DNA from: Venturia oleaginea
Taxonomy: Eukaryota > Ascomycota > Dothideomycetes > Venturiales > Venturiaceae
DNA length: 64,000 nucleotides
Direction: 5' to 3'
Assembly: GCA_013176395.1 (NCBI GenBank)
Contig: JABMLP010000009.1
Span: 868,001 to 932,000 of the forward strand
Shown: positions 1-64,000 of the stretch, one piece after another
Layout: each line of letters begins with the position of its first letter
How positions within the stretch are numbered: position 1 is the first letter of the stretch
Program-made: the position numbers and the translations under genes
The notes under the pieces: generated by a model
Database searches by the model: none
The model's input: only the letters and a program-made list of their open reading frames with translations
Told to the model about the DNA's origin: nothing

Positions 1-125
1 AGCGTATTCTTGGTGTAAGTTATCAGTGTCGTTGACGTAACCACTTTGAGGTCACCTTTGATGCTACCTTTGAGGATATCTTTGAAGCCATTTTGAAGCT
101 GTATACATACGATTTTGGAGTCACA

Positions 126-369
126 ATGCGGCTGCGGCATAAGGAGCTTTCACGAGATGAACGGAATGAGGTTCTTACCCTCCCACCTTGCAGGCTTCAA
201 ATACAAGCAAATTCAAGACTTTTTCCAGCAGAAGAAAGGCAAAGAGGTTACTAGTCGTCAGATCCAATGGGCTATTGAACACGGTCATCCTACGCCGCAG
301 AAAAAGGGACATTGTGGTGCTAAAAGGTTTCTTTCAGAAGAGGACGTTGACTTACGTCAACTATACTGA
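126..369 (+). pseudogene. Tc1-like transposase N-terminal HTH fragment
   Basis: The frame starting at 126 gives a charged start (MRLRHKELSRDER) and then shifts frame near 180 into a segment containing HLAGFKYKQIQ and SRQIQWAIEHG. This is the helix-turn-helix that reads the terminal repeats in Tc1-family transposases. Translation ends at 367-369, just before the terminal repeat. The DDE catalytic domain is absent, so only about 80 of roughly 350 residues remain and the protein cannot transpose. The frameshift and truncation mark it as dead. Confidence 0.6.
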
Positions 370-376
370 TAGCTTA

Positions 377-1484
377 ACGTGTTTCACCATTCACTTGGCC
401 ACCCCACTCACTTGGCCACCCAACCAAAAAGTCTAATCCCTTCGTACAATTATCGCGATAATGTCAACACCAACCCCCGGATCGGCTTGCAAAGAGGCTA
501 GACTACTTCTTGCGAAGCAGAGCTTTCAAACGAATCCAAATTCAAGTCAACGTCAAATCTCAGCGTTGTACGATATTCCTCGATCTACACTTCAGTCTCG
601 TCTTCAAGGTGGTAAATCATGAAGCGAATCTAACCACCATAAGAGAAAGTTACAAATACATGAAGAGCAGGCTCTGGTTCAGTGGATCCTAGACCTTGAT
701 CGACGAGGATTTCCGCCCCAAATTATCGACATACGACGAATGGCAAACGCTTTACTCGAAAAACGCGGTAGGAATCCTCCACCGTCATTTGTCGGGAAGA
801 ACTGGGTATCCCGCTTCATCAACGCTCAGCCGGAGCTTTGTACGAAGTGGAATCGTAAATTCCATTCACAGCGTGCAAAATGCGAAGATCCAGCGACAAT
901 CAACGCGTGGTTTCAGCGTATTGAAGTGACGCCCTCACCAGCAGGTACACCCCATGGAGTAGCGCCACAGTGGACGTCAGAAACTCCTCGTACGATAGCT
1001 CAGCTTTAGCAGCAGGCTCAGCTCGTCCGAAATATTCTTCATCGCCAATCTCAGAGCCCAAGTAGTCAAGCAATTGGTCAACTCATCAAAGGATGTCAAG
1101 TCGCAATGAATTCAGCAGTAATACTTGCAGAAGAGAATAGGAAGCTTCGTACAGAGAACCAACGACGAAAACAGAAGCAACAGTATCGTAGACGATATAT
1201 TGCATATGGAGGCGTTTTACAAGCTCAACAGGGTCAGTTCTTGGTCGAGGGATGCGAAAATAACTCTAGAGATAGTGTTCAAGATCAGGAAGTCGTCGTA
1301 CGACAGCGAGCATTACCAACATGTAGTGGCTGCGGTATTCAAGGTCATAAGATTAATCGAAGCCCAAATACGTAAAGAATGTATTGTTAGAATTATTTTA
1401 ATAAAAGCTGTATTGGTGGGAGGTTTATCGCACGATGACTTGAGATTTAGTGGTTGGGGTGGCCAAGTGAGTGGTGAAACACAT
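377..1484 (+). mobile_element. pogo/Fot1-like non-autonomous element with TA target duplication
   Basis: The ends are inverted repeats: the left end at 377 reads ACGTGTTTCACC followed by a TCACTTGGCCACCCC block, and the right end at 1452-1484 is its complement with few changes. The element is flanked by TA at 375-376 and 1485-1486, the duplication expected of Tc1/mariner/pogo insertion. The left end carries the CACTTGGCCACCC block twice in tandem. The 1108 bp element is far shorter than an autonomous Fot1-type copy (about 1.9 kb) and sits inside the right terminal repeat of the Tc1-like relic. Confidence 0.8.
461..1375 (+). pseudogene. pogo-family transposase remnant lacking the DDE domain
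   Basis: One frame of 305 codons runs from ATG 461 to TAA 1373-1375, interrupted by TGA at 620-622 and TAG at 1007-1009, both of the C-to-T kind. Before the second stop it encodes a CENP-B/Tc5-type DNA-binding region (LDLDRRGFPPQ, FVGKNWVSRFI, KWNRKFHSQRAKCED). Soon after NAWFQRI it passes directly to the basic C-terminal tail typical of fungal pogo transposases. The DDE/DDD nuclease domain that should lie between is missing, so this is an internal-deletion derivative that could only move with help from a full copy. Confidence 0.75.
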
Positions 1485-1501
1485 TACACCAAGAATACGC
1501 T

Positions 1502-2436
1502 GAATAAGCAGAATAATAACTACATTTAGATTACTGCATTGACCACTGCAAGGGTGGCTACCAGGGTGCCAATTAACGTTTATTTTCCCTCATACCATAG
1601 TACCCCTAGATCCACCGCGGTTCCTCGCGGAGGCTCGCTCCGTCTTCCTACCCACCCATCCGTTCAGCCTCTCCAATCGAATCATTCCCCACCAGCACCA
1701 ATCACAGGAAATCAAAAACTCCCGAGCCAATTGCACATGCAGTTGAAGGAAGCTATAACGAGGTAAGTAATGTTTTCGCACCAATGAGGAGGAGTGGTCT
1801 GTGAAGGATGGGGTGGAGTGGAGTTACGGACCGAGAGAACGAAATACGTGATATCCGGCCCTCCCGGCGTTCTGATATGCTATGAGGATTCCTCTTGGTG
1901 ACACAGGTTTTTGCGGGGAAGAGATCGTCGGCAACAGCGGGACAGATGTACGATTTGCACTGGGTTCGGCCTGGTCTTTCTTTCCGTCGGAAGAAGAACC
2001 TTAAATTCTAAAGTTTCTTCCAACGGCAAGTACGAATTTGCCATATTTGTTATCGATAGGATGTAAGAAACGATTCGGACACGTGAATTTTGGGGGAGGG
2101 TACCAAGCATTATCCAGATTCCAAAAAAAATAACTAAATCGATTACAAATGGCGCAGCACTGCCCTAAGTATATTACCCAAGAGCAGCCGAAGCACCGCA
2201 AACGCCGATGTCTCCAGCCCCACCACCAATTTGTGCCCTACATCAATATCGACCGGGAGCCGAAACCCTTGAACGCCACCCATAACTGATGATACTATGT
2301 ACAGTAAGATCGACGTGACAATCATCCGCTTTTAGCGTCCTACCCCAGGTCCCTCTTTCTTTGCCCTCGTAAACTCGTCGAGCAGCCTCAGCATCGCTCC
2401 TGAAATGAAATTCGTGGTATTTACAGAGAAAGATGA
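1502..2436. other. intergenic, no gene seen
   Basis: I see no open frame with family features or splice-supported exons here. The stretch lies between the transposon nest and the 3' end of the OPT transporter and holds only short overlapping frames. Confidence 0.5.
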
Positions 2437-5086
2437 TCAGTGACCCTTTCTGTTGGATAAACCTGGGTCGCGCATGCAGTAATCGTAGTTGCCTGGCGGA
2501 AAGTTAGTTCATGAACTTGAGGTTACTGCAAGAAGCGAATCGTGCTTGAGACTGACCTTTTTGATGATTATTACCCCAGTAAGGTGGAAATGGAACATTC
2601 TTACCGCCAGCGCCGAAGACACTAAAGGTAAGGATGAAATTCATGACGCTGGTTCCACCGTCCAATCCGGCAGAGAGGATATAGTTGTACTTAATGAACC
2701 AGTCGGGTCGGTATCTCCTAAGGTAGAATTGGGTGAAGAATCCGATGATGTAGTACATAAGGAAAGCGCTGTGGGTTCCGTGAGACAGCGCGCCAAAGGC
2801 TGCACAGATAATCGCCGTGTTCCAGTAGTCGAGCTTGAGCTTTGGGAAAAACTTATGAATGATCCAGAATGGAACGGGAGCAGCGAAACCTATTATAAAT
2901 CCCAGGGGTACCCACTGATATTTAGTTCCAAAGCTGAACATGTATTTCGCGAGGCCTCCCCAAGCAATAGCTGTGGTGTTGAAACTTTGAAGCACTGTGA
3001 ATTGATTAGAATGTGTTCAATTTTTCCGCAAGGTGTCAACTTACTTTGACCGGACCAAACGTTGGTACCCTGAATGGCCATCAAGATCTCTCTCTTCTCA
3101 GTCGTAATCTTCTGCATCATAACGTATGAAGTCAGGCATCCAACCGACGTGCCAACCATCTGCATGGTAAAGGTACACCTGGGTGAAAGATGAGCGTATT
3201 GCCCAAGCTTAAGATCACTCAGCATATGCTTAGCCTGGTACAAGGAGTTGAAGCTGTACGTTGAGAAATACATATTCGCAATCGGCTTTCCTGGGATAAG
3301 ATAGGCGCCAATCATCTGCATGAAAGGCTGCACGGACAGGGAGAACCCAAACATAGCTGTCAATGCGGAGAAAAAGACCACCGAGACCGTCGAAATAAGA
3401 CAGGCAACGAAAAAGCCCCACCATGGGAGAGTAGTTTCTGCCACATAGATGGCTATCAATCCAGTGGCAATAGAAGCAACCCAGATGGCGCCGAACCACC
3501 AAGTTGGTATGTCCTTGTACGACTGCATGAGAGCAAAATGTGGATCAATGGCTTCAGCCTCTTCTCGAGTGTACTCTTTATTGGTGTTTTGCCAGAATTT
3601 CCATTTCCAGGTCCATGGCTTCATGAAAACCACGAGATTCTCGACTGAGATGAAATCCCAAGCGGTTTTGATGTCGTTGTAATGCCAGATGAGCATATGC
3701 GATATAGTTGCTGCAATAGCAACGTTGATGGTGATTTTTGACAGAGCATAACTGCCGGATAACCAAGGAAGACCAAATTTCTTGATGAGGGCGGGATCAA
3801 CAGTCATGGTGCTGTCAAGAATCTTCTTCACGTCGTATGGGATATACTTTTTCGGGGTCGATTTGACGTCGAAGAGCATGGGCGAAATGAATGGAAAGCT
3901 CCGTGCCCTCCACGTGTCGCTGTAGAAAAGTCCCATGTATAGGAAGATTGAGATGAAATATCCGACAAACTCGTTGAATAGAGTCTGGAGTGGCACCCAC
4001 ATGGGATTCTTACCACCGCCAATCATTTGCCAATCCAAGGAGACGGAAAGAACACCAAGACCTTCGTTGGCCATAGATCCACCAAATAGATTGGTGGTGA
4101 ACAGGCTCGTTCTGTTGGTCAGGCAGAAAAGCGATATGCCACCAAGTATAGGCACTGCCTGATGATTAGCCTAGGCGAATCTAGACCAGTGGAATGCAAT
4201 ATCCGACTTACTGATATATGAGGGGAAAACCTGCCAACAGAAGATGATGGCGAAAGAAACATAAAAGTACTTCATACGTGCAGCAGAAGACTTCTTATCG
4301 CGATGAAGGGTTTCAAGAAGTGTCGCAACAGGAAGATTCGATGGCCACCTGAAAATGGTCAGATACTAGTAAGCACCAACACATATGCCATTACTTACAG
4401 CATTTTCGTAGGGTGTACAAGCGTACTGCGGAGAAGACCAGCTACTCCATAACCCAGCATTTGTGCAGAAAATATCAAGGCTAGGCCTATAATCGGTGTC
4501 GGATTAATATCATAGAAAAGCTTTTGGACCGCAAGCGTAATCATGGCTTCTGGCGTTGCTGCTCCTGAGCCAGCCATGATCACAATGGCAGCCTGTTCTT
4601 TCGAATTGAACTTGTTGGCGGTTAGAAAGATATATCCATGCATTAATAGGGACACCAACATACTGGAAATGGATTCAAGAAACGGCCTATCCGCCCTCTC
4701 CTCGGGAGCAACTTCTCGCAAGCCATGCCAAGGACATAACTGAGAACAACCAGGAAAACAAGATGAATGTGTACTGGTTGAGGTTTAAAGGTGTTGATGG
4801 TCGTCGTGGCAGATCCAAAAACGGCGAGGCCACATCCTAAAAACCACGTTCGAAACGTCCAAGGCGATAATGATGGGTCGTCCTCTGCAAGAATGACCTC
4901 CGTGACCAAGTCCTTTGCTGTCTCTACTGGGGTTCTGTATATCACCTCAGAGTCTTCATCTGATGCCAGGCCGGTGTCGAACTGCCGTATTGCAGTGCCT
5001 ATAGCGTCCTTCTCGCTCTCGATGTATTCAACCTGCTCGTTTGAGCATTCACTCGAGGAGTCCTTGGGCGTTTTGTTTGGAGCCAT
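2437..5086 (-). CDS. OPT-family oligopeptide transporter
   Basis: Predicted 791-residue membrane protein importing small peptides (or glutathione-like substrates) with protons, probably at the plasma membrane. Six exons join in frame: 5086-4664, 4610-4399, 4348-4212, 4154-3045, 2994-2557 and 2492-2437, with introns of 50-64 nt. The family block NPFPFNSKEQA follows the first transmembrane segments. Later come HPTKMLWPSNLP, IMPILGGIS, a long SGSYALSKITINVA region, GTNVWSGQ, AWGGLAKYMFSFG and a C-terminal PYWGNN...DYCMRDPG tail. An acidic soluble N-terminus of about 65 residues precedes the first helix. Length and order match fungal OPT proteins. The exact C-terminus could differ: an alternative acceptor near 2400 would replace the last residues. 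Substrate unknown. Confidence 0.88.
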
Positions 5087-7380
5087 CCTGGAATTGAAAT
5101 AGAAGCAAGATTGCTTGGCCTACAAGAGAAACAATGGAAGGCAAACTTCACGTAAAAGCATAGGGATTGATGAAGTAGTCGCACAAATAGAGTTGGCCAC
5201 TCATTGGCCTTGGCTTAGTCCTTTTGCCTGTCGCGGCTGCATGATGCAGATCCCCAAGGCTCTTTTAGGACGATATCTCTGCACGAAACGCGGTCGATCC
5301 CCCTGCTAGCAGCTGAAGAATAATCGATGTCAATCTAGAAGGGCAGCCACCACTCATCTTTGGCGGGACAATTTGTTCGAAAGACAGTGTGCGTAAACGT
5401 GGTACATTTGATGGCAGGATGAGCCTGTTTCCAGTTTAAAATGCCAAACCCATTCGGGCAAAATCTGATCGATTTATCGTCCGTGTGAAAGTACCTAGAC
5501 ATAGGGAAAAGGGAAATTTGAATTAATACGACCTACGACAAGGCCATCTGGTGCGGAGAGAGGGCATCCATGGACTCGTCTCGACAGGGTGTTAAGTTTT
5601 AGGCCGCCGGCAAGATTTCAAAGATATTGCAATACCATCAAATGCCTGGCCTATGCGCTAAGCCCCAGACTGGTCGTGTTTACAGCGACCAATACCGGGT
5701 CACCAGTCACAGATCAAAGTCAGGGTGGCAAAGCCGTATCCTATTTGAGTGACGGCTGTCGGTTAAGGGAACTGGCTGGAAAATTGATGGCACGAGATAG
5801 AATAGTAGGAGATACGTATACCCTCAATGTCTTGAAATTTAAGGCGTCGCGAGGGAAATAGCCACGCCTTCCTCATTCCATGCTGTCGCGCGAAAATAAA
5901 CATCGTCTTACGCGTCTCTCTGCAATTGTGGGCACGTCGGATCCAGGTCGTGCACAGAGAGAGAACGTGAAACCGGTGGTGAGAGTCCCGATCATGCATT
6001 CTGGTTGTGGAGATACACACTGGGCTGTTTCTTCGTCTGTCCAGTTAGTCCAGCTCAGGTGTTTCGCACATAGGAACTGGCCACAGGAGGCGCCGATCTA
6101 CTGAGGAACGTGCCATTCTGGAAAGGGAAAATTGTTTCCATCGCGGAAGGAAAAGCTTGTTTGTATCGGCGGTCGGCGGCCAACCGAGAGAGGGATGGAT
6201 CTTTGAAAGTACGTATGGAACAAGTGAACCAGGAGACAGCGTGAACAAGTATTGGGTCTCTAGGGGCCTTTGATGGATAGGGGTGGCAGGTTCCACCTCC
6301 ATCGTCATATCAGCGTACATCAAGCGACTTCTCTTTTTCTACATCCGAGATGGACTTTGGCCTCCAGCTGAGGAACCAAGGCAAAAGTGGTGAGAGAGCG
6401 GGCATTGAATTGCCAGCTCTATCGTCAGCATGTGAACATGGCACGTGAACATGGTTTTGTTGTGTATCGTTGTGATCCTGCGCAATCCATGATTGTTGCG
6501 GGTGACAGAGATGAGGTGCAGGTGCCAGAGGTGAGGATGCATGAGGCAAGTTAACGATTGATGAGGAGATGGAGGTGGGAGAAAGATTGCGCAAAGTCGC
6601 GACGCATCCTGAAAGAAGCAGATTGCCACACACGTGCTCCATCCATTGAGGTTAAAGAGCCTGAATGCCTAGCTTCTCTCCAAGACTCCATCAAAGACCC
6701 CAAAAAAGATCGCGTTCAGGAACATTCACGTTTGCTGATTGAACATTCGCCGCGACTAGAATATTCTCCTGGCGCAGCATTGATGCACGACATTATATTC
6801 TGTACTTTTTAATTTGCGTCTCCGGGTGTGCGAATGGCTTACTGAATTGATCTCTTGCCTTTTACCAGAAATCACCGTGGTCGTCGCATCAACACCGTTG
6901 AACAATCTTTGGAAACGTCTTGATAAGGCTAATCACATCCTTTTTGTTATTTCACTCTTCCCGAACTCTCCTTACTTGATTTAACGTTGACATTTGGAGG
7001 CTGATGGTTCGATTACGACGTTAGTCACAAAACGTTTTCTATTTCGGCCAATTTTGGAGTTACGTCATGGCCATTCACCACGACTACCAGTGATGAGAAT
7101 CGTGAGCTGGAGTCTCTGGACTATGCGAATTGGATGTGCACGTCCTAATGTGGTATTGGAAAACATTTTGGTGTTTCTGATCAGCGAACTAAAATTCTGG
7201 CAGTTCGTAAAAACATGTCACAGGTGAGGTTAGTAGGCAAAAGAAAGACACAATTAGTCAGTATCATTATCCGGACGGTATGTGACTTCATCTTACAAGG
7301 AGACTGTCGGAGAGCTGTCCACTGAAATATACATACCCTTCGCGCACTAAATATTCTCATCCCCTCAAGAATGTGCACGT
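5087..7380. other. 2.3 kb intergenic region, no gene seen
   Basis: Only short unrelated frames are present, none with recognisable motifs, good splice sites or repeats. It separates the 5' end of the OPT gene from the 3' end of VPS17 and presumably contains the OPT promoter. Confidence 0.5.
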
Positions 7381-9242
7381 CTAAAACGTCGTCTGCGCCA
7401 ATCGGCTCGCAGCATTTCTCGCGTCGATACGATCCTCGTCATCATGCTCTACCAGGCCTTTGATCCCCGTCGCTTTCCCACCTCCAGACCTCTTCCTGTT
7501 CAAATCGGTTTCAACCGGCTCTTCGCCCTCCTCGGTCACAGGTAACCCAGCCACACTACCACTCTCACTTCTCCTCACACCATCTGGCCTCCTAGAAACA
7601 CCACTCCATGCGTCACCCTTGGGTCCCTGAGAACTGGCCAAACTTGATCGTCGAGTCTTAGGATGTGCTTCTCGACCCAATCGTGACAGCCCCCCAGTCG
7701 AGTCAATAGCACGGATATCAGGTCGTACAGACTCGAGAGTAGCCAGTGTTCTACGTTCTGCCTCAATCTGGCGGATGACGTATTCCCGCAGTGCCGCACG
7801 TAGGTCGTGTCCCGTCCTGCCAAACCAACGTTTCTGTTCTTCAACCAAATTCTTCGTCATATCATCCACCTTTTTCTGCAGTCCCTCTTCCGACCGCTTT
7901 GCCTCTTCTAGCGCAGCAATTGCTTCGTCTACTTTGTCGCCTCGAACTGCACTGCTGGCGCGGATGCGATCAGCTTCCTTTAGTCTCTTTCGTGTTGTCT
8001 GTTGTGCTTGCTCTAGATCACGCATCAAGAGTTGTCGATTTGTCAGGGTCTCCTTGACGATGAATGCATCGTTGCTGTGATACGTAAGAGGATCGCCAAG
8101 AGTGAAGTTCTCCTTGGTCCCTTGTTGCATGTGGTAATCACCGACAGCGCGAATTGTGGCACCCAGCTTTCGAAACGCTTGATTGAGACCCGGGTGTCCT
8201 TCTTGTGGTGACATTTGGGACAGTGTGAGACCTAGAGTTTGTTCGGACAAACCAAGTGCTGTATTTACTCGTTAGCTTTTCGATACAGCCTCGAGCCCAT
8301 ACGGTGTACCTTTTCGTGCTTTCACCAACTTCTCCACTTTCTGGGCGGCGCTCATTGTTTCCAAATAGAACATCTTCACCATGGGTCTTGCTTCTGCCAA
8401 TTCTATCGTCTCGTCCGGAGGAGGCGCAAATTGCTTCAAGACCTTCCTTCGGACGCCAGTAGCAGGCTGCTTCCTTCTCACAACTGGGCTGTAACCAAAA
8501 TCGCTTTCCACAAAGAAAACCATCTCTTCATCCCGCATCAAAACCTCATTCCCACAAACCACATTAAGCCACCTCTGAATATTTGTCTTGACTCGATCTT
8601 CATCTTCGTCTGTCCCAGCTCCAGCTGCTGTGATTGCTGAAGGTACGGCAGGTACAAGTGCTTCTGGACAGGCAGATATCAGGTGTTCGGCGAGCTTGAC
8701 GAACTCAGTATGGGTACGGCGGACGTCGCGGAATTGGGTGGTTCGAAATCGCGGCAGATTGGTCTATTTGTGAGGATAAGCTTCTTGTACAATTGGAGTT
8801 ATGATATGTTGGATTGACGTACTGCAACATCAAATCTTATAATTGGGTCTTTGCGCCCGGTGCGCTCCAGTCCAGTGACCTTTGCGGAGAGCTTAAACTG
8901 GGCTAATTTTGGGTTCCTCCCCTTGTACCGGCTCTGGCTTGCTGGACGCTGTTGTTGTTGGGGTTGAGGCGGTACTTGCTGTCGTTGTGGTTGTTCGTGT
9001 GATTGTTGAACATTGCTGCCTTGGCCGTTGTGAGTCTCCTGGTGGACATCGAAAGGGTCGTTGTCATCGCCATTGTATTCTCTTCTTATGACTGTATCAT
9101 CATAGTGAGAGCTTGCTGGCGGTGGAGAAATGGGCTCGTCGTTGTCTGAGGGCGGGCCAAAGGTAGTCCGATTGGGCTGAGGTGAGGTTGCCCAGGGCGA
9201 GCCGCCGGAATGGTCCTCTGCAGCAACCTGAGAGTAGTCCAT
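7381..9242 (-). CDS. VPS17: retromer sorting nexin Vps17 (PX-BAR)
   Basis: 583 residues in three exons: 9242-8823, 8763-8310 and 8258-7381 (introns 59 and 51 nt, all phases consistent). Vps17 pairs with Vps5 on endosomes to form the membrane-bending half of retromer, recycling cargo to the Golgi. Residues 1-110 are a disordered Gln/Pro-rich leader. The PX domain follows (FKLSAKVTGLER, TNLPRFRTTQFRDVRRTH, ESDFGYSP), then the family signature VRRKVLKQFAPPPDE and a long helical BAR region (LTNRQLLMRDLEQAQ, coiled coil). The C-terminus is low complexity. The start at MDYSQV was chosen because Vps17 orthologues begin this way; an in-frame ATG 48 nt upstream (9290) is possible. It is divergent from MEF2. 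Confidence 0.93.
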
Positions 9243-9495
9243 ATTGGCAGGAGCAATTGGAGGAGATGTGCTAAATTGCTGTTGGTTCAATGTTCAATTG
9301 TTGTTTTGGTCCTGGTCTTGGACGGGGGGGTTTGGAAAGCTGACGTACGGAAGTGTGCTCCAGGTTCCTTTTTCGGCTGTGCTGCAAGCGAGGGAGCTTC
9401 GAAGACAAGAGCGATGGCGATGCATCAAAACTCATCTTCACATTCCTCCACCTTCGATTCACGCAACCAGCTATTTGGCCGTCGCGTTCAATGGG
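9243..9495. promoter_or_regulatory. shared divergent promoter of VPS17 and MEF2
   Basis: The 253 bp between the two chosen start codons must carry both promoters. The MEF2 frame stays open through it back to 9244, so the stretch may partly be 5' leader. No clear TATA box or other element stands out. Confidence 0.4.
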
Positions 9496-12156
9496 ATGTT
9501 GAGATGGGCAGCTTCATCTGCTTCCCGTTGTCAGGTCCAACGATGGACAGGAACGCGATGCTTTTCAGCGTCCACCAAACACTTTGCTATTTCAAACCAT
9601 GAAGCATTATCACGAACAAGAAATATTGGAATCATTGCCCACATCGATGCTGGAAAGACGACCACCACGGAGCGGATGCTCTTCTACAGCGGCCAGACCA
9701 GACGAATTGGAGACGTGGACGATGGATCTACCGTGACTGATTTTTTGCCGGCTGAAAAGGCTCGTGGCATCACAATTCAATCTGCTGCTGTGTCTTTCAG
9801 TTGGCCTCCTGTCTCGCCAGAGCAATCCAAGAAAATGGAAAACATATCGGTGGAGAGGCAACCACGACGCTCGGCCATCTCTCACAGTATCAACCTCATC
9901 GACACTCCAGGACACGCTGATTTCACCTTTGAGGTTTTGCGCTCATTAAGAATCTTGGATGGAGCTGTATGCATCTTGGATGGAGTGGCAGGTGTTGAAG
10001 CTCAAACCGAGAAAGTTTGGGTGCAAGCAAACCACTACAAGATTCCGCGCATCATATTCGTGAATAAGCTCGATCGCGATGGCGCAGCCTTCCATCGGAC
10101 TATCAAGGAAATAGGGTCTCGACTTCACGTTTGGCCTGCATTGTGTCAGATTCCGTGGTGGAGAGATGGTGACAGAAAGCTATGTGGAGTTGGAGACGTG
10201 GTAGGTCTTCGAGCTCTGCTGTGGAAGGAGGGCAGCGACGGAAAGTCAATTGAAGGCTTCAATCTCGACCAATTGGCTGGGGTCGATCCACACATAGCTA
10301 GAGAGCTGAAAGACGCTCGAGTTGCGCTGGTCGAGCTTCTCAGTGAACACGACGACGAGATGGTTGAGCTTTTTCTTAAGCACGATGAAAACCACTTGGC
10401 CATTCCTGAACGCCATCTTGTTGCTTCGCTACGACGATGTACTTTACAGACCCCGCAACATCTTGCACCAGTCTTCGCGGGCGCGAGCTTTCGGAATGTT
10501 GGAGTCCAGCCTCTTTTGGACGCAGTGGACGAGCTTCTGCCATCACCACACGAACGACCTGATCCCGAAATTCGGATTGGTGGCATTACCAGTGCACTCT
10601 CGACACTGTTGAGTGGCGATCTCGCGCTCACTAGCTTGGATAGTAAAGCAGACGCCAAAAAGAAAGCTACATCTAAACTTGCCGCCAGTATTGGAAATCT
10701 TCACGGTTGTGCGCTTGCCTTCAAAGTTGTCAACGATGCAAAGCGCGGCGTGCTCGTCTACGTACGCGTGTACTCAGGATCACTAGCGAAAGGAGCGCAG
10801 CTATTCAACACCAATCTGGGCATCACTGAGCGAGCTCCAGCCATGCTTCGCATGTTCGCCAACGAAGCCGCGATCATCGACTCCATTGATGCTGGTCAGA
10901 TTGGTGTGATCGTTGGACTCAAGCACGCTCGTACTGGCGACACCTTAATCTCCTACCCTGGTGTGAATCCCAAAAATGGACCCCCTGCTCCATTTAACAC
11001 TCTACAACTCCGTCCCATTGCAGTTCCCTCACCTGTCTTCTTCACTAGTGTCGAGCCTGAAAGTCGATCGGAGGAGAAGCAGATCAAAGATACTCTGCAG
11101 ATACTTCTGCGTGAAGATCCAAGTCTGAATGTTTCCATCGATCATGAAAGCGGTCAAACTCATTTGGCAGGAATGGGAGAACTGCATCTTGAAATTGCGA
11201 GGGATCGTCTTATTCAAGACTTCAAAGCCAGGGCACGGATCGGAAAGATCGAAATCAACTACAGAGAATCTGTCGAGGTGGGCGGAAGAAAATATACCTA
11301 CAACTTCGTTAAAGAGATAGGTGGCAAACCTGCTCACGCTGCAAGTACAGCCAACGTTGGTCCTTTGAACACCAACACCGTCTCTGGTTACACAGTGGAG
11401 CACGCCCAAGAAATCCCATTGCCGGACAATAACCATCTTACCATCCTTCATCCGTCTTTGACTGATGAGGGTCATGCTCTCACCTCGGACGATGTGTCAC
11501 TGCCATCACAAATTGACTTCCCAACTCTTGTTTCATCTCTCAAGTCGGGCGTCATGGCAGCACTCGCCCGGGGTCCTACCCATGGCTTTCCTGTGTATTC
11601 AACACACATCACATTGTATGTGGACCCAAAACAGCAGATAACCAAAGACACTACTCCTGCAGCTCTATCTCTTGCAGCTCGCGAGGCTGTCAACGGTACG
11701 ATTCGAGCCTCCGCAGAAGCTTCAAGCTTTGCCCTCATGGAGCCTGTCATGCTAGTTACCATCAGCATTAACGAGAACGACCTTGGAGGTGTTGTTCACG
11801 ATCTCTCCTCCGCTCGAGGTGGCCACATTATCTCACTGGATGGAGACCAACACTCGACCCCCACCTCGCCAATTTCAGAGGACGAGCAGTTGCATGTTGA
11901 TACGAAGAGGATATACGCACCTCCAGATCCATTCTCTTCTGGATATGATGGCGACAATATAAGTGCTAGTCAGAACACGCTTCGCCACATAACAGCCAGG
12001 GTTCCTCTGCGAGAAATGGTTGGATATCTCAAGTACTTAAGGAGTTTGACTGGTGGAAGAGGCACATTTGTCATGCAGGTTGATCAATTTGAGAAGGTGA
12101 CTGGACAAAGGTTGTCTGCAATCATGAAGGAAATGAAGGGAGATGGGGCGTACTGA
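9496..12156 (+). CDS. MEF2: mitochondrial ribosome-recycling GTPase EF-G2
   Basis: Intronless, 886 residues. EF-G2 splits the mitochondrial ribosome after termination together with the recycling factor. The ATG at 9496 was chosen because it opens an Arg/Ser-rich, acid-free presequence of about 30 residues (MLRWAASSASR...), fitting matrix import; the frame is open to 9244 but that would overlap the divergent promoter. GTPase motifs are intact: AHIDAGKTT (about 48-56), RGIT in switch I, DTPGH and NKLD. Then follow domain II, the GMGELHLE block of domain III, a domain IV insert, and a C-terminal domain V ending GTFVMQVDQFEKVTGQ. Length fits fungal Mef2 rather than Mef1. Confidence 0.92.
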   Translation: MLRWAASSASRCQVQRWTGTRCFSASTKHFAISNHEALSRTRNIGIIAHIDAGKTTTTERMLFYSGQTRRIGDVDDGSTVTDFLPAEKARGITIQSAAVSFSWPPVSPEQSKKMENISVERQPRRSAISHSINLIDTPGHADFTFEVLRSLRILDGAVCILDGVAGVEAQTEKVWVQANHYKIPRIIFVNKLDRDGAAFHRTIKEIGSRLHVWPALCQIPWWRDGDRKLCGVGDVVGLRALLWKEGSDGKSIEGFNLDQLAGVDPHIARELKDARVALVELLSEHDDEMVELFLKHDENHLAIPERHLVASLRRCTLQTPQHLAPVFAGASFRNVGVQPLLDAVDELLPSPHERPDPEIRIGGITSALSTLLSGDLALTSLDSKADAKKKATSKLAASIGNLHGCALAFKVVNDAKRGVLVYVRVYSGSLAKGAQLFNTNLGITERAPAMLRMFANEAAIIDSIDAGQIGVIVGLKHARTGDTLISYPGVNPKNGPPAPFNTLQLRPIAVPSPVFFTSVEPESRSEEKQIKDTLQILLREDPSLNVSIDHESGQTHLAGMGELHLEIARDRLIQDFKARARIGKIEINYRESVEVGGRKYTYNFVKEIGGKPAHAASTANVGPLNTNTVSGYTVEHAQEIPLPDNNHLTILHPSLTDEGHALTSDDVSLPSQIDFPTLVSSLKSGVMAALARGPTHGFPVYSTHITLYVDPKQQITKDTTPAALSLAAREAVNGTIRASAEASSFALMEPVMLVTISINENDLGGVVHDLSSARGGHIISLDGDQHSTPTSPISEDEQLHVDTKRIYAPPDPFSSGYDGDNISASQNTLRHITARVPLREMVGYLKYLRSLTGGRGTFVMQVDQFEKVTGQRLSAIMKEMKGDGAY

Positions 12157-13808
12157 TGAACTCCCAAAATGCATAGCCTGTGCTACACCAAGGGAGATGA
12201 GTTCCTGGCAGTTTCCACGGCTAGTAAGTCAGTTTGATTAGCGTTTCTGCGATGTTCCAGGTACAGAAGGAATTATCTGGATGAAATAATCATTTTTTAA
12301 ATTTTCACACCTGTGTTAATTTCAATTTCAGCATACCACATCATTGTTGACATTTCAGGAAAGGTTCATAAACATTGTTGGAATGTTGAAGAAATCCTTT
12401 GGCAATTAATCGCACCTAATTTTCAATGATAGAACCTCGACATTCTTATCAATGTGTTTGTAACTATCAACGCAGGCTTTCATACATTCATTCATCATAG
12501 CAGTGTCGAAATGTATGAATTTTATTATACTATTGCTAATTTGCTATGAATTCGTCACGGAATACGGAGTATAAATCAATCCATGACCCCGTTCTCAAAA
12601 CTATGTGAAGACTGAGACTTGCACCGAGACGGTCTAACTTCCATCGCAACTCATCTTCTCATCCACCAGCACGACTAATAAAGACTTGATCGCGACAGAT
12701 ACCAGATAGCACGCTACTAACAAGTCACAAATCGAAGCTCCAAGGCATCCGTCGCGTTCTCTCTGCTCTCAAACTCCCGCTCCAAACACCTTGTTCCTTC
12801 CATCACCATACACCCTTCTTCGAAATGCATACGTGGATATAATATAGACGGCGACACGGGAGAATACAAAGTGGATTTGAGAGAGGATGAGCATATTGGA
12901 CATCTACTCAGAAGAGCGAGGGATCTGTCTGCACAAGGCTCGATGGCTCTCATGGCATCGTGATGAACCGCGCCCCGACGTGTTTGCGCGGTGGATTTTG
13001 CTTCGCCAGTACATCTTTAGCTCAGCCACAGGCGGTACAGCCACCAAACACCCACCGGGATGACCTTCTTGAAGACCTTCCAAGCGCTTCAATGCGAGAT
13101 GACTTCTTCCAGCATCAAGACTTGTATCCTGGGCTGGCTGCAAGCATAGATGATGACTGGACATTTCGAGGCGTAGACACCGTCTTGTTTGAAACTTGAT
13201 GCAAGGCTTGAACATTCGATTCGAGGAAGATGGTGGTATCGGTGATTTGAGGCTATCGTGGCATGGTAATCTCGAGGGACCGTGAAAAACTGCTCGGCGG
13301 GGTATTCAAGCCCTTTCTGATACGCGCAACAGTCGATATTGAACATGGCTACGTAGATGGCTGAATTTAGAAGCTTCCCAGATCAGTGGAAGAATAGGTG
13401 ATTGAGAGATGGTAGAACATCATGGACACTCGTAGCTTTCTCCAACCGAACATTCGATTGCAGCTCGTTGGGACAGCTCCTTGCCATGAGCTGAGCACTT
13501 TCTTCGAGATTTGGTGGAGTAAGTGATGCCTTGCTGGTAGAAAGCATGTCCGCTTCCTTTGGTCCGCTTCCTTTGCACCTTCCTCTGCGCACTTGGTTCA
13601 TTAATAAGCTGCTATTTCACCTTCGCACTGCGCTTCTTAGACTGAGAATCTCATCATCGACTCAGATTGCCATCAATCGTGCGCGCAGCAATCCTAGTAC
13701 GAAGACAGTTCTGCAGAAAAAAGAGAGGGACAGTTCTTGATCGGATCGCAAGCCTAGCCTTACCCATTGTGTGGTCGAATCGATTCCGGATCGAGCAATC
13801 TCATACCA
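12157..13808. other. 1.65 kb intergenic region; one weak coding-like patch
   Basis: Bases 12200-12560 are AT-rich and empty. Around 12889-12990 on the + strand a frame reads CLHKARWLSWHRDEPRPD and FARWILLRQY, which looks protein-like but lies between stop codons and has no convincing start or splice sites. It may be a gene remnant. I call no gene. Confidence 0.35.
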
Positions 13809-15839
13809 ATGGCGACTTCAGAGCTTCGCGAGCTCGACAAGCATTCCAACAACTATGTATCTTCTCATCATATAACTGCACCAGACAACAACAATATTGA
13901 ACACGATCTCGAATTCGTCGAGACCCTTCCGCAAAGCGATGACTACCCACATGGCACCCGACTTATCATCATCGTCTTGTCGCTCATGCTGAGTATCTTC
14001 ATAGTAGCCCTAGACAATGTCAGTATTTCATCATACCTCCATGGGCCCTTGGCTTCAGGCCTCTCCGTCTTGTAGACCCACATTCTGACCTCTTTCAGAC
14101 AATAATCGCAACAGCCATACCCAAAATCACAGACGAGCTGCGCGGCCTCGACAAGGTAGCCTGGTACGGCTCAGCTTATTTTATGACGTTTGGTGGTTTC
14201 CAATCAACGTGGGGAAAACTCTACAAGTACTTTCCTCTCAAGACCTACTTCATCGTAGCCATGGCTATTTTCGAAGCTGGGAGCCTCGTTTGTGCTCTAG
14301 CTAAGACGCCAACGACGCTTATTGTTGGCCGTGCAATTGCTGGATTAGGCGGCGCTGGAATTGCTACGGGTGCGTTCACCATTATTGGGTTCACTGCTAG
14401 GCCTGAGAAGCGACCTTTTTTGGTGGGCATTACTGGTGCCACATATGGTATTGCTGCTGTTCTTGGACCGTTGCTTGGGGGTGTTTTTGCTGACAAGGTT
14501 AGCTGGAGGTGGTGCTTCTACATCAATCTGCCAATCGGTGGGTTGGCTATTCTGATGGTGTTTTTCTTCTTTCCGTCACCAAAAAATCTAGTGCTGATCA
14601 AGGCGAGTTGGCAAGAGAAGCTACTACAGATGGATCTTGTTGGTGCTACACTCGTCATGGGGTTGATTGTGAGTTATCTGCTAGCCATGCAGTATGGTGG
14701 GCAAACGAAGGCTTGGAGCAGCAGTGCTGTGATTGGGCTGCTTGTTGGATCTTTCGCTCTCACCGCCGTCTGTGTGTGCTGGGAGGTTTTTCTTGGCGAG
14801 AGAGCTATGGTTGTCCGGCGTCTAGTAAGTCTTCTCTCCTTCCAATTCCCACATGCTCCCGCTCGGAGGCAGCCTTAGATAATGCCACGGCCAGGATCCT
14901 TGCATACGGCTATGGAGATACTGGAACTCCACTAACGATCAACAGTTCTCCAAGAGATGGGTCTGGACAGGGTGCATCTTCCAATTCTTCTTTGGCGGCT
15001 CCTACTTCACCGTCCTTTATTACCTCCCCATCTACTTCCAAAGCGTCTACAACACAAGCGCGATCGGCTCAGGCGTCCACACTCTCCCACTTATACTTGT
15101 TATGACCGCAGCACTTATCCTCCAAGCCAGTGCCCTAACAAAGATTGGACGCGCTGCGCCTTTCATGGTCATCGGTGGTGCATTAGGAGCTGTCAGCGCT
15201 GGCCTCTTCTACACATTTGATGGTGACACGTCTATGGGTAAATGGATAGGGTACCAGCTTCTATGCGGTTTCGCTGTTGGTGTGGCATTCCAAGTCAGTA
15301 TGGCGGTGGTTCAGGTCAAAGCTGCACCTGAGGATATCTCGTCGCTTACTGCCATGATTATCTGTAAGTTCTCTTTTCCCATTCGGCTGCGACAGTGGGA
15401 CCGACAACAACGTCTCCTTTCTTTCTACAAGACTATGCTCTCGACTGTTCTCTACGCGTCTTCGATACCTGAGAGAGGGGAGATAATTGCGCATCCACTA
15501 AAACCAGCTACTTAACTTGCAACAGTTTTTCAGATGATCGGCGGCTCCTTTACTCTAGCAGCAGCACAATCGGGATTCAATAACAGACTGATTAAAACAC
15601 TACGCTCCTCGGCGCCTGAAATCGATCCGGCCACAGTACTCGCTACGGGCGCTACTCAGATCCGGATTGCATATATAGCGACCCAAGTTCCCAAGGTTAT
15701 TGATGCGTATATGGCGGGTCTGAGGATCATATTTGCAGTTACAGCGGTGACTTTTGCGGTGTCATGTTTGGTGGCTATGTGTTCGAGTTGGGGGAAATTG
15801 CAACCGGAAAAAGAGGAGAAGAGTGGTAGTGGTGAGTGA
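13809..15839 (+). CDS. MFS multidrug/toxin exporter, DHA2 type (14 TM)
   Basis: 555 residues in four exons: 13809-14018, 14099-14824, 14946-15363 and 15526-15839 (introns 80, 121 and 162 nt, phases consistent). DHA2 transporters are drug:proton antiporters of the plasma membrane, often next to secondary-metabolite clusters; none is visible here. After a hydrophilic leader of about 50 residues comes helix 1 ([26 protein letters not shown]), then [11 protein letters not shown], the antiporter motif C region ([16 protein letters not shown]), [14 protein letters not shown], the second half from [17 protein letters not shown], and [10 protein letters not shown]. The chosen start at 13809 omits 14 residues available from 13767. 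Substrate cannot be read from sequence. Confidence 0.88.
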
Positions 15840-15974
15840 TGGATGCAGTCGTGTGCTGAGGAACTGAGGATAAAGTGAATGAGACTAGTGGTGAGGAGAG
15901 GCAATGGAGTCGGACGAAGTTGTTGTAATTCCGTTTTTATTGCCGATATTGTCACGCGCAATTCTAGCTGATCG

Positions 15975-16328
15975 ATGGGGCTTCTTGTTGTTCTTGTCGT
16001 CGTTGCGTATCCTCTGCCAATACTGTGTGCCGCCGCCTTGATTACGGGTTCGTTCCTGTGGGCCCTATCATCCGCGGAGATATTGTTGCCTTCGCTGTGC
16101 TGGTTGCACTTGCTGATAGATGTGAATTGGCTTGGTGTTAAAAGGTATGATACTCCTCCACTCACTCATCTCCATGCTAACACGAATCACAGAATCCTGG
16201 CTTCCAAGGTATTCTCCAAACGTAAACACACCTCCTCACGCCAACACATCTTGGATGTAGAGGATTTATACTCGACCTCTCTCGTACACTTTCCACAGCT
16301 GGAACAATATCTACCCCAAACATCATGA
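15975..16328 (+). CDS. small predicted membrane protein, orphan
   Basis: Two exons, 15975-16144 and 16193-16328, give 101 residues. The 48 nt intron starts GTATGA, contains TGCTAAC and ends CACAG, a textbook fungal intron; because its length is a multiple of three the frame is also open unspliced. The N-terminal half is strongly hydrophobic (MGLLVVLVVVAYPLPILCAA onward, perhaps two helices) and the rest is polar. Its stop codon overlaps the ATG of the next ORF (ATGA). No family recognised; it belongs to the local set of small membrane ORFs. It could be a chance frame. Confidence 0.35.
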   Translation: MGLLVVLVVVAYPLPILCAAALITGSFLWALSSAEILLPSLCWLHLLIDVNWLGVKRYDTPPLTHLHANTNHRILASKVFSKRKHTSSRQHILDVEDLYSTSLVHFPQLEQYLPQTS

Positions 16329-17026
16329 CCAGACACGCCACCAAAATCTGTCGTTCGACCAAAATTCGCAAGCCAGAAGAAAATATATGTTATCCACACC
16401 AAGAATCGCTTGAACATAGAAGGGCCCACAGAGAACGGAAGTTTACAGCGACGATCACGGCGAACCAACGGGAAATTGCAGCAAACGAACAGAAACTCTC
16501 GGAGCTCGGGCAGAAACTTACTTTCGCAAGGATACAGCGGAATATAGCGGTGATCGAGCAGCATATCGGAGAACAGGAAATCGCAGCCATCGAACACCAC
16601 ATTGCAACGAGCAAGTGCAAATGCGGCACCGAAGTCGCAACTGTCGAACAGGCCATTACAACAAAAGAGCTGAGCATTGATATCGCGAAGGATGAGAAGG
16701 ATACGACAACAGACGAGCCGAGCAAAGCGCAGAACGAGAGGGACATCCCCGTGGGCAAGCAGAACAAGGCTTCGAACGGGCCAAACATCGTCCAACTTGA
16801 AAATGTGTTCGTCGTACTGCTGCTCACATTGCTCATCATATACAAGCATTATGGTGCCCAAGGCTTCATCATGGTCTTGGCAGCAACTCTGCTTCTGGAG
16901 ATATTTAAATCAGAATTTCGGAGGAAAAGGTGTTCTGTTGACGGTGGCGGCCACGCCTTTGGCATATCTATGGGCCATGGGAAAAGCACAGAGACCCTGC
17001 CTACTCCACTGGGATTGCTGATCTGA
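16325..17026 (+). CDS. orphan protein: coiled-coil repeats plus C-terminal two-helix membrane hairpin
   Basis: 233 residues with no family I recognise. Residues about 40-130 contain loosely repeated units of the form IAxxEQxI (IAANEQ, IAVIEQ, IAAIEH, VATVEQ), a likely coiled coil. A charged linker follows. Then come two hydrophobic segments, VFVVLLLTLLIIY and GFIMVLAATLLLEIF, separated by only six residues (KHYGAQ). The tail is basic and glycine-rich. The hairpin architecture is shared with several neighbouring small ORFs. No intron is needed. It could be a real lineage-specific gene; nothing indicates its role. Confidence 0.5.
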   Translation: MTRHATKICRSTKIRKPEENICYPHQESLEHRRAHRERKFTATITANQREIAANEQKLSELGQKLTFARIQRNIAVIEQHIGEQEIAAIEHHIATSKCKCGTEVATVEQAITTKELSIDIAKDEKDTTTDEPSKAQNERDIPVGKQNKASNGPNIVQLENVFVVLLLTLLIIYKHYGAQGFIMVLAATLLLEIFKSEFRRKRCSVDGGGHAFGISMGHGKSTETLPTPLGLLI

Positions 17027-17100
17027 CGAGACCGTTGGTTGATGCCGCTTCTTCCTTCTCTAGAAGTTGAATTGCCATATGAACTCAAGGTCCCTCGACT

Positions 17101-17170
17101 TAGGATTGATATTGATGGATTTCTTGCGATACGTTTATTGATAGTTGCCAAGAATTTATCGCTATCGACC
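17101..17170. repeat. ~70 bp imperfect palindrome, copy a
   Basis: The left arm resembles GATATCGATAAATTTCTGGC and the right arm is its inverted form (GCCAAGAATTTATCGCTATC), separated by about 20 bp. Copies at 20088-20158 and 20928-20998 share arms and layout. It lies 130 bp upstream of the broken small gene at 17304. Confidence 0.6.
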
Positions 17171-17303
17171 ACAAATGAAATCTCGACACCTGAACTCCGA
17201 AGACATAAACAAACAGTCGCGTACACAAACATCCAAACAACCCCTAATCATCATCTCTTCTTCAACGAACAACAATTAACACTCGATCGCTGCAAACACC
17301 ACA

Positions 17304-17657
17304 ATGGCAAAGCGCGTCCAGGCTTACAGGGGCCAAAATCTCCGCATTGCGGAAGGCGGCCTACATCATATAACTTGACAAAACGACGCGCAAAACCTAG
17401 CACGAGTTTGAAGGAACATAATTGAGACCAAAGAGAGAATCGCCCAACGCCAGAACTCGGCCCTCCTCGACACATTTGCTCCAGTCTTCAAAGCGTTACG
17501 CGTCCTCAGCCTCTTTCTTGCAGCGTTGCTGGTATTTGGCGTAGATTTGGAGGTGCTGGCAGTTCCAGTGGGGCTCTGTGTTTGGGTTTGGACAAGGGGT
17601 TTGCTGGCGAAGAGATGGAAGGGGACGGTGAAGGCGGAGGAAGGTTTACAGAAGTGA
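17304..17657 (+). pseudogene. small two-helix membrane protein gene with two in-frame TGA stops
   Basis: A single frame of 118 codons from ATG 17304 to TGA 17655-17657 is interrupted by TGA at 17376-17378 and 17409-17411. Both would be arginine if CGA, as expected of C-to-T change. No GT...AG pair nearby can splice them out. The N-terminus is basic and helical (RVQAYRGQNLRIAEG; ETKERIAQRQNSALLD), then two hydrophobic helices (ALRVLSLFLAALLVFGV and LEVLAVPVGLCVWVW), then a basic tail. Function unknown; it shares architecture with its neighbours. Confidence 0.5.
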
Positions 17658-17941
17658 AGGGGTGAGAACTTTCCCTGTCATAAGTGGTTTTCATTCGATG
17701 CTAACGCAGGATGCTGTCTACAATCGAGATTCTCTGTACAAATACGACGCAACAATAGACCTATGACAACATGGACCTTCTCTGAGCGATATTCAACCCA
17801 TAAAATGAATCAAGGAATCAAAGCAGCGTTGACAAAGTCTCTGTTATCGTTTTTGAATCTGCACTTTCTTAGCATCGACCTATCACAACTATCCTCTTGA
17901 GTGTCTCGAAATCAAACATACCGTTGCTTTTGAATCAGTAT

Positions 17942-17970
17942 GAGATCGATATCGATAGATTCCTGGTATT
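17942..17970 (+). repeat. single arm of the ~70 bp palindrome
   Basis: GAGATCGATATCGATAGATT followed by CCTGG matches the left arm of the full copies. A right arm is not recognisable downstream, so this is a decayed or half copy. Confidence 0.45.
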
Positions 17971-18114
17971 CTTGAAAGGCAAACTCCCCAGACCCCTAAC
18001 ACTATATAGCTCCAACTAGAGGTCTTAAATAGATAGATTTCAACTTGTTACCCAGTGTTCCAGGATTACAGGCCACCCGTACACCCAGCCCGAAGGTATC
18101 TAAAAGCATCGTCG

Positions 18115-18395
18115 TCATCTTCCTACCACCGCCACAATCCCTGCTAACACATCCAACCATACTATTATCGAAACCGAAAGCACCCACCCTAGCACATTGT
18201 CTCCAGCTCCGAAGGCATACATGGCACATATTGCAGAAATCACCGCTAGAAATCCAAGTAGCAACGTGAATGGACCAGGATGAAAGTTTATTGCTGTTGC
18301 ACGAGCTGAGACGGCTGCCTGATTGCATATTCGCGTCTCGCGATGGAGGCGAGATGCGGACCCGTTCGTCTTCGTAAACCTTTGTTGCGACCCAT
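18115..18395 (-). pseudogene. frameshifted small two-helix membrane protein
   Basis: From ATG at 18395 the strand reads a basic leader (MGRNKGLRRRTGPHLASIAR...) that ends in TAA. One frame over, the same stretch runs into FTLLLGFLAVISAICAMYAF, a short loop GAGDNVLG, and WVLSVSIIVWLDVLAGIVAVV before the stop at 18115. A single frameshift around 18290-18300 would join a charged N-terminus to a two-helix hairpin, the architecture seen in the neighbours. No intron explains the shift. The hydrophobic frame has no ATG of its own. Confidence 0.4.
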
Positions 18396-18751
18396 GGTAA
18401 AAGTAGGTGTCCTTTCTGGAGAGTATGCGTATAAGTTGGTACGGCACAGTGAAGTCTTTATCAACTTGGCAGGTGTTTGTGGGCACTAATTGTTAGTGAG
18501 AGCAAGCACAGAGGAAAATCGATTGCCGATAGACGAAAGACAACAAGAAACAAGAAACAAGAAACATGTTTGTCTTATCTAGGTGCGGGAAGCGGCCACG
18601 AATTTCTATAATCGATATTTAACTTCTTTTTCGTCACGGCATTTGCTAGTACTCACGCGGTACCCAGTACCGCAGATTCAGTGCTCTTCTTCTGACGTTC
18701 GACATATCCAAGCTGTGGTTTTTTTCTTCCTAGCCTCTCAAATCTGCATCG

Positions 18752-18773
18752 GCGGCGATAAATTTCTGGCATT
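18752..18773 (+). repeat. single arm of the ~70 bp palindrome
   Basis: GGCGATAAATTTCTGGCATT matches the arm consensus of the full copies at 20088 and 20928. No inverted partner is seen nearby. It lies 100 bp left of the MITE-like element. Confidence 0.4.
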
Positions 18774-18870
18774 CTTTTCGGGGCAACGACAGCGCAGGAG
18801 ATGATCTGCTATTTCCATAACAATCCTTTGGGATATCGCTGAAGAGGACGTTCGAAATGCGTACCATTGA

Positions 18871-19427
18871 GGGCGTGTACGAGAGATTGGACGGATTGGC
18901 CAGAATACGTTTTTCAGCCAATCCAGCCCAGATTTGGCTACGTGTACTAGTTAGATGGACTGAAATAAACAGAATATACTTAAAAATCCCACATTGATTG
19001 AAATGGTTGGAGACTGCGCGGCTAATCGAATCTAACCAATTAGATGCGTGGATTCCTCAATCCAACCATTTGAGCCCAGCCAAAAATGGCTATGGTTAGA
19101 TAGGTTGGATGGATTCTGCTATCTCGTCAGTTCACGCCTCAAAAACCACACTTTCTACTCAACGACTGGCCACAATGCCTACACCAGTTCAAAAGAACCT
19201 CAGCATTTCGAGATGGAAATCTGGTGTGCAGTGGCAAGCAATTTGACTCGATTTAACTAGCGATCTAGGCTATTTCTGCTGAGCGCTCTCTTTGAGCCGT
19301 TCCAGATTGAATATCTAGCCAATGTAGTTTGTACACCTTGACATTGGCTGCATTGGCTGCTTTTAAGCGCCAGGATACTAATGAAGCTCAAAATCTAGCC
19401 AATCCGTCCGATCTCTCGTACACGCCC
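18871..19427. mobile_element. 557 bp MITE-like element with ~34 bp inverted ends
   Basis: The left end (18871 onward, GGGCGTGTACGAGAGATTGG then ACGGATTGGC) and the right end (19394-19427) are inverted complements over about 34 bp with two or three mismatches. The interior has no coding frame and carries sub-repeats of AATCCAACC and ATTGGCT motifs in both orientations. I cannot define a target duplication with confidence, so the superfamily stays open. It separates two groups of small membrane ORFs. Confidence 0.65.
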
Positions 19428-19592
19428 AGATGGCTCACAACAAAAATCCAATGAAAACATGATCCCCCATCATGACATGCTGTTAAAGGGGATATTTGCC
19501 GCAATAGAGACTCAATATCTACCTAATTACAGAGATTCATCGAATCTTTCATGTCGAACCAAATGGAACAGTTGAAAACTTCACTTCCCGTC

Positions 19593-19733
19593 TCAGACAC
19601 GTCTCCAGAACCCCATGAAAAGTACAGCAGCAACCACCATACTTCCTCCTACGGTATCGTCGCTCTCTTGGAAGATGTATGCCCCCATTGTTCCGAAAGC
19701 CACCGCGCAGCCCCGAATCAGCAGCGACTCCAT
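19593..19733 (-). CDS. 46-residue two-helix membrane peptide
   Basis: From ATG 19733 to TGA 19595-19593 the frame gives a short peptide that is almost entirely two helices: LLIRGCAVAFGTMGAYIF, loop QESDDTVGG, then SMVVAAVLFMGFW, ending RRV. The frame continues upstream but meets TAA and TAG, so this may be the 3' remnant of a longer, stop-broken gene like its neighbours. Topology matches the other local hairpin ORFs. Function unknown. Confidence 0.35.
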   Translation of the reverse strand: MESLLIRGCAVAFGTMGAYIFQESDDTVGGSMVVAAVLFMGFWRRV

Positions 19734-20087
19734 GCTACTTAATGTTTAACCAGGCTGAACTTGCTAATTTGAGTCTTTATCGCAAAGAGACGTAATCTTG
19801 CTGAGTTTCTGCTAATACGGTGAAACAATTCGAAGGAATCTATAGAGACGCAGAGGCTCAATATAAGGCAGTAGGAGATTTCGTCTAGAAGTAACATCCA
19901 TAAGAAACAAACGAGGTAAGTTTGACATGGCAGGCATACCAGTCTTAAGCTGCCTTATTTCTACAAACTTCTGCTTCAAATTCTTTCCTCGCCCAGTCTT
20001 TGCTCTGATCACGCAAGATCAACAATTTGGTGCTGCTCTTCCACCAGAACTCACGGGACTAGCTTTATACATGAACCCTTCCAAGTC

Positions 20088-20158
20088 GAGTTCGATATCT
20101 ATAATTTTTGGCGAATGGGAGAAGTGATCTTGCCAGAAATTTATCGATATCGATCTTG
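20088..20158. repeat. ~70 bp imperfect palindrome, copy c
   Basis: The left arm GAGTTCGATATCTATAATTT then TTGGCGAA, and the right arm TTGCCAGAAATTTATCGATA then TCGATC, are inverted complements with about 15 bp between them. Same family as 17101 and 20928. Confidence 0.6.
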
Positions 20159-20314
20159 AGTTGCGAATGATGATTTCAATCTAGCTGTACCGAATCCAAT
20201 CAAGACGTATCCCATACAAGTGAAGACTTTAGCAATTGACCCCCATCTCAGAAACTCATGCCCGAATGCCCAAAACCATGACCAATACCAAAATTCCCCC
20301 TCTAACAACAAGCC

Positions 20315-20635
20315 TCACTCCACATCCACATCCACATCCAAAAACGAACGCTTCTTCTTCAAATGCATCGACCCTGCCCAACACCCCAAGAAAAAGACCC
20401 CCAACACCCTCAACACGGTAGGATTCCCTATATGAAGAGCTACACACGAGGCGGTAAAGGAAGCGGCCATGGCGATCTTTGCAATCTTTGCGAAACGACG
20501 GAGGCGTGTTTCGTGATCTGCTTGTTTCTGGCGGGCGGCTGTGATTGCTTCGTACTCGGCGGCGGCGACTTCTTTCAAGGTCATTTCCTTTTCTTGCATG
20601 TCGGCGAGGAGGCTGAAGCGGTTGTTGGAGGACAT
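20315..20635 (-). CDS. small two-helix membrane protein, orphan
   Basis: 106 residues from ATG 20635, uninterrupted. The first 50 residues are charged and helical (MSSNNRFSLLADMQEKEMTL..., probable amphipathic helix). Then come two hydrophobic segments, IAMAASFTASCVALHIG and VLRVLGVFFLGCWAGSM, and a lysine-rich LKKKRSF before an acidic VDVDVE tail encoded by a hexamer repeat. It is the least damaged member of the local hairpin set and diverges from the broken gene at 21231. No known family. Confidence 0.5.
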   Translation of the reverse strand: MSSNNRFSLLADMQEKEMTLKEVAAAEYEAITAARQKQADHETRLRRFAKIAKIAMAASFTASCVALHIGNPTVLRVLGVFFLGCWAGSMHLKKKRSFLDVDVDVE

Positions 20636-20753
20636 TGTGGTGATGATTTCGTGATGAGGCTTGCTTTTATGCAGTGCGTGTATTGACGTTCTGGTGTGTT
20701 GTTGTAGAGAGGATCATCCTGTGAGAAGTTGTTTTGATGCTAGCTGGGAAGAA

Positions 20754-20834
20754 GATGAAAGCACGATGAAGAGGAAAGCACGATGAGGAGGAAAGCACGA
20801 TGAGGAGGAAAGCACGATGGGGAGGAAAGAACGA
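20754..20834. repeat. 17 bp minisatellite
   Basis: GCACGAT recurs at 20761, 20778, 20795 and 20812, each within a 17 bp unit of the form GAGGAAAGCACGATGAG. At least four units, the last two slightly diverged. It lies in the intergenic region between the divergent small ORFs at 20635 and 21231. Confidence 0.85.
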
Positions 20835-20927
20835 AGGGGTTGCGCTGAACTGCCTACAAGAACAGATAGATGGGACAAGGCCCTCATAAAGTTCGAGAAG
20901 CTTGATCCATTAAAGAAACCCAAACTC

Positions 20928-20998
20928 AAGATCGATATCGATAGATGTCCAGCGATCTTACATAATCCAATTGCCAGAAATTTATCGATATCGATCTC
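20928..20998. repeat. ~70 bp imperfect palindrome, copy b (best preserved)
   Basis: The left arm AAGATCGATATCGATAGATG and right arm TTGCCAGAAATTTATCGATA then TCGATCT are inverted complements around a spacer of about 16 bp. Each arm is itself rich in the ATCGAT palindrome. It sits between the small ORFs at 20635 (-) and 21231 (+). Confidence 0.65.
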
Positions 20999-21230
20999 GA
21001 TTCGCAAGATCGCTATTCAAACGCTCAATCTACCAAACGCAGGAAAAGAGATTTCGACAGATGACACCCTTGTGTTCGAAAGGACGGACAAACATCAACT
21101 ACATCTTCTTTATCAGTTCCTCACGATCAAACTCTCAAAACTCTTTTCTTTCTCCTCCGACCCTTATATAATCCCATCGCGCCATCTCATGTTCTCCAAC
21201 CACATCACTTGTTCATAATTCTTCAGCAAT

Positions 21231-21822
21231 ATGACACCTCATGATCCTTACGCTTGCAGGGTGTGCAATAAACCCCACAATGGACCAACCTGCTGGAGTA
21301 CGAACCCTGATGAAGACATCGGGAGCGTTTTGCTCCAGAAAATGGGGACGATCGTGAGTAGACCAAGCGCGAGTAGACCAAGTGCGGGTGGACCAAGTGC
21401 GAGTAGACCAAGTGCGAGTAGACTAAATGCAAGTGGAACAAATGCCGCAGCACCTCGACGGGAGCCGCGGGGAACCTGAACTTGGGGAATCCTTATTATC
21501 CCACAACGCTGAGAATTTCTCAATTGCCCATAACCGTAATACGAACAACGATGGGGAGCGTAAGATAGACGGAGAGGGCTAGGCTCAAGAAGACCAGGAA
21601 CGAAAAGGCCAGGCTGAAGAGGGTCAGGCTCCCACAGAAGCCCCTGCTGCGCTATTACTCACTCTCTATCAACAAGTAGACCATATCCTCATGATATTAA
21701 TCATACTAAGTGTCATGGCGAGCGGTGGGTTTTTTGATGAAGAGGATACCGCCATTGCACTTCGATTTCTGGGGATGATAGGGGTGTTGTTAGGAGTGGT
21801 GCTGTGGTTTAAGTTGTATTAG
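21231..21822 (+). pseudogene. small two-helix membrane protein with Cys-rich N-terminus, one in-frame TAG
   Basis: Exon 1 (21231-21353) encodes a start with CRVCNKPHNGPTCW, a possible metal-binding CxxC...H...C. A strong GTGAGT donor at 21354 and an acceptor ending CCGCAG at 21450 join it, in phase 0, to a frame running to TAG 21820-21822 (164 codons in all). That frame is broken once by TAG at 21580-21582, a CAG-to-TAG type change. After an acidic, Gln/Glu-rich linker come two helices, HILMILIILSVMASG and IALRFLGMIGVLLGVVLWF, with FFDEEDTA between. If unspliced, exon 1 instead reads SRPSA repeats to a stop at 21479. Confidence 0.45.
21354..21450. repeat. 15 bp minisatellite inside a predicted intron
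   Basis: Units of the form GAGTAGACCAAGTGC repeat about six times with variants. The array begins at the GTGAGT donor and nearly fills the 97 nt intron predicted for the gene at 21231. Because the unit is a multiple of three it stays open as SRPSA repeats if retained. Confidence 0.7.
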
Positions 21823-22381
21823 TATAGCGAATGAAGCAGAGTGAAGAACAAGAGGGTTGATGATCTTTCTTTTTCAGCTGGGGTGGGCTTAGTGAAGGTG
21901 GAGCTCGATTTTTGAACAATTCGAACAGTCAAAGTTGATACCGAGCCTGTGAGATTACTAGTGATGTTCGGCCTGTGGAGCTCCAGGAATATCGTGCCAT
22001 TATTCTTGCGTTGAGAAGTAGAAGATGAGGTTTCCGGATTGCAACAAGACAGGCCATAATCTTAGATCGGAAGACTGGCGCCAAACAAAAAACTCCACGG
22101 CTGTCCTTGTGGGCAGTATTCATGTCAGTTCAACAACCATCACCAAAAGACGCCTTTGTACTCACTCCTTTCGCTTTTCGCTCGTTATGAACTTCCTTTC
22201 TCCTTCAGGAACTTGTCTAGGGCATATAAAACCGACCCTTTCCTGATTCCTGCCAACCCATATCTCATATCTCTAAGCACAGCATCAGATTTACAAGTTC
22301 CCACAACCAAGAATTAACAGTCGTCAGCGAACAGGACGAAATAGACATGATGCTCTTCAGCACAATAAGCAAGAAGGTGAT

Positions 22382-22702
22382 ATGGATGCTTCTCCGCTGG
22401 GCAGTGGAAATAGTGATCTGGACGGTAACCTGGTTCTTGGTCAAGATGGTCGCCAGGACGATAATCCATACCGTGCTCTGGACGATACCGAAAGTACTCT
22501 TCAGCCCACGGATCAGTCGACTGAAGTAGACATCACTTGAGCGGCATCTAATATCGAGACCAAGGTGGTTCTCATGGCCTTTTCGACTGCTCTTGGTGCT
22601 TCTGGAGTGATTGCACGTGCGCATGGGTATCTCAAGACTGGAAATAAGTCTCTGGCGGTTTGTTTTGCAATGCTTGTGTATACTTGGTTTTGTGTTGCTT
22701 AA
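22382..22702 (+). pseudogene. small two-helix membrane protein remnant with in-frame TGA
   Basis: The frame from ATG 22382 reads a polar Asp/Gly-rich segment (MDASPLGSGNSDLDGN...). It meets TGA at 22538-22540, then continues to TAA 22700-22702 through VVLMAFSTALGASGVIA, a loop HGYLKTGNK, and SLAVCFAMLVYTWFCVA. The frame is also open about 100 bp upstream without an ATG, so the true start is uncertain. The stop is of the CGA-to-TGA type. The other strand and other frames are also open here, but only this frame has the local hairpin architecture. Confidence 0.4.
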
Positions 22703-22972
22703 GGAGGCGGGAGGGTGAGATTGTATGAAAAGAGCGCGGAGTAGTGTTGATGAGAGTCCTAAGGCGCATGGAACGGAGTCAAGAGCAGTTATTGATTGAC
22801 TTCAAAGGTCTGCAGAGCCTCTTTCGGTAATCCTAGCGTGCAAATTTCCTCTTTCTTTTCATATCTTGCTCCTCATCCTACTCCTAATCATAATTTAATA
22901 ACATCAATGACACACCCACTATTCAGTGAGATTACGAGTTCTGGGATGGTCTTGGCCTTCACCATATCAAAA

Positions 22973-23275
22973 TCAAAAAAACTTGTGATGAATAAGCCAA
23001 CAGCCAATGGCTAAGTAACGAAGGTTCCCGACTTTGCCGACGGGTCCGACGTCGTGTAGCGCTTCTCGATTGCCAATTGAATTCCTCTGTATAGCTGCCA
23101 TCCATTGCTCTGTGAATTTGCTTCTTGCTATAGCCTTCATTCGTGCAGCGATCTTCTTTTTGGCGGCGATCTTGTTTTGTACTGCAACCTTCTTTCGTGC
23201 CGCAAGCTTCTTTTGTGATGCGACTCTCGCTTGTGCTGCGGCCAGTGGCCGTCCTTTTTGAAGTACCTTCTTGTG
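22973..23275 (-). pseudogene. lysine-repeat ORF remnant, orphan
   Basis: An open frame without an upstream ATG encodes an Ala/Lys/Arg-rich helical repeat (SQKKLAARKKVAVQNKIAAK then KKIAARMKAIARS), followed by FTEQWMAAIQRN and ending in a short hydrophobic LRYLAIGCWLIHHKFF before TGA. The KK(L/V/I)A period and the hydrophobic end look protein-like, but an in-frame TAG lies just upstream and no intron supports a start. Another frame on the same strand is open longer with poorer composition. Confidence 0.25.
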
Positions 23276-23500
23276 CTATGAGCCGAGGCTTTTTTTGCAT
23301 TGTTCCCTGACCATGCTTTTTGTCGAGAACTCTGAAAAAATGTTCCTCCTCTGTATCATGGTGGTCTTCCAGCAGTTCAAACCAAAGAAGACAGTAAGCC
23401 ATGCAACTGCTGTGTCCCGGTGCTGGCATATGCTCGGCTTTGTAATATTATGTTGTTCAGACCACGTATGAACGTGTTGTGTAAGGTGACGATTGGTGCA

Positions 23501-24040
23501 TCAAAGTCCTCCCTGAATGGCAAATGAAGATAAGATCAGGACCAAAGTATTGATCAAAGCCCAGACGAATGGTATCCAGGTAGACATTCTGAAGTATCCA
23601 GAATTGTAGACTCCTCCAATTCTGTATCAAGTAGTCAGCACTTTTTTCTTCCCCCAGATGGACGGTCTTTTGATACGACGGATTAAGACAACGGGAAGAT
23701 AAAGAAAGCATGCGAAGTCAACTCACAATCCACCAACGATACTCCCAGCAATAACAGCCTCGGTGCCTCCGATAACAACATAGACTACTGGCACGATCCA
23801 AATGACTTTCCAGTTCTTTCTGCCAATAATCATAGCGTATCCGGCGGCACTCAAATGAACGGCGCCGTAGAAGAGAAGCGTCCACAAGACGGTGAAGCGC
23901 CATATGTCGGTTGCATGGTAGAGGTAACTTGCTTGTCCTGAACGCAATGGGAAGGGCCAGTAGAGGGCAGGGAATGGTGGCACGACGTAGTCTCGGGGTG
24001 CTGGGTTGACGGGTGTCAGGGAGCGGAGGATTGAGGCCAT
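23501..24040 (-). CDS. TMEM170-like conserved integral membrane protein
   Basis: 144 residues from two exons, 24040-23728 plus base 23727, and 23621-23501, separated by a 105 nt intron with a GTGAGT donor. It begins MASILRSLTPVNPAPRDY, then has three hydrophobic helices (TVLWTLLFYGAVHLSAAGYA; VIWIVPVVYVVIGGTEAVIA; WIPFVWALINTLVLILSSF) and ends IQGGL. This matches the fungal relatives of TMEM170, small ER/nuclear-envelope proteins implicated in ER shape in animals. A longer frame upstream to 24190 exists but lacks the conserved start. It shares a 197 bp promoter with PEX8. Confidence 0.8.
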
Positions 24041-24237
24041 CTCTACGACATTCCGAGATGGGTGAGAGACGCTTTTGCCCTGTTGAAGTCGTCGACGTTG
24101 GGGTTGATGATGAGGGCCGAGGTGCTGGTTTTTAGGGGGTAGCCCCTTACAGTCGCCGAGGGCTATCATGAGGCTCATTCGCAACACCACAATCCAGAGC
24201 TCATCATATACTCAATGTGAATGAAAAGGCTCTAACC
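24041..24237. promoter_or_regulatory. bidirectional promoter of the TMEM170-like gene and PEX8
   Basis: Only 197 bp separate the two divergent start codons, so both promoters lie here. No specific operator or TATA box is evident. Confidence 0.45.
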
Positions 24238-26373
24238 ATGCCTACTGACAGGCTATTGTCGACCCTCCTGCGCTCGTTGCAGACGTACACAACCCAGCAA
24301 GATACTCCCAAGTAGTAAACACATGCGACTCTTCTATACCAAAGCTAACAACCACCTAGACTCCTGGGAACTGCTGCTTCTCTTCTGACTACCCTTCATA
24401 ATCCTCTCAATATTACGCTACTCACCGCACAGCTACTCATCGCCCCGGCAGTATGGGAACGACCCGAAGGTCTGCGAACATGTCTCTCCATGATGGGAGT
24501 CTTCCACTCGGCCACTATTTCCATACTCAAGAAGGAGGATGAAGCCGAGCTTCGCAAACACAAGGACTATGTCCAGCAATTCCCCACCCAACCGGAAGAA
24601 GAGATCGTACCAAGGGAATTGTGGGCAAGAGCTGTCATCAAGGGTGCAGACGAGCGATCACAAAGATGGAAGCATGTGATGGTGCTGGGAGGATTGCTTG
24701 TGGGATTTGGTCCAGCGGAAGAGGGGAGGTTGTCCACCTCTATGCGAGCGACTGTCGAACACGCCTTTATTCAGGCTACGAATCTGGCTTTGGATGAGGC
24801 GAGCCATGGCGATGAGTTGGGTGCGCAATGTGTTGCCCTAACACTGAACCACAGCTTTCCATTGCTGTCGGATCACGAAAAGACGCTGCTGGATTACAAC
24901 CTGCTTCTACCAGTCCTGATTGGGAGTGCTTTCTTCTCTAACGAGGGTCTGCAATCTGCATACTTCTTGGGAGCCATCGATCTGGACATTTCCGTCGGCA
25001 AAAACAACCAATTGCACTGGCCCATGAAATCACAATCCTACTTCCAAGTAGACAGGATACTCGCTCGGCCTTTGGTGGCATCTCTGGGACCTCTGTCACG
25101 TCTCATTTCACACGCTGTAGAAAATGTCACAGATTCTTGGGTGGTTCAAACAATGGTGGAAGACCTCGCTGGCTTCACAAAGTCTCTCATCAACCAGTGG
25201 CATCAAATTAGACTCTCGATGATTGACGCACATGTGGAAGTACAGAGATTGTCCGCGGAGACAATGACCAAGACAGTCCCCGCCTTATGGAAACTGCTCA
25301 AAGCATCACTTTTCGCTCTCGTCATTGTCCTCCGTGGAGCTGTGGGACGACTTTTGAATGATGGCATCCTCGCTGCCGATGCTGTTGCGCCTACAATCGT
25401 CTGCTCTGTCTTACACGCCTTCCGCAATCTCTACTTCATCTCATCACGCCTAGGAACAGACAACTTTTCACAATACACCTTTGTGTACTTGACCACAATC
25501 GACGTTCTCAGCAACTATCCAATCCAAGCCGACTCATTCCTCAAGGAGATTCGACCCTCAAATCCTGGGCAGATCCCAGATTCTCCTTTAGACCGATGTC
25601 TGGACCTATATTTCCTCAACACAGCCGAACATTTCAGCTTGGTTCTGTCCGCGCAAACGAACGAGGAGCTTCTCGTTTCGGCCGCGGTGCCTTATCTTGC
25701 TGCTGGAGGAAGTAATAATCTTCTGCCAATATTTGAGGCAGCTCATAGCGTCATGCTGTCTGTCTTTTCGGCACCGCAAAGTTCAGCTCTGGCTGCCAAA
25801 CACCTGCCATTCTACATCGACGCCCTCTTCAGCGTGTTTCCAGAAAATCTCTCGCCGAGACAATTTCGACTTGCTTTCAAGACCCTGTTACGTGTCACGG
25901 CACCGCCATCGCCACTATCTGCCACGCAGCCAGACCTCCCTGCGACTCTCTTGGAGCTTGTGCGCTATCGAGCTCTTAACGCACCAACAACGCCCTTAGC
26001 ACCCAAGTTACCACCCCAAGACATTGCGATCACGCACAATGAGCCTATCTTGTCCGAGCAAGCTGTTCTAGTCTTGACCCTCCTGGATGCTCTACCTTTC
26101 CTCCCGCTCGAACTTCTTGAAGAATGGTTACCACTTGCCGCTGAACTTGTCCTTCTCGTTCCCGAATCTTCCATGCAAAATGTTTGCAGAAAACGCCTTT
26201 GGGACGTTCTCGTCGGTGGTGAGATGGGCCCCGAAAGAAGCGGTATTTGTGTTGCTTGGTGGACTACAAGAGGCGGAAGGGAGTATGTGATGTTTGGGCC
26301 CGATAGCTCAAAGGAGGAGGAGGGATATTTTATGAGTGGAGCTTTGCGGCCGACGAAGGAGAGTAAATTGTGA
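24238..26373 (+). CDS. PEX8: intraperoxisomal peroxin Pex8
   Basis: 695 residues: exon 1 24238-24311 (MPTDRLLSTLLRSLQTYTTQ...) and exon 2 24360-26373, with a 48 nt intron carrying CTAAC and ending CCTAG. Pex8 sits on the inner face of the peroxisome membrane, links docking and RING complexes, and helps release cargo from Pex5. The protein is a helical, HEAT-like solenoid without membrane spans. It ends in SKL, the PTS1 import signal expected of Pex8. The frame beginning at 24490 alone would omit the conserved N-terminus (LLGTAASLLTTLHNPLN, LLIAPAVWERPEGLRTC), which the first intron recovers. Confidence 0.88.
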
Positions 26374-27124
26374 CTTGCGGGATGTGGGATGAGAACAATT
26401 CGCAGGTCCTCTTTTCAACTCCACTGACTTGGAGAACGATCTGAATTTTGAAGTAATTTTCAAAGCCTCCCGGGTTCTTCTGATGTTGATACCAACTGCA
26501 GCGCTACAGTATCCTACAAGTTACCCCAACGACCTCGACTGGAAGCATATAAGAGGAACGCTTGAAGCTTCGGATTCGGAATCCTCATCAAGTCCTCGGT
26601 AACATGTTGTGAAGGAGTTTTAGCATGCTTTTGTAGGCTGGCCCATTCAGCAACTAGGGGTGCCGAACAGTGTTTCCAGCGTGAGCTCCGCTCGCAAAGA
26701 ATGCTCAACACAGGAAGTATCAACAGTAGCTACAGTATCGCCTTGCTCCAGCACGCCAATGTTCTGGGATCCGATTCAAATCGCGTGCTCTCTCCGTTAC
26801 AACTTCTTGCGCTATGAGAATTTGATGATGAGAAAGCAAGTTCAGTGCTTGCTCATGTCAGGTCATGCTGCGGATTCTTGTCCGGTCTTGGGAGGCAATA
26901 GGCTTATGGTAATTGGTAGTCGGGGCATGAAGGGAGTGATTGATTGGTCTTATTCTGATGAAGAGAGCCAACAGCAAACTTTTGAAAACTCAAAGGTCCA
27001 ACTGACCAAGCAACAAAGACAATACAGGCACAAACCCGAAAGCCAAACTCTTGGATGGCTGTCTTTGGCCTGTAATATAAGCCGGTATGCCTGTCTCTAA
27101 CTTGTGAGGTTACAATACTTTGCC
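26374..27124. other. intergenic, no gene seen
   Basis: The longest + frame (26660-27100) has no domain, no hydrophobic hairpin and an even amino-acid mix typical of chance frames. No repeat or splice-supported exon was found. Confidence 0.4.
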
Positions 27125-27379
27125 ATGCACTCCAGACGCGGACGCCGCTTCCAAAACAGAGATCGAGGGATTGATCAAATGCATAATCGCTCAAGGCGGA
27201 GTGAGATTGTTTCGTACCATGAGATTTTGGGTAGACATGAGCAAGAGGCGGCTAGACGATGGAGCGCAATGGTTTGGTTTTGGGTGAAGACATTCTATGC
27301 GTTGTTCATAGTTTTGGTGGTATGGCAGCTGGTGAAGGCGTGGCCTTTTGAAATGTATGTAGATCAAGATTGGTATTGA
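27125..27379 (+). CDS. small single-helix membrane protein, orphan
   Basis: 84 residues: a basic N-terminus (MHSRRGRRFQNRDRG), a helical charged stretch, then a hydrophobic segment WFWVKTFYALFIVLVVW and a short tail. The tail-coding DNA runs into a decayed arm of the local palindrome (near 27366). No known family and no intron. It could be a real tail-anchored peptide or a chance frame. Confidence 0.35.
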   Translation: MHSRRGRRFQNRDRGIDQMHNRSRRSEIVSYHEILGRHEQEAARRWSAMVWFWVKTFYALFIVLVVWQLVKAWPFEMYVDQDWY

Positions 27380-27395
27380 TAAGTTCCTGGCACTT
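27366..27395 (+). repeat. decayed arm of the ~70 bp palindrome
   Basis: AAGATTGGTATTGATAAGTT then CCTGGCA resembles the left arm consensus. It overlaps the stop codon of the small ORF at 27125; a partner arm is not clear. Confidence 0.35.
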
Positions 27396-27711
27396 TATAA
27401 TGTTCCAAATCCTCTGGGAATATTAGCAGTAACGAAACACAATTAAAGTGACGGGTTATTTTAGTTCGGTGTAAACTTTTTTGGTATCGGTGGTGACTCG
27501 TGGCTTGCTTGTAGTGGTGCGATGCGTGATCTTTTACTCTCTGGTGCTACGTACGTATCTAGCAAACAGACACATGCCTATGACAATCATGACATCTCAT
27601 CACCGCCTCGCGTGGATAAAGGCGGTGATGGCTGGAAGTCAACACTCAACTTGGGATTTTCAATAGCTTTGTTCGCTCGACGGCACCTCTAACAATTCTG
27701 CGAGAGAAGAT

Positions 27712-27990
27712 ATGAAGAAGCTGTTTAGTAGCCGTGCTGGTAAGCCCTCGCAAAGCAGATTCAACGGAGTCGGATTCGGCAAGGGGAAGGAGAAGAAAGA
27801 AAGGCCTTGGACGAGGAAGAGGAAGGAGAAGGGGAAACGGAAGGAGGATAGAGGCAATGACGATGTCCTTTTCGGAGTGAGAAAGAAGGTTTGGGCTATG
27901 GTTATCTTGATTGTGGTTTTGATTTTGGGTATGACGGCGTTGAGAATTGTAGAGGAGTTGTGGGTGGGGTTTTGGGCGATGTTTTTGTGA
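27712..27990 (+). CDS. small basic membrane protein, orphan
   Basis: 92 residues. The first 55 are extremely basic (long Lys/Arg/Gly stretch, GKGKEKKERPW and KRKEKGKRKEDRG). Then come VWAMVILIVVLILGMTALRI, a charged EE, and LWVGFWAMFL at the very end. This repeats the local theme of a charged N-terminus and C-terminal hydrophobic hairpin. Purine-rich DNA also keeps other frames open on the minus strand, so coding status is uncertain. Confidence 0.4.
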   Translation: MKKLFSSRAGKPSQSRFNGVGFGKGKEKKERPWTRKRKEKGKRKEDRGNDDVLFGVRKKVWAMVILIVVLILGMTALRIVEELWVGFWAMFL

Positions 27991-28566
27991 TTGATAAAGG
28001 GCATGATCGAGATACATTTTAGAGGTTCTGTGCAAGGCCGTCAATTGGCGACGGTGGCAAGATAGCGGATGAGCTTTGTGATGGTGGAAATAGGTGATGA
28101 GCTGCCTGTGACAAGGGATGTGGAATGAAAATGATAGCAAAGGGGAGACTGGTTAAGTGCTCGCAAACTTTGTCGAGGGTATTCTAATTTTTCTCTTTGG
28201 AGATCTTTGGAACTCTGAGGGTTTTCGCTGGCCGTATTAGTAACTTTTCGACCTCGGACAAAGAATTTTGCCGTTTTAAGGGATCGTATGTGCGATCAAC
28301 CAATCCTTTTCCGCTCCTGCTAATTCAGCCGCGCGCACCTTCATGGTTTATATGGTTCACGTTAGTATGGCACTACTAGCAATCGATTACTTCCAATAAC
28401 CATCGATTGTTGTATTTTCAGGGTTGCCGTAGCACCAAGAACACCATCGGTAACAGATATCCGGAGAGAATATCTGCAGAATCGACCACTATTTACGATC
28501 GCATTTAATAGATACGCAGTTAACACTCAGGCTCGTAATCACAGGACGTGTCTCTTTTGTATCTTC

Positions 28567-28906
28567 TTACTCATCAAACTTGAAAATTTTGGAACTCGGC
28601 CCCTTCGCCTCCTCCTGGGAATGCGAATTGGTGTAGAAGGTGCTACATCCAAACCCGTCAGTCTCTAGGCAACCGAAATGATGAGAACGGGAGAGGTGCT
28701 AACCAATAAGTACCGCTTGGATCAAGGTCGAATCCGGATGCAAAGCTTTCGAACCCGTCAATCTTCATGTGGTAGCAGGTTCCAGTGTTGTAATTATTAC
28801 TTCTCGAAAACTCGAGGGAGGCCGCCAACAAGAAGAAGATTGGTACACTATTTTTGGCACGAGATAAGAGAGCGGTGGGGAATAGGGATGGGTGGAAGAG
28901 CTTCAT
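28567..28906 (-). CDS. small cysteine-containing protein, possibly exported
   Basis: Two exons, 28906-28714 and 28664-28567, join through a 49 nt intron (GTACTT...CCTAG) to give 96 residues. The N-terminus MKLFHPSLFPTALL and a hydrophobic VPIFFLLAASLEF could act as a signal or anchor, though it is not a clean signal peptide. The rest contains YNTGTCYHMKIDGFESF, a GFGCSTFYTNSH motif and ends KIFKFDE. The style resembles small secreted fungal proteins. Only two cysteines remain after the leader. I do not recognise a named family. Confidence 0.45.
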
Positions 28907-30131
28907 CTTGGTTGATTTCGTTGATGCAATTGACGAGATGATGGTCAGTAAAAACTATGGTGAAGAAAAAAGGCTTAGTATTTACCATTATAGACCGGCA
29001 GGTCGATCGTCTCAATACTCGTAAAAACATCGATTACAACCCTGATATTCTTCCTGATGAAACTTAGGGACGTCCCTGACTTCTGCAGGCAACCTGAATC
29101 TTCCTGGGAGTGCGTCGCACAATTTCAAGGAATTTTTCTGTTTACCCTCTAGTAACAGTTTTTTTGACGATTTGACAGTTGGACTGATTTTGCCTTACTT
29201 TCTGTGCTACTCCTACATCCGCCTGCGCACACATGTTCTCAAGCTTCTTTTCTGCGGGTTAATGGTGTGAGAAGGGTAAAGGATGGGGCAGGGCACAGGA
29301 GGTGAAGGAGGATGGAGGCGAAGTGAGCAGTTGAGGCAGCAGTCATACCCAGTCTCCAAATAAAACCCTCATTCGACCACTGCGCCGTCAAAAAATCCCC
29401 CTTTTTCGCAAAACCTCAAGTGAAGACACTCACACTGCATCGATGCTAGCATCGCCATGGATGTGTTCAAGGTTTCTAGCAGCCTCATATCGGGTGATGA
29501 CATCGGAAGTCGTGGTGTCATCTTCGAGGCGACTGCGGGCATGGGGTCGTGATACGTGAACTTCCGTTGGGCACTGGAGTAGAATGATCAAAGACAGCGG
29601 TTTGTTCGTCCCGTTGGCATCCACTGAGACTGGTGAGCAGATGCGTTTTGTACTCGGTCGTCAAGTCATGGAGAGAAGGTGTTATCACTGCTTTCAAATG
29701 AATGGAAGTAAAGCTCGATGAGGATTGTTGTTGATGATATGAACCCGTGGAGAAGAGATGTCGTTCCCAAAAGATGACCAGTCCCGATTTGGCCAATCCT
29801 TGGCGTGAGGTCTTGCAGGACCTCCATCAATTCCTATAAAGCGCCACTTGCTTCAGAACATCATTCCTCGATACTTCAGTCCCTTGGGAATCTCAATTCA
29901 TTATCAAATCTCAGTACCGCACTGATGAGAATGAAAGATGTCCCCTAATGCTGCGTAGATCGGCATTTGCTCAACGCGCCAACTCTCCAGTGTTGTATAC
30001 ATTGGGGGGGCTTTGACCACTTGCTCATCACAGAAACCATCGATACTGCTCAAGAATCTATCGGTGGAGAGCGATACTATACCCTCTATGTAAGCTGGTG
30101 CTGATGAAGATCGAGGTGATATCCGGGTATC
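28907..30131. other. intergenic, no gene called
   Basis: Both strands around 29432-29796 hold frames of about 90 codons (the + one broken by a TGA), but neither shows a motif, membrane helix or intron. No repeat was recognised. Confidence 0.35.
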
Positions 30132-30757
30132 TTGACTGATGAGGCTGTATTTTCTCATCTTCATAACACTGAGCAACACATGCGATTAACCGATAACACT
30201 GACTTCCCAAAAAGCCTTCAAAGTCAAGGTCAAAATTCAGTCCCCCCAACAACAAACAACGACTTCGGAGACACAGCCAACACGAAGAACGGAATTGGCG
30301 GCAAGGCCAGCACGAGGTATGCTATCGTGCCCACGGTGACTCTTCTCTTCCTTCATATGATGCTAACAATATCGACGGAGTAGCAGAAAGCCTACCTCGT
30401 TCCTCTCTCTACCCAACGAACTTCGGCAAAAGATCATCTTCGGCGCCGCCACAAAATTCGTCCCCAACGTTTCGGCTTACTACTATGCTTACGACTCTCT
30501 TCATTCGAAAATCACATCCTGGGGGTGCGAGCATAGGCTTGGCTCACAAGGACATCGTTGAGGACGTACAGTATGTGGAGCAAAAGCGCCTCGATACACT
30601 CAAGCTGGTATTGAAAGAGGTCTTACTTAAAATAAGGGAAAAAGGGATATCTATTAGCCTAGATTTTTCGTCAAACTGGGGCGTGTTAGTGACAGAAGCT
30701 GTGTTGGCGCGTGCGGCGAAGAAATCAGGACGGCTGGAGTTCTTGGAATGGATGTGA
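30132..30757 (+). pseudogene. 2EXR/F-box-like fungal protein gene, frameshifted
   Basis: Exon 1 30132-30316 and an intron 30317-30386 (GTATGC, perfect TGCTAAC, TAGCAG) lead into FLSLPNELRQKIIFGAA. That is the sequence style opening many fungal 2EXR and F-box-like proteins. The frame then shifts by one at the GGGGG run (30521-30525). One side ends soon after; the other continues IGLAHKDIVEDVQYVEQKRL to TGA 30755-30757. The start could be ATG 30132 or 30180. A +1 change in a homopolymer could also be a sequencing error. These proteins are expanded in Leotiomycetes; their targets are unknown. Confidence 0.5.
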
Positions 30758-31271
30758 AGAGAACACGCTATGAGTCTTATGCAATCGGCTCTGAGTGAGA
30801 TCGGGCAATAACGCATATTTTTTCACCAGTCATACGAAATCGACAAGAACAAGGTATTTGCATTGAAAGGGAACGTTAAAATAAGGATCGAGAATCCCTC
30901 AAGAAATTCCCCGGCTTGGAAAGAGCTCTTCCACAACACCGTAGAATGGAAATGATAACACAAATTCTTGGCCATATCACTTTGTCCTAACGCTAAGGAA
31001 AAAACCAACCATAGACATTATAAGGGTATAATGAACAGGAAAGAATTGAATGATGTTGTGCGGGAGCTCGAGAATTAAATTTGCATGGCTTATGGTAGGT
31101 ACAAGGCAAAATTGGGCTCGAAAGGCGCTTCCAGGACTGAAAATTGCTCGAAACTACACTTGTGATAAGGATAACCGCTCAAGCAACGAAGAGAGAAAGC
31201 TATAACGAATGCCTCGCGATGGAAAATTGCGTACGGCTGAGATCGCCCACCTATACGAGCTTGTGTGTAGA

Positions 31272-31716
31272 TTAATATCCACTCCACTGATTCATGTGAT
31301 CCAACATCCTCTGCCGATTTCTCTGCGTATCTTCATCTATGGCAGCCTGATTTCTTTGGGCCTCAGCCCTGATTTGTTCGGTCCTATCAAAACTAGCATG
31401 CAACTCCGCCTGCCGCATTTTCTCCACTCGGGTCGCGGTATCTTCTGCCAATCTTCTTTCGCCATTCCTATCTCCAGTCTCGGGAAAAACCCTGAAACTC
31501 CTCAAGTGCCCTTTCATATGTCATCAGCGTGACTCGATTTTCCTCCTGAGCAATCATAAGCTCAGATTGAAGTTCTTAAATTCTGTTCTGGGAATGGTCG
31601 CTCCCTTGCCGCTGAATGGCTTTATCGTTCTCGAGTTCTAGGACTTGATTTTGGAGGTTGTGTATGCGGTAGTGTGGGCCGAGACGGAGTGGGTGTCTTT
31701 GGCAAGAGGAAGACAT
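31272..31716 (-). pseudogene. broken small coiled-coil protein gene
   Basis: From ATG 31716 the frame reads MSSSCQRHPLRLGPHYRI, then a coiled-coil stretch (NLQNQVLELENDKAIQ), meets TAA (CAA-to-TAA type) near 31580, and continues ELQSELMIAQEENRVTLMTY to TAG. One frame over, RVEKMRQAELHASFDRTEQI and further heptad-like residues run to TAA at 31272. One stop and one frameshift therefore split what looks like a single coiled-coil protein of about 145 residues. Confidence 0.4.
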
Positions 31717-32188
31717 GGCGTAGTGCTTGAGAGTAGTTGGAATCTTCGTATGGTGTTGAGGTTGAGTTAAGATTTCGATGTCTATCTTGCCGGAGGTTTC
31801 GTGGGATGATAATATATTGCTGAGCGATTAGCTATAATGCTGCGAAGGGGATTGTTTGCTGATCAGCCTATTATTATCGATAGTTCGTCTTGAATTTGCT
31901 TTTATATTATAACAATATCAATCAGCTCGAGATAAGCAAACAAGCGCACCATGTGATGCTCGATCGCGATAGAGATCGAACTTGAGGATTTCTGGTAATG
32001 AGTAGTATCGTACCCCTCCAAAGTATATTCGGTATTTTCAGCCTTGTCGGTTCCCAGGGACTGACGTTTGCATTAAAGCAAAAAGAAAATCACAAACAAC
32101 TTCTAGGGAGAGTTGTCTGTAGACAGTGACTAATATCTAAGTTCAACGTGAACTGTAAGAGAGCGCAAAAAGAAAATCGTAGAAGATT

Positions 32189-32262
32189 CTCCTCCGGGTG
32201 GGCTCGAACCACCAACCTCTCGATTAACAGTCGAACGCGCTAGCCATTTGCGCCACGGGGGA
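32189..32262 (-). tRNA. tRNA-Asn (GTT)
   Basis: The 74 nt cloverleaf reads on the minus strand: acceptor TCCCCCG/CGGAGGA, D arm GCGC...GCGC, anticodon loop CTGTTAA (anticodon GTT), T arm GGTGG TTCGAGC CCACC, discriminator G. All stems pair except a C-A mismatch at acceptor position 4-69. No intron. It lies 1.6 kb from the retrotransposon nest. Confidence 0.9.
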
Positions 32263-33910
32263 TTTAACCTGTTAGGTGGGAGTAATAAGGTCAAAATTGG
32301 ATCATATATTTGCTCTGTACGAGTCAGACTTGGTCAAGGCTGGCTTGGCCACTTCCTTGCCAATACCGTTCCTCTTCCTGTCTGCGTCAATCACCGTCCG
32401 CGATAAAAAGACTTGGTAATCTGTCTTGAGTCAGAAAGAAGATAGTGAAAGGTCTTTGCGAGAGAGGACAAAAGGATTGACATTGGGCAACATAAGACAC
32501 TTGAAACTCCACGCGAGTCATGGTTTGGCTCGTCCCGAGGTCTCCCTTTTGTTTCTCTTTTTGGCCACTTTCTCATCATTTTCATCATTACAGAACCAAT
32601 TGCTCGGGTATGGCTCTTATGATAATTGATAGCATACGGAATTCTTCAAACCTCAAACTTGAAGCCCGTTTCGACCTTCTCAGCGCCTGGGGTTTGCCCG
32701 CCATCGGGTCCTTCGATACATCCTTTTACCTCAACATGAATGCGAATTCTTTTCTTCAACGCCATTTCCTCGGTTCTTCTTCAAGCCAGACAGTCAACAG
32801 CCCTCTAGATCAAACTCCATGATCATCCATCACCCCCATCGTTATCATCCTATCGTCCCTTGTATCGCGACGGTAAAACCTGAGATTATCAATTTTCCTA
32901 ATCACCTTGATAAGTTCCGCCTCAATATTCTCATGCGCAGTTCGATATTCATCGAGCTTGGCGACAATCTATTTGCCCCAAGGCCTGTCTAGCTCGCATA
33001 AATCGTCCCTGCAGAGTCATATCTCTTCCCACAACCCAGGTTCATTTTCGTCGGAATTCTCTGATGTCGCAGGGTCTGGAGTGGAGAGAATCTCGGTTTC
33101 ATCAAAAGACTGGTTTTTCGGCGTGAAGAAATGGCTGGTCATGGTGAGATTGCGATTTGGCGAAGACGCGCTAATTTAGGCTTTGAGTGTTTGAAGAATA
33201 AGATGGGCTCTTCTGGCAGATTTATGTAGTGGCGCTAATCGTTGATAATAGGATGACTGGAGCAACGTTGTCACGCACCTGGTTTGCTGTCTCCTTGAGG
33301 TGAGATGGATCAAACTTCCACTCCGTCTGGAGATTAGATTTGAACTAAACCTACGAAGAGACGACAGTAGCAATTTGAAAGGATAACGGATTTTCTGATG
33401 AAGGCGTGGGGACAATTATCTGGATTTCTAGGGCTGGTTGATGTGATCACAAAATCTCAAGTGATGACATTGAGCTCCTAAATCTTTGAAATCGGTCTCA
33501 CCCTGGAATAGATTACAGCTTAAACCGGTGATGAATAAATCTCCTGATGTCCCGAACTGAATTCATGTAGACATTCTGTACGACGATCAGATCAGATGGG
33601 ACAAAATCAAGACATGCAAACTTGGCTGTTTCCTTGCCAGCATTGTGCTCGAAAGTCAAACTTTCCTCGCCTCCGAATTTGACGTCGTGGCCGAATTGCT
33701 CTCTCTCTCTCTGCAAGGTAACAGCAAAAAGGGTGGCAAGGTAGCCAAAACATACAGCTCCTCAATAGCCGGATATCCAAATGAAAATATCAAGGTCAAA
33801 GAATCGAAAAGAGGCCAACCGTAGTCTATACAGAGAAACCATAATTACGCAAAATATCAGAAAAACTTCAAGGCAGGAAAATAATCCAAGGCAAATAAGA
33901 AAGAAGACTC
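32263..33910. other. intergenic, no gene called
   Basis: Short frames only. A 67-codon minus frame at 33513-33716 and a + frame at 32907-33179 have protein-like patches but no family, intron or start context that supports them. Confidence 0.35.
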
Positions 33911-33915
33911 GATAC

Positions 33916-34100
33916 TGTTGGATGATACCACAATTTCAGTTAGCCGCAAAGTGGATATCGGTTGCATACAGCCGTCGAAATCCTGTACCCTTCTTTTGAT
34001 TTTAAAGCAATAACATCTGTATTGGTACCTCGCGGTTCCCAGCTTAATTGAAAGGACATGCAATTCTAAACCTCATCTTTTCACTGTGTACTATTCAAGA
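33916..34100 (+). repeat. Copia B 5' LTR
   Basis: Begins TGTTGGATGAT and ends CTATTCAAGA, directly followed by the primer site. Same length as the 3' LTR at 51662, with four substitutions between them. GATAC precedes it. Confidence 0.93.
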
Positions 34101-34115
34101 GTTATGCGCCCGGCT
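34101..34115 (+). promoter_or_regulatory. Copia B primer-binding site (half tRNA-iMet type)
   Basis: GTTATGCGCCCGGCT abuts the 5' LTR. It matches, with one mismatch, the complement of the anticodon stem-loop of initiator tRNA-Met (GGGCUCAUAAC), as in copia-type elements primed by a cleaved half tRNA. Confidence 0.7.
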
Positions 34116-34175
34116 TGCCGACCCTCGTAAACACACCTTACCCTTTCTGGTTCACCGTTGTGTATTGATACAACC

Positions 34176-34351
34176 TATTACGGGACGGTAGCTGGAAAGA
34201 CGCAGCATACTCGTAGCCAAAGATTGTTTAGATTCAGTTAAAGAGTGAAGGTATCTACAAACAGAGAACCTCAATGAGGTTCTTTCTCTATACTAGGCTC
34301 AATCAGGCTTAGGCTCTTAGCCTATACCAACCATGGGCCATGCCCATAACA
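34176..34351 (-). repeat. gypsy 3' LTR
   Basis: Read on the minus strand it begins TGTTATGGGC and ends CCCGTAATA. I see no difference from the copy at 39579. The pol stop codon lies only 12 bp inside it. Confidence 0.95.
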
Positions 34352-34363
34352 TTACCCCCCTCC

Positions 34364-37300
34364 TTACCGGGTGTGCAGGACTAAAGAGGGTGTGGTAGGT
34401 GGGATAATCAAACAGACAAACGCCATACATCGCTTCTGCCAGCTTGTAGCAGATTCGAAGGCGCTGGCCACCGCTACTCGGTTTCTTCGGGCCCCTGTTT
34501 GAGCTCCTATATCTTCGCCGACACCGTCGCCCTTGCCATACTCTGCCTCGAAGCGGTCTAAGTCCTCGACTTCTGTGAATAATGAACGTGGCTGCCAATC
34601 GGGATCTGCATAGCCTTTCCATTTGATTAATAACTGACGAACCCAGCCTCGCCCAACCCGTTTCTTCTCTGCGCGAAGTATACGTTCTACTTCAAACTCA
34701 GCCTCTGTTTCTTCGGTTTGAGGCACTAATGGTGGCGGCTGGGTATCATCGGATTCTTGTGAGGGCAGTGTGTCGGTTGCGGCTCGGCGGAGTAGGTCAA
34801 CGTGGAAACGGTTATGGATACCACTTGGCAGGTCAGCCAGCTCGTATACCATCGGGGAGATCTGGTTCTCGACAGTGTATTTGGCTTGCGTCCACGACAG
34901 TTTCTTTGATAGCTGCGGAGTATTGATATTCCTAAGGTTCAACCAGACTTTGTCGCCCTTTTTTAACGTTTCGGCAGCTTGACGTGACCTGTTGGCGTCG
35001 TTCTCCATCTTCTGCTGGGACCAGGCCATCGCTGCCTGTGCATATTCTTGTGCCTCTTCTATTCGTTGCACAAAGGTCTCGGCATCGGCTGTTGGTGAGT
35101 TACTGGGTGAGATTCGTTGTACTTTCTGGATTGGTTCCGCATGGTAGCCGTGGGTTAGATAGAATGGACTCATCCCTGTGACTGAAGAGTCACGATTGTT
35201 CAGTGCTAACATAGCCGTAGGTAGTAGCGTTGGCCAGTCTAGTTGGGAGTATGCGATGAAGGCGCGGAGATAGCGTAGAACTTCCTGGTTCATGCGCTCG
35301 GTCGCGCCATCAGTCTGTGGATGAAAGGCTGTAGAGAGTCTCTGCTCAATCTTTGTAAGTTCGCAAAGCTTCTTCCAAAAACGACCTGTCCAATTGCTGC
35401 CTCTGTCCGACGTCAATGCCATGGGAAATCCGTGGTAGCGATAGTGGCATTGTAAGAACCTTTTCGCGCACTCTTTGGCGCTCATTGTAGTCATAGCCTC
35501 CAACGTAACACTTTTGAGGAGGCGATCTGTGATAACGATGAGGTATTTTGGGCCGTTTTCCTCTGCGGGCAAATCAGTCATGAAATCGATTGATAGCTCG
35601 CTGTGGAAGCGGGCCGGGATTGGAAGTGGTTTCAGAAGACCTCGCTTCTTATCACGCCATATTCCTGTTCTCCCACATACGTCGCAATTACGTACAAACT
35701 GCCGGACTGTCTTGTATTGTTGGGGCCAAAAGAAACTTCTGGATAGAATCGCAAGCGTGCTATCTCTCCCTGGGTGTTCAGTAACATGGGAATCGTGAGT
35801 TTGTTGGACCAGCGTTGTTCGCAGCGGTTCCCAATCTGGTACCCATAGGATCCCTCTTCTCGTGACCGCGCCGTGGTCGTCTACTTCGCATTCGGGTAGC
35901 TGTACCGACAACTTGAGCTCTGGAGGAAAGGAACGTTCGCCAGTAACTATAGCCGTATGAATAGCTTCGTAGGATTGGTCCTCTGCTATTGCGCGATCCC
36001 AGAGAAGTTGTAACTCTGGTTTCTCGAAAAGATCGCATCCTTTTGCAACTGACCGGTTTTGACCGTACCTAGTAGTGGACCGGTGTTGACCGTTTTCGGC
36101 AGTCAGCTGGTGTCGACCGTCCAGTCCAGTATTTTGCTGGGGCTCCCGTATAACGTTCCATGTACTATTGGATGTATTCGGTGTATTGACTGGGCAGATA
36201 AGGGCTTGTATTGCGATTGTTTCGGTCGTCCTCTCGGAAAGAGGAGGAAGCCATTCGTCCTTGATCAACTGGGCCACTCGCCCTTGTAGTCTCTCGTCGT
36301 TCTTGTCATGTGGCATATCTTGATGTCTTCTTGATAGTGCGTCTGGTCTTTGCGCTAGTTTTCCGGCGCGAAATTCCAGCTGGAATTGGTACTCAGATAG
36401 AATTAGCGACCATCTTGCTTGTCTCTCTGACAAACGCTGCGCTGTCATAAAGTAGCGGAGATTCTTGTGATCGGTAAGGACTTTGAAAGGTGCTGCAACA
36501 CTGCGTAGTTCTCCTCTCCAGTGTTCAATGGACTTGATTACTGCCAGTAATTCTTTATCGTGGATCTCGTAGTTACATTCAGCCGCAGTGAGCTTGCGGG
36601 AGAAGTATGCTACTGGTCGTAGTTTTCCTTTCATATCCTTCTGCGACAACGTGCCTCCCAGCGCGTAGCCAGAGCAGTCGCACTCGAGTACCGTATCCAG
36701 GTCTGGATTCCAGTGAGCCAGTATTGGGGCGGAGATGAATAGCTCCTTCAAGACTTGAAAGGCGTTCTCATGTTCTTTGTTCCAGACAAAAGCGACGGCC
36801 TTCCGTGTTAACTTGATTAAGGGGTCGGAGAGCTCTGAGAAGTTGTCGATGAAGTCTCGGTAGAAATTTGCAAAGCCTAGGAAGGAGCGTACGCCTGTGA
36901 CATTGACTGGAGCCTCCCATTCTTTAATCGCGGCAACTTTCTCTGGGTCGACTTTGATCCCTTCTCCTGCAGTGATAATGAACCCCAGATATTTGACCTC
37001 CTGAACAGCAAACTCGCACTTGCTTAAGTCTAGCCGAAGTCCAGCAGTCTTGAGCTTGGCAAGAATTTGGTTAACCTTGACCATGTGATCCAGATAGTCG
37101 CCGTCGCTCCATATCAAGACATCGTCCATGTAGGCTGAACAGCAGATATCTAGGGATTCCCGTAGGACTCCGTTGATGTATCGTTGAAAGCTCGCGGGTG
37201 CGCCAGCTAGTCCGAAGGGGGTAACTAGCCATTCGAATAGTCCAAATCGAGTGCGAAAAGCCGTTTTCCACTCATCGCCGTGCTTGATGCGGAGCCGATG

Positions 37301-37831
37301 AAATGCCGCTCTGACGTCAAGTTTGGTGTACCAACGCGCTGTTGCTAGATTTCGTAGGGTTTCTCGGATTAGTGGCAATGGGTAGCGGTCCGATCGAGTG
37401 ATTCGATTCAGTGCCCGATAGTCTACACACATCCGAATGCCTCCACCTGGTTTCCTTACAAATAAGACTGGGGCTGCCGCTGGTGAGTTGCTGGCGCGTA
37501 TCCAGCCCTTGTCCATATAGTCCGAAAGTGTTTTTCGTAGGACTAATAGCTCTTCCCTCGACATGCCGTATAATGGGCCCCAAGGAACTTCTGCCTCGCG
37601 ACCTTGTTCATCTCGTATCAATTCGATAACGTGATCGCGACCCTCTTGATGGGGCGCGATCTCTCCGTCTTCGTCGTCGAGAAAGGCATCAGCATGCTCT
37701 GCTATTTCTTCTGGTATCTCTTGTCGCATTTCTTCCTCAGTCTTTCTCTGTTTTCTTTCTGCTAACTTGCTTAGGGTCCTTGTTGATATCCGACATCGAG
37801 ATAGCCAGCACTTGTGTACCATCCGGTCCAT
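34364..37831 (-). CDS. gypsy pol: reverse transcriptase, RNase H, integrase, chromodomain
   Basis: 1155 residues. In order: RT (FVRKPGGGIRMCVDYRALN; LDVRAAFHRLRI; FEWLVTPFGLAGAPASFQ; catalytic YMDD in CSAYMDDVLIW), RNase H (LECDCSGYALGGTLSQ; KELLAVIKSIEHWR; LTDHKNLRYF) and an HHCC integrase zinc finger (NCDVCGRTG). Then comes the DDE core (SIDFMTDLPAEE; LTSDRGSNW; HPQTDGATERMNQEV) and a C-terminal chromodomain (FEVERILRAEKKRVGRGW then LLIKWKGY). The chromodomain places it in the chromoviruses, where it guides integration to marked chromatin. The frame overlaps the protease frame by about 95 nt in the +1 phase. All catalytic residues are present. Confidence 0.93.
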   Translation of the reverse strand: MDRMVHKCWLSRCRISTRTLSKLAERKQRKTEEEMRQEIPEEIAEHADAFLDDEDGEIAPHQEGRDHVIELIRDEQGREAEVPWGPLYGMSREELLVLRKTLSDYMDKGWIRASNSPAAAPVLFVRKPGGGIRMCVDYRALNRITRSDRYPLPLIRETLRNLATARWYTKLDVRAAFHRLRIKHGDEWKTAFRTRFGLFEWLVTPFGLAGAPASFQRYINGVLRESLDICCSAYMDDVLIWSDGDYLDHMVKVNQILAKLKTAGLRLDLSKCEFAVQEVKYLGFIITAGEGIKVDPEKVAAIKEWEAPVNVTGVRSFLGFANFYRDFIDNFSELSDPLIKLTRKAVAFVWNKEHENAFQVLKELFISAPILAHWNPDLDTVLECDCSGYALGGTLSQKDMKGKLRPVAYFSRKLTAAECNYEIHDKELLAVIKSIEHWRGELRSVAAPFKVLTDHKNLRYFMTAQRLSERQARWSLILSEYQFQLEFRAGKLAQRPDALSRRHQDMPHDKNDERLQGRVAQLIKDEWLPPLSERTTETIAIQALICPVNTPNTSNSTWNVIREPQQNTGLDGRHQLTAENGQHRSTTRYGQNRSVAKGCDLFEKPELQLLWDRAIAEDQSYEAIHTAIVTGERSFPPELKLSVQLPECEVDDHGAVTRRGILWVPDWEPLRTTLVQQTHDSHVTEHPGRDSTLAILSRSFFWPQQYKTVRQFVRNCDVCGRTGIWRDKKRGLLKPLPIPARFHSELSIDFMTDLPAEENGPKYLIVITDRLLKSVTLEAMTTMSAKECAKRFLQCHYRYHGFPMALTSDRGSNWTGRFWKKLCELTKIEQRLSTAFHPQTDGATERMNQEVLRYLRAFIAYSQLDWPTLLPTAMLALNNRDSSVTGMSPFYLTHGYHAEPIQKVQRISPSNSPTADAETFVQRIEEAQEYAQAAMAWSQQKMENDANRSRQAAETLKKGDKVWLNLRNINTPQLSKKLSWTQAKYTVENQISPMVYELADLPSGIHNRFHVDLLRRAATDTLPSQESDDTQPPPLVPQTEETEAEFEVERILRAEKKRVGRGWVRQLLIKWKGYADPDWQPRSLFTEVEDLDRFEAEYGKGDGVGEDIGAQTGARRNRVAVASAFESATSWQKRCMAFVCLIIPPTTPSLVLHTR

Positions 37832-38441
37832 CTCTTCTCAACCGTCGCTGGGCCCTTCCAACAATAGCTGCAAATACAGATCCTGACACTAGACAAGCCG
37901 CCCGCACGTGAGCGAGCCGGTCTCGCGCTTTGGTGTTCTGTTCTAGCCACCCCTTTTCTCTTACCGTGATGCGCTGGGATCCTTGACCAATAAGCAGCTT
38001 TCTCTTAGCTGCTATATATCGCACCCAGTTTCTCTCTGCCCATGCCTTGCCTAGGATAATAGGGAAGCTCAATCCTTTCACTATATACCCATAGACTCGC
38101 TCTGCTCGACCATCAATGTCGATCGTAGCGTAGGTCATGTGCGTAATACGAAGGTCTTCTCCGTTCTCGTGGCTCTCTTTAGCCAGTGCCAATTGTTTGG
38201 TGTCAATTGGGATGCGCGGTAGACGATGTGTTTGGACACTCTTCTCGCTGAAAGCAGCATAAGGGAGGCAGCCGTTATCAAAGAAGGATTCGGTGAAAGA
38301 AGTTCCGTTGATCAAGGTATCTATCAAGAAGGGTGTACTTTCCATCCTATCCTTTGCTGCTTTGATTTCTCTTATGCCTGGTAGCTTTGTAATGTCTTCG
38401 CCATGTACATCTACTTCAGACCCTCGTGCGCGACGATGCAC
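37737..38441 (-). CDS. gypsy protease-region ORF
   Basis: About 234 residues between gag and RT. The protease-like core reads FLIDTLINGTSFTESFFDNG, with DNG where retropepsins have DSG or DTG, and later VYGYIVKGLSFPIILGKAW, the second conserved block. The frame is -1 to gag (whose stop is at 38450-38452) and pol is +1 to it, so expression needs two frame changes, or this copy carries indels. The shown start is a GTG; the frame is open a little upstream across the gag stop, consistent with frameshifting rather than its own initiation. Confidence 0.7.
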   Translation of the reverse strand: MHRRARGSEVDVHGEDITKLPGIREIKAAKDRMESTPFLIDTLINGTSFTESFFDNGCLPYAAFSEKSVQTHRLPRIPIDTKQLALAKESHENGEDLRITHMTYATIDIDGRAERVYGYIVKGLSFPIILGKAWAERNWVRYIAAKRKLLIGQGSQRITVREKGWLEQNTKARDRLAHVRAACLVSGSVFAAIVGRAQRRLRRDGPDGTQVLAISMSDINKDPKQVSRKKTEKD

Positions 38442-38449
38442 AAGGGTAG

Positions 38450-39553
38450 CTAGTTTTCCGACTCTGATGAGGCTTCCTGTAGGGAGTCATCGGTATGCTG
38501 TGTGATTACCGCAGTGACCTGAGTCTTTGGACGTGTTGCTGGTCGGAATTCGCATATGTTCGGATGGTGCTTGGGCTTCTTACAGCGCCCGCATTTGCCC
38601 GCTTGTATAAGTGCCAAGAACTCTGTTTGGGATCGCCATTTCGCTCTAGGTCGTCGGTCCTTCTTCGCATCCTTTCCGAGTGTATCGACCCGAGCTATCA
38701 GTGCTGCGATCTGCGCTGAAAGGGCGTTGATGCCAGTCATTTCGACATCGCCTTCTGCGTCACGACTGACTGTTTGGGGTGATTGTGGCCTCCCTCGAGT
38801 CGTTGGCGTCTCCTTATCCGTACTTGGATAGCGGCGTTGGTGGGATAGAGCCTCTGTCTTCGTCGCGAAGTACTGTACATCTTTTACGTAAGTGTCGTAG
38901 TCGTCCCTGGACAATCGCACTGATTTCAAGGTCTGTTGGAGGGAGTAGTTGAGCGCGTTGTTCATGATAGTGATCTTTGAGGCTCTTTGCGGCGCTAGGG
39001 ATCCAGCGTGCGATGTCAGTTGTTCGAACTGCTGGCGGAAGTCTTCGAACGGTTGTCTGCTGCCTTGGCTAATCTTGTTCAGCTCGTCGAGAGCTTTAGC
39101 TTCCGCTTCATGATCTAAGAACTTGTCGTCCATATGCTTGATAAAGGACTCGGGTTCGTAGTTGTCATGTTGCTCTCCATTGCTTAGCCATTGGATGACG
39201 CGTTGTTGTTTCTCTGTCGGAAGCCCGTTGAAGATGTTCGCGCATATTCCTTGATTGCTTCCAAGCTTCCCATTTTCAACAGTGATTTTTGTCTTGATCT
39301 GCCATCTGAACAGCGTGTAGTTGTCTCTTTTCCCGTCCCATTTAGGCCATGCAATAGCTTTTGCACCGGTGTTCCCATCAACACTGACTGCGGTCAGAGC
39401 TGCCACCAATTGTTGTACGGTGTCAGGCGAATTTGCTCGAGCCATTGAGAGTTTGTCGATTCCTTGCGTAATGCTCGCGATTGGGTCGTCGTCGGTAGTA
39501 GGGGTGTAGGTTGTAGGAGTCGATAGGGTACTGTTGCTACGCATCAAGTACAC
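38450..39553 (-). CDS. gypsy gag with CCHC zinc knuckle
   Basis: 367 residues. The capsid-like middle (FRWQIKTKITVENGKLG; INQ-rich helices; FEDFRQQFEQLTSHAGSLAP) is followed by a zinc knuckle CGRCKKPKHHPNIC, the C-x2-C-x4-H-x4-C pattern that binds the RNA genome. The start lies 26 bp inside the 5' LTR, and the ATG nearest the LTR was taken. It ends SSESEN with the protease frame overlapping in -1. Confidence 0.88.
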   Translation of the reverse strand: MYLMRSNSTLSTPTTYTPTTDDDPIASITQGIDKLSMARANSPDTVQQLVAALTAVSVDGNTGAKAIAWPKWDGKRDNYTLFRWQIKTKITVENGKLGSNQGICANIFNGLPTEKQQRVIQWLSNGEQHDNYEPESFIKHMDDKFLDHEAEAKALDELNKISQGSRQPFEDFRQQFEQLTSHAGSLAPQRASKITIMNNALNYSLQQTLKSVRLSRDDYDTYVKDVQYFATKTEALSHQRRYPSTDKETPTTRGRPQSPQTVSRDAEGDVEMTGINALSAQIAALIARVDTLGKDAKKDRRPRAKWRSQTEFLALIQAGKCGRCKKPKHHPNICEFRPATRPKTQVTAVITQHTDDSLQEASSESEN

Positions 39554-39567
39554 CTAGGTTTGTAAAG

Positions 39568-39578
39568 AACTGAATCTA
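39568..39578 (-). promoter_or_regulatory. gypsy self-primer binding site
   Basis: On the minus strand TAGATTCAGTT directly follows the 5' LTR. The complementary AACTGAATCTA occurs in the LTR (39632-39642, + strand TAGATTCAGTT), in the part likely to be the 5' end of the RNA. An 11 nt match of the transcript 5' end to the primer site is the arrangement of fission-yeast Tf1. Confidence 0.8.
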
Positions 39579-39754
39579 TATTACGGGACGGTAGCTGGAA
39601 AGACGCAGCATACTCGTAGCCAAAGATTGTTTAGATTCAGTTAAAGAGTGAAGGTATCTACAAACAGAGAACCTCAATGAGGTTCTTTCTCTATACTAGG
39701 CTCAATCAGGCTTAGGCTCTTAGCCTATACCAACCATGGGCCATGCCCATAACA
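39579..39754 (-). repeat. gypsy 5' LTR
   Basis: Appears identical to 34176-34351 over all 176 bp and is followed on the + side by the CAACC duplication at 39755-39759. Confidence 0.95.
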
Positions 39755-39882
39755 CAACCCCTTCTATCAAACCCCATCCACGCTAGTCTCATTAAGCCCA
39801 TCTTTTAATGTTTACAACGATTCTGCCATCAATCCAACATCCTCTCGGAATATACGAAAAGATCCCTACTCCGACTACCACC

Positions 39883-39940
39883 ATGACGATATCAGCTGCA
39901 TTAGTATCGTCAAAAGCTAAGGGAGGCCCCCTTGAGATCT
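39883..39940 (+). pseudogene. Copia B gag, first ~19 codons (split by Copia A insertion)
   Basis: ATG at 39883 starts MTISAALVSSKAKGGPLEI. The coding continues in the same frame at 46788 onward (IIDPDFEPK) if one copy of a short AGAT shared by both flanks is removed. This shows that the inverted Copia A structure landed inside the Copia B gag. Confidence 0.75.
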
Positions 39941-40171
39941 TGTTGCAATATGGTGGTAACACCAACGGTTTCAAAGTCGTTTCAAACCTGTTTGTTCTCA
40001 CTCTTGTTTGCTCGGTATCTCTGCGGTGTCAGAACCTACCTCAGTACACTCACTCTCTTTGTATAGATAGCCCTTATTTTCCACTCAGTTCGAGGGTTAT
40101 GCAGTCACTCATTGAATCGATATCTTACCTCAGTTTACCTCTCACATTTGGTGTTGTTCCAACTTCAGATA
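39941..40171 (+). repeat. Copia A LTR, left arm
   Basis: Begins TGTTGCAATATGG and ends TTCAGATA just before the primer site. The right-arm copy is at 46557-46785 on the minus strand, where the outermost two bases differ. Confidence 0.75.
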
Positions 40172-40186
40172 GTTATGAGCCCGGCT
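40172..40186 (+). promoter_or_regulatory. Copia A primer-binding site (half tRNA-iMet type)
   Basis: GTTATGAGCCCGGCT directly after the LTR. The first 11 nt are an exact complement of the GGGCUCAUAAC anticodon loop and stem of initiator tRNA-Met. A mirror copy lies at 46542-46556. Confidence 0.75.
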
Positions 40187-40405
40187 ATCGCTTAGAGTCC
40201 CCAGATTATTCGAACTAAACCACTTCTGGCTTACCGTTTTCGTTTGTTACTCCTCTTCAGGTCTAGCATCTCAACGTCTTTACCACTTTCGTGTTCTTTT
40301 CGTGGTTTACAGGTATTCTGCCCCGCCGTCTCCTCCGAGGGAAGTCAACGATCAATACCATTTATCTATCTTTTCAACCCCCATTGCTGTAGACCCTCCT
40401 ACACA

Positions 40406-43174
40406 ATGCCTGCATCATCCAAAAGAGTAATCAAGTCCTCTGAAGTTATCTTAGCATCTGCAAGAGACTGGGATGACTGGTTTGCTCGACATAAAGCCAA
40501 TTTCTCCCGTGCTGGTATCTGGAAGTATGCCAATCCAGCATTATCTTCAGAACCCATCCTTCCCTCTGAACCTCAACCTCCAGTACCCTACGATGCAACA
40601 AGCAGAGCTAGCGGTATGGAGATGGATATCAGTATAGCAGATCTCTCCTCAGAGGATCGGGTGCTGTATAAGATGTTACAGGACGAGTACAGGGACAAGT
40701 GGAAGCTCTGGGCTCGAACCGATTCAAAATTTGAAGCTGGCATGGTTTCTATTGAAGAATCAATCTCCGCAGACTACGCTGGACTGCTAACAGATTGTTC
40801 TACAGCCTATCAGATGTTTAAGGCTTTGAAGGACATGATAGCACCGACATCGAGAGCGAGGGAGTTTGAGATTCTTCGTGAATATCAAGCAGTTTGCAAG
40901 GGACCCAGGGGCAGCGCAATTGAGGCTTGGTTGATGAAGTGGGACAAAGCATATCGCGATGCTAAGAGGGTGGACTTGCCAGAGGTGACAGGAGAGAGGC
41001 CGTTGTATGCCTTCCTTGAAGCTGTACATTCTTATGACAGCTCTTGGGCTTCATCACAACGTCTCTATATCACCAGGTCAGTGGTAAGAGGAGAGACAGC
41101 GACCTCAATTCAGCAGCTCATCGAAGAATTCAATGCTGAAAGGTCTATCAACTCCCATCGCAAAGGTTTATCACATACATCATTTCAAACGGCAACACTC
41201 AATGGCCATCAACCATCGTTACCCGGAAGCTCCAATTCCAAACCCTCTAAGTCACCTCCAGAATGTGTCTGTGGTGTCAAAGAATGGTTCAGCCAATGCC
41301 GTTACCTTCACCCCGAATTGAGGACACCCGAATGGAGGTCTGATGTCTCTGCTGCCAACAAAGTTGCTACTGCATTGAAGACACCATCAGCTGCTCTCAA
41401 AAACCATATGGATCGGTGGGTCATTCGTCAAAACTCTACCACCACGGCTACTACCCAGGATTCTATCAATTCATCTGGAAAGCCCAACTTTGCACTTGCT
41501 ACTCGAGTGACGTCAACTCCAATAGCAGTCTCATTCATCACTGAATCCACTTCAAGTTACCGCAATTTATGGTTCCTTGACAGTGGCTCATCAGATCATA
41601 TTACCAACAATTCATCTATCTCTTCAGCAACCTCAGATGGCTCTCCAGGAGAGTCAGTTACTTCAGGCACTGGATCTACTGAAATCTTTGCCCGGGGCAA
41701 GGTTTCATTTACTGTACAAACTCCATTTGGTGAGGGCAACGCTCATCTGGAAGGAGTACTTTTTTGCCCTGGCTATGCTACCAATGTATTGAGCCTGGCA
41801 AAGCTCCTTGATAAGGGTTTTTTGGTGGATTTCAACGCTGGAACCATCTCCACTGCTCAAGGAGAAGTTATTATCCTTTTCAAGAGAGAAGGTTCTATGT
41901 TTGTAGTGTCACAAAACCCGGAGTCACTTCCTCAGAGGGTGATTCCATCTACCTCATTCGCCACCACAGTGCGAAAATCTGCTCGTCAAAAACCCCCATT
42001 GATCGCCGATGGCCATTCAACTCATGAGATTTACGGTCACATCAGCAAGGAAGCCATTAAACACCTTTCAGATAACGTCTCTGGCATCCTCGTTACCGAC
42101 CAATCAACTGCACCACAGTGCATTACGGATTGTCAAACGTGTGCATTATCAAAGATGACTCGTCAAGTCTCTCGTTATCCAGAGAGAAGCACACCAGTTT
42201 CAAAGCCGTTTGAGCGAATTGCCTTTGACTGGATCCATCACGATGAAGGCTACAACAATGACTTCTATACTTGCCATACTCTCTGCACACTATCTCGCTT
42301 CCATCTCTGTGCAAGTCACGCCAAAAAATCATCCTACAGAGAAGTTTTGGTGGAACATTTGAACATCATCGAATTGAACTGGGGTTTCAAGGTCAAGTAC
42401 ATTCAGACTGATGACTTCAAAGATGATGCTTTTGACTATGAACTCCGTATTCGCGGCATCATCAGAGAGCCATCTGCACCAGACACTCAGACCCAGAATG
42501 GCAAGGCAGAAAGAGCAGGGAGATCCATCACCACCGTGTCTCTTTGCCTCATTGAGTCCTCAGGGATTCCTCTCAATATGTGGCCTGCAACCATGCCTTA
42601 CGCTGCAGTTTTGCTGAATCACACACCAACTGCCGCCTTAGGGTGGAAGACTCCCTTTGAACTGGTGTTCAAGAGGAAGCCTGATGGCCGCCACCTTATC
42701 AAGTTTGGCTCAGTTGCCTACTGTCTTGATAAAGAGATCCCGAAATCTCGCCGCCTCAGGAAGATGGAACCACGTGCGTTCATTGGTTATTACGTCGGCT
42801 TTGATTCTACAGGTATCTACTGGGTGTGGATCCCATCTCAACGCAGGGTTATCCGGACACGGGATGTCAGATTTGACCAGAATCACTTGTACAAACATCA
42901 CGATATTCCTGTACTTGGTGTTTCTGAGAGGGTGACTGATTACATTGAGATTCAGACTCCTCTTCCCAGTCTCACAAGCATGCACTTAGATGTCAGTGTG
43001 CCATCATCACCAAGTAGCAGTACAGAAGTCACAACAGAATCAGGTTTTGGCTTCCAGGAGCTTGACTCAATGGTTGACAATGTCTTCTTTGATACTGATG
43101 AGGTTCCAACCTCAAAATCGCTGTATGGCCCTCAGGTAGTGATGCAACTGGCTCAAAGGTACCTTGGTCAATAA
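40406..43174 (+). pseudogene. Copia A gag-protease-integrase, left arm, truncated
   Basis: ATG 40406 (MPASSKRVIKSS) is preferred over the in-frame 40244. In order: gag (DWDDWFARHKANF; LLTDCSTAYQMFKALKDMIAP), a Cys/His motif CVCGVKEWFSQCRYLH, protease FLDSGSSDH (near residue 390), the pre-integrase HEIYGH...C..C motif, and an integrase core with FDWIHHDEG, IQTDDF and GKAERAGRS. The true sequence ends at 43119 (VPTSKS); the last 18 residues are antisense of the other arm. Everything after integrase is missing, so no RT is made. Confidence 0.85.
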
Positions 43175-46100
43175 TCCGCGAATGCTCTTTCTGAGTTGCC
43201 TTAAGGAATCCTTGGTGGTGAGAGTGTTTGAGCATGGCCTTCCAGTGCTTTGGTGGCGGAGGCAATGAACTGACCAGGACCTTTTTCACCTTAGAGGCAA
43301 AAGATAGGGCTTGAGTGAGTCCTAAAGTAACACCAGATAGATCTTCAGTGGTGGTAAGAAGCCCAATATGATGTTGCTTCCTGACACGCTTGGTGGTGAG
43401 AATTTCGTCGCTCAGAATCGTCTTTTCTGGACCATATTCCACCGTGTATGATGACCCTGATGGCCCTACAAATAGAGCTGGATCTGGATTGACTGGTGAT
43501 ACTGGTGTAGAGGGGAGAGGAGACTCATCAGTTGGCGAATTAACCGCACCCGCATCAGTGACAGATGGAGTTGGAGACGGAGTTGGAAGTTGTCCCACTT
43601 GATCGATTGATTTTGAGGTTGGAACCTCATCAGTATCAAAGAAGACATTGTCAACCATTGAGTCAAGCTCCTGGAAGCCAAAACCTGATTCTGTTGTGAC
43701 TTCTGTACTGCTACTTGGTGATGATGGCACACTGACATCTAAGTGCATGCTTGTGAGACTGGGAAGAGGAGTCTGAATCTCAATGTAATCAGTCACCCTC
43801 TCAGAAACACCAAGTACAGGAATATCGTGATGTTTGTACAAGTGATTCTGGTCAAATCTGACATCCCGTGTCCGGATAACCCTGCGTTGAGATGGGATCC
43901 ACACCCAGTAGATACCTGTAGAATCAAAGCCGACGTAATAACCAATGAACGCACGTGGTTCCATCTTCCTGAGGCGGCGAGATTTCGGGATCTCTTTATC
44001 AAGACAGTAGGCAACTGAGCCAAACTTGATAAGGTGGCGGCCATCAGGCTTCCTCTTGAACACCAGTTCAAAGGGAGTCTTCCACCCTAAGGCGGCAGTT
44101 GGTGTGTGATTCAGCAAAACTGCAGCGTAAGGCATGGTTGCAGGCCACATATTGAGAGGAATCCCTGAGGACTCAATGAGGCAAAGAGACACGGTGGTGA
44201 TGGATCTCCCTGCTCTTTCTGCCTTGCCATTCTGGGTCTGAGTGTCTGGTGCAGATGGCTCTCTGATGATGCCGCGAATACGGAGTTCATAGTCAAAAGC
44301 ATCATCTTTGAAGTCATCAGTCTGAATGTACTTGACCTTGAAACCCCAGTTCAATTCGATGATGTTCAAATGTTCCACCAAAACTTCTCTGTAGGATGAT
44401 TTTTTGGCGTGACTTGCACAGAGATGGAAGCGAGATAGTGTGCAGAGAGTATGGCAAGTATAGAAGTCATTGTTGTAGCCTTCATCGTGATGGATCCAGT
44501 CAAAGGCAATTCGCTCAAACGGCTTTGAAACTGGTGTGCTTCTCTCTGGATAACGAGAGACTTGACGAGTCATCTTTGATAATGCACACGTTTGACAATC
44601 CGTAATGCACTGTGGTGCAGTTGATTGGTCGGTAACGAGGATGCCAGAGACGTTATCTGAAAGGTGTTTAATGGCTTCCTTGCTGATGTGACCGTAAATC
44701 TCATGAGTTGAATGGCCATCGGCGATCAATGGGGGTTTTTGACGAGCAGATTTTCGCACTGTGGTGGCGAATGAGGTAGATGGAATCACCCTCTGAGGAA
44801 GTGACTCCGGGTTTTGTGACACTACAAACATAGAACCTTCTCTCTTGAAAAGGATAATAACTTCTCCTTGAGCAGTGGAGATGGTTCCAGCGTTGAAATC
44901 CACCAAAAAACCCTTATCAAGGAGCTTTGCCAGGCTCAATACATTGGTAGCATAGCCAGGGCAAAAAAGTACTCCTTCCAGATGAGCGTTGCCCTCACCA
45001 AATGGAGTTTGTACAGTAAATGAAACCTTGCCCCGGGCAAAGATTTCAGTAGATCCAGTGCCTGAAGTAACTGACTCTCCTGGAGAGCCATCTGAGGTTG
45101 CTGAAGAGATAGATGAATTGTTGGTAATATGATCTGATGAGCCACTGTCAAGGAACCATAAATTGCGGTAACTTGAAGTGGATTCAGTGATGAATGAGAC
45201 TGCTATTGGAGTTGACGTCACTCGAGTAGCAAGTGCAAAGTTGGGCTTTCCAGATGAATTGATAGAATCCTGGGTAGTAGCCGTGGTGGTAGAGTTTTGA
45301 CGAATGACCCACCGATCCATATGGTTTTTGAGAGCAGCTGATGGTGTCTTCAATGCAGTAGCAACTTTGTTGGCAGCAGAGACATCAGACCTCCATTCGG
45401 GTGTCCTCAATTCGGGGTGAAGGTAACGGCATTGGCTGAACCATTCTTTGACACCACAGACACATTCTGGAGGTGACTTAGAGGGTTTGGAATTGGAGCT
45501 TCCGGGTAACGATGGTTGATGGCCATTGAGTGTTGCCGTTTGAAATGATGTATGTGATAAACCTTTGCGATGGGAGTTGATAGACCTTTCAGCATTGAAT
45601 TCTTCGATGAGCTGCTGAATTGAGGTCGCTGTCTCTCCTCTTACCACTGACCTGGTGATATAGAGACGTTGTGATGAAGCCCAAGAGCTGTCATAAGAAT
45701 GTACAGCTTCAAGGAAGGCATACAACGGCCTCTCTCCTGTCACCTCTGGCAAGTCCACCCTCTTAGCATCGCGATATGCTTTGTCCCACTTCATCAACCA
45801 AGCCTCAATTGCGCTGCCCCTGGGTCCCTTGCAAACTGCTTGATATTCACGAAGAATCTCAAACTCCCTCGCTCTCGATGTCGGTGCTATCATGTCCTTC
45901 AAAGCCTTAAACATCTGATAGGCTGTAGAACAATCTGTTAGCAGTCCAGCGTAGTCTGCGGAGATTGATTCTTCAATAGAAACCATGCCAGCTTCAAATT
46001 TTGAATCGGTTCGAGCCCAGAGCTTCCACTTGTCCCTGTACTCGTCCTGTAACATCTTATACAGCACCCGATCCTCTGAGGAGAGATCTGCTATACTGAT

Positions 46101-46322
46101 ATCCATCTCCATACCGCTAGCTCTGCTTGTTGCATCGTAGGGTACTGGAGGTTGAGGTTCAGAGGGAAGGATGGGTTCTGAAGATAATGCTGGATTGGCA
46201 TACTTCCAGATACCAGCACGGGAGAAATTGGCTTTATGTCGAGCAAACCAGTCATCCCAGTCTCTTGCAGATGCTAAGATAACTTCAGAGGACTTGATTA
46301 CTCTTTTGGATGATGCAGGCAT
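43029..46322 (-). pseudogene. Copia A gag-protease-integrase, right arm, truncated
   Basis: Mirror of the left-arm ORF (ATG at 46322; also open from 46484), identical through VPTSKS. It continues about 163 residues further across the loop (IDQVGQLPTPSPT...; VKKVLVSSLPPPPKHWKAML; HSRIIDQGTFEPV), which is the linker entering the reverse transcriptase. It is cut at 43120, where it runs into antisense of the left arm. The RT catalytic region is absent. Confidence 0.85.
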
Positions 46323-46556
46323 TGTGTAGGAGGGTCTACAGCAATGGGGGTTGAAAAGATAGATAAATGGTATTGATCGTTGACTTCCCTCGGAGGAGAC
46401 GGCGGGGCAGAATACCTGTAAACCACGAAAAGAACACGAAAGTGGTAAAGACGTTGAGATGCTAGACCTGAAGAGGAGTAACAAACGAAAACGGTAAGCC
46501 AGAAGTGGTTTAGTTCGAATAATCTGGGGGACTCTAAGCGATAGCCGGGCTCATAA

Positions 46557-46785
46557 CTATCTGAAGTTGGAACAACACCAAATGTGAGAGGTAAACTGAG
46601 GTAAGATATCGATTCAATGAGTGACTGCATAACCCTCGAACTGAGTGGAAAATAAGGGCTATCTATACAAAGAGAGTGAGTGTACTGAGGTAGGTTCTGA
46701 CACCGCAGAGATACCGAGCAAACAAGAGTGAGAACAAACAGGTTTGAAACGACTTTGAAACCGTTGGTGTTACCACCATATTGCA
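46557..46785 (-). repeat. Copia A LTR, right arm
   Basis: Inverted copy of 39943-40171. Its outer end reads TTTTGCAATATGG against TGTTGCAATATGG on the left, so the terminal TG is altered or lost here. Confidence 0.75.
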
Positions 46786-46787
46786 AA

Positions 46788-49700
46788 AGATTATTGATCC
46801 CGATTTCGAGCCAAAAGCCATTCCAAATACGACACCACAAGTCTACACTGAACAGCCTGTTCTTGTCCTTCGTAGGGCTCCTTTGCCAGTAGATGTTGGC
46901 CTCACACCAGCGACTGTCGGAGCTCCCGAAAATGCAGCGAAGAGGTGGGAATTTGAGTACAAATTGGGTGTTTTTAAAGTCGAGAAAATTGACTACGACC
47001 TCAAGTTCAAGGCAATGAAGGAATTGAAGGCTAAAATCTATGCTAATGTTTCCGTTGCCTATTCAGGACATGTTACCGAATGCGACACAGTTCAGGAAAT
47101 TATGGCTGCTCTCAAAGAGCATGTTTGCCCAACTGATCGCGCCCTCAAGATTGAGGTTCGCCGCGAATATCAGTACCTCAATTCCATCGGTCCCAAAGGC
47201 AGCGACGTCGATACGTGGTTAAACAGATGGGTCTTCACTCACGGCCAGGCCGTCAAACTAGGCCTTGGCCAAGTTGAGGATGAACAGCCTATCTTTGACT
47301 TCATCACAGCAGTTCGCCGGTATGATAGGCACTGGGCTGACCTTCAAGAAGCCTTCATGAACAACCTCCTCTCCGACGGCCTAGACCTCCCTCCAATTGA
47401 CAAAGTAGTCGCCCGATTTCGCAATACACGTCGTCTCAAAGTTGTTGAACACCGCACGCACAGTCAAAATTCACCTCTAGCATCATTTACTACCTTCCAG
47501 GACGAGACCTCTGACACTAAGGTAACTGCAACTTCACGGTTTCCACGCACACCAAAGGAATGCCTCTGTGGAGAAGTCCACTTCTGGGGAAACTGTGACC
47601 ACCTTGTGGAATGCATACGGTCTCCCAGTTGGAAGCTAGATGCAATCAGAAAGGGCAAGGTTGACGAGGCCATCAAGAAGAACAAGAAGCTGGTTGGAAT
47701 CATAAAACAGGTTAATGAAAAGGCTATCAAGAGGCGTCAAACTGAAGCCTCAACCTCGACCTCTGCGAGTGCTCAACCGGAGTACATCATGGCCAACGCT
47801 ACTTCGATCTACATTCCTATTACTGAGGACATTCCTGACCTTGAACCAGTTCATATCAATGCATACTACTCTTCAGTAGTAGAAGCCCTAGATAATACCG
47901 TTGCCGCCGCATTCTCCTCTCAAATTACCATTCACTCGAACATCTGGTATCTGGATTCTGCTTCCTCTCACCACGTCACCAACAGTCTTCAGTACTATAC
48001 AGCAGAATCTACTATGCCGGCTGGCTCTACCATTACCTCAGGAACTGGCCTTTCGCACATCGTCTCTAAGGGCATAGTAAAACTGCTAGTCATGACACCA
48101 ACTGGTCCCAATTTCCTCGTGCTATCTGGGGTTATCTATGCCCCAGGTTTCAGCACAAATCTCATCTCTCTCTATCCTTATTGACAAAGGTTTCGATGTC
48201 AATCTTCGCCTTAATCGCATCACAAAGGACAACAAGCCACTCATCAACTTTGAGAGAGAAGGCCCCATGTGGGTAATTGCACGGGAAAGATCATCACCAT
48301 CCATATCATCATGGTGACTTGACACTTCAGTCACAACTCAAAGTGATACCTTACCACCGATGTGTCAGTCCACTGACACTCCTGCCGATTTCGAGGCAAC
48401 TGCTCTCTCCTCTGGTTTCAAAGGTGTAGCAGCAGCAGCCCTTGACTCACAAACATCACAATCTCGTCCGCCGAAGAGAACTACGGCTCTTGAATGGCAT
48501 GAGATGCTTGGTCACGTTTCTCCTATAGCGTTGACAAAACTACAAGCAAATACTACAGGTGTACACATCACAACCAACAACCACAAGCCACATCATGCCA
48601 GATGTGAGTCCTGCTCCTTAGCCAAGGGGCAAATGAAAGTCTCAAGACGTTTAGGGCACTCTGATGTCGCTGTTGGACTCCCATTTGAGAGGGTGTCAAT
48701 GGACATGGTCTACCATGGAATCTCTATTGACCATAATCGTTACTCAACTCATCTTGTATGCGACACTTTTGGCTACCACATCGTCACCAATCACTGGGAA
48801 TAACACCAATCTGTTGATGCGGTCATTGAGTTTGTCATGCTCATTGAGTCAATGGGGTACAAAATTCGGTTTCTCCAGACTGATGAGTCCAGATCTCAAC
48901 GCCTCAACTCCTTCCTTGCCCAACACGGCATCAAAAGGGAAGCCTCTGCAGCCCATTCACAGGCTCAGAATGGTGGAGCTGAAAAGGCAGGTCACTTTCT
49001 CTCCCGCATTGCACGTTCAATGATGATACATGCAAAACTCCCGCACAATCTGTGGTCAGATGCTGTCAAGTGTGCAGCCTATCTATTCAATCTTTGGCCA
49101 ACTCGACGCCTTGGATGGAAGACACCTTACGAATTTATTACTGGCCGCAAACCCAACCTCGCACATCTCGAAATCTTTGGTTGCAGAGCATACCCTCTAC
49201 GGTATAGACTAGCCAAACTCGACAAAATGGAACCTCGCACACACATTGGCTATCTCGTCGGCTACGACTCATCCAATATTTTCAGAATCTGGGTACCTTC
49301 CCAAAAGAGAGTTGTCCGAAGCAGAGATGTCACTTTTGACCCCACTAAGTTCTATGAACCTTCAGAGGTAGATCTGGGCATCATTAGAGAGATTGAAGAA
49401 GTAATTGAGATCCAACAGCCATTGCCTTCACTCAATGATGGAATCGAAGAAGCGATGCTTGACACCTTTCAGTTTACTCCACCAAACTTTGGCGAACCTC
49501 CAGTTACTGAATCAAGTCAACCCTCGTCACCGGCTCAATCAACATCAACAAAAGCTCCTGAACTTCAATCTCAACTTCCATCACCATCTCCATCTGTTAC
49601 TCTCCTTTCGCAGGAGTCAGCAACTGACTCCTCTGATGACACAGAGAGTGATGAAGAAGACTCCGAAGAAGAAAATGATATGGTGATGATAATAGTAATG

Positions 49701-51607
49701 ACAATGTACCAGAACCTAGTCATACTCAATCTCCATATCCGACACCATTAGTTTCTACTTCAACTACTTCCACTGTCAGGCCCTCCTACACTGCAGAGGT
49801 CTCTCAGGAATACACCGCAGTTGGTGCAGATACTGACATCAGAAACATCATTTCTGAGAAGAGGACTCGTCATCAGGCACATATTACTGCTGTCAATGAG
49901 TTATCCGGATATCTTGTAGGCTTCAACTTGGCCCTTTCTCTCGCTACCACAACCTCCAGGCTACATGTCAGTAACATGCCTCCAGTTCTCAACTACTGGC
50001 ATCAAATGATTCGCCATCCATACGCCGATCAGTTCATTGCAGCTGCAGAGAAAGAATTCAACCACCTCCGCCGTGCAGGAACCTTCAAACCTCTATCACC
50101 CTCTGAGATGGATCCCAGCATTCTGCAACTCCCTATGATGTGGGTATTCTCGTACAAATCGGATTCTGATGGCTACCTCATCAAATACAAGGCACGTCTC
50201 TGTGTACGAGGCGATCTTCAAACCACTATGGCAGAAACTGCAGCAACAACCCTCGCTGCACGAATCTTTCGCTTCATGATGGCCCTCATTGCTGCTTTCG
50301 GACTCTACATGTGGCAATACGATATTGTCAATGCATACATCAATGCCAACGTTAACGAGACTGAGTACGTCAGGTGCTCTGACGGCTTCCCAGGCAATGG
50401 TGTCTTGTTACTCCTCCGTGCATTATACGGACTTCGCCAATCACCTCTTCTTTGGCAACGTAACTTCAGCGAAACCCTGGAATCTTTTGGCCTTACTCCT
50501 ATTCCAGGAATTCCATGTCTCTTTGTGAAATAAGACATGCTGGTATTCTTCTTTGTGGATATTATTGTCGCTTGTCATCCAAGATCTCGTCACCTCCTTA
50601 CTGAATTCGAAGCCAAACTCAGATCTCGGTATGCTATCAAACAGATAGGCCTCCCTGAGTACTTCCTTGGTATCCGCATTCTACGCAACTTTGAGGCCAA
50701 AACCATCAGTCTCTTGCAGGATGCATACATCGAAAAGATTACCAATCGCTTCAATCTGACATCACGAAAAGCCGTCTCTTCACCGGTGCCAAATGTTCCT
50801 CTTACACCACGTCTTGATAAGGCCTCTCCGCTGTTCATCTTTGCCTATCAACAGAAGGTTGGATCTATCAACTTCGCAGCCACAATCACAAGACCTGACA
50901 TCGCCAAATCAGTCTCTCTCCTTTCAGAACATCTGCAAAACCCCAGCCAGCAGTGCTCTGACGCCGCAGACCAAGTCATCATCTATCTATATCACTCTCG
51001 GTACCTTTCAATTCAATTCAATGGCCTCAAAACTGAGAACATCTTCTCATGTCATTCTGATGCATCTTTCGCCGATGATATCGCCACCCGCCGCAGCAGT
51101 GAAGGCTTCACTTTCAGCCTTTACGGTGGGCTTATTGACTGGAGAGCCACCAAACAAAAAACAGTATCAAATTCTACCACTGAAGCTGAACTCCTCGCTC
51201 TTTCTGGAGCTTCACGCGAAATGATGTGGTGGAACCGCTTCTTTAAAGCCATCAGATTCAACCCTCAGGAACCAACAATTATTCACTGTGACAACGCTCA
51301 AACAGTCAGACTTATGAATAACGAATCGCCCAAACTTGTAACTCGACTGCGTCATGTCGACATTCACCAAATGTGGCTTCGCCAGCAGGTTCAAGCTGCC
51401 ATTATCATCGTCATTTGGATAGCCGCTGCCCTCATGGTTGCCGACGGAATGACGAAAACCCTGAGCCCTCAACAACATCAAAACTTCTTATCTCAACTCA
51501 ATATGGTTGACGTCGAGCACCTCATCAAAGTGTTGGCAAAATCACCTTCAAAAACCACACCAAAACCAGCCAATCAGGCTTCACCAAACCTCAACACCAA
51601 GGACTGA
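46788..51607 (+). pseudogene. Copia B gag-pol, multiply broken
   Basis: Continuation of the frame begun at 39883. Gag has a Cys/His motif CLCGEVHFWGNCDH; protease YLDSASSHH (DSA rather than DSG); integrase HEMLGH, CESCSLAKG, SMDMVYHG, LQTDESR, NGGAEKAG; RT MWVFSYKSDSDGYLIKYKAR and ALYGLRQSPLLW; RNase H SDASFADD, NSTTEAELLAL, CDNAQTVRLM. Lesions: frameshift near 48170, TGA near 48316, TAA 48801-48803, frameshift near 49680, and TAA 50531-50533. The RT active site reads FFVDII where FVDDI is expected, so a catalytic Asp is gone. Confidence 0.88.
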
Positions 51608-51651
51608 AGTATCACCACTTTTCTATGTCATGTCAGGCCTGAGGCTAGCCC

Positions 51652-51661
51652 TGAGAGGGTG
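51652..51661 (+). promoter_or_regulatory. Copia B polypurine tract
   Basis: The purine-rich GAGAGGGT stretch directly precedes the 3' LTR at 51662, the expected position of the plus-strand primer. Confidence 0.6.
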
Positions 51662-51846
51662 TGTTGGATGATACCACAATTTCAGTTAGCCGCAAAGTGG
51701 ATATCGGTTGCATACAGCCGTCGAAATAATGTACCCTTCTTTTGATTTCAAAGCAATCACATCTGTATTGGTACCTCGCGGTTCCCAGCTTAATTGAAAG
51801 GACATGCAATTCTAAACCTCATCTTTTCACTGTGTACTATTCAAGA
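51662..51846 (+). repeat. Copia B 3' LTR
   Basis: 185 bp, differing from the 5' LTR at four sites (two adjacent near 51728, then two single changes near 51750-51760). Followed by GATAC at 51847-51851. Confidence 0.93.
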
Positions 51847-51851
51847 GATAC

Positions 51852-52618
51852 CTACCTCAATCGCATGGACGCTTACTACATGATAACAAAGAGAACAACC
51901 CTGTCCGTCGTTCCAGCTGCAGTTCCAGCTAGCGGAGTACCTCACTTCCAAAGTACCAAAACGTCAGTGTCCGCCGACTCCGCTCTCTCCGCAACACCAC
52001 CTTTTTCTCATCTTCATTCATAACCTTCTTCTACCACCTTTATCAAAAGAACACCGACACCGAAAACCCGAATGCAGCCTTTCCCGCCCGTGAGACGGCG
52101 AGTCCCAAGCAAGGCCCTTCCTTCACTCACCATACCATCAAATCTCAATCAAGAACAAAAGTCATTCCTCTCTTCTCAGAAGCGGGACAAGGTCTACATC
52201 GACCGATCACTTCGCTTAATTCCATGTCCAAAAATAATGCTGACGCGTCCATAGTCTCAAGCGTCAGGAGCAAATAAATTTCCATGCATTCTCTGAATTT
52301 TCATCTCCTTCGCTCTCTCCAATAACAAACGGTGTAATCAGGATATCCGAATAATCAAAGATTAAATGCATTAAAACATCCCCATCTTCCAATCCAAAAA
52401 AAAGTCCACCTCACAGTGTCATTTCTCTCGAAGCTTATATATACAAAAACAATTCCGAAAAAAGAAATCGAACAGACCAAATTCTAAAAAAAAATGCTGC
52501 AGACAGCAGCCAATTCAGGCAACGCAATGCCGTGGTATCAAATCCCCTGAATCCAAAAACGCCCATCACAACAATATCAAATCAAGCCAAACCATCAAAA
52601 TAACACAAGAGAAGAATA
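51852..52618. other. intergenic, no gene seen
   Basis: Contains only short frames. It joins the retrotransposon nest to the 3' end of the gene at 52619 and is AT-rich towards its right end, probably the 3' untranslated region of that gene. Confidence 0.45.
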
Positions 52619-55600
52619 TCATATCCTACCACCCTCCACCAATGTTCTCCCAACCAATGACTCAACCCCATCTTCGCCAGTCCTTCTCCTCTCCAAGAAC
52701 CAGCGGAAAGGACCACCATCTTCGTCTCGTTCTCGTACGTAGGCAACACTATCACTGCCACTCCTCGAATGCCCCTTTTGCTGCGCCATTGTAGGTGAGG
52801 TAGGTGGTTCAAGTAAATTAGGTGAGGAAGCAGTGGAAAAGACAGGCGCATGCACATTGCCAGGCTGCATTGTCTGACTTGTCGAACTAGTACTCGTTGA
52901 ACTGGGACTCGCAGGCGTGATCAAACTGGGTAACTCCTGATGCGTCTGTCTTGCAACGCCCTCATTGATAGGCGAATGTATGTCCCTAACAGATTCCTTA
53001 GGGCTCGGAGCCTCACCAGCAAAAACATGCGGATCCGCACGAATGGTCGGAGAATCGTCTTGTCCCTCCTCTTCATAACTTGATGCTTTCTCTGAATCCT
53101 CATTCGAGGCATCTTCCCACTCTTCTTCAGACTCGCGACCTTCGTAATCGATATCTTGCTGCTGGTAGTTCACATCATCGAGATGGTCTTCGTATAAACC
53201 ATCTCCTGCAGTATCATCCGGACTGGTCGGGTCAGACTCAGGGACTGCTTGCCGAATGGGTGAGCTCCAAAGGGTTCGTGGATCACCTTTAGGTATAACA
53301 GGTGAAGAATTCATCGGACTGCTGCCTTCACCACGACTGCTAGTGTTACTGCGTTGACTGCCGCCCCAGGCACCGCGGCGCAGCTTCATGAGTGTCTCCA
53401 TGTTCATGTCACCCTCCCATCCAGGACTCATTTGTGCAAGCGCGTTGAGACTTGGGCTTGACGCCGCATTCCTGTCTCCATGATGTAGTGAGATGTAAGA
53501 ATTGCGCGTCGAATACTCTGATCGCTCAGTGATGGGAGTCAGATTCGGCTCGCGCGTAGAACGTTGTCGTGCGATTTCTCCCCAGTTCTTGGGTCCAAAG
53601 TAGCCACCATAGACTGCATTGCTGTCCTCGTCTGTGGCGGATGCATCCGTAGAGCCAGGTCTAGCGTAGAAACCGAACTCAGACCCATAGACCCCTTCAT
53701 CATCGTTTTCCAGGGCCTCAGCGTTCGCGGCTGCAATAAAAGCATCGTCATCCATGGCGGAATCATAATCCGAATAATCGAAATCGCTCGAGTATATGTC
53801 CTCGCTATAAGCTCCTGGAAAGAGGAACCCGACAGATTTACTCGGTGTCTCATCGATAGCATTCGCAATCTCCGCAGCACGAGCTGTTGGTGGCGATATT
53901 GTTGTGGCCTGACTGAAGCGACCGTCGTCCGGAATCAGGCTTGGACGCGAAGACACATTTTCCTCTTCATCGACGCCCTCATTGGGGTGCGAGGAAGTGT
54001 CTGAAGCGCTACTTTCCGTGCTGTCATCGCGCGCGAAGCGACCATCGGCAAGTGCCTTAGCTGCTGCCATTGCAAGTGCGCTTTGATATCTTGAAATGAT
54101 GTCCATGCTAGGATTTGGATCCGGATGCTCAGGCTCAGGGTCATGGTCAAGTAGAGCAGGTACTGGCTCCGATGGAAGTGAGCTCCTCTGTCTAGCCAGC
54201 TTCTGGCTATTTTGAGGAACCACGCGCCGTAAGCTTTTGACTGGGATTGGAGGAGGAACACCAATTTGTGCCCGTTCGTAGAGAGGATGAGATGGGTCAT
54301 CCAGAACTGATTCATCAAAATGTTGTGTGTCCGTGTCGGCAAAGTCTGCGTCGTCGAATTCACCGTCATCAAAGTAGAAATCATTATCCTGAACCGAGAC
54401 ACCGGCTTTGGGAGGCTCGTCGACACCACCACGAGGAGATGACCGTATTTCTGGTTCTTCCAGAGGTGATACGGCTTCCAACTCGTCATCTTGGAAGGAA
54501 GGTAAGATGCCCAAGCCTTGCACCTCGCCAGTTGGCATGTCGTCGAAGCTCATGCCACCCAATCCCGGAAGCTGGACCTTGCTCACTGGCATATCATCAA
54601 AGCTCATATCACCGAGGCCTTCATGCTGCACCTCACCACCAGGCATGTCGTCGAAACTCATCCCACCAAGTCCCTCATGCTGCACCTCACCAGGCATGTC
54701 ATCAATGGTCATGTTACCAAGTCCTTGATGCTCTGGCTCACCCCCTGGCATATCATCGAAACACATTCCGCCAAGCCCTTGATGCTGCATCTCATCCTCC
54801 TCGTCCTCGAATCCACCAAAATCTCCATCGTCAACCGGGTTGCCCCTCAAAGCCATTTTTGCCGCCTCTTGAATATTGAGATCGTCCATTCCCATCACCA
54901 TCCCGTTCGTCGGCATGCTATTCAGCGTCATATTGCCAATACCTCCAGTCAATCCACCACCTCCATAATCCCAGTCTTCGCCGACCATGGGTACATCGTC
55001 ATCCATGTCATCATAGTCCATGTCGTCATAGTCCATCTCATCTTCCTCTTCTTCACTTTGATCCTCTTCCGCCTGCCGATGTTGATTCGCCAATGCTTTG
55101 GCGGCGGCCTTCTCCCTATGCCTCTCTTCCATGATCTTTTCCTGGGCAGCAGAGTCTGTATTCGCGTACTGGAAACTGAAGCGTGACGCTCTCGAGTGCA
55201 TATGCGCGGGGAGTCCTGCAGACTGAAAATCCGATCCAATACTCGACCTTGACCCAAAACTAGCCCTTGATTCTACACGAGAACGTGAGGTCGGCGGGTT
55301 CCGCATAGACATATTCCGCGGGGTGAAAATAGTATTAGCATTAGCATTTTCTTTTGGTACGTCATCCCCTCGATTTGACGATGGCGACATTGGATCCTCC
55401 ATAAGGGGCGAAAGTGGACCTCTCGCAGCCGATAGCCCAACATAAGCTTCTTGTGGTTGAACGGGAGGTGCCAGCATCGGCTGAGGGGGCTGCGATTGTG
55501 GTGGTGATAGAGGTGGATCTGCCGGGAGAGGTTTGTAGACTGTCTTTGCTGTTCTCGCAAACGGTGGCAGAAGTGATGGCGGTGGCATTGTCTCATGCTC

Positions 55601-57076
55601 TGGCGGTGGTAATGAATTTCGCGCAAGGAAATCTTTGTTCGCGAGACTCTCGGCATGAATGGCAGAAGCATTTGTATTCCTCCTCTCATCTGGATCATCG
55701 TCAAAGTGCTCCTTAAAAACAGGCGTGTGCTGACTTTGACGCTCGTGGCGAACGTGCAAAGTATCGTCGCTTCCCTTTCGAGGTTGATTACTTGACTCTT
55801 GACCTTCTCTCGAGGACAAATCGCGTGACCCCGACATATCGCCCAAAGCAGTCATGTTCTGGCTCAAGAAATTGCGTCGTGGTGCACTAAAGTCATGAAC
55901 AACTTTACCACGGATACTTGGATCATAGCCCTCAGGAAGAGGAGAAACGCTCGGATTCCTGGAGGAGGAGATGAGAGATTCCTCGGATAGTGGTTCCAAG
56001 TCTTGTCCATTCCGCCGCCGCGACAACAAAGACATTGGATTGAGGAGGTGGAACATATGTTTGCCCTGCCGAGCCGGTGCTTGCTGGGAATTCTGATTCG
56101 GGGATTGTCGAAATCCTTGCTGATTTCCAAGTTGCATTGTAGGATTTCTGGAATACAATTGATGCGTTTCATTTGGAGGAGGTACCACTGGAGGCGAGAC
56201 AACATCAAATTGACGATATTGATGGCCAGGTCGTGAGTAGTCCTCGTCTTCGTCTTGCGTAAATGGTAGGGGCGGGATGACCTCCTGTGTCTTCAAACCT
56301 CCTACCGGCATAGAGTTCTGCCTCAGATATGGAAATCGATCTTTGGGTGGCACCATCGGTGGAGGAGATGATACCTCGAACGGCCTTCGTGCTGCCTGGC
56401 TTATAATCTCCTGCGTTCTCTGATAAGAACTCTTGCGTTCCCGCGCCTGTATATCCTGTGTGGCAAGCTGAAAAGCACTCTGGTCCTCCCGCCAATCTCT
56501 CGTCGAAGGTTCTCCTGACGTGTGCGGTCTGCTCTCAGCCTGCGGTATCATCTGCTCAGGTATATCATGATGCGACCTATTCTCATGTATGGTGAATTGA
56601 TATCCTTGTACCGGTCTCCCCTCCCACTCGGTCCTCGAATTGTGACTCCCATTGTGCTCCTGTTGCTGGCATCCGGGACTCCTCTCCCTTCTCAATTCAA
56701 GGCCATGCTCGTATCCCTGAACCGCACTCTGCCCTCCACCTGGGTTCTTTCCATAAACACTCGCAACCCTCGGTATTGGAGGTAAACTCGGTGGATGTGG
56801 TGACACTGGCGATTCAACAGGCGCAGGTGATGCATAATTTTCCCTCTGTTGTAATCCAGAGTTCCCACCTTCTTCTCTCCTGGTAAAGAAAAATGGACTC
56901 GGACTTGGACTCTCAGCACTGCCGATACTTCCAATGCTCGTCGCGGAGGCATCAGAAGAGGGACCATGACTCGAATTAGGGGGCTGTAGAAAGCCCGAGG
57001 CTTGTATGGAATGTGTTGTGGGAGATGAAGGCGTCGAGCCTGAACGCTTGTGGTGGGGACGGAGTTTGGAGAACAT
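52619..57076 (-). CDS. large intrinsically disordered fungal protein with GLGxMSFDDMP repeats
   Basis: 1485 residues without introns. ATG 57076 (MFSKLRPHHKRSGSTPSSP) was chosen as a typical start; an in-frame ATG 20 codons upstream exists. The protein is Ser/Pro/Gln-rich and disordered throughout. Around residues 755-865 five tandem units of 16-18 residues repeat GLGGMSFDDMP with acidic or HQ linkers, next to an acidic MDYDD repeat. Further Asp/Tyr-rich patches follow (FDYSDYDSAMDDD). The extreme C-terminus, GGPFRWFLERRRTGEDGV to VEGGRI, looks like the conserved anchor of this fungal protein. Function unknown; scaffold-like features only. Confidence 0.8.
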   Translation of the reverse strand: MFSKLRPHHKRSGSTPSSPTTHSIQASGFLQPPNSSHGPSSDASATSIGSIGSAESPSPSPFFFTRREEGGNSGLQQRENYASPAPVESPVSPHPPSLPPIPRVASVYGKNPGGGQSAVQGYEHGLELRRERSPGCQQQEHNGSHNSRTEWEGRPVQGYQFTIHENRSHHDIPEQMIPQAESRPHTSGEPSTRDWREDQSAFQLATQDIQARERKSSYQRTQEIISQAARRPFEVSSPPPMVPPKDRFPYLRQNSMPVGGLKTQEVIPPLPFTQDEDEDYSRPGHQYRQFDVVSPPVVPPPNETHQLYSRNPTMQLGNQQGFRQSPNQNSQQAPARQGKHMFHLLNPMSLLSRRRNGQDLEPLSEESLISSSRNPSVSPLPEGYDPSIRGKVVHDFSAPRRNFLSQNMTALGDMSGSRDLSSREGQESSNQPRKGSDDTLHVRHERQSQHTPVFKEHFDDDPDERRNTNASAIHAESLANKDFLARNSLPPPEHETMPPPSLLPPFARTAKTVYKPLPADPPLSPPQSQPPQPMLAPPVQPQEAYVGLSAARGPLSPLMEDPMSPSSNRGDDVPKENANANTIFTPRNMSMRNPPTSRSRVESRASFGSRSSIGSDFQSAGLPAHMHSRASRFSFQYANTDSAAQEKIMEERHREKAAAKALANQHRQAEEDQSEEEEDEMDYDDMDYDDMDDDVPMVGEDWDYGGGGLTGGIGNMTLNSMPTNGMVMGMDDLNIQEAAKMALRGNPVDDGDFGGFEDEEDEMQHQGLGGMCFDDMPGGEPEHQGLGNMTIDDMPGEVQHEGLGGMSFDDMPGGEVQHEGLGDMSFDDMPVSKVQLPGLGGMSFDDMPTGEVQGLGILPSFQDDELEAVSPLEEPEIRSSPRGGVDEPPKAGVSVQDNDFYFDDGEFDDADFADTDTQHFDESVLDDPSHPLYERAQIGVPPPIPVKSLRRVVPQNSQKLARQRSSLPSEPVPALLDHDPEPEHPDPNPSMDIISRYQSALAMAAAKALADGRFARDDSTESSASDTSSHPNEGVDEEENVSSRPSLIPDDGRFSQATTISPPTARAAEIANAIDETPSKSVGFLFPGAYSEDIYSSDFDYSDYDSAMDDDAFIAAANAEALENDDEGVYGSEFGFYARPGSTDASATDEDSNAVYGGYFGPKNWGEIARQRSTREPNLTPITERSEYSTRNSYISLHHGDRNAASSPSLNALAQMSPGWEGDMNMETLMKLRRGAWGGSQRSNTSSRGEGSSPMNSSPVIPKGDPRTLWSSPIRQAVPESDPTSPDDTAGDGLYEDHLDDVNYQQQDIDYEGRESEEEWEDASNEDSEKASSYEEEGQDDSPTIRADPHVFAGEAPSPKESVRDIHSPINEGVARQTHQELPSLITPASPSSTSTSSTSQTMQPGNVHAPVFSTASSPNLLEPPTSPTMAQQKGHSRSGSDSVAYVRERDEDGGPFRWFLERRRTGEDGVESLVGRTLVEGGRI
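54490..54800 (-). repeat. coding tandem repeat, ~54 bp units
   Basis: Five tandem units encode the GLGxMxxDDMP block of the disordered protein; a sixth decayed unit (GLGILPSF) ends the array. Unit length varies between 48 and 54 bp, always a multiple of three. Confidence 0.8.
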
Positions 57077-58835
57077 GTTGATTGCTGGAATGTATGGCGG
57101 CGGCCATATAAGGCTTCCTTTTCTAGATTCTTGCAAGTCGCCTAGGGCGATTGTGGCCGCTCAAGGGCTCTTTCGGTGCGATACGGGCATGAGGAAGTGG
57201 GAGTATGATAACGATGCGGCCAGTCGTAGACTCGGTGGGATATGAAGTGGCAGCAGGTCGAAAGCGAAAAAGCGAATGGAGACTCTGGGTTTCCTACAGC
57301 AAGCGATTGTCTCTTTCTCTTCCCTTTGGTGTGAATAACCAGCCGTTGGATACTTGTCGGGTTGGGATGCTTACTTCGATCTCAGGAGAGATGGTTCTCT
57401 CGTTTGTTGAAGCAGCTGAAACGGTTTCGCCAACAACAAACACAGACTGAATCTTGACCACTGCTGGCGCAATCATAAACGATAGTTCTACTCATGCCAA
57501 AAGCAAATCCTCCAAGCAATAATCCCGCGTTCAATTGACCCCAAACGGACTCGGCATGAACCCTTTTATCCAATGACGGAGGCTACCCGCAGAATCATGA
57601 ATCGACAAGAGGCTGAGTAACATCAAATCGCTCCCTTACATCCGGGCAATGAAAAGTCCTACCTGAATCCAGCCTAATGCAAGCACGCCAAAACAAAACA
57701 TCCGGCCGCGTAACGACGAGAATATCTACGGTCCAATCGACGCTCACGAAAGTCGTCCCTCACCTTTCACCTAGTATTAGGAGCTTTTACGCATCCGAGT
57801 CATCATCACACTGCGCAAAGCCTCGAACTCTCCCGACTTCTTTGCGACACGCCCAAATTAAGAAGTAAAGTTTCTTATAGAGCAGTCTCAGTAGAGTGAA
57901 ACACACCCCGTTTCCCCAATTCTCTCGCTATAAAAAAAAACCCTATCCTTGTAGCGATCATGGGGATGGTCCGTCGAGAGAACGTGGCATCTCATAGATT
58001 CATAATCATACCCGACAAAGCATTGACCTCGGATATATATCCTCTAGAGTTTATATTTGCGAATAGATCCCTTATTCCTGCGATTAGATCCCTTATTATA
58101 CCGTAATTATTTACCATATTCGTTAGTACCTTGTACATCCACAACCCTCCTAATCCCATCGCAACCCTTCAAATTACACATTCCTCCCTAAAAGCGCTCT
58201 TCCTACAACATACCCTTCGAGAAGAACAATCAGTCTTCCCCAAGCTTTCCTCCTATACAAAGTGATTTTGGGACAAAATATGCGATTACGCTGAAGCTGT
58301 ATACGAGTGCTACGAGGCTCGTATGAGTACGAGGCACTTGCGATCAGATCCCTCATCGTAACAAGACATAGAATTCACCGACCCAAAGAAGCACAGCACC
58401 AGAAACGCTGATGTGTGAAATAGAGCAGCCTCGAAACCACAAGGCCGAGTCTCTCGGAAATCCACATTCCAGAGCACTGTACTGGAAATTCCCCAGAAGC
58501 AAGACAGCAAGACAGCAATTATCTACAAAAAGAATAGTAGTATTCAAAGCGGGGAGAGAGACATAACACTGCCCGAGTTGTGGCGATTACTGGCATCTAT
58601 TGATACCCAATAAGGTATAAGATAAGATCCGAAGAGTGTAGTAGTAACAACCCTGCCACCCACGTCTATCCGTCAAGTACAACCCCCTCACACCATCACA
58701 TTTGAGATCTCAGAAGACTGTGACCATTGTGTTCCCCATCCCCATTCCCAACATCAATACATACCAATAACACCCGAAAAGGCCATACCGGGAGCACAAA
58801 GTCGCGTTCCCATTCACGTCTTCCAATTCATGAAA
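57077..58835. other. 1.76 kb intergenic region, no gene seen
   Basis: No convincing frame. Around 58040-58100 the phrase GATTAGATCCCTTATT occurs in two tandem variants (a third, diverged, near 58340). The left part presumably holds the promoter of the disordered-protein gene. Confidence 0.45.
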
Positions 58836-61004
58836 TCACATCTTTCCTACACCCTTGCCAGGAATATCGATCTTGGCCAATTCAAGCCTATTGCTGCCAG
58901 GTGTTTGAAGCATATTGCTCAACCTCAAATTGCCACGCTTGAGCTTGGAGTGTTTCCTCAGTTTCTTTCTTGCCACCATCACCGGGACACTCGATTTCGT
59001 AACCAGATAATTGCTGAAGGACCCAAGCAGTACTCCCTTGAGTGCCGAGCGGCCACGAGATCCAAGGATGACGAGAGTCGGTTCGAGATAATCGATCTGT
59101 TCAAACACCATTAGCAATTTAATTGTGATAGGGAAGGGAAATAACTCACCACCTCAGTAATCATATGCTTAGGGCTCTTGCAATGAAAAACTTCAACAAC
59201 AACCCGGACCTGCAGCTTGGTTTTTCGCAGCAGCTTGATACACCTGTCTGTAATCTCCTCGGCAGCAAAATACCGCTCCCTCTCCGCTTTATCCATCTTT
59301 TTGACATCTGGCATATTCAACTCTCCCCTCTCCAAACTTTGCGCGCTCCCCAAATCAGAAGTGGTCCGGCCGCGCGGTTTCTCACCTGGCACTGTCAGTA
59401 CATCTTGATGATTAAGTGTACGCACAATTGCTGCCGCGTCTTTCATAGTTGAAGCACCTTGTCCAATTTCGATTGAGCTAGGACCGTCGCCGCCAGTTCC
59501 GACGTCTTCATCTACGGCATAGACCGCCAGTAAAGTGTCCCCGTCACGTAAGACCGTGCCAATCGTCCATTCGAGCGCATATGCTGCTTCTTCGCTAAGA
59601 TCAGTTGCAACCAAATACATCCGTTGTCTTCGTAGACCCTGCTCGGCTTCATGTTGGTATCGTCTATAGTCGCCTCGTAGGATTTGCCGTATGCATCTAT
59701 ATGCAGTGGGAGTGCTGTGGATAGGCGAAAGTGTCAATGTCATTTGCTGGGCGGTAGAAATATCAGTTCGCTGCTGTTCTTCATCGCTGTCAAGAGGCGT
59801 GTTGATCCCCGAAGACTGGCCTGCATCGAATGAAGTGTGCGGATGAATACTCCCTCTTTTCGCGCTCAGTTTCTGGCCTCCTGGACCCGTCAAAGTGACT
59901 GTCGGTTCCACGGGCTCCAGCAGTGATCGAACCTGATATGTTTTTCCTGCGTGTGTTAGCCTCGCATTGGCTCGTACTGAGTATTCCTGACTCACGCTCT
60001 TCCTCGGCCGCGGCGAGCAAGCTCTTGGGAGGTCTCTTGTCATCAGTAGCTCCAGAGGAGCCTTTTCTCGTCCTACCTCGACCTCGGTGGTCAGGATGCC
60101 ACTCGTCATCGTCACTACTGCCTGGTGATTCCTCATCTTCGGTGCTCTCTCCATTAGCGTCTTCATGAATGTCCTTTGTCAGCCTCACGCCTCCATCCGG
60201 AGCTAGTTCCTCCCCTTTGGCAAGATTGACACCCTTGCGAGTTGGCAAACTTGAAAGTGACCCAGAAGATTTGAGCAGTGCTGCGTCTGACAATCTGCGG
60301 TATGCACTGTTCAGATCAATCACCTGCCCATTGCCCGAAACGTATTTGCCTGGCGTCGTCATCAAGTTAGACGAGTTGGAGTTCAGCCTGTGCCCTGGAC
60401 TTTGTGAACGGCTAGCGTGTATGCCAGGAGCTGGTGATTTCGACTTGTTGCCCCTCATCAACAACGATCCTCTCCGTTCTTCTGGCGTATTGCGCGAGCC
60501 ACTATCCAGCGACCCAAAAATGCCAGCCATTGCACCCGGCTTTTTCTTTCCGCCTTGTGTGACTCTTTTCGGCATGGCCTGGCTATCAATGCTGGGCATC
60601 ATTTCGAATTGATATTTGTCTTCAGGCCTCATCTTTGGACTGGGAAATCCGCGTCCTCTGGGGATACCTGGAGGAGAAGAGGAGCCATGCGAAAGCCGAT
60701 GAGGTCGGGGTCCGAATCCTGGTGTAGGAGGAGGAGAGGTTGTGTCGAGCATACTGCGATAAGTCTGCCCTTGGCTGAATGTTGAACCTGTGGGACTGGT
60801 AATGCCGGCTCCTAGACCTGCGATTGATGAGCGCCTTCCTGTGCGTCCCGTGCCAACATCCAGCATGCTGCGTACTGGCGACTGTGCAAATGAAGGACTT
60901 GATGGTCTTTGCGAAGCTATATTCTGGATCGACTGTGGTCTCCTTCCCTCCAGAATATCCATGACCTCGTTCATTTCATCGTTGAGAGCGGCTTCGAGCG
61001 ACAT
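58836..61004 (-). CDS. universal stress protein (UspA fold) with long disordered N-terminus
   Basis: 688 residues in three exons: 61004-59996, 59946-59150 and 59096-58836 (introns 49 and 53 nt, phases consistent). The first 440 residues are Ser/Pro/Arg-rich and disordered (MSLEAALNDEMNEVMDILEG at the start). The UspA domain begins near residue 450 (RMYLVATDLSEEAAYALEWT) and is split by a long insert. It ends with the nucleotide-binding loop LVILGSRGRSALKGVLLGSF and VPVMVARKK, matching G-x2-G-x9-G-S. Such proteins bind ATP or AMP and respond to starvation and other stress. The C-terminal tail is basic. Confidence 0.9.
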
Positions 61005-62347
61005 GTCGGCGGTTTTGTTCTGTCTCGCGATAATTGTTGTAGCGAAGGGAAGGAGGGAGGCGAATGGTAGGTATTTGAGGGCAAGATAAATCGAACTGTA
61101 GCCTAATTACAGCAGCGACTGCCGGCAGGTGAGTGTCCGGGCAATTGGACCTGTTCTCCAATTCAATGAGTAGGAGGCGGGTGTTTGTAACACGTGGGCT
61201 GGATGTCAGGCCATGAGCATGGTCTGATGAAGCTCTGGTGTTGTAGGAGGTAGTCGTGGGCTGTCACAAGGCTGACGGTGAAGGGTTAGACAAACAGTCG
61301 ACCACTTGTTCAAGCGCAAGTAAGTCGAGGCGATAATGCGGCGCGGTTTGGAGCGGTGCCTGATATGACTGTCTAGTGAGTACTGTGTTGGAGAGGTGAG
61401 TATTCAAGTCTCGTCATCAACGTATTTCATTTGATCGTTGAGGTTGAATTCGATTCGGGACATGGTCTTGGAAGGAGTTCGGTTTGGAATGGACAGGCGG
61501 TTCAGTTCGGCTTGGCGAAGCTGGCGATGGGATGGGGAGACAAAGATGAGGATCTGAAGGAGCCAGGGTTCACAAACAGGGTGGAAACCCCGTCAGAGCG
61601 CCTGCCAGACCCTCGGAATCCGTTCAGGCTTGTCGGGAAAGGGCTAGCATCGACCAAAAGCAACTACCTCTACCACCACGACATACTCTGATATCCCATG
61701 TCATCTCTGCTCTCTGCCTCGCTGCTTGATCTCAAACCCTCCCTTCCACCAAGCTCGATTCCCTGCCCAGATCCGCATCGAAGTCAGTGAGAGGCATTCA
61801 AGTGTCCCGAACAGTCATCCTTGGGGTATGCCGCGCCCTCAATCGCTTCCTTGGCCGTGGACTTGGCTGCGTCCGCGGAGTGGAGTTGGGCAGGGAAGAC
61901 AAGAGACGGCTGGTAAAGGTGGTTCCATCGGTTGTGCCTGAGAAAAGCAGTCGAGGACCCCGAGGAAGGATAAGATTTTCCGACTGGCAGTTGGACACGG
62001 GAGATGGCGTTGAAAACAGCTCTATCATGCTTTGTTGGCAGCAAGTGCCATAAACGCTGCCCCATCAACAAAGAGGACAACAGCTCAAAGGTCGACTGTG
62101 CTGGCAAAGATTCGCACAACTCATCAACATGTTCGCTAGGAGTATCCCTTCCCTTTACGTCCACGCGACCGACTGTATTTTACAGGGGTGATGATGTATT
62201 TCATTTGACGCCTCTATCCATCCACGTCTACAAAATCTGATCTACTACCAAACACTAATTGGCCCAAGAGCAAAGAAAGACTTGATCCAAAAACGCTATT
62301 CTCCGATATCCTTTTTTCCAAACAAAAGAGGGGACCCTATGATCCTG
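61005..62347. other. 1.3 kb intergenic region, no gene called
   Basis: A 126-codon minus frame (61784-62164) and overlapping + frames exist, but none has motifs or intron support. It contains the promoter side of the stress-protein gene and the 3' side of the Argonaute gene. Confidence 0.4.
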
Positions 62348-64000
62348 CTATACCCAGAACTGGCTGTCCTTAATCTTGTCGTGCACGCCCGATGTCCAAT
62401 CCGCATTCGTCGCGCTGAACTCGGATTCGGATCCAACGTTCTCGTGCATGGTCGAGTACAAGTACTGAGCTCCTCGTTCAGCTACTCTATCTGCGTAGTA
62501 TGCTGGAGTGGCGATGGAGACTGCTTTCGTTGCACGGTGGTATCCATAGCACATGGCGAGCGTCTATTAGTGGTCAATAATGGGCCATCAAACATCGACG
62601 TCTTCATAGCTTACCGTCTTCTCTAGGTCGGCAGCATTGAAACCAATCTCGTTCTTAATAACAATGTAATGAGCCGGTCGGGCAGTTCCCTGAAGAGCCT
62701 TGTGGGGTTGGAGATAAAAGTCCCAAGCCTTATCACCATAACCGGTGACGTGACGATCCACGACGGTTCCAGGAACAGTATTGTACGAACCCTTCGTCGG
62801 ATCTTTTGGACCGATGTCTGTGTGATCCTTGCTGGTGGGATAAAAGCGGGTGTGGTGACGCTTGCCAACGATCTAACGAATGATTAGCATGGGAAGCTTT
62901 CGCAATGCAGAATATACTCACAATAATTGAAGTCTTGGGGTGCTTGGTTTGAGCACCGTAGAGAAGCTCGAACGCCTTGACGATCGATGGGAACTCGGTG
63001 TTGAGTACCAACTTGAATTGGCCTTCGGAGACTCCATCGCGGTAGATCATCACCTTGGTGGGCAATTTGCCGCCATTTTTCCTCCTAAACGACTCGAGAC
63101 GGCCTTTCATGAGTTCTGTCAGGCCCTCCACCATTTCAACGCGAGAAGTCTGGATGCGGAGATCAGCTGTCCAGCTAGAGAGATTGGCGTCATGGCTGGA
63201 GACGATAGCAGCAATACTCGGAGCCTTGCTTTGACTATCGGGCGATGGGTGTGTGACATCGATACCGACGACCATGGTGTCTTTGTCGATCAACTTGAGG
63301 TGCCTCTGTTCAACCGACCAAGCTTGTCCTCCAGCTTTGGCGCAAAACTTCAACGCAAGATTGCCGATCAACATTAGATCTGGCCTCTGGTCGACTTTGA
63401 CAGGGACGATCTTGCCACAGTTCTCATCCTTTATCAAGACAGTATGGATGCCGTACTCGACATCACCCATCAACTTGATCAGAGAATACAGCAGCTTGTT
63501 GTAAGATGGCACGGCAATGAGACACCAAGAAACACCTTTGGACGCGAGATCCTTGAACTTGACATCAAGAGCTCCCTTGACCCTTTCCGTATTCTCTCTG
63601 TTGGCTGCCCCACCGAGTACCAACATGGCCAGTGGCGGCCTCGCATCATTGACAGCCATTCCGTAGCCTTTTAGCTGCTGCACGACTGAAGCGAGACATT
63701 GCGCAAAGTTTTGGGTTTGTAGGGCTTGGTTGCCCTCCTGGATTTGAAATCCAGTGAAGATGCCGCCTAACCTCGCACCACGGTTGAACTGCTGATTTAC
63801 GAGATTCCATCCGCCGTCATGAACAGGAGTTGGTCGTTTGAATGAAAGCGTTGGAGCAGTGAGAATACGGGCAGGAATTGTTAGCATCTCAGTTCCCACG
63901 GAAAGCCCAAACTTGTCTATATGGGAAGCCTGCTTGTCCGAAGTGATGGACATTACTTGCAAGCCCTTACCTTCGATAGATTCTGCGTTGAGATTCGGGA
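62348..64000 (-). CDS. Argonaute, 3' part (PIWI domain), runs off the window
   Basis: Visible exons are 64000-62922 (open at the edge), 62872-62615 and 62563-62348, with introns of 49 and 51 nt in phase 0. Argonaute loads small RNAs and cuts or represses matching transcripts (quelling in fungi). The fragment begins just after the PAZ region (IDKFGLSVGTEMLTIPARIL) and has a full PIWI domain: MLIGNLALKFCAKAGGQAW, VVGIDVTHPSP (catalytic Asp), IYRDGVSEGQF (catalytic Asp), GKRHHTRFYP, and PAHYIV (catalytic His). The final exon contains RATKAVSIATPAYYAD. Slicer residues therefore appear intact. The N-terminal, PAZ and start regions lie beyond the window. Confidence 0.92.

Follow-up and report, generated by a model that had tools for sequence, protein, structure and literature searches.

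A palindromic copia insertion in the genome of Venturia oleaginea and its probable origin from fold-back cDNA

In maize, the Muk killer locus is an inverted derivative of MuDR, a DNA transposon, and its silencing activity has been demonstrated. The locus we investigated, which lies in a window (the whole stretch of DNA that was analysed) of 64,000 nucleotides from the fungus Venturia oleaginea, is similar to Muk killer in that both contain inverted partial transposon copies with the potential to form a long hairpin RNA; however, Muk killer is derived from a DNA transposon and has been shown to silence, whereas the window locus is probably a product of LTR-retrotransposon cDNA. Defective retroviral DNAs with inversions or inverted duplications were reportedly described by Olsen and Swanstrom in 1985 and ascribed to template switching during plus-strand synthesis. 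Fold-back copying by reverse transcriptase would be common to these molecules and to the fungal copia palindromes, but the latter have 5' LTR termini at both ends and repeatedly include chromosomal insertions with target site duplications (TSDs). In yeast, Ty1 cDNA is captured at double-strand breaks. The window locus, with a damaged LTR end and lost target DNA, is reminiscent of such captures, whereas two of its sister palindromes, C1 and C5, resemble clean products of integrase.

Palindromic loci are also a source of small RNAs in fungi. In Naumovozyma castellii, hairpin transcripts from palindromic loci account for 74.1% of the 22-23-nt siRNA reads in the parent strain (PMC7528652). Like the palindrome in the window, these siRNA loci are fungal inverted repeats. 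A literature search, with most subscription journals outside its reach, returned no paper on palindromic LTR-retrotransposon insertions.

Structure of the palindrome and its target

The palindrome consists of two 5' parts of a copia element, 3.67 kb and 3.18 kb long, in mirror arrangement and with their 5' LTR ends facing outward (Table 1). The inverted duplication described in an earlier sequence-only reading is real: when the window is aligned to itself with BLAST, positions 39937-43119 match 46791-43609 in inverted orientation over 3,184 columns with no mismatches and two one-base gaps, and arms of this length and identity cannot be due to chance. The first gap, at about 40199-40203, corresponds to CCCC in the left arm and CCCCC in the right arm; the second is at the LTR terminus. 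Because of the former, the mirror rule given in that reading, under which x is paired with 86728-x from position 39943 on, holds from position 40199 inward but fails for 39943-40198, where the sum is 86729. The extent of the loop and the LTR at the start of each arm had been recognized correctly. The absence of reverse transcriptase from both arms is likewise borne out: the two arm ORFs (40244-43174 on the plus strand, 976 aa; 43029-46484 on the minus strand, 1,151 aa) match Pol_BBD and SH3_retrovirus in a Pfam domain search at E 0.001, the pol domains of a copia-type parent, and at this threshold neither truncated ORF gave a match to reverse transcriptase, RVT_2, or rve. What that reading had missed is that the loop is part of the right-hand element, that the palindrome lies inside another copia element, and that the genome contains further palindromes.

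Table 1. Coordinates of the window palindrome, of the elements around it, and of the sister palindromes (positions without a contig prefix are those of the window)
Feature	Location	Strand	Description
Left arm	39937..43119	+	3,183 bp; copia 5' part, LTR outward, intact TG terminus at 39941
LTR of left arm	39941..40171	+	Approximate coordinates; family LTR is TGTTGCAA...CTTCAGATA
Loop	43120..43608	-	489 bp; continues the right-hand element natively (element positions 3184-3672)
Right arm	43609..46791	-	3,183 bp; differs from left arm by one C; one base of the terminal TG missing from its LTR
LTR of right arm	46558..46787	-	Approximate coordinates; same LTR as left arm
Fold-back junction	43116..43123	.	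Element position 3672 joined to inverted 3183; 4-base overlap GATT/AATC
Right insertion boundary	46786..46792	+	74 bp of the outer element carried by L010 absent; no 5-bp TSD
Outer copia hosting the palindrome	33916..51850	+	LTRs 33916-34104 and 51662-51850 by BLAST; apparent TSD GATAC at 33911-33915 and 51847-51851
Nested gypsy	34176..39761	-	Bounded by 183-bp direct repeats; ORF with RT, RNaseH, and integrase
C1 palindrome	C1:516995-518686		792-bp perfect arms, 108-bp centre, TG and CA ends, TSD GATGG
C5 palindrome	C5:58829-68445		Contains its own nested LTR element; 3,549 bases without it; arms about 1.75 kb; clean TG...CA ends; TSD GTTTC
C9b palindrome	C9:828993-832848		Other copia family; 1,802-bp arms without difference; 252-bp loop

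In relatives such as L029 and L034 the sequence continues from arm to loop without interruption. The loop thus continues the right-hand arm, and the right copy extends to element position 3672, the left copy to 3183. Five other copies (represented by seven loci, as two of them were seen twice) read CATACAGC-GATTCC across the junction, whereas the window reads CATACAGC-GATTTTGAGG, with an overlap of four bases (GATT) with the inverted arm. The LTR of this family begins with TG and is associated with a 5-bp target duplication: flanking 5-mers are equal at six of the eight LTR loci examined (L042, L043, L044, L046, L048, and L049) and unequal at the other two (L045 and L047). At the window locus the same LTR terminus is present at both ends, intact on the left and short of one base on the right, and no 5-bp TSD was found there.

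The element that hosts the palindrome has a close paralogue on contig C59 (L010). Both flanks of the palindrome match this paralogue in order, but a stretch of 74 bp that separates the two matches in L010 is absent. As the 74-bp stretch is present in all 12 distinct copies of the outer family that were aligned, L010 included (the alignment has 13 rows, but L053 and L019 are the same locus), target DNA was lost at the window locus.

Among the matches listed, no copy is identical to the arm over its full length, and the best long matches over 2,151 arm bases are on C22 (96%, positions 424-2151) and C18 (98%, positions 1-1416). A 328-base stretch of the arm is 100% identical to the C1 palindrome, and a protein search with the arm ORF retrieved 12 distant copia relatives with at most 29% identity. 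Copies of the family to which the arms belong, copia A, are mosaic (L003-L008, L022, and L041), with LTR, gag, and pol stretches that range from about 64 to 98% identity to the arm within one copy. These mosaics suggest recombination between subfamilies. Four comparisons revealed no consistent direction of RIP, the ratios of C-to-T plus G-to-A in the arm against the reverse being 25:18, 9:14, 6:12, and 14:28.

Sister palindromes and look-alikes in the genome

The 5' parts of LTR elements were used as queries against the genome (46.1 Mb, 61 contigs), and outward-facing pairs were then read. Three more mirror-image copia insertions with the architecture of the window palindrome were found (C1, C5, and C9b; Table 1), for a total of at least four in two copia families. 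C1 and C5 have the 5' LTR terminus on both sides and perfect 5-bp TSDs; TSDs are thus present at two of the four palindromes and absent from the window locus and from C9b, whose right end is intact and whose left end lacks the TG. The two halves of C5 differ at 39 mirror positions, all but four of which fall within 1747-1803, near the centre. The folds themselves are heterogeneous. The overlap is four bases in the window (on contig C61), for which the chance probability is about 0.016, and eight bases in C1 (GATTCTTC, by comparison with the relative on C18), for which it is about 0.0001; in C5 the overlap is imperfect, and C9b has none and one extra base. The two fold positions are offset by 489 bases in the window, 108 in C1, about 45-55 in C5, and 252 in C9b. 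They are thus close in all four palindromes, at about 2.5-13% of the longer path, with P 0.011-0.013 under independent ends, in a set of four that was found by search and not sampled.

Smaller or internal fold-backs were also observed. On C8, an insertion that extends from LTR start to LTR end contains an internal fold-back with arms of 464 bp at 98.3% identity; its flanking 5-mers are both CGTCC, an apparent TSD, but it departs from the family form in the last bases of the LTR. Small fold-backs are present on C21 (L065; about 110 bp per arm at 93%) and on C7 (L025; 81%). Two of the loci, L055 (1849-2500) and L065 (4257-5000), contain direct repeats with a 76-bp sub-unit and similar spacing, on C14 and C21, respectively.

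Several candidates did not withstand closer inspection. What seemed to be a 12-kb palindrome at C14:443-455 kb is made up of two separate copia insertions, with different flanking 5-mers (GTACC and GATTC) and their own 3' LTR sequences. The outward gypsy pair at C4:815351-826800 is an ordinary nested insertion, one gypsy having inserted in opposite orientation inside the 3' LTR of another, so that LTR positions 1-98 are on one side and 93-183 on the other. Both pairs retain 3' LTR sequence between the copies, which all four palindromes lack, and they count against taking every outward pair for a palindrome. C9a (L052) has 510-bp arms at 99.8% identity, but no TSD was seen and its left arm ends before reaching the LTR, so that it does not qualify as a full palindrome. 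At C56:1025-1030 kb, two SH3 domains that seemed to face outward have no inverted similarity. A survey of SH3 domains, which detects long arms only and did not extend to outward-facing pairs of dissimilar score on C30 and C59, returned 138 matches and a single palindrome, the one in the window. No full palindrome was found in the survey of gypsy 5' ends (40 of 166 candidates scored), in copia families with 33 and with 15 matches, or in the outer copia family with 37 matches, where C9a and C14 were the only candidates.

Origin of the palindromes

The window palindrome is probably a fold-back copia cDNA that was inserted by integrase, one of at least four such insertions in the genome. During synthesis of the plus strand of copia cDNA, in which the 5' LTR comes first, the growing 3' end at element position ~3,672 would switch to a plus strand at position ~3,183, belonging either to the same molecule or to a sister cDNA packaged with it. 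Copying back to the terminus of the 5' LTR would then produce a linear DNA with the start of the 5' LTR at both ends; integrase would accept both of these ends, and a palindrome would be inserted. The timing of the switch within plus-strand synthesis and the conversion of the hairpin to a two-ended duplex are steps that we infer. At the window locus, where one end is normal and the other has lost one base together with 74 bp of target, integration may have been one-ended and followed by repair; alternatively, the 74-bp loss and the damage to the right end may stem from a later small deletion.

The intact TG...CA ends and perfect 5-bp TSDs of C1 and C5 reveal that these two were inserted whole, the palindrome having pre-existed as cDNA. 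The simplest account of an insertion that is mirror-symmetric, bears a single 5-bp duplication, and ends in the 5' LTR terminus on both sides is that its symmetry predates insertion. For the window locus, we infer a cDNA origin from the architecture that it has in common with C1 and C5. Further points in favour are the overlaps at the folds of the window and C1, the C8 insertion with its internal fold-back and apparent TSD, and the lack, among the matches listed, of any copy identical to the arm over its full length. The sequence-only reading had implied a rearranged copy comparable to Muk killer; this is not the best explanation, as sister palindromes with 5-bp target duplications indicate the insertion of ready-made mirror cDNA. 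The close fold positions, in what is a small set, favour local fold-back over an origin from unrelated fragments that were joined or from deletions whose ends are independent. However, several observations speak against fold-back. The window locus has no TSD, 74 bp of its target are missing, and one terminus is damaged; C9b too has no TSD and one damaged end. The junction overlap is imperfect in C5, and in C9b it is replaced by one extra base. A hairpin has only one duplex end, and an extra step must be assumed, either second-strand copying or a switch to sister cDNA. Finally, outward pairs also arise from two ordinary insertions, as C14 and C4 illustrate.

The latter observation leads to an alternative explanation, in which two separate, opposed copia elements inserted 74 bp apart in the outer element and one deletion then removed both 3' halves together with the 74 bp. 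This genome does contain opposed double insertions (the C14 pair, with no shared TSD and its own 3' LTRs, and the C4 gypsy in a gypsy LTR), and the 74-bp loss would be accounted for in a single step. Nevertheless, we regard this explanation as unlikely: two integrase insertions do not predict the missing base at the right LTR terminus, the arms are free of substitutions and yet no other identical copy of arm length is among the matches listed, and C1 and C5, each flanked by one shared 5-bp TSD, would be left unexplained. It is also unlikely that two broken 5' cDNA fragments were end-joined before integration, through a non-homologous or microhomology-mediated reaction, and that integrase inserted the resulting dimer. 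Joining of this kind would provide two duplex ends at once, and junctions that range from 8 bp of overlap to no overlap plus one extra base are typical of it; however, independent breaks are expected to lie far apart, whereas the four offsets are small (P 0.011-0.013, in a small sample). An artefact of assembly or of a fold-back read might come to mind, given that a single homopolymer base and the outermost base are the only differences between the arms, but such an origin is very improbable, as both boundaries are LTR termini, both flanks are in order within one outer element whose own TSD is apparently in place, and three sister palindromes exist, two of them with a TSD.

Insertion of fold-back cDNA thus remains our preferred explanation. 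To judge from the palindromes with clean TSDs, cells do form mirror-image retrotransposon cDNA, and integrase uses it as a substrate. Fold-back insertion would then be a simple way in which long inverted repeats, which are able to start RNA silencing and to destabilise chromosomes, arise repeatedly.

Possible silencing and the neighbourhood of the palindrome

A long inverted repeat around a loop, the structure that characterizes hairpin-RNA loci, is present in the window, and transcription from either LTR could produce a hairpin RNA whose stem, 3.2 kb long, would be open to cutting by Dicer. Silencing through hairpin RNA is a possible function of the palindrome. A stronger version, according to which the hairpin RNA is made and the locus was retained for repressing its copia family in trans, similar to Muk killer, would be compatible with a fold-back origin, but we consider it doubtful. 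The RNAi machinery is encoded in this genome (three Dicer_dimer and four RdRP matches, together with the Piwi/ArgoL2 ORF of the window), and palindromic loci supply most of the siRNA reads in Naumovozyma castellii (PMC7528652). A comparison of 21-mers covered 29 of 68 loci, 24 from copia A and five from other copia families. All 24 copia A loci share between 69 and 1,502 21-mers with the arm (some of these loci overlap one copy), whereas the five other loci and the remainder of the window share none; any hairpin RNA made here would thus be directed at the copia A family. On the other hand, near-identical copies persist in the families that bear palindromes: the C1 query is 99% identical to a copy on C18 and 100% to one on C13, and the C9b family holds a pair with 100% identity, on C12 and C4. 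In the data examined, there is no sign of retention by selection.

A more general proposal, about which we are sceptical, is that copia reverse transcription repeatedly folds back and integrase inserts the resulting palindromes, with the consequence that an active family would seed hairpin-RNA loci against itself and thereby generate its own RNAi brake. The palindromes make testable how the silencing of a new retrotransposon family first begins.

The neighbourhood of the palindrome contains several other features. The nested gypsy (Table 1) has at least 39 other near-identical 5' ends in the genome, with 40 of 166 candidates scored, and appears to be the product of a recent burst. Elsewhere on the same contig (C61:1121217-1123133), two near-identical gypsy 5' ends are placed back to back, 555 bp apart, in an orientation opposite to that of the palindromes. 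Tandem repeats of about 105, 54, and 27 bp are located at window positions 54521-54794, inside a 1,505-aa ORF without a Pfam match. An ORF at 62733-63962 on the minus strand carries Piwi and ArgoL2 domains; the Argonaute gene that it represents is about 16 kb away from the palindrome. The EF-G-like ORF at 9244-12156 has 88% identity to its counterpart in Venturia effusa and 64-65% identity to those in Verruconis and Tothia.
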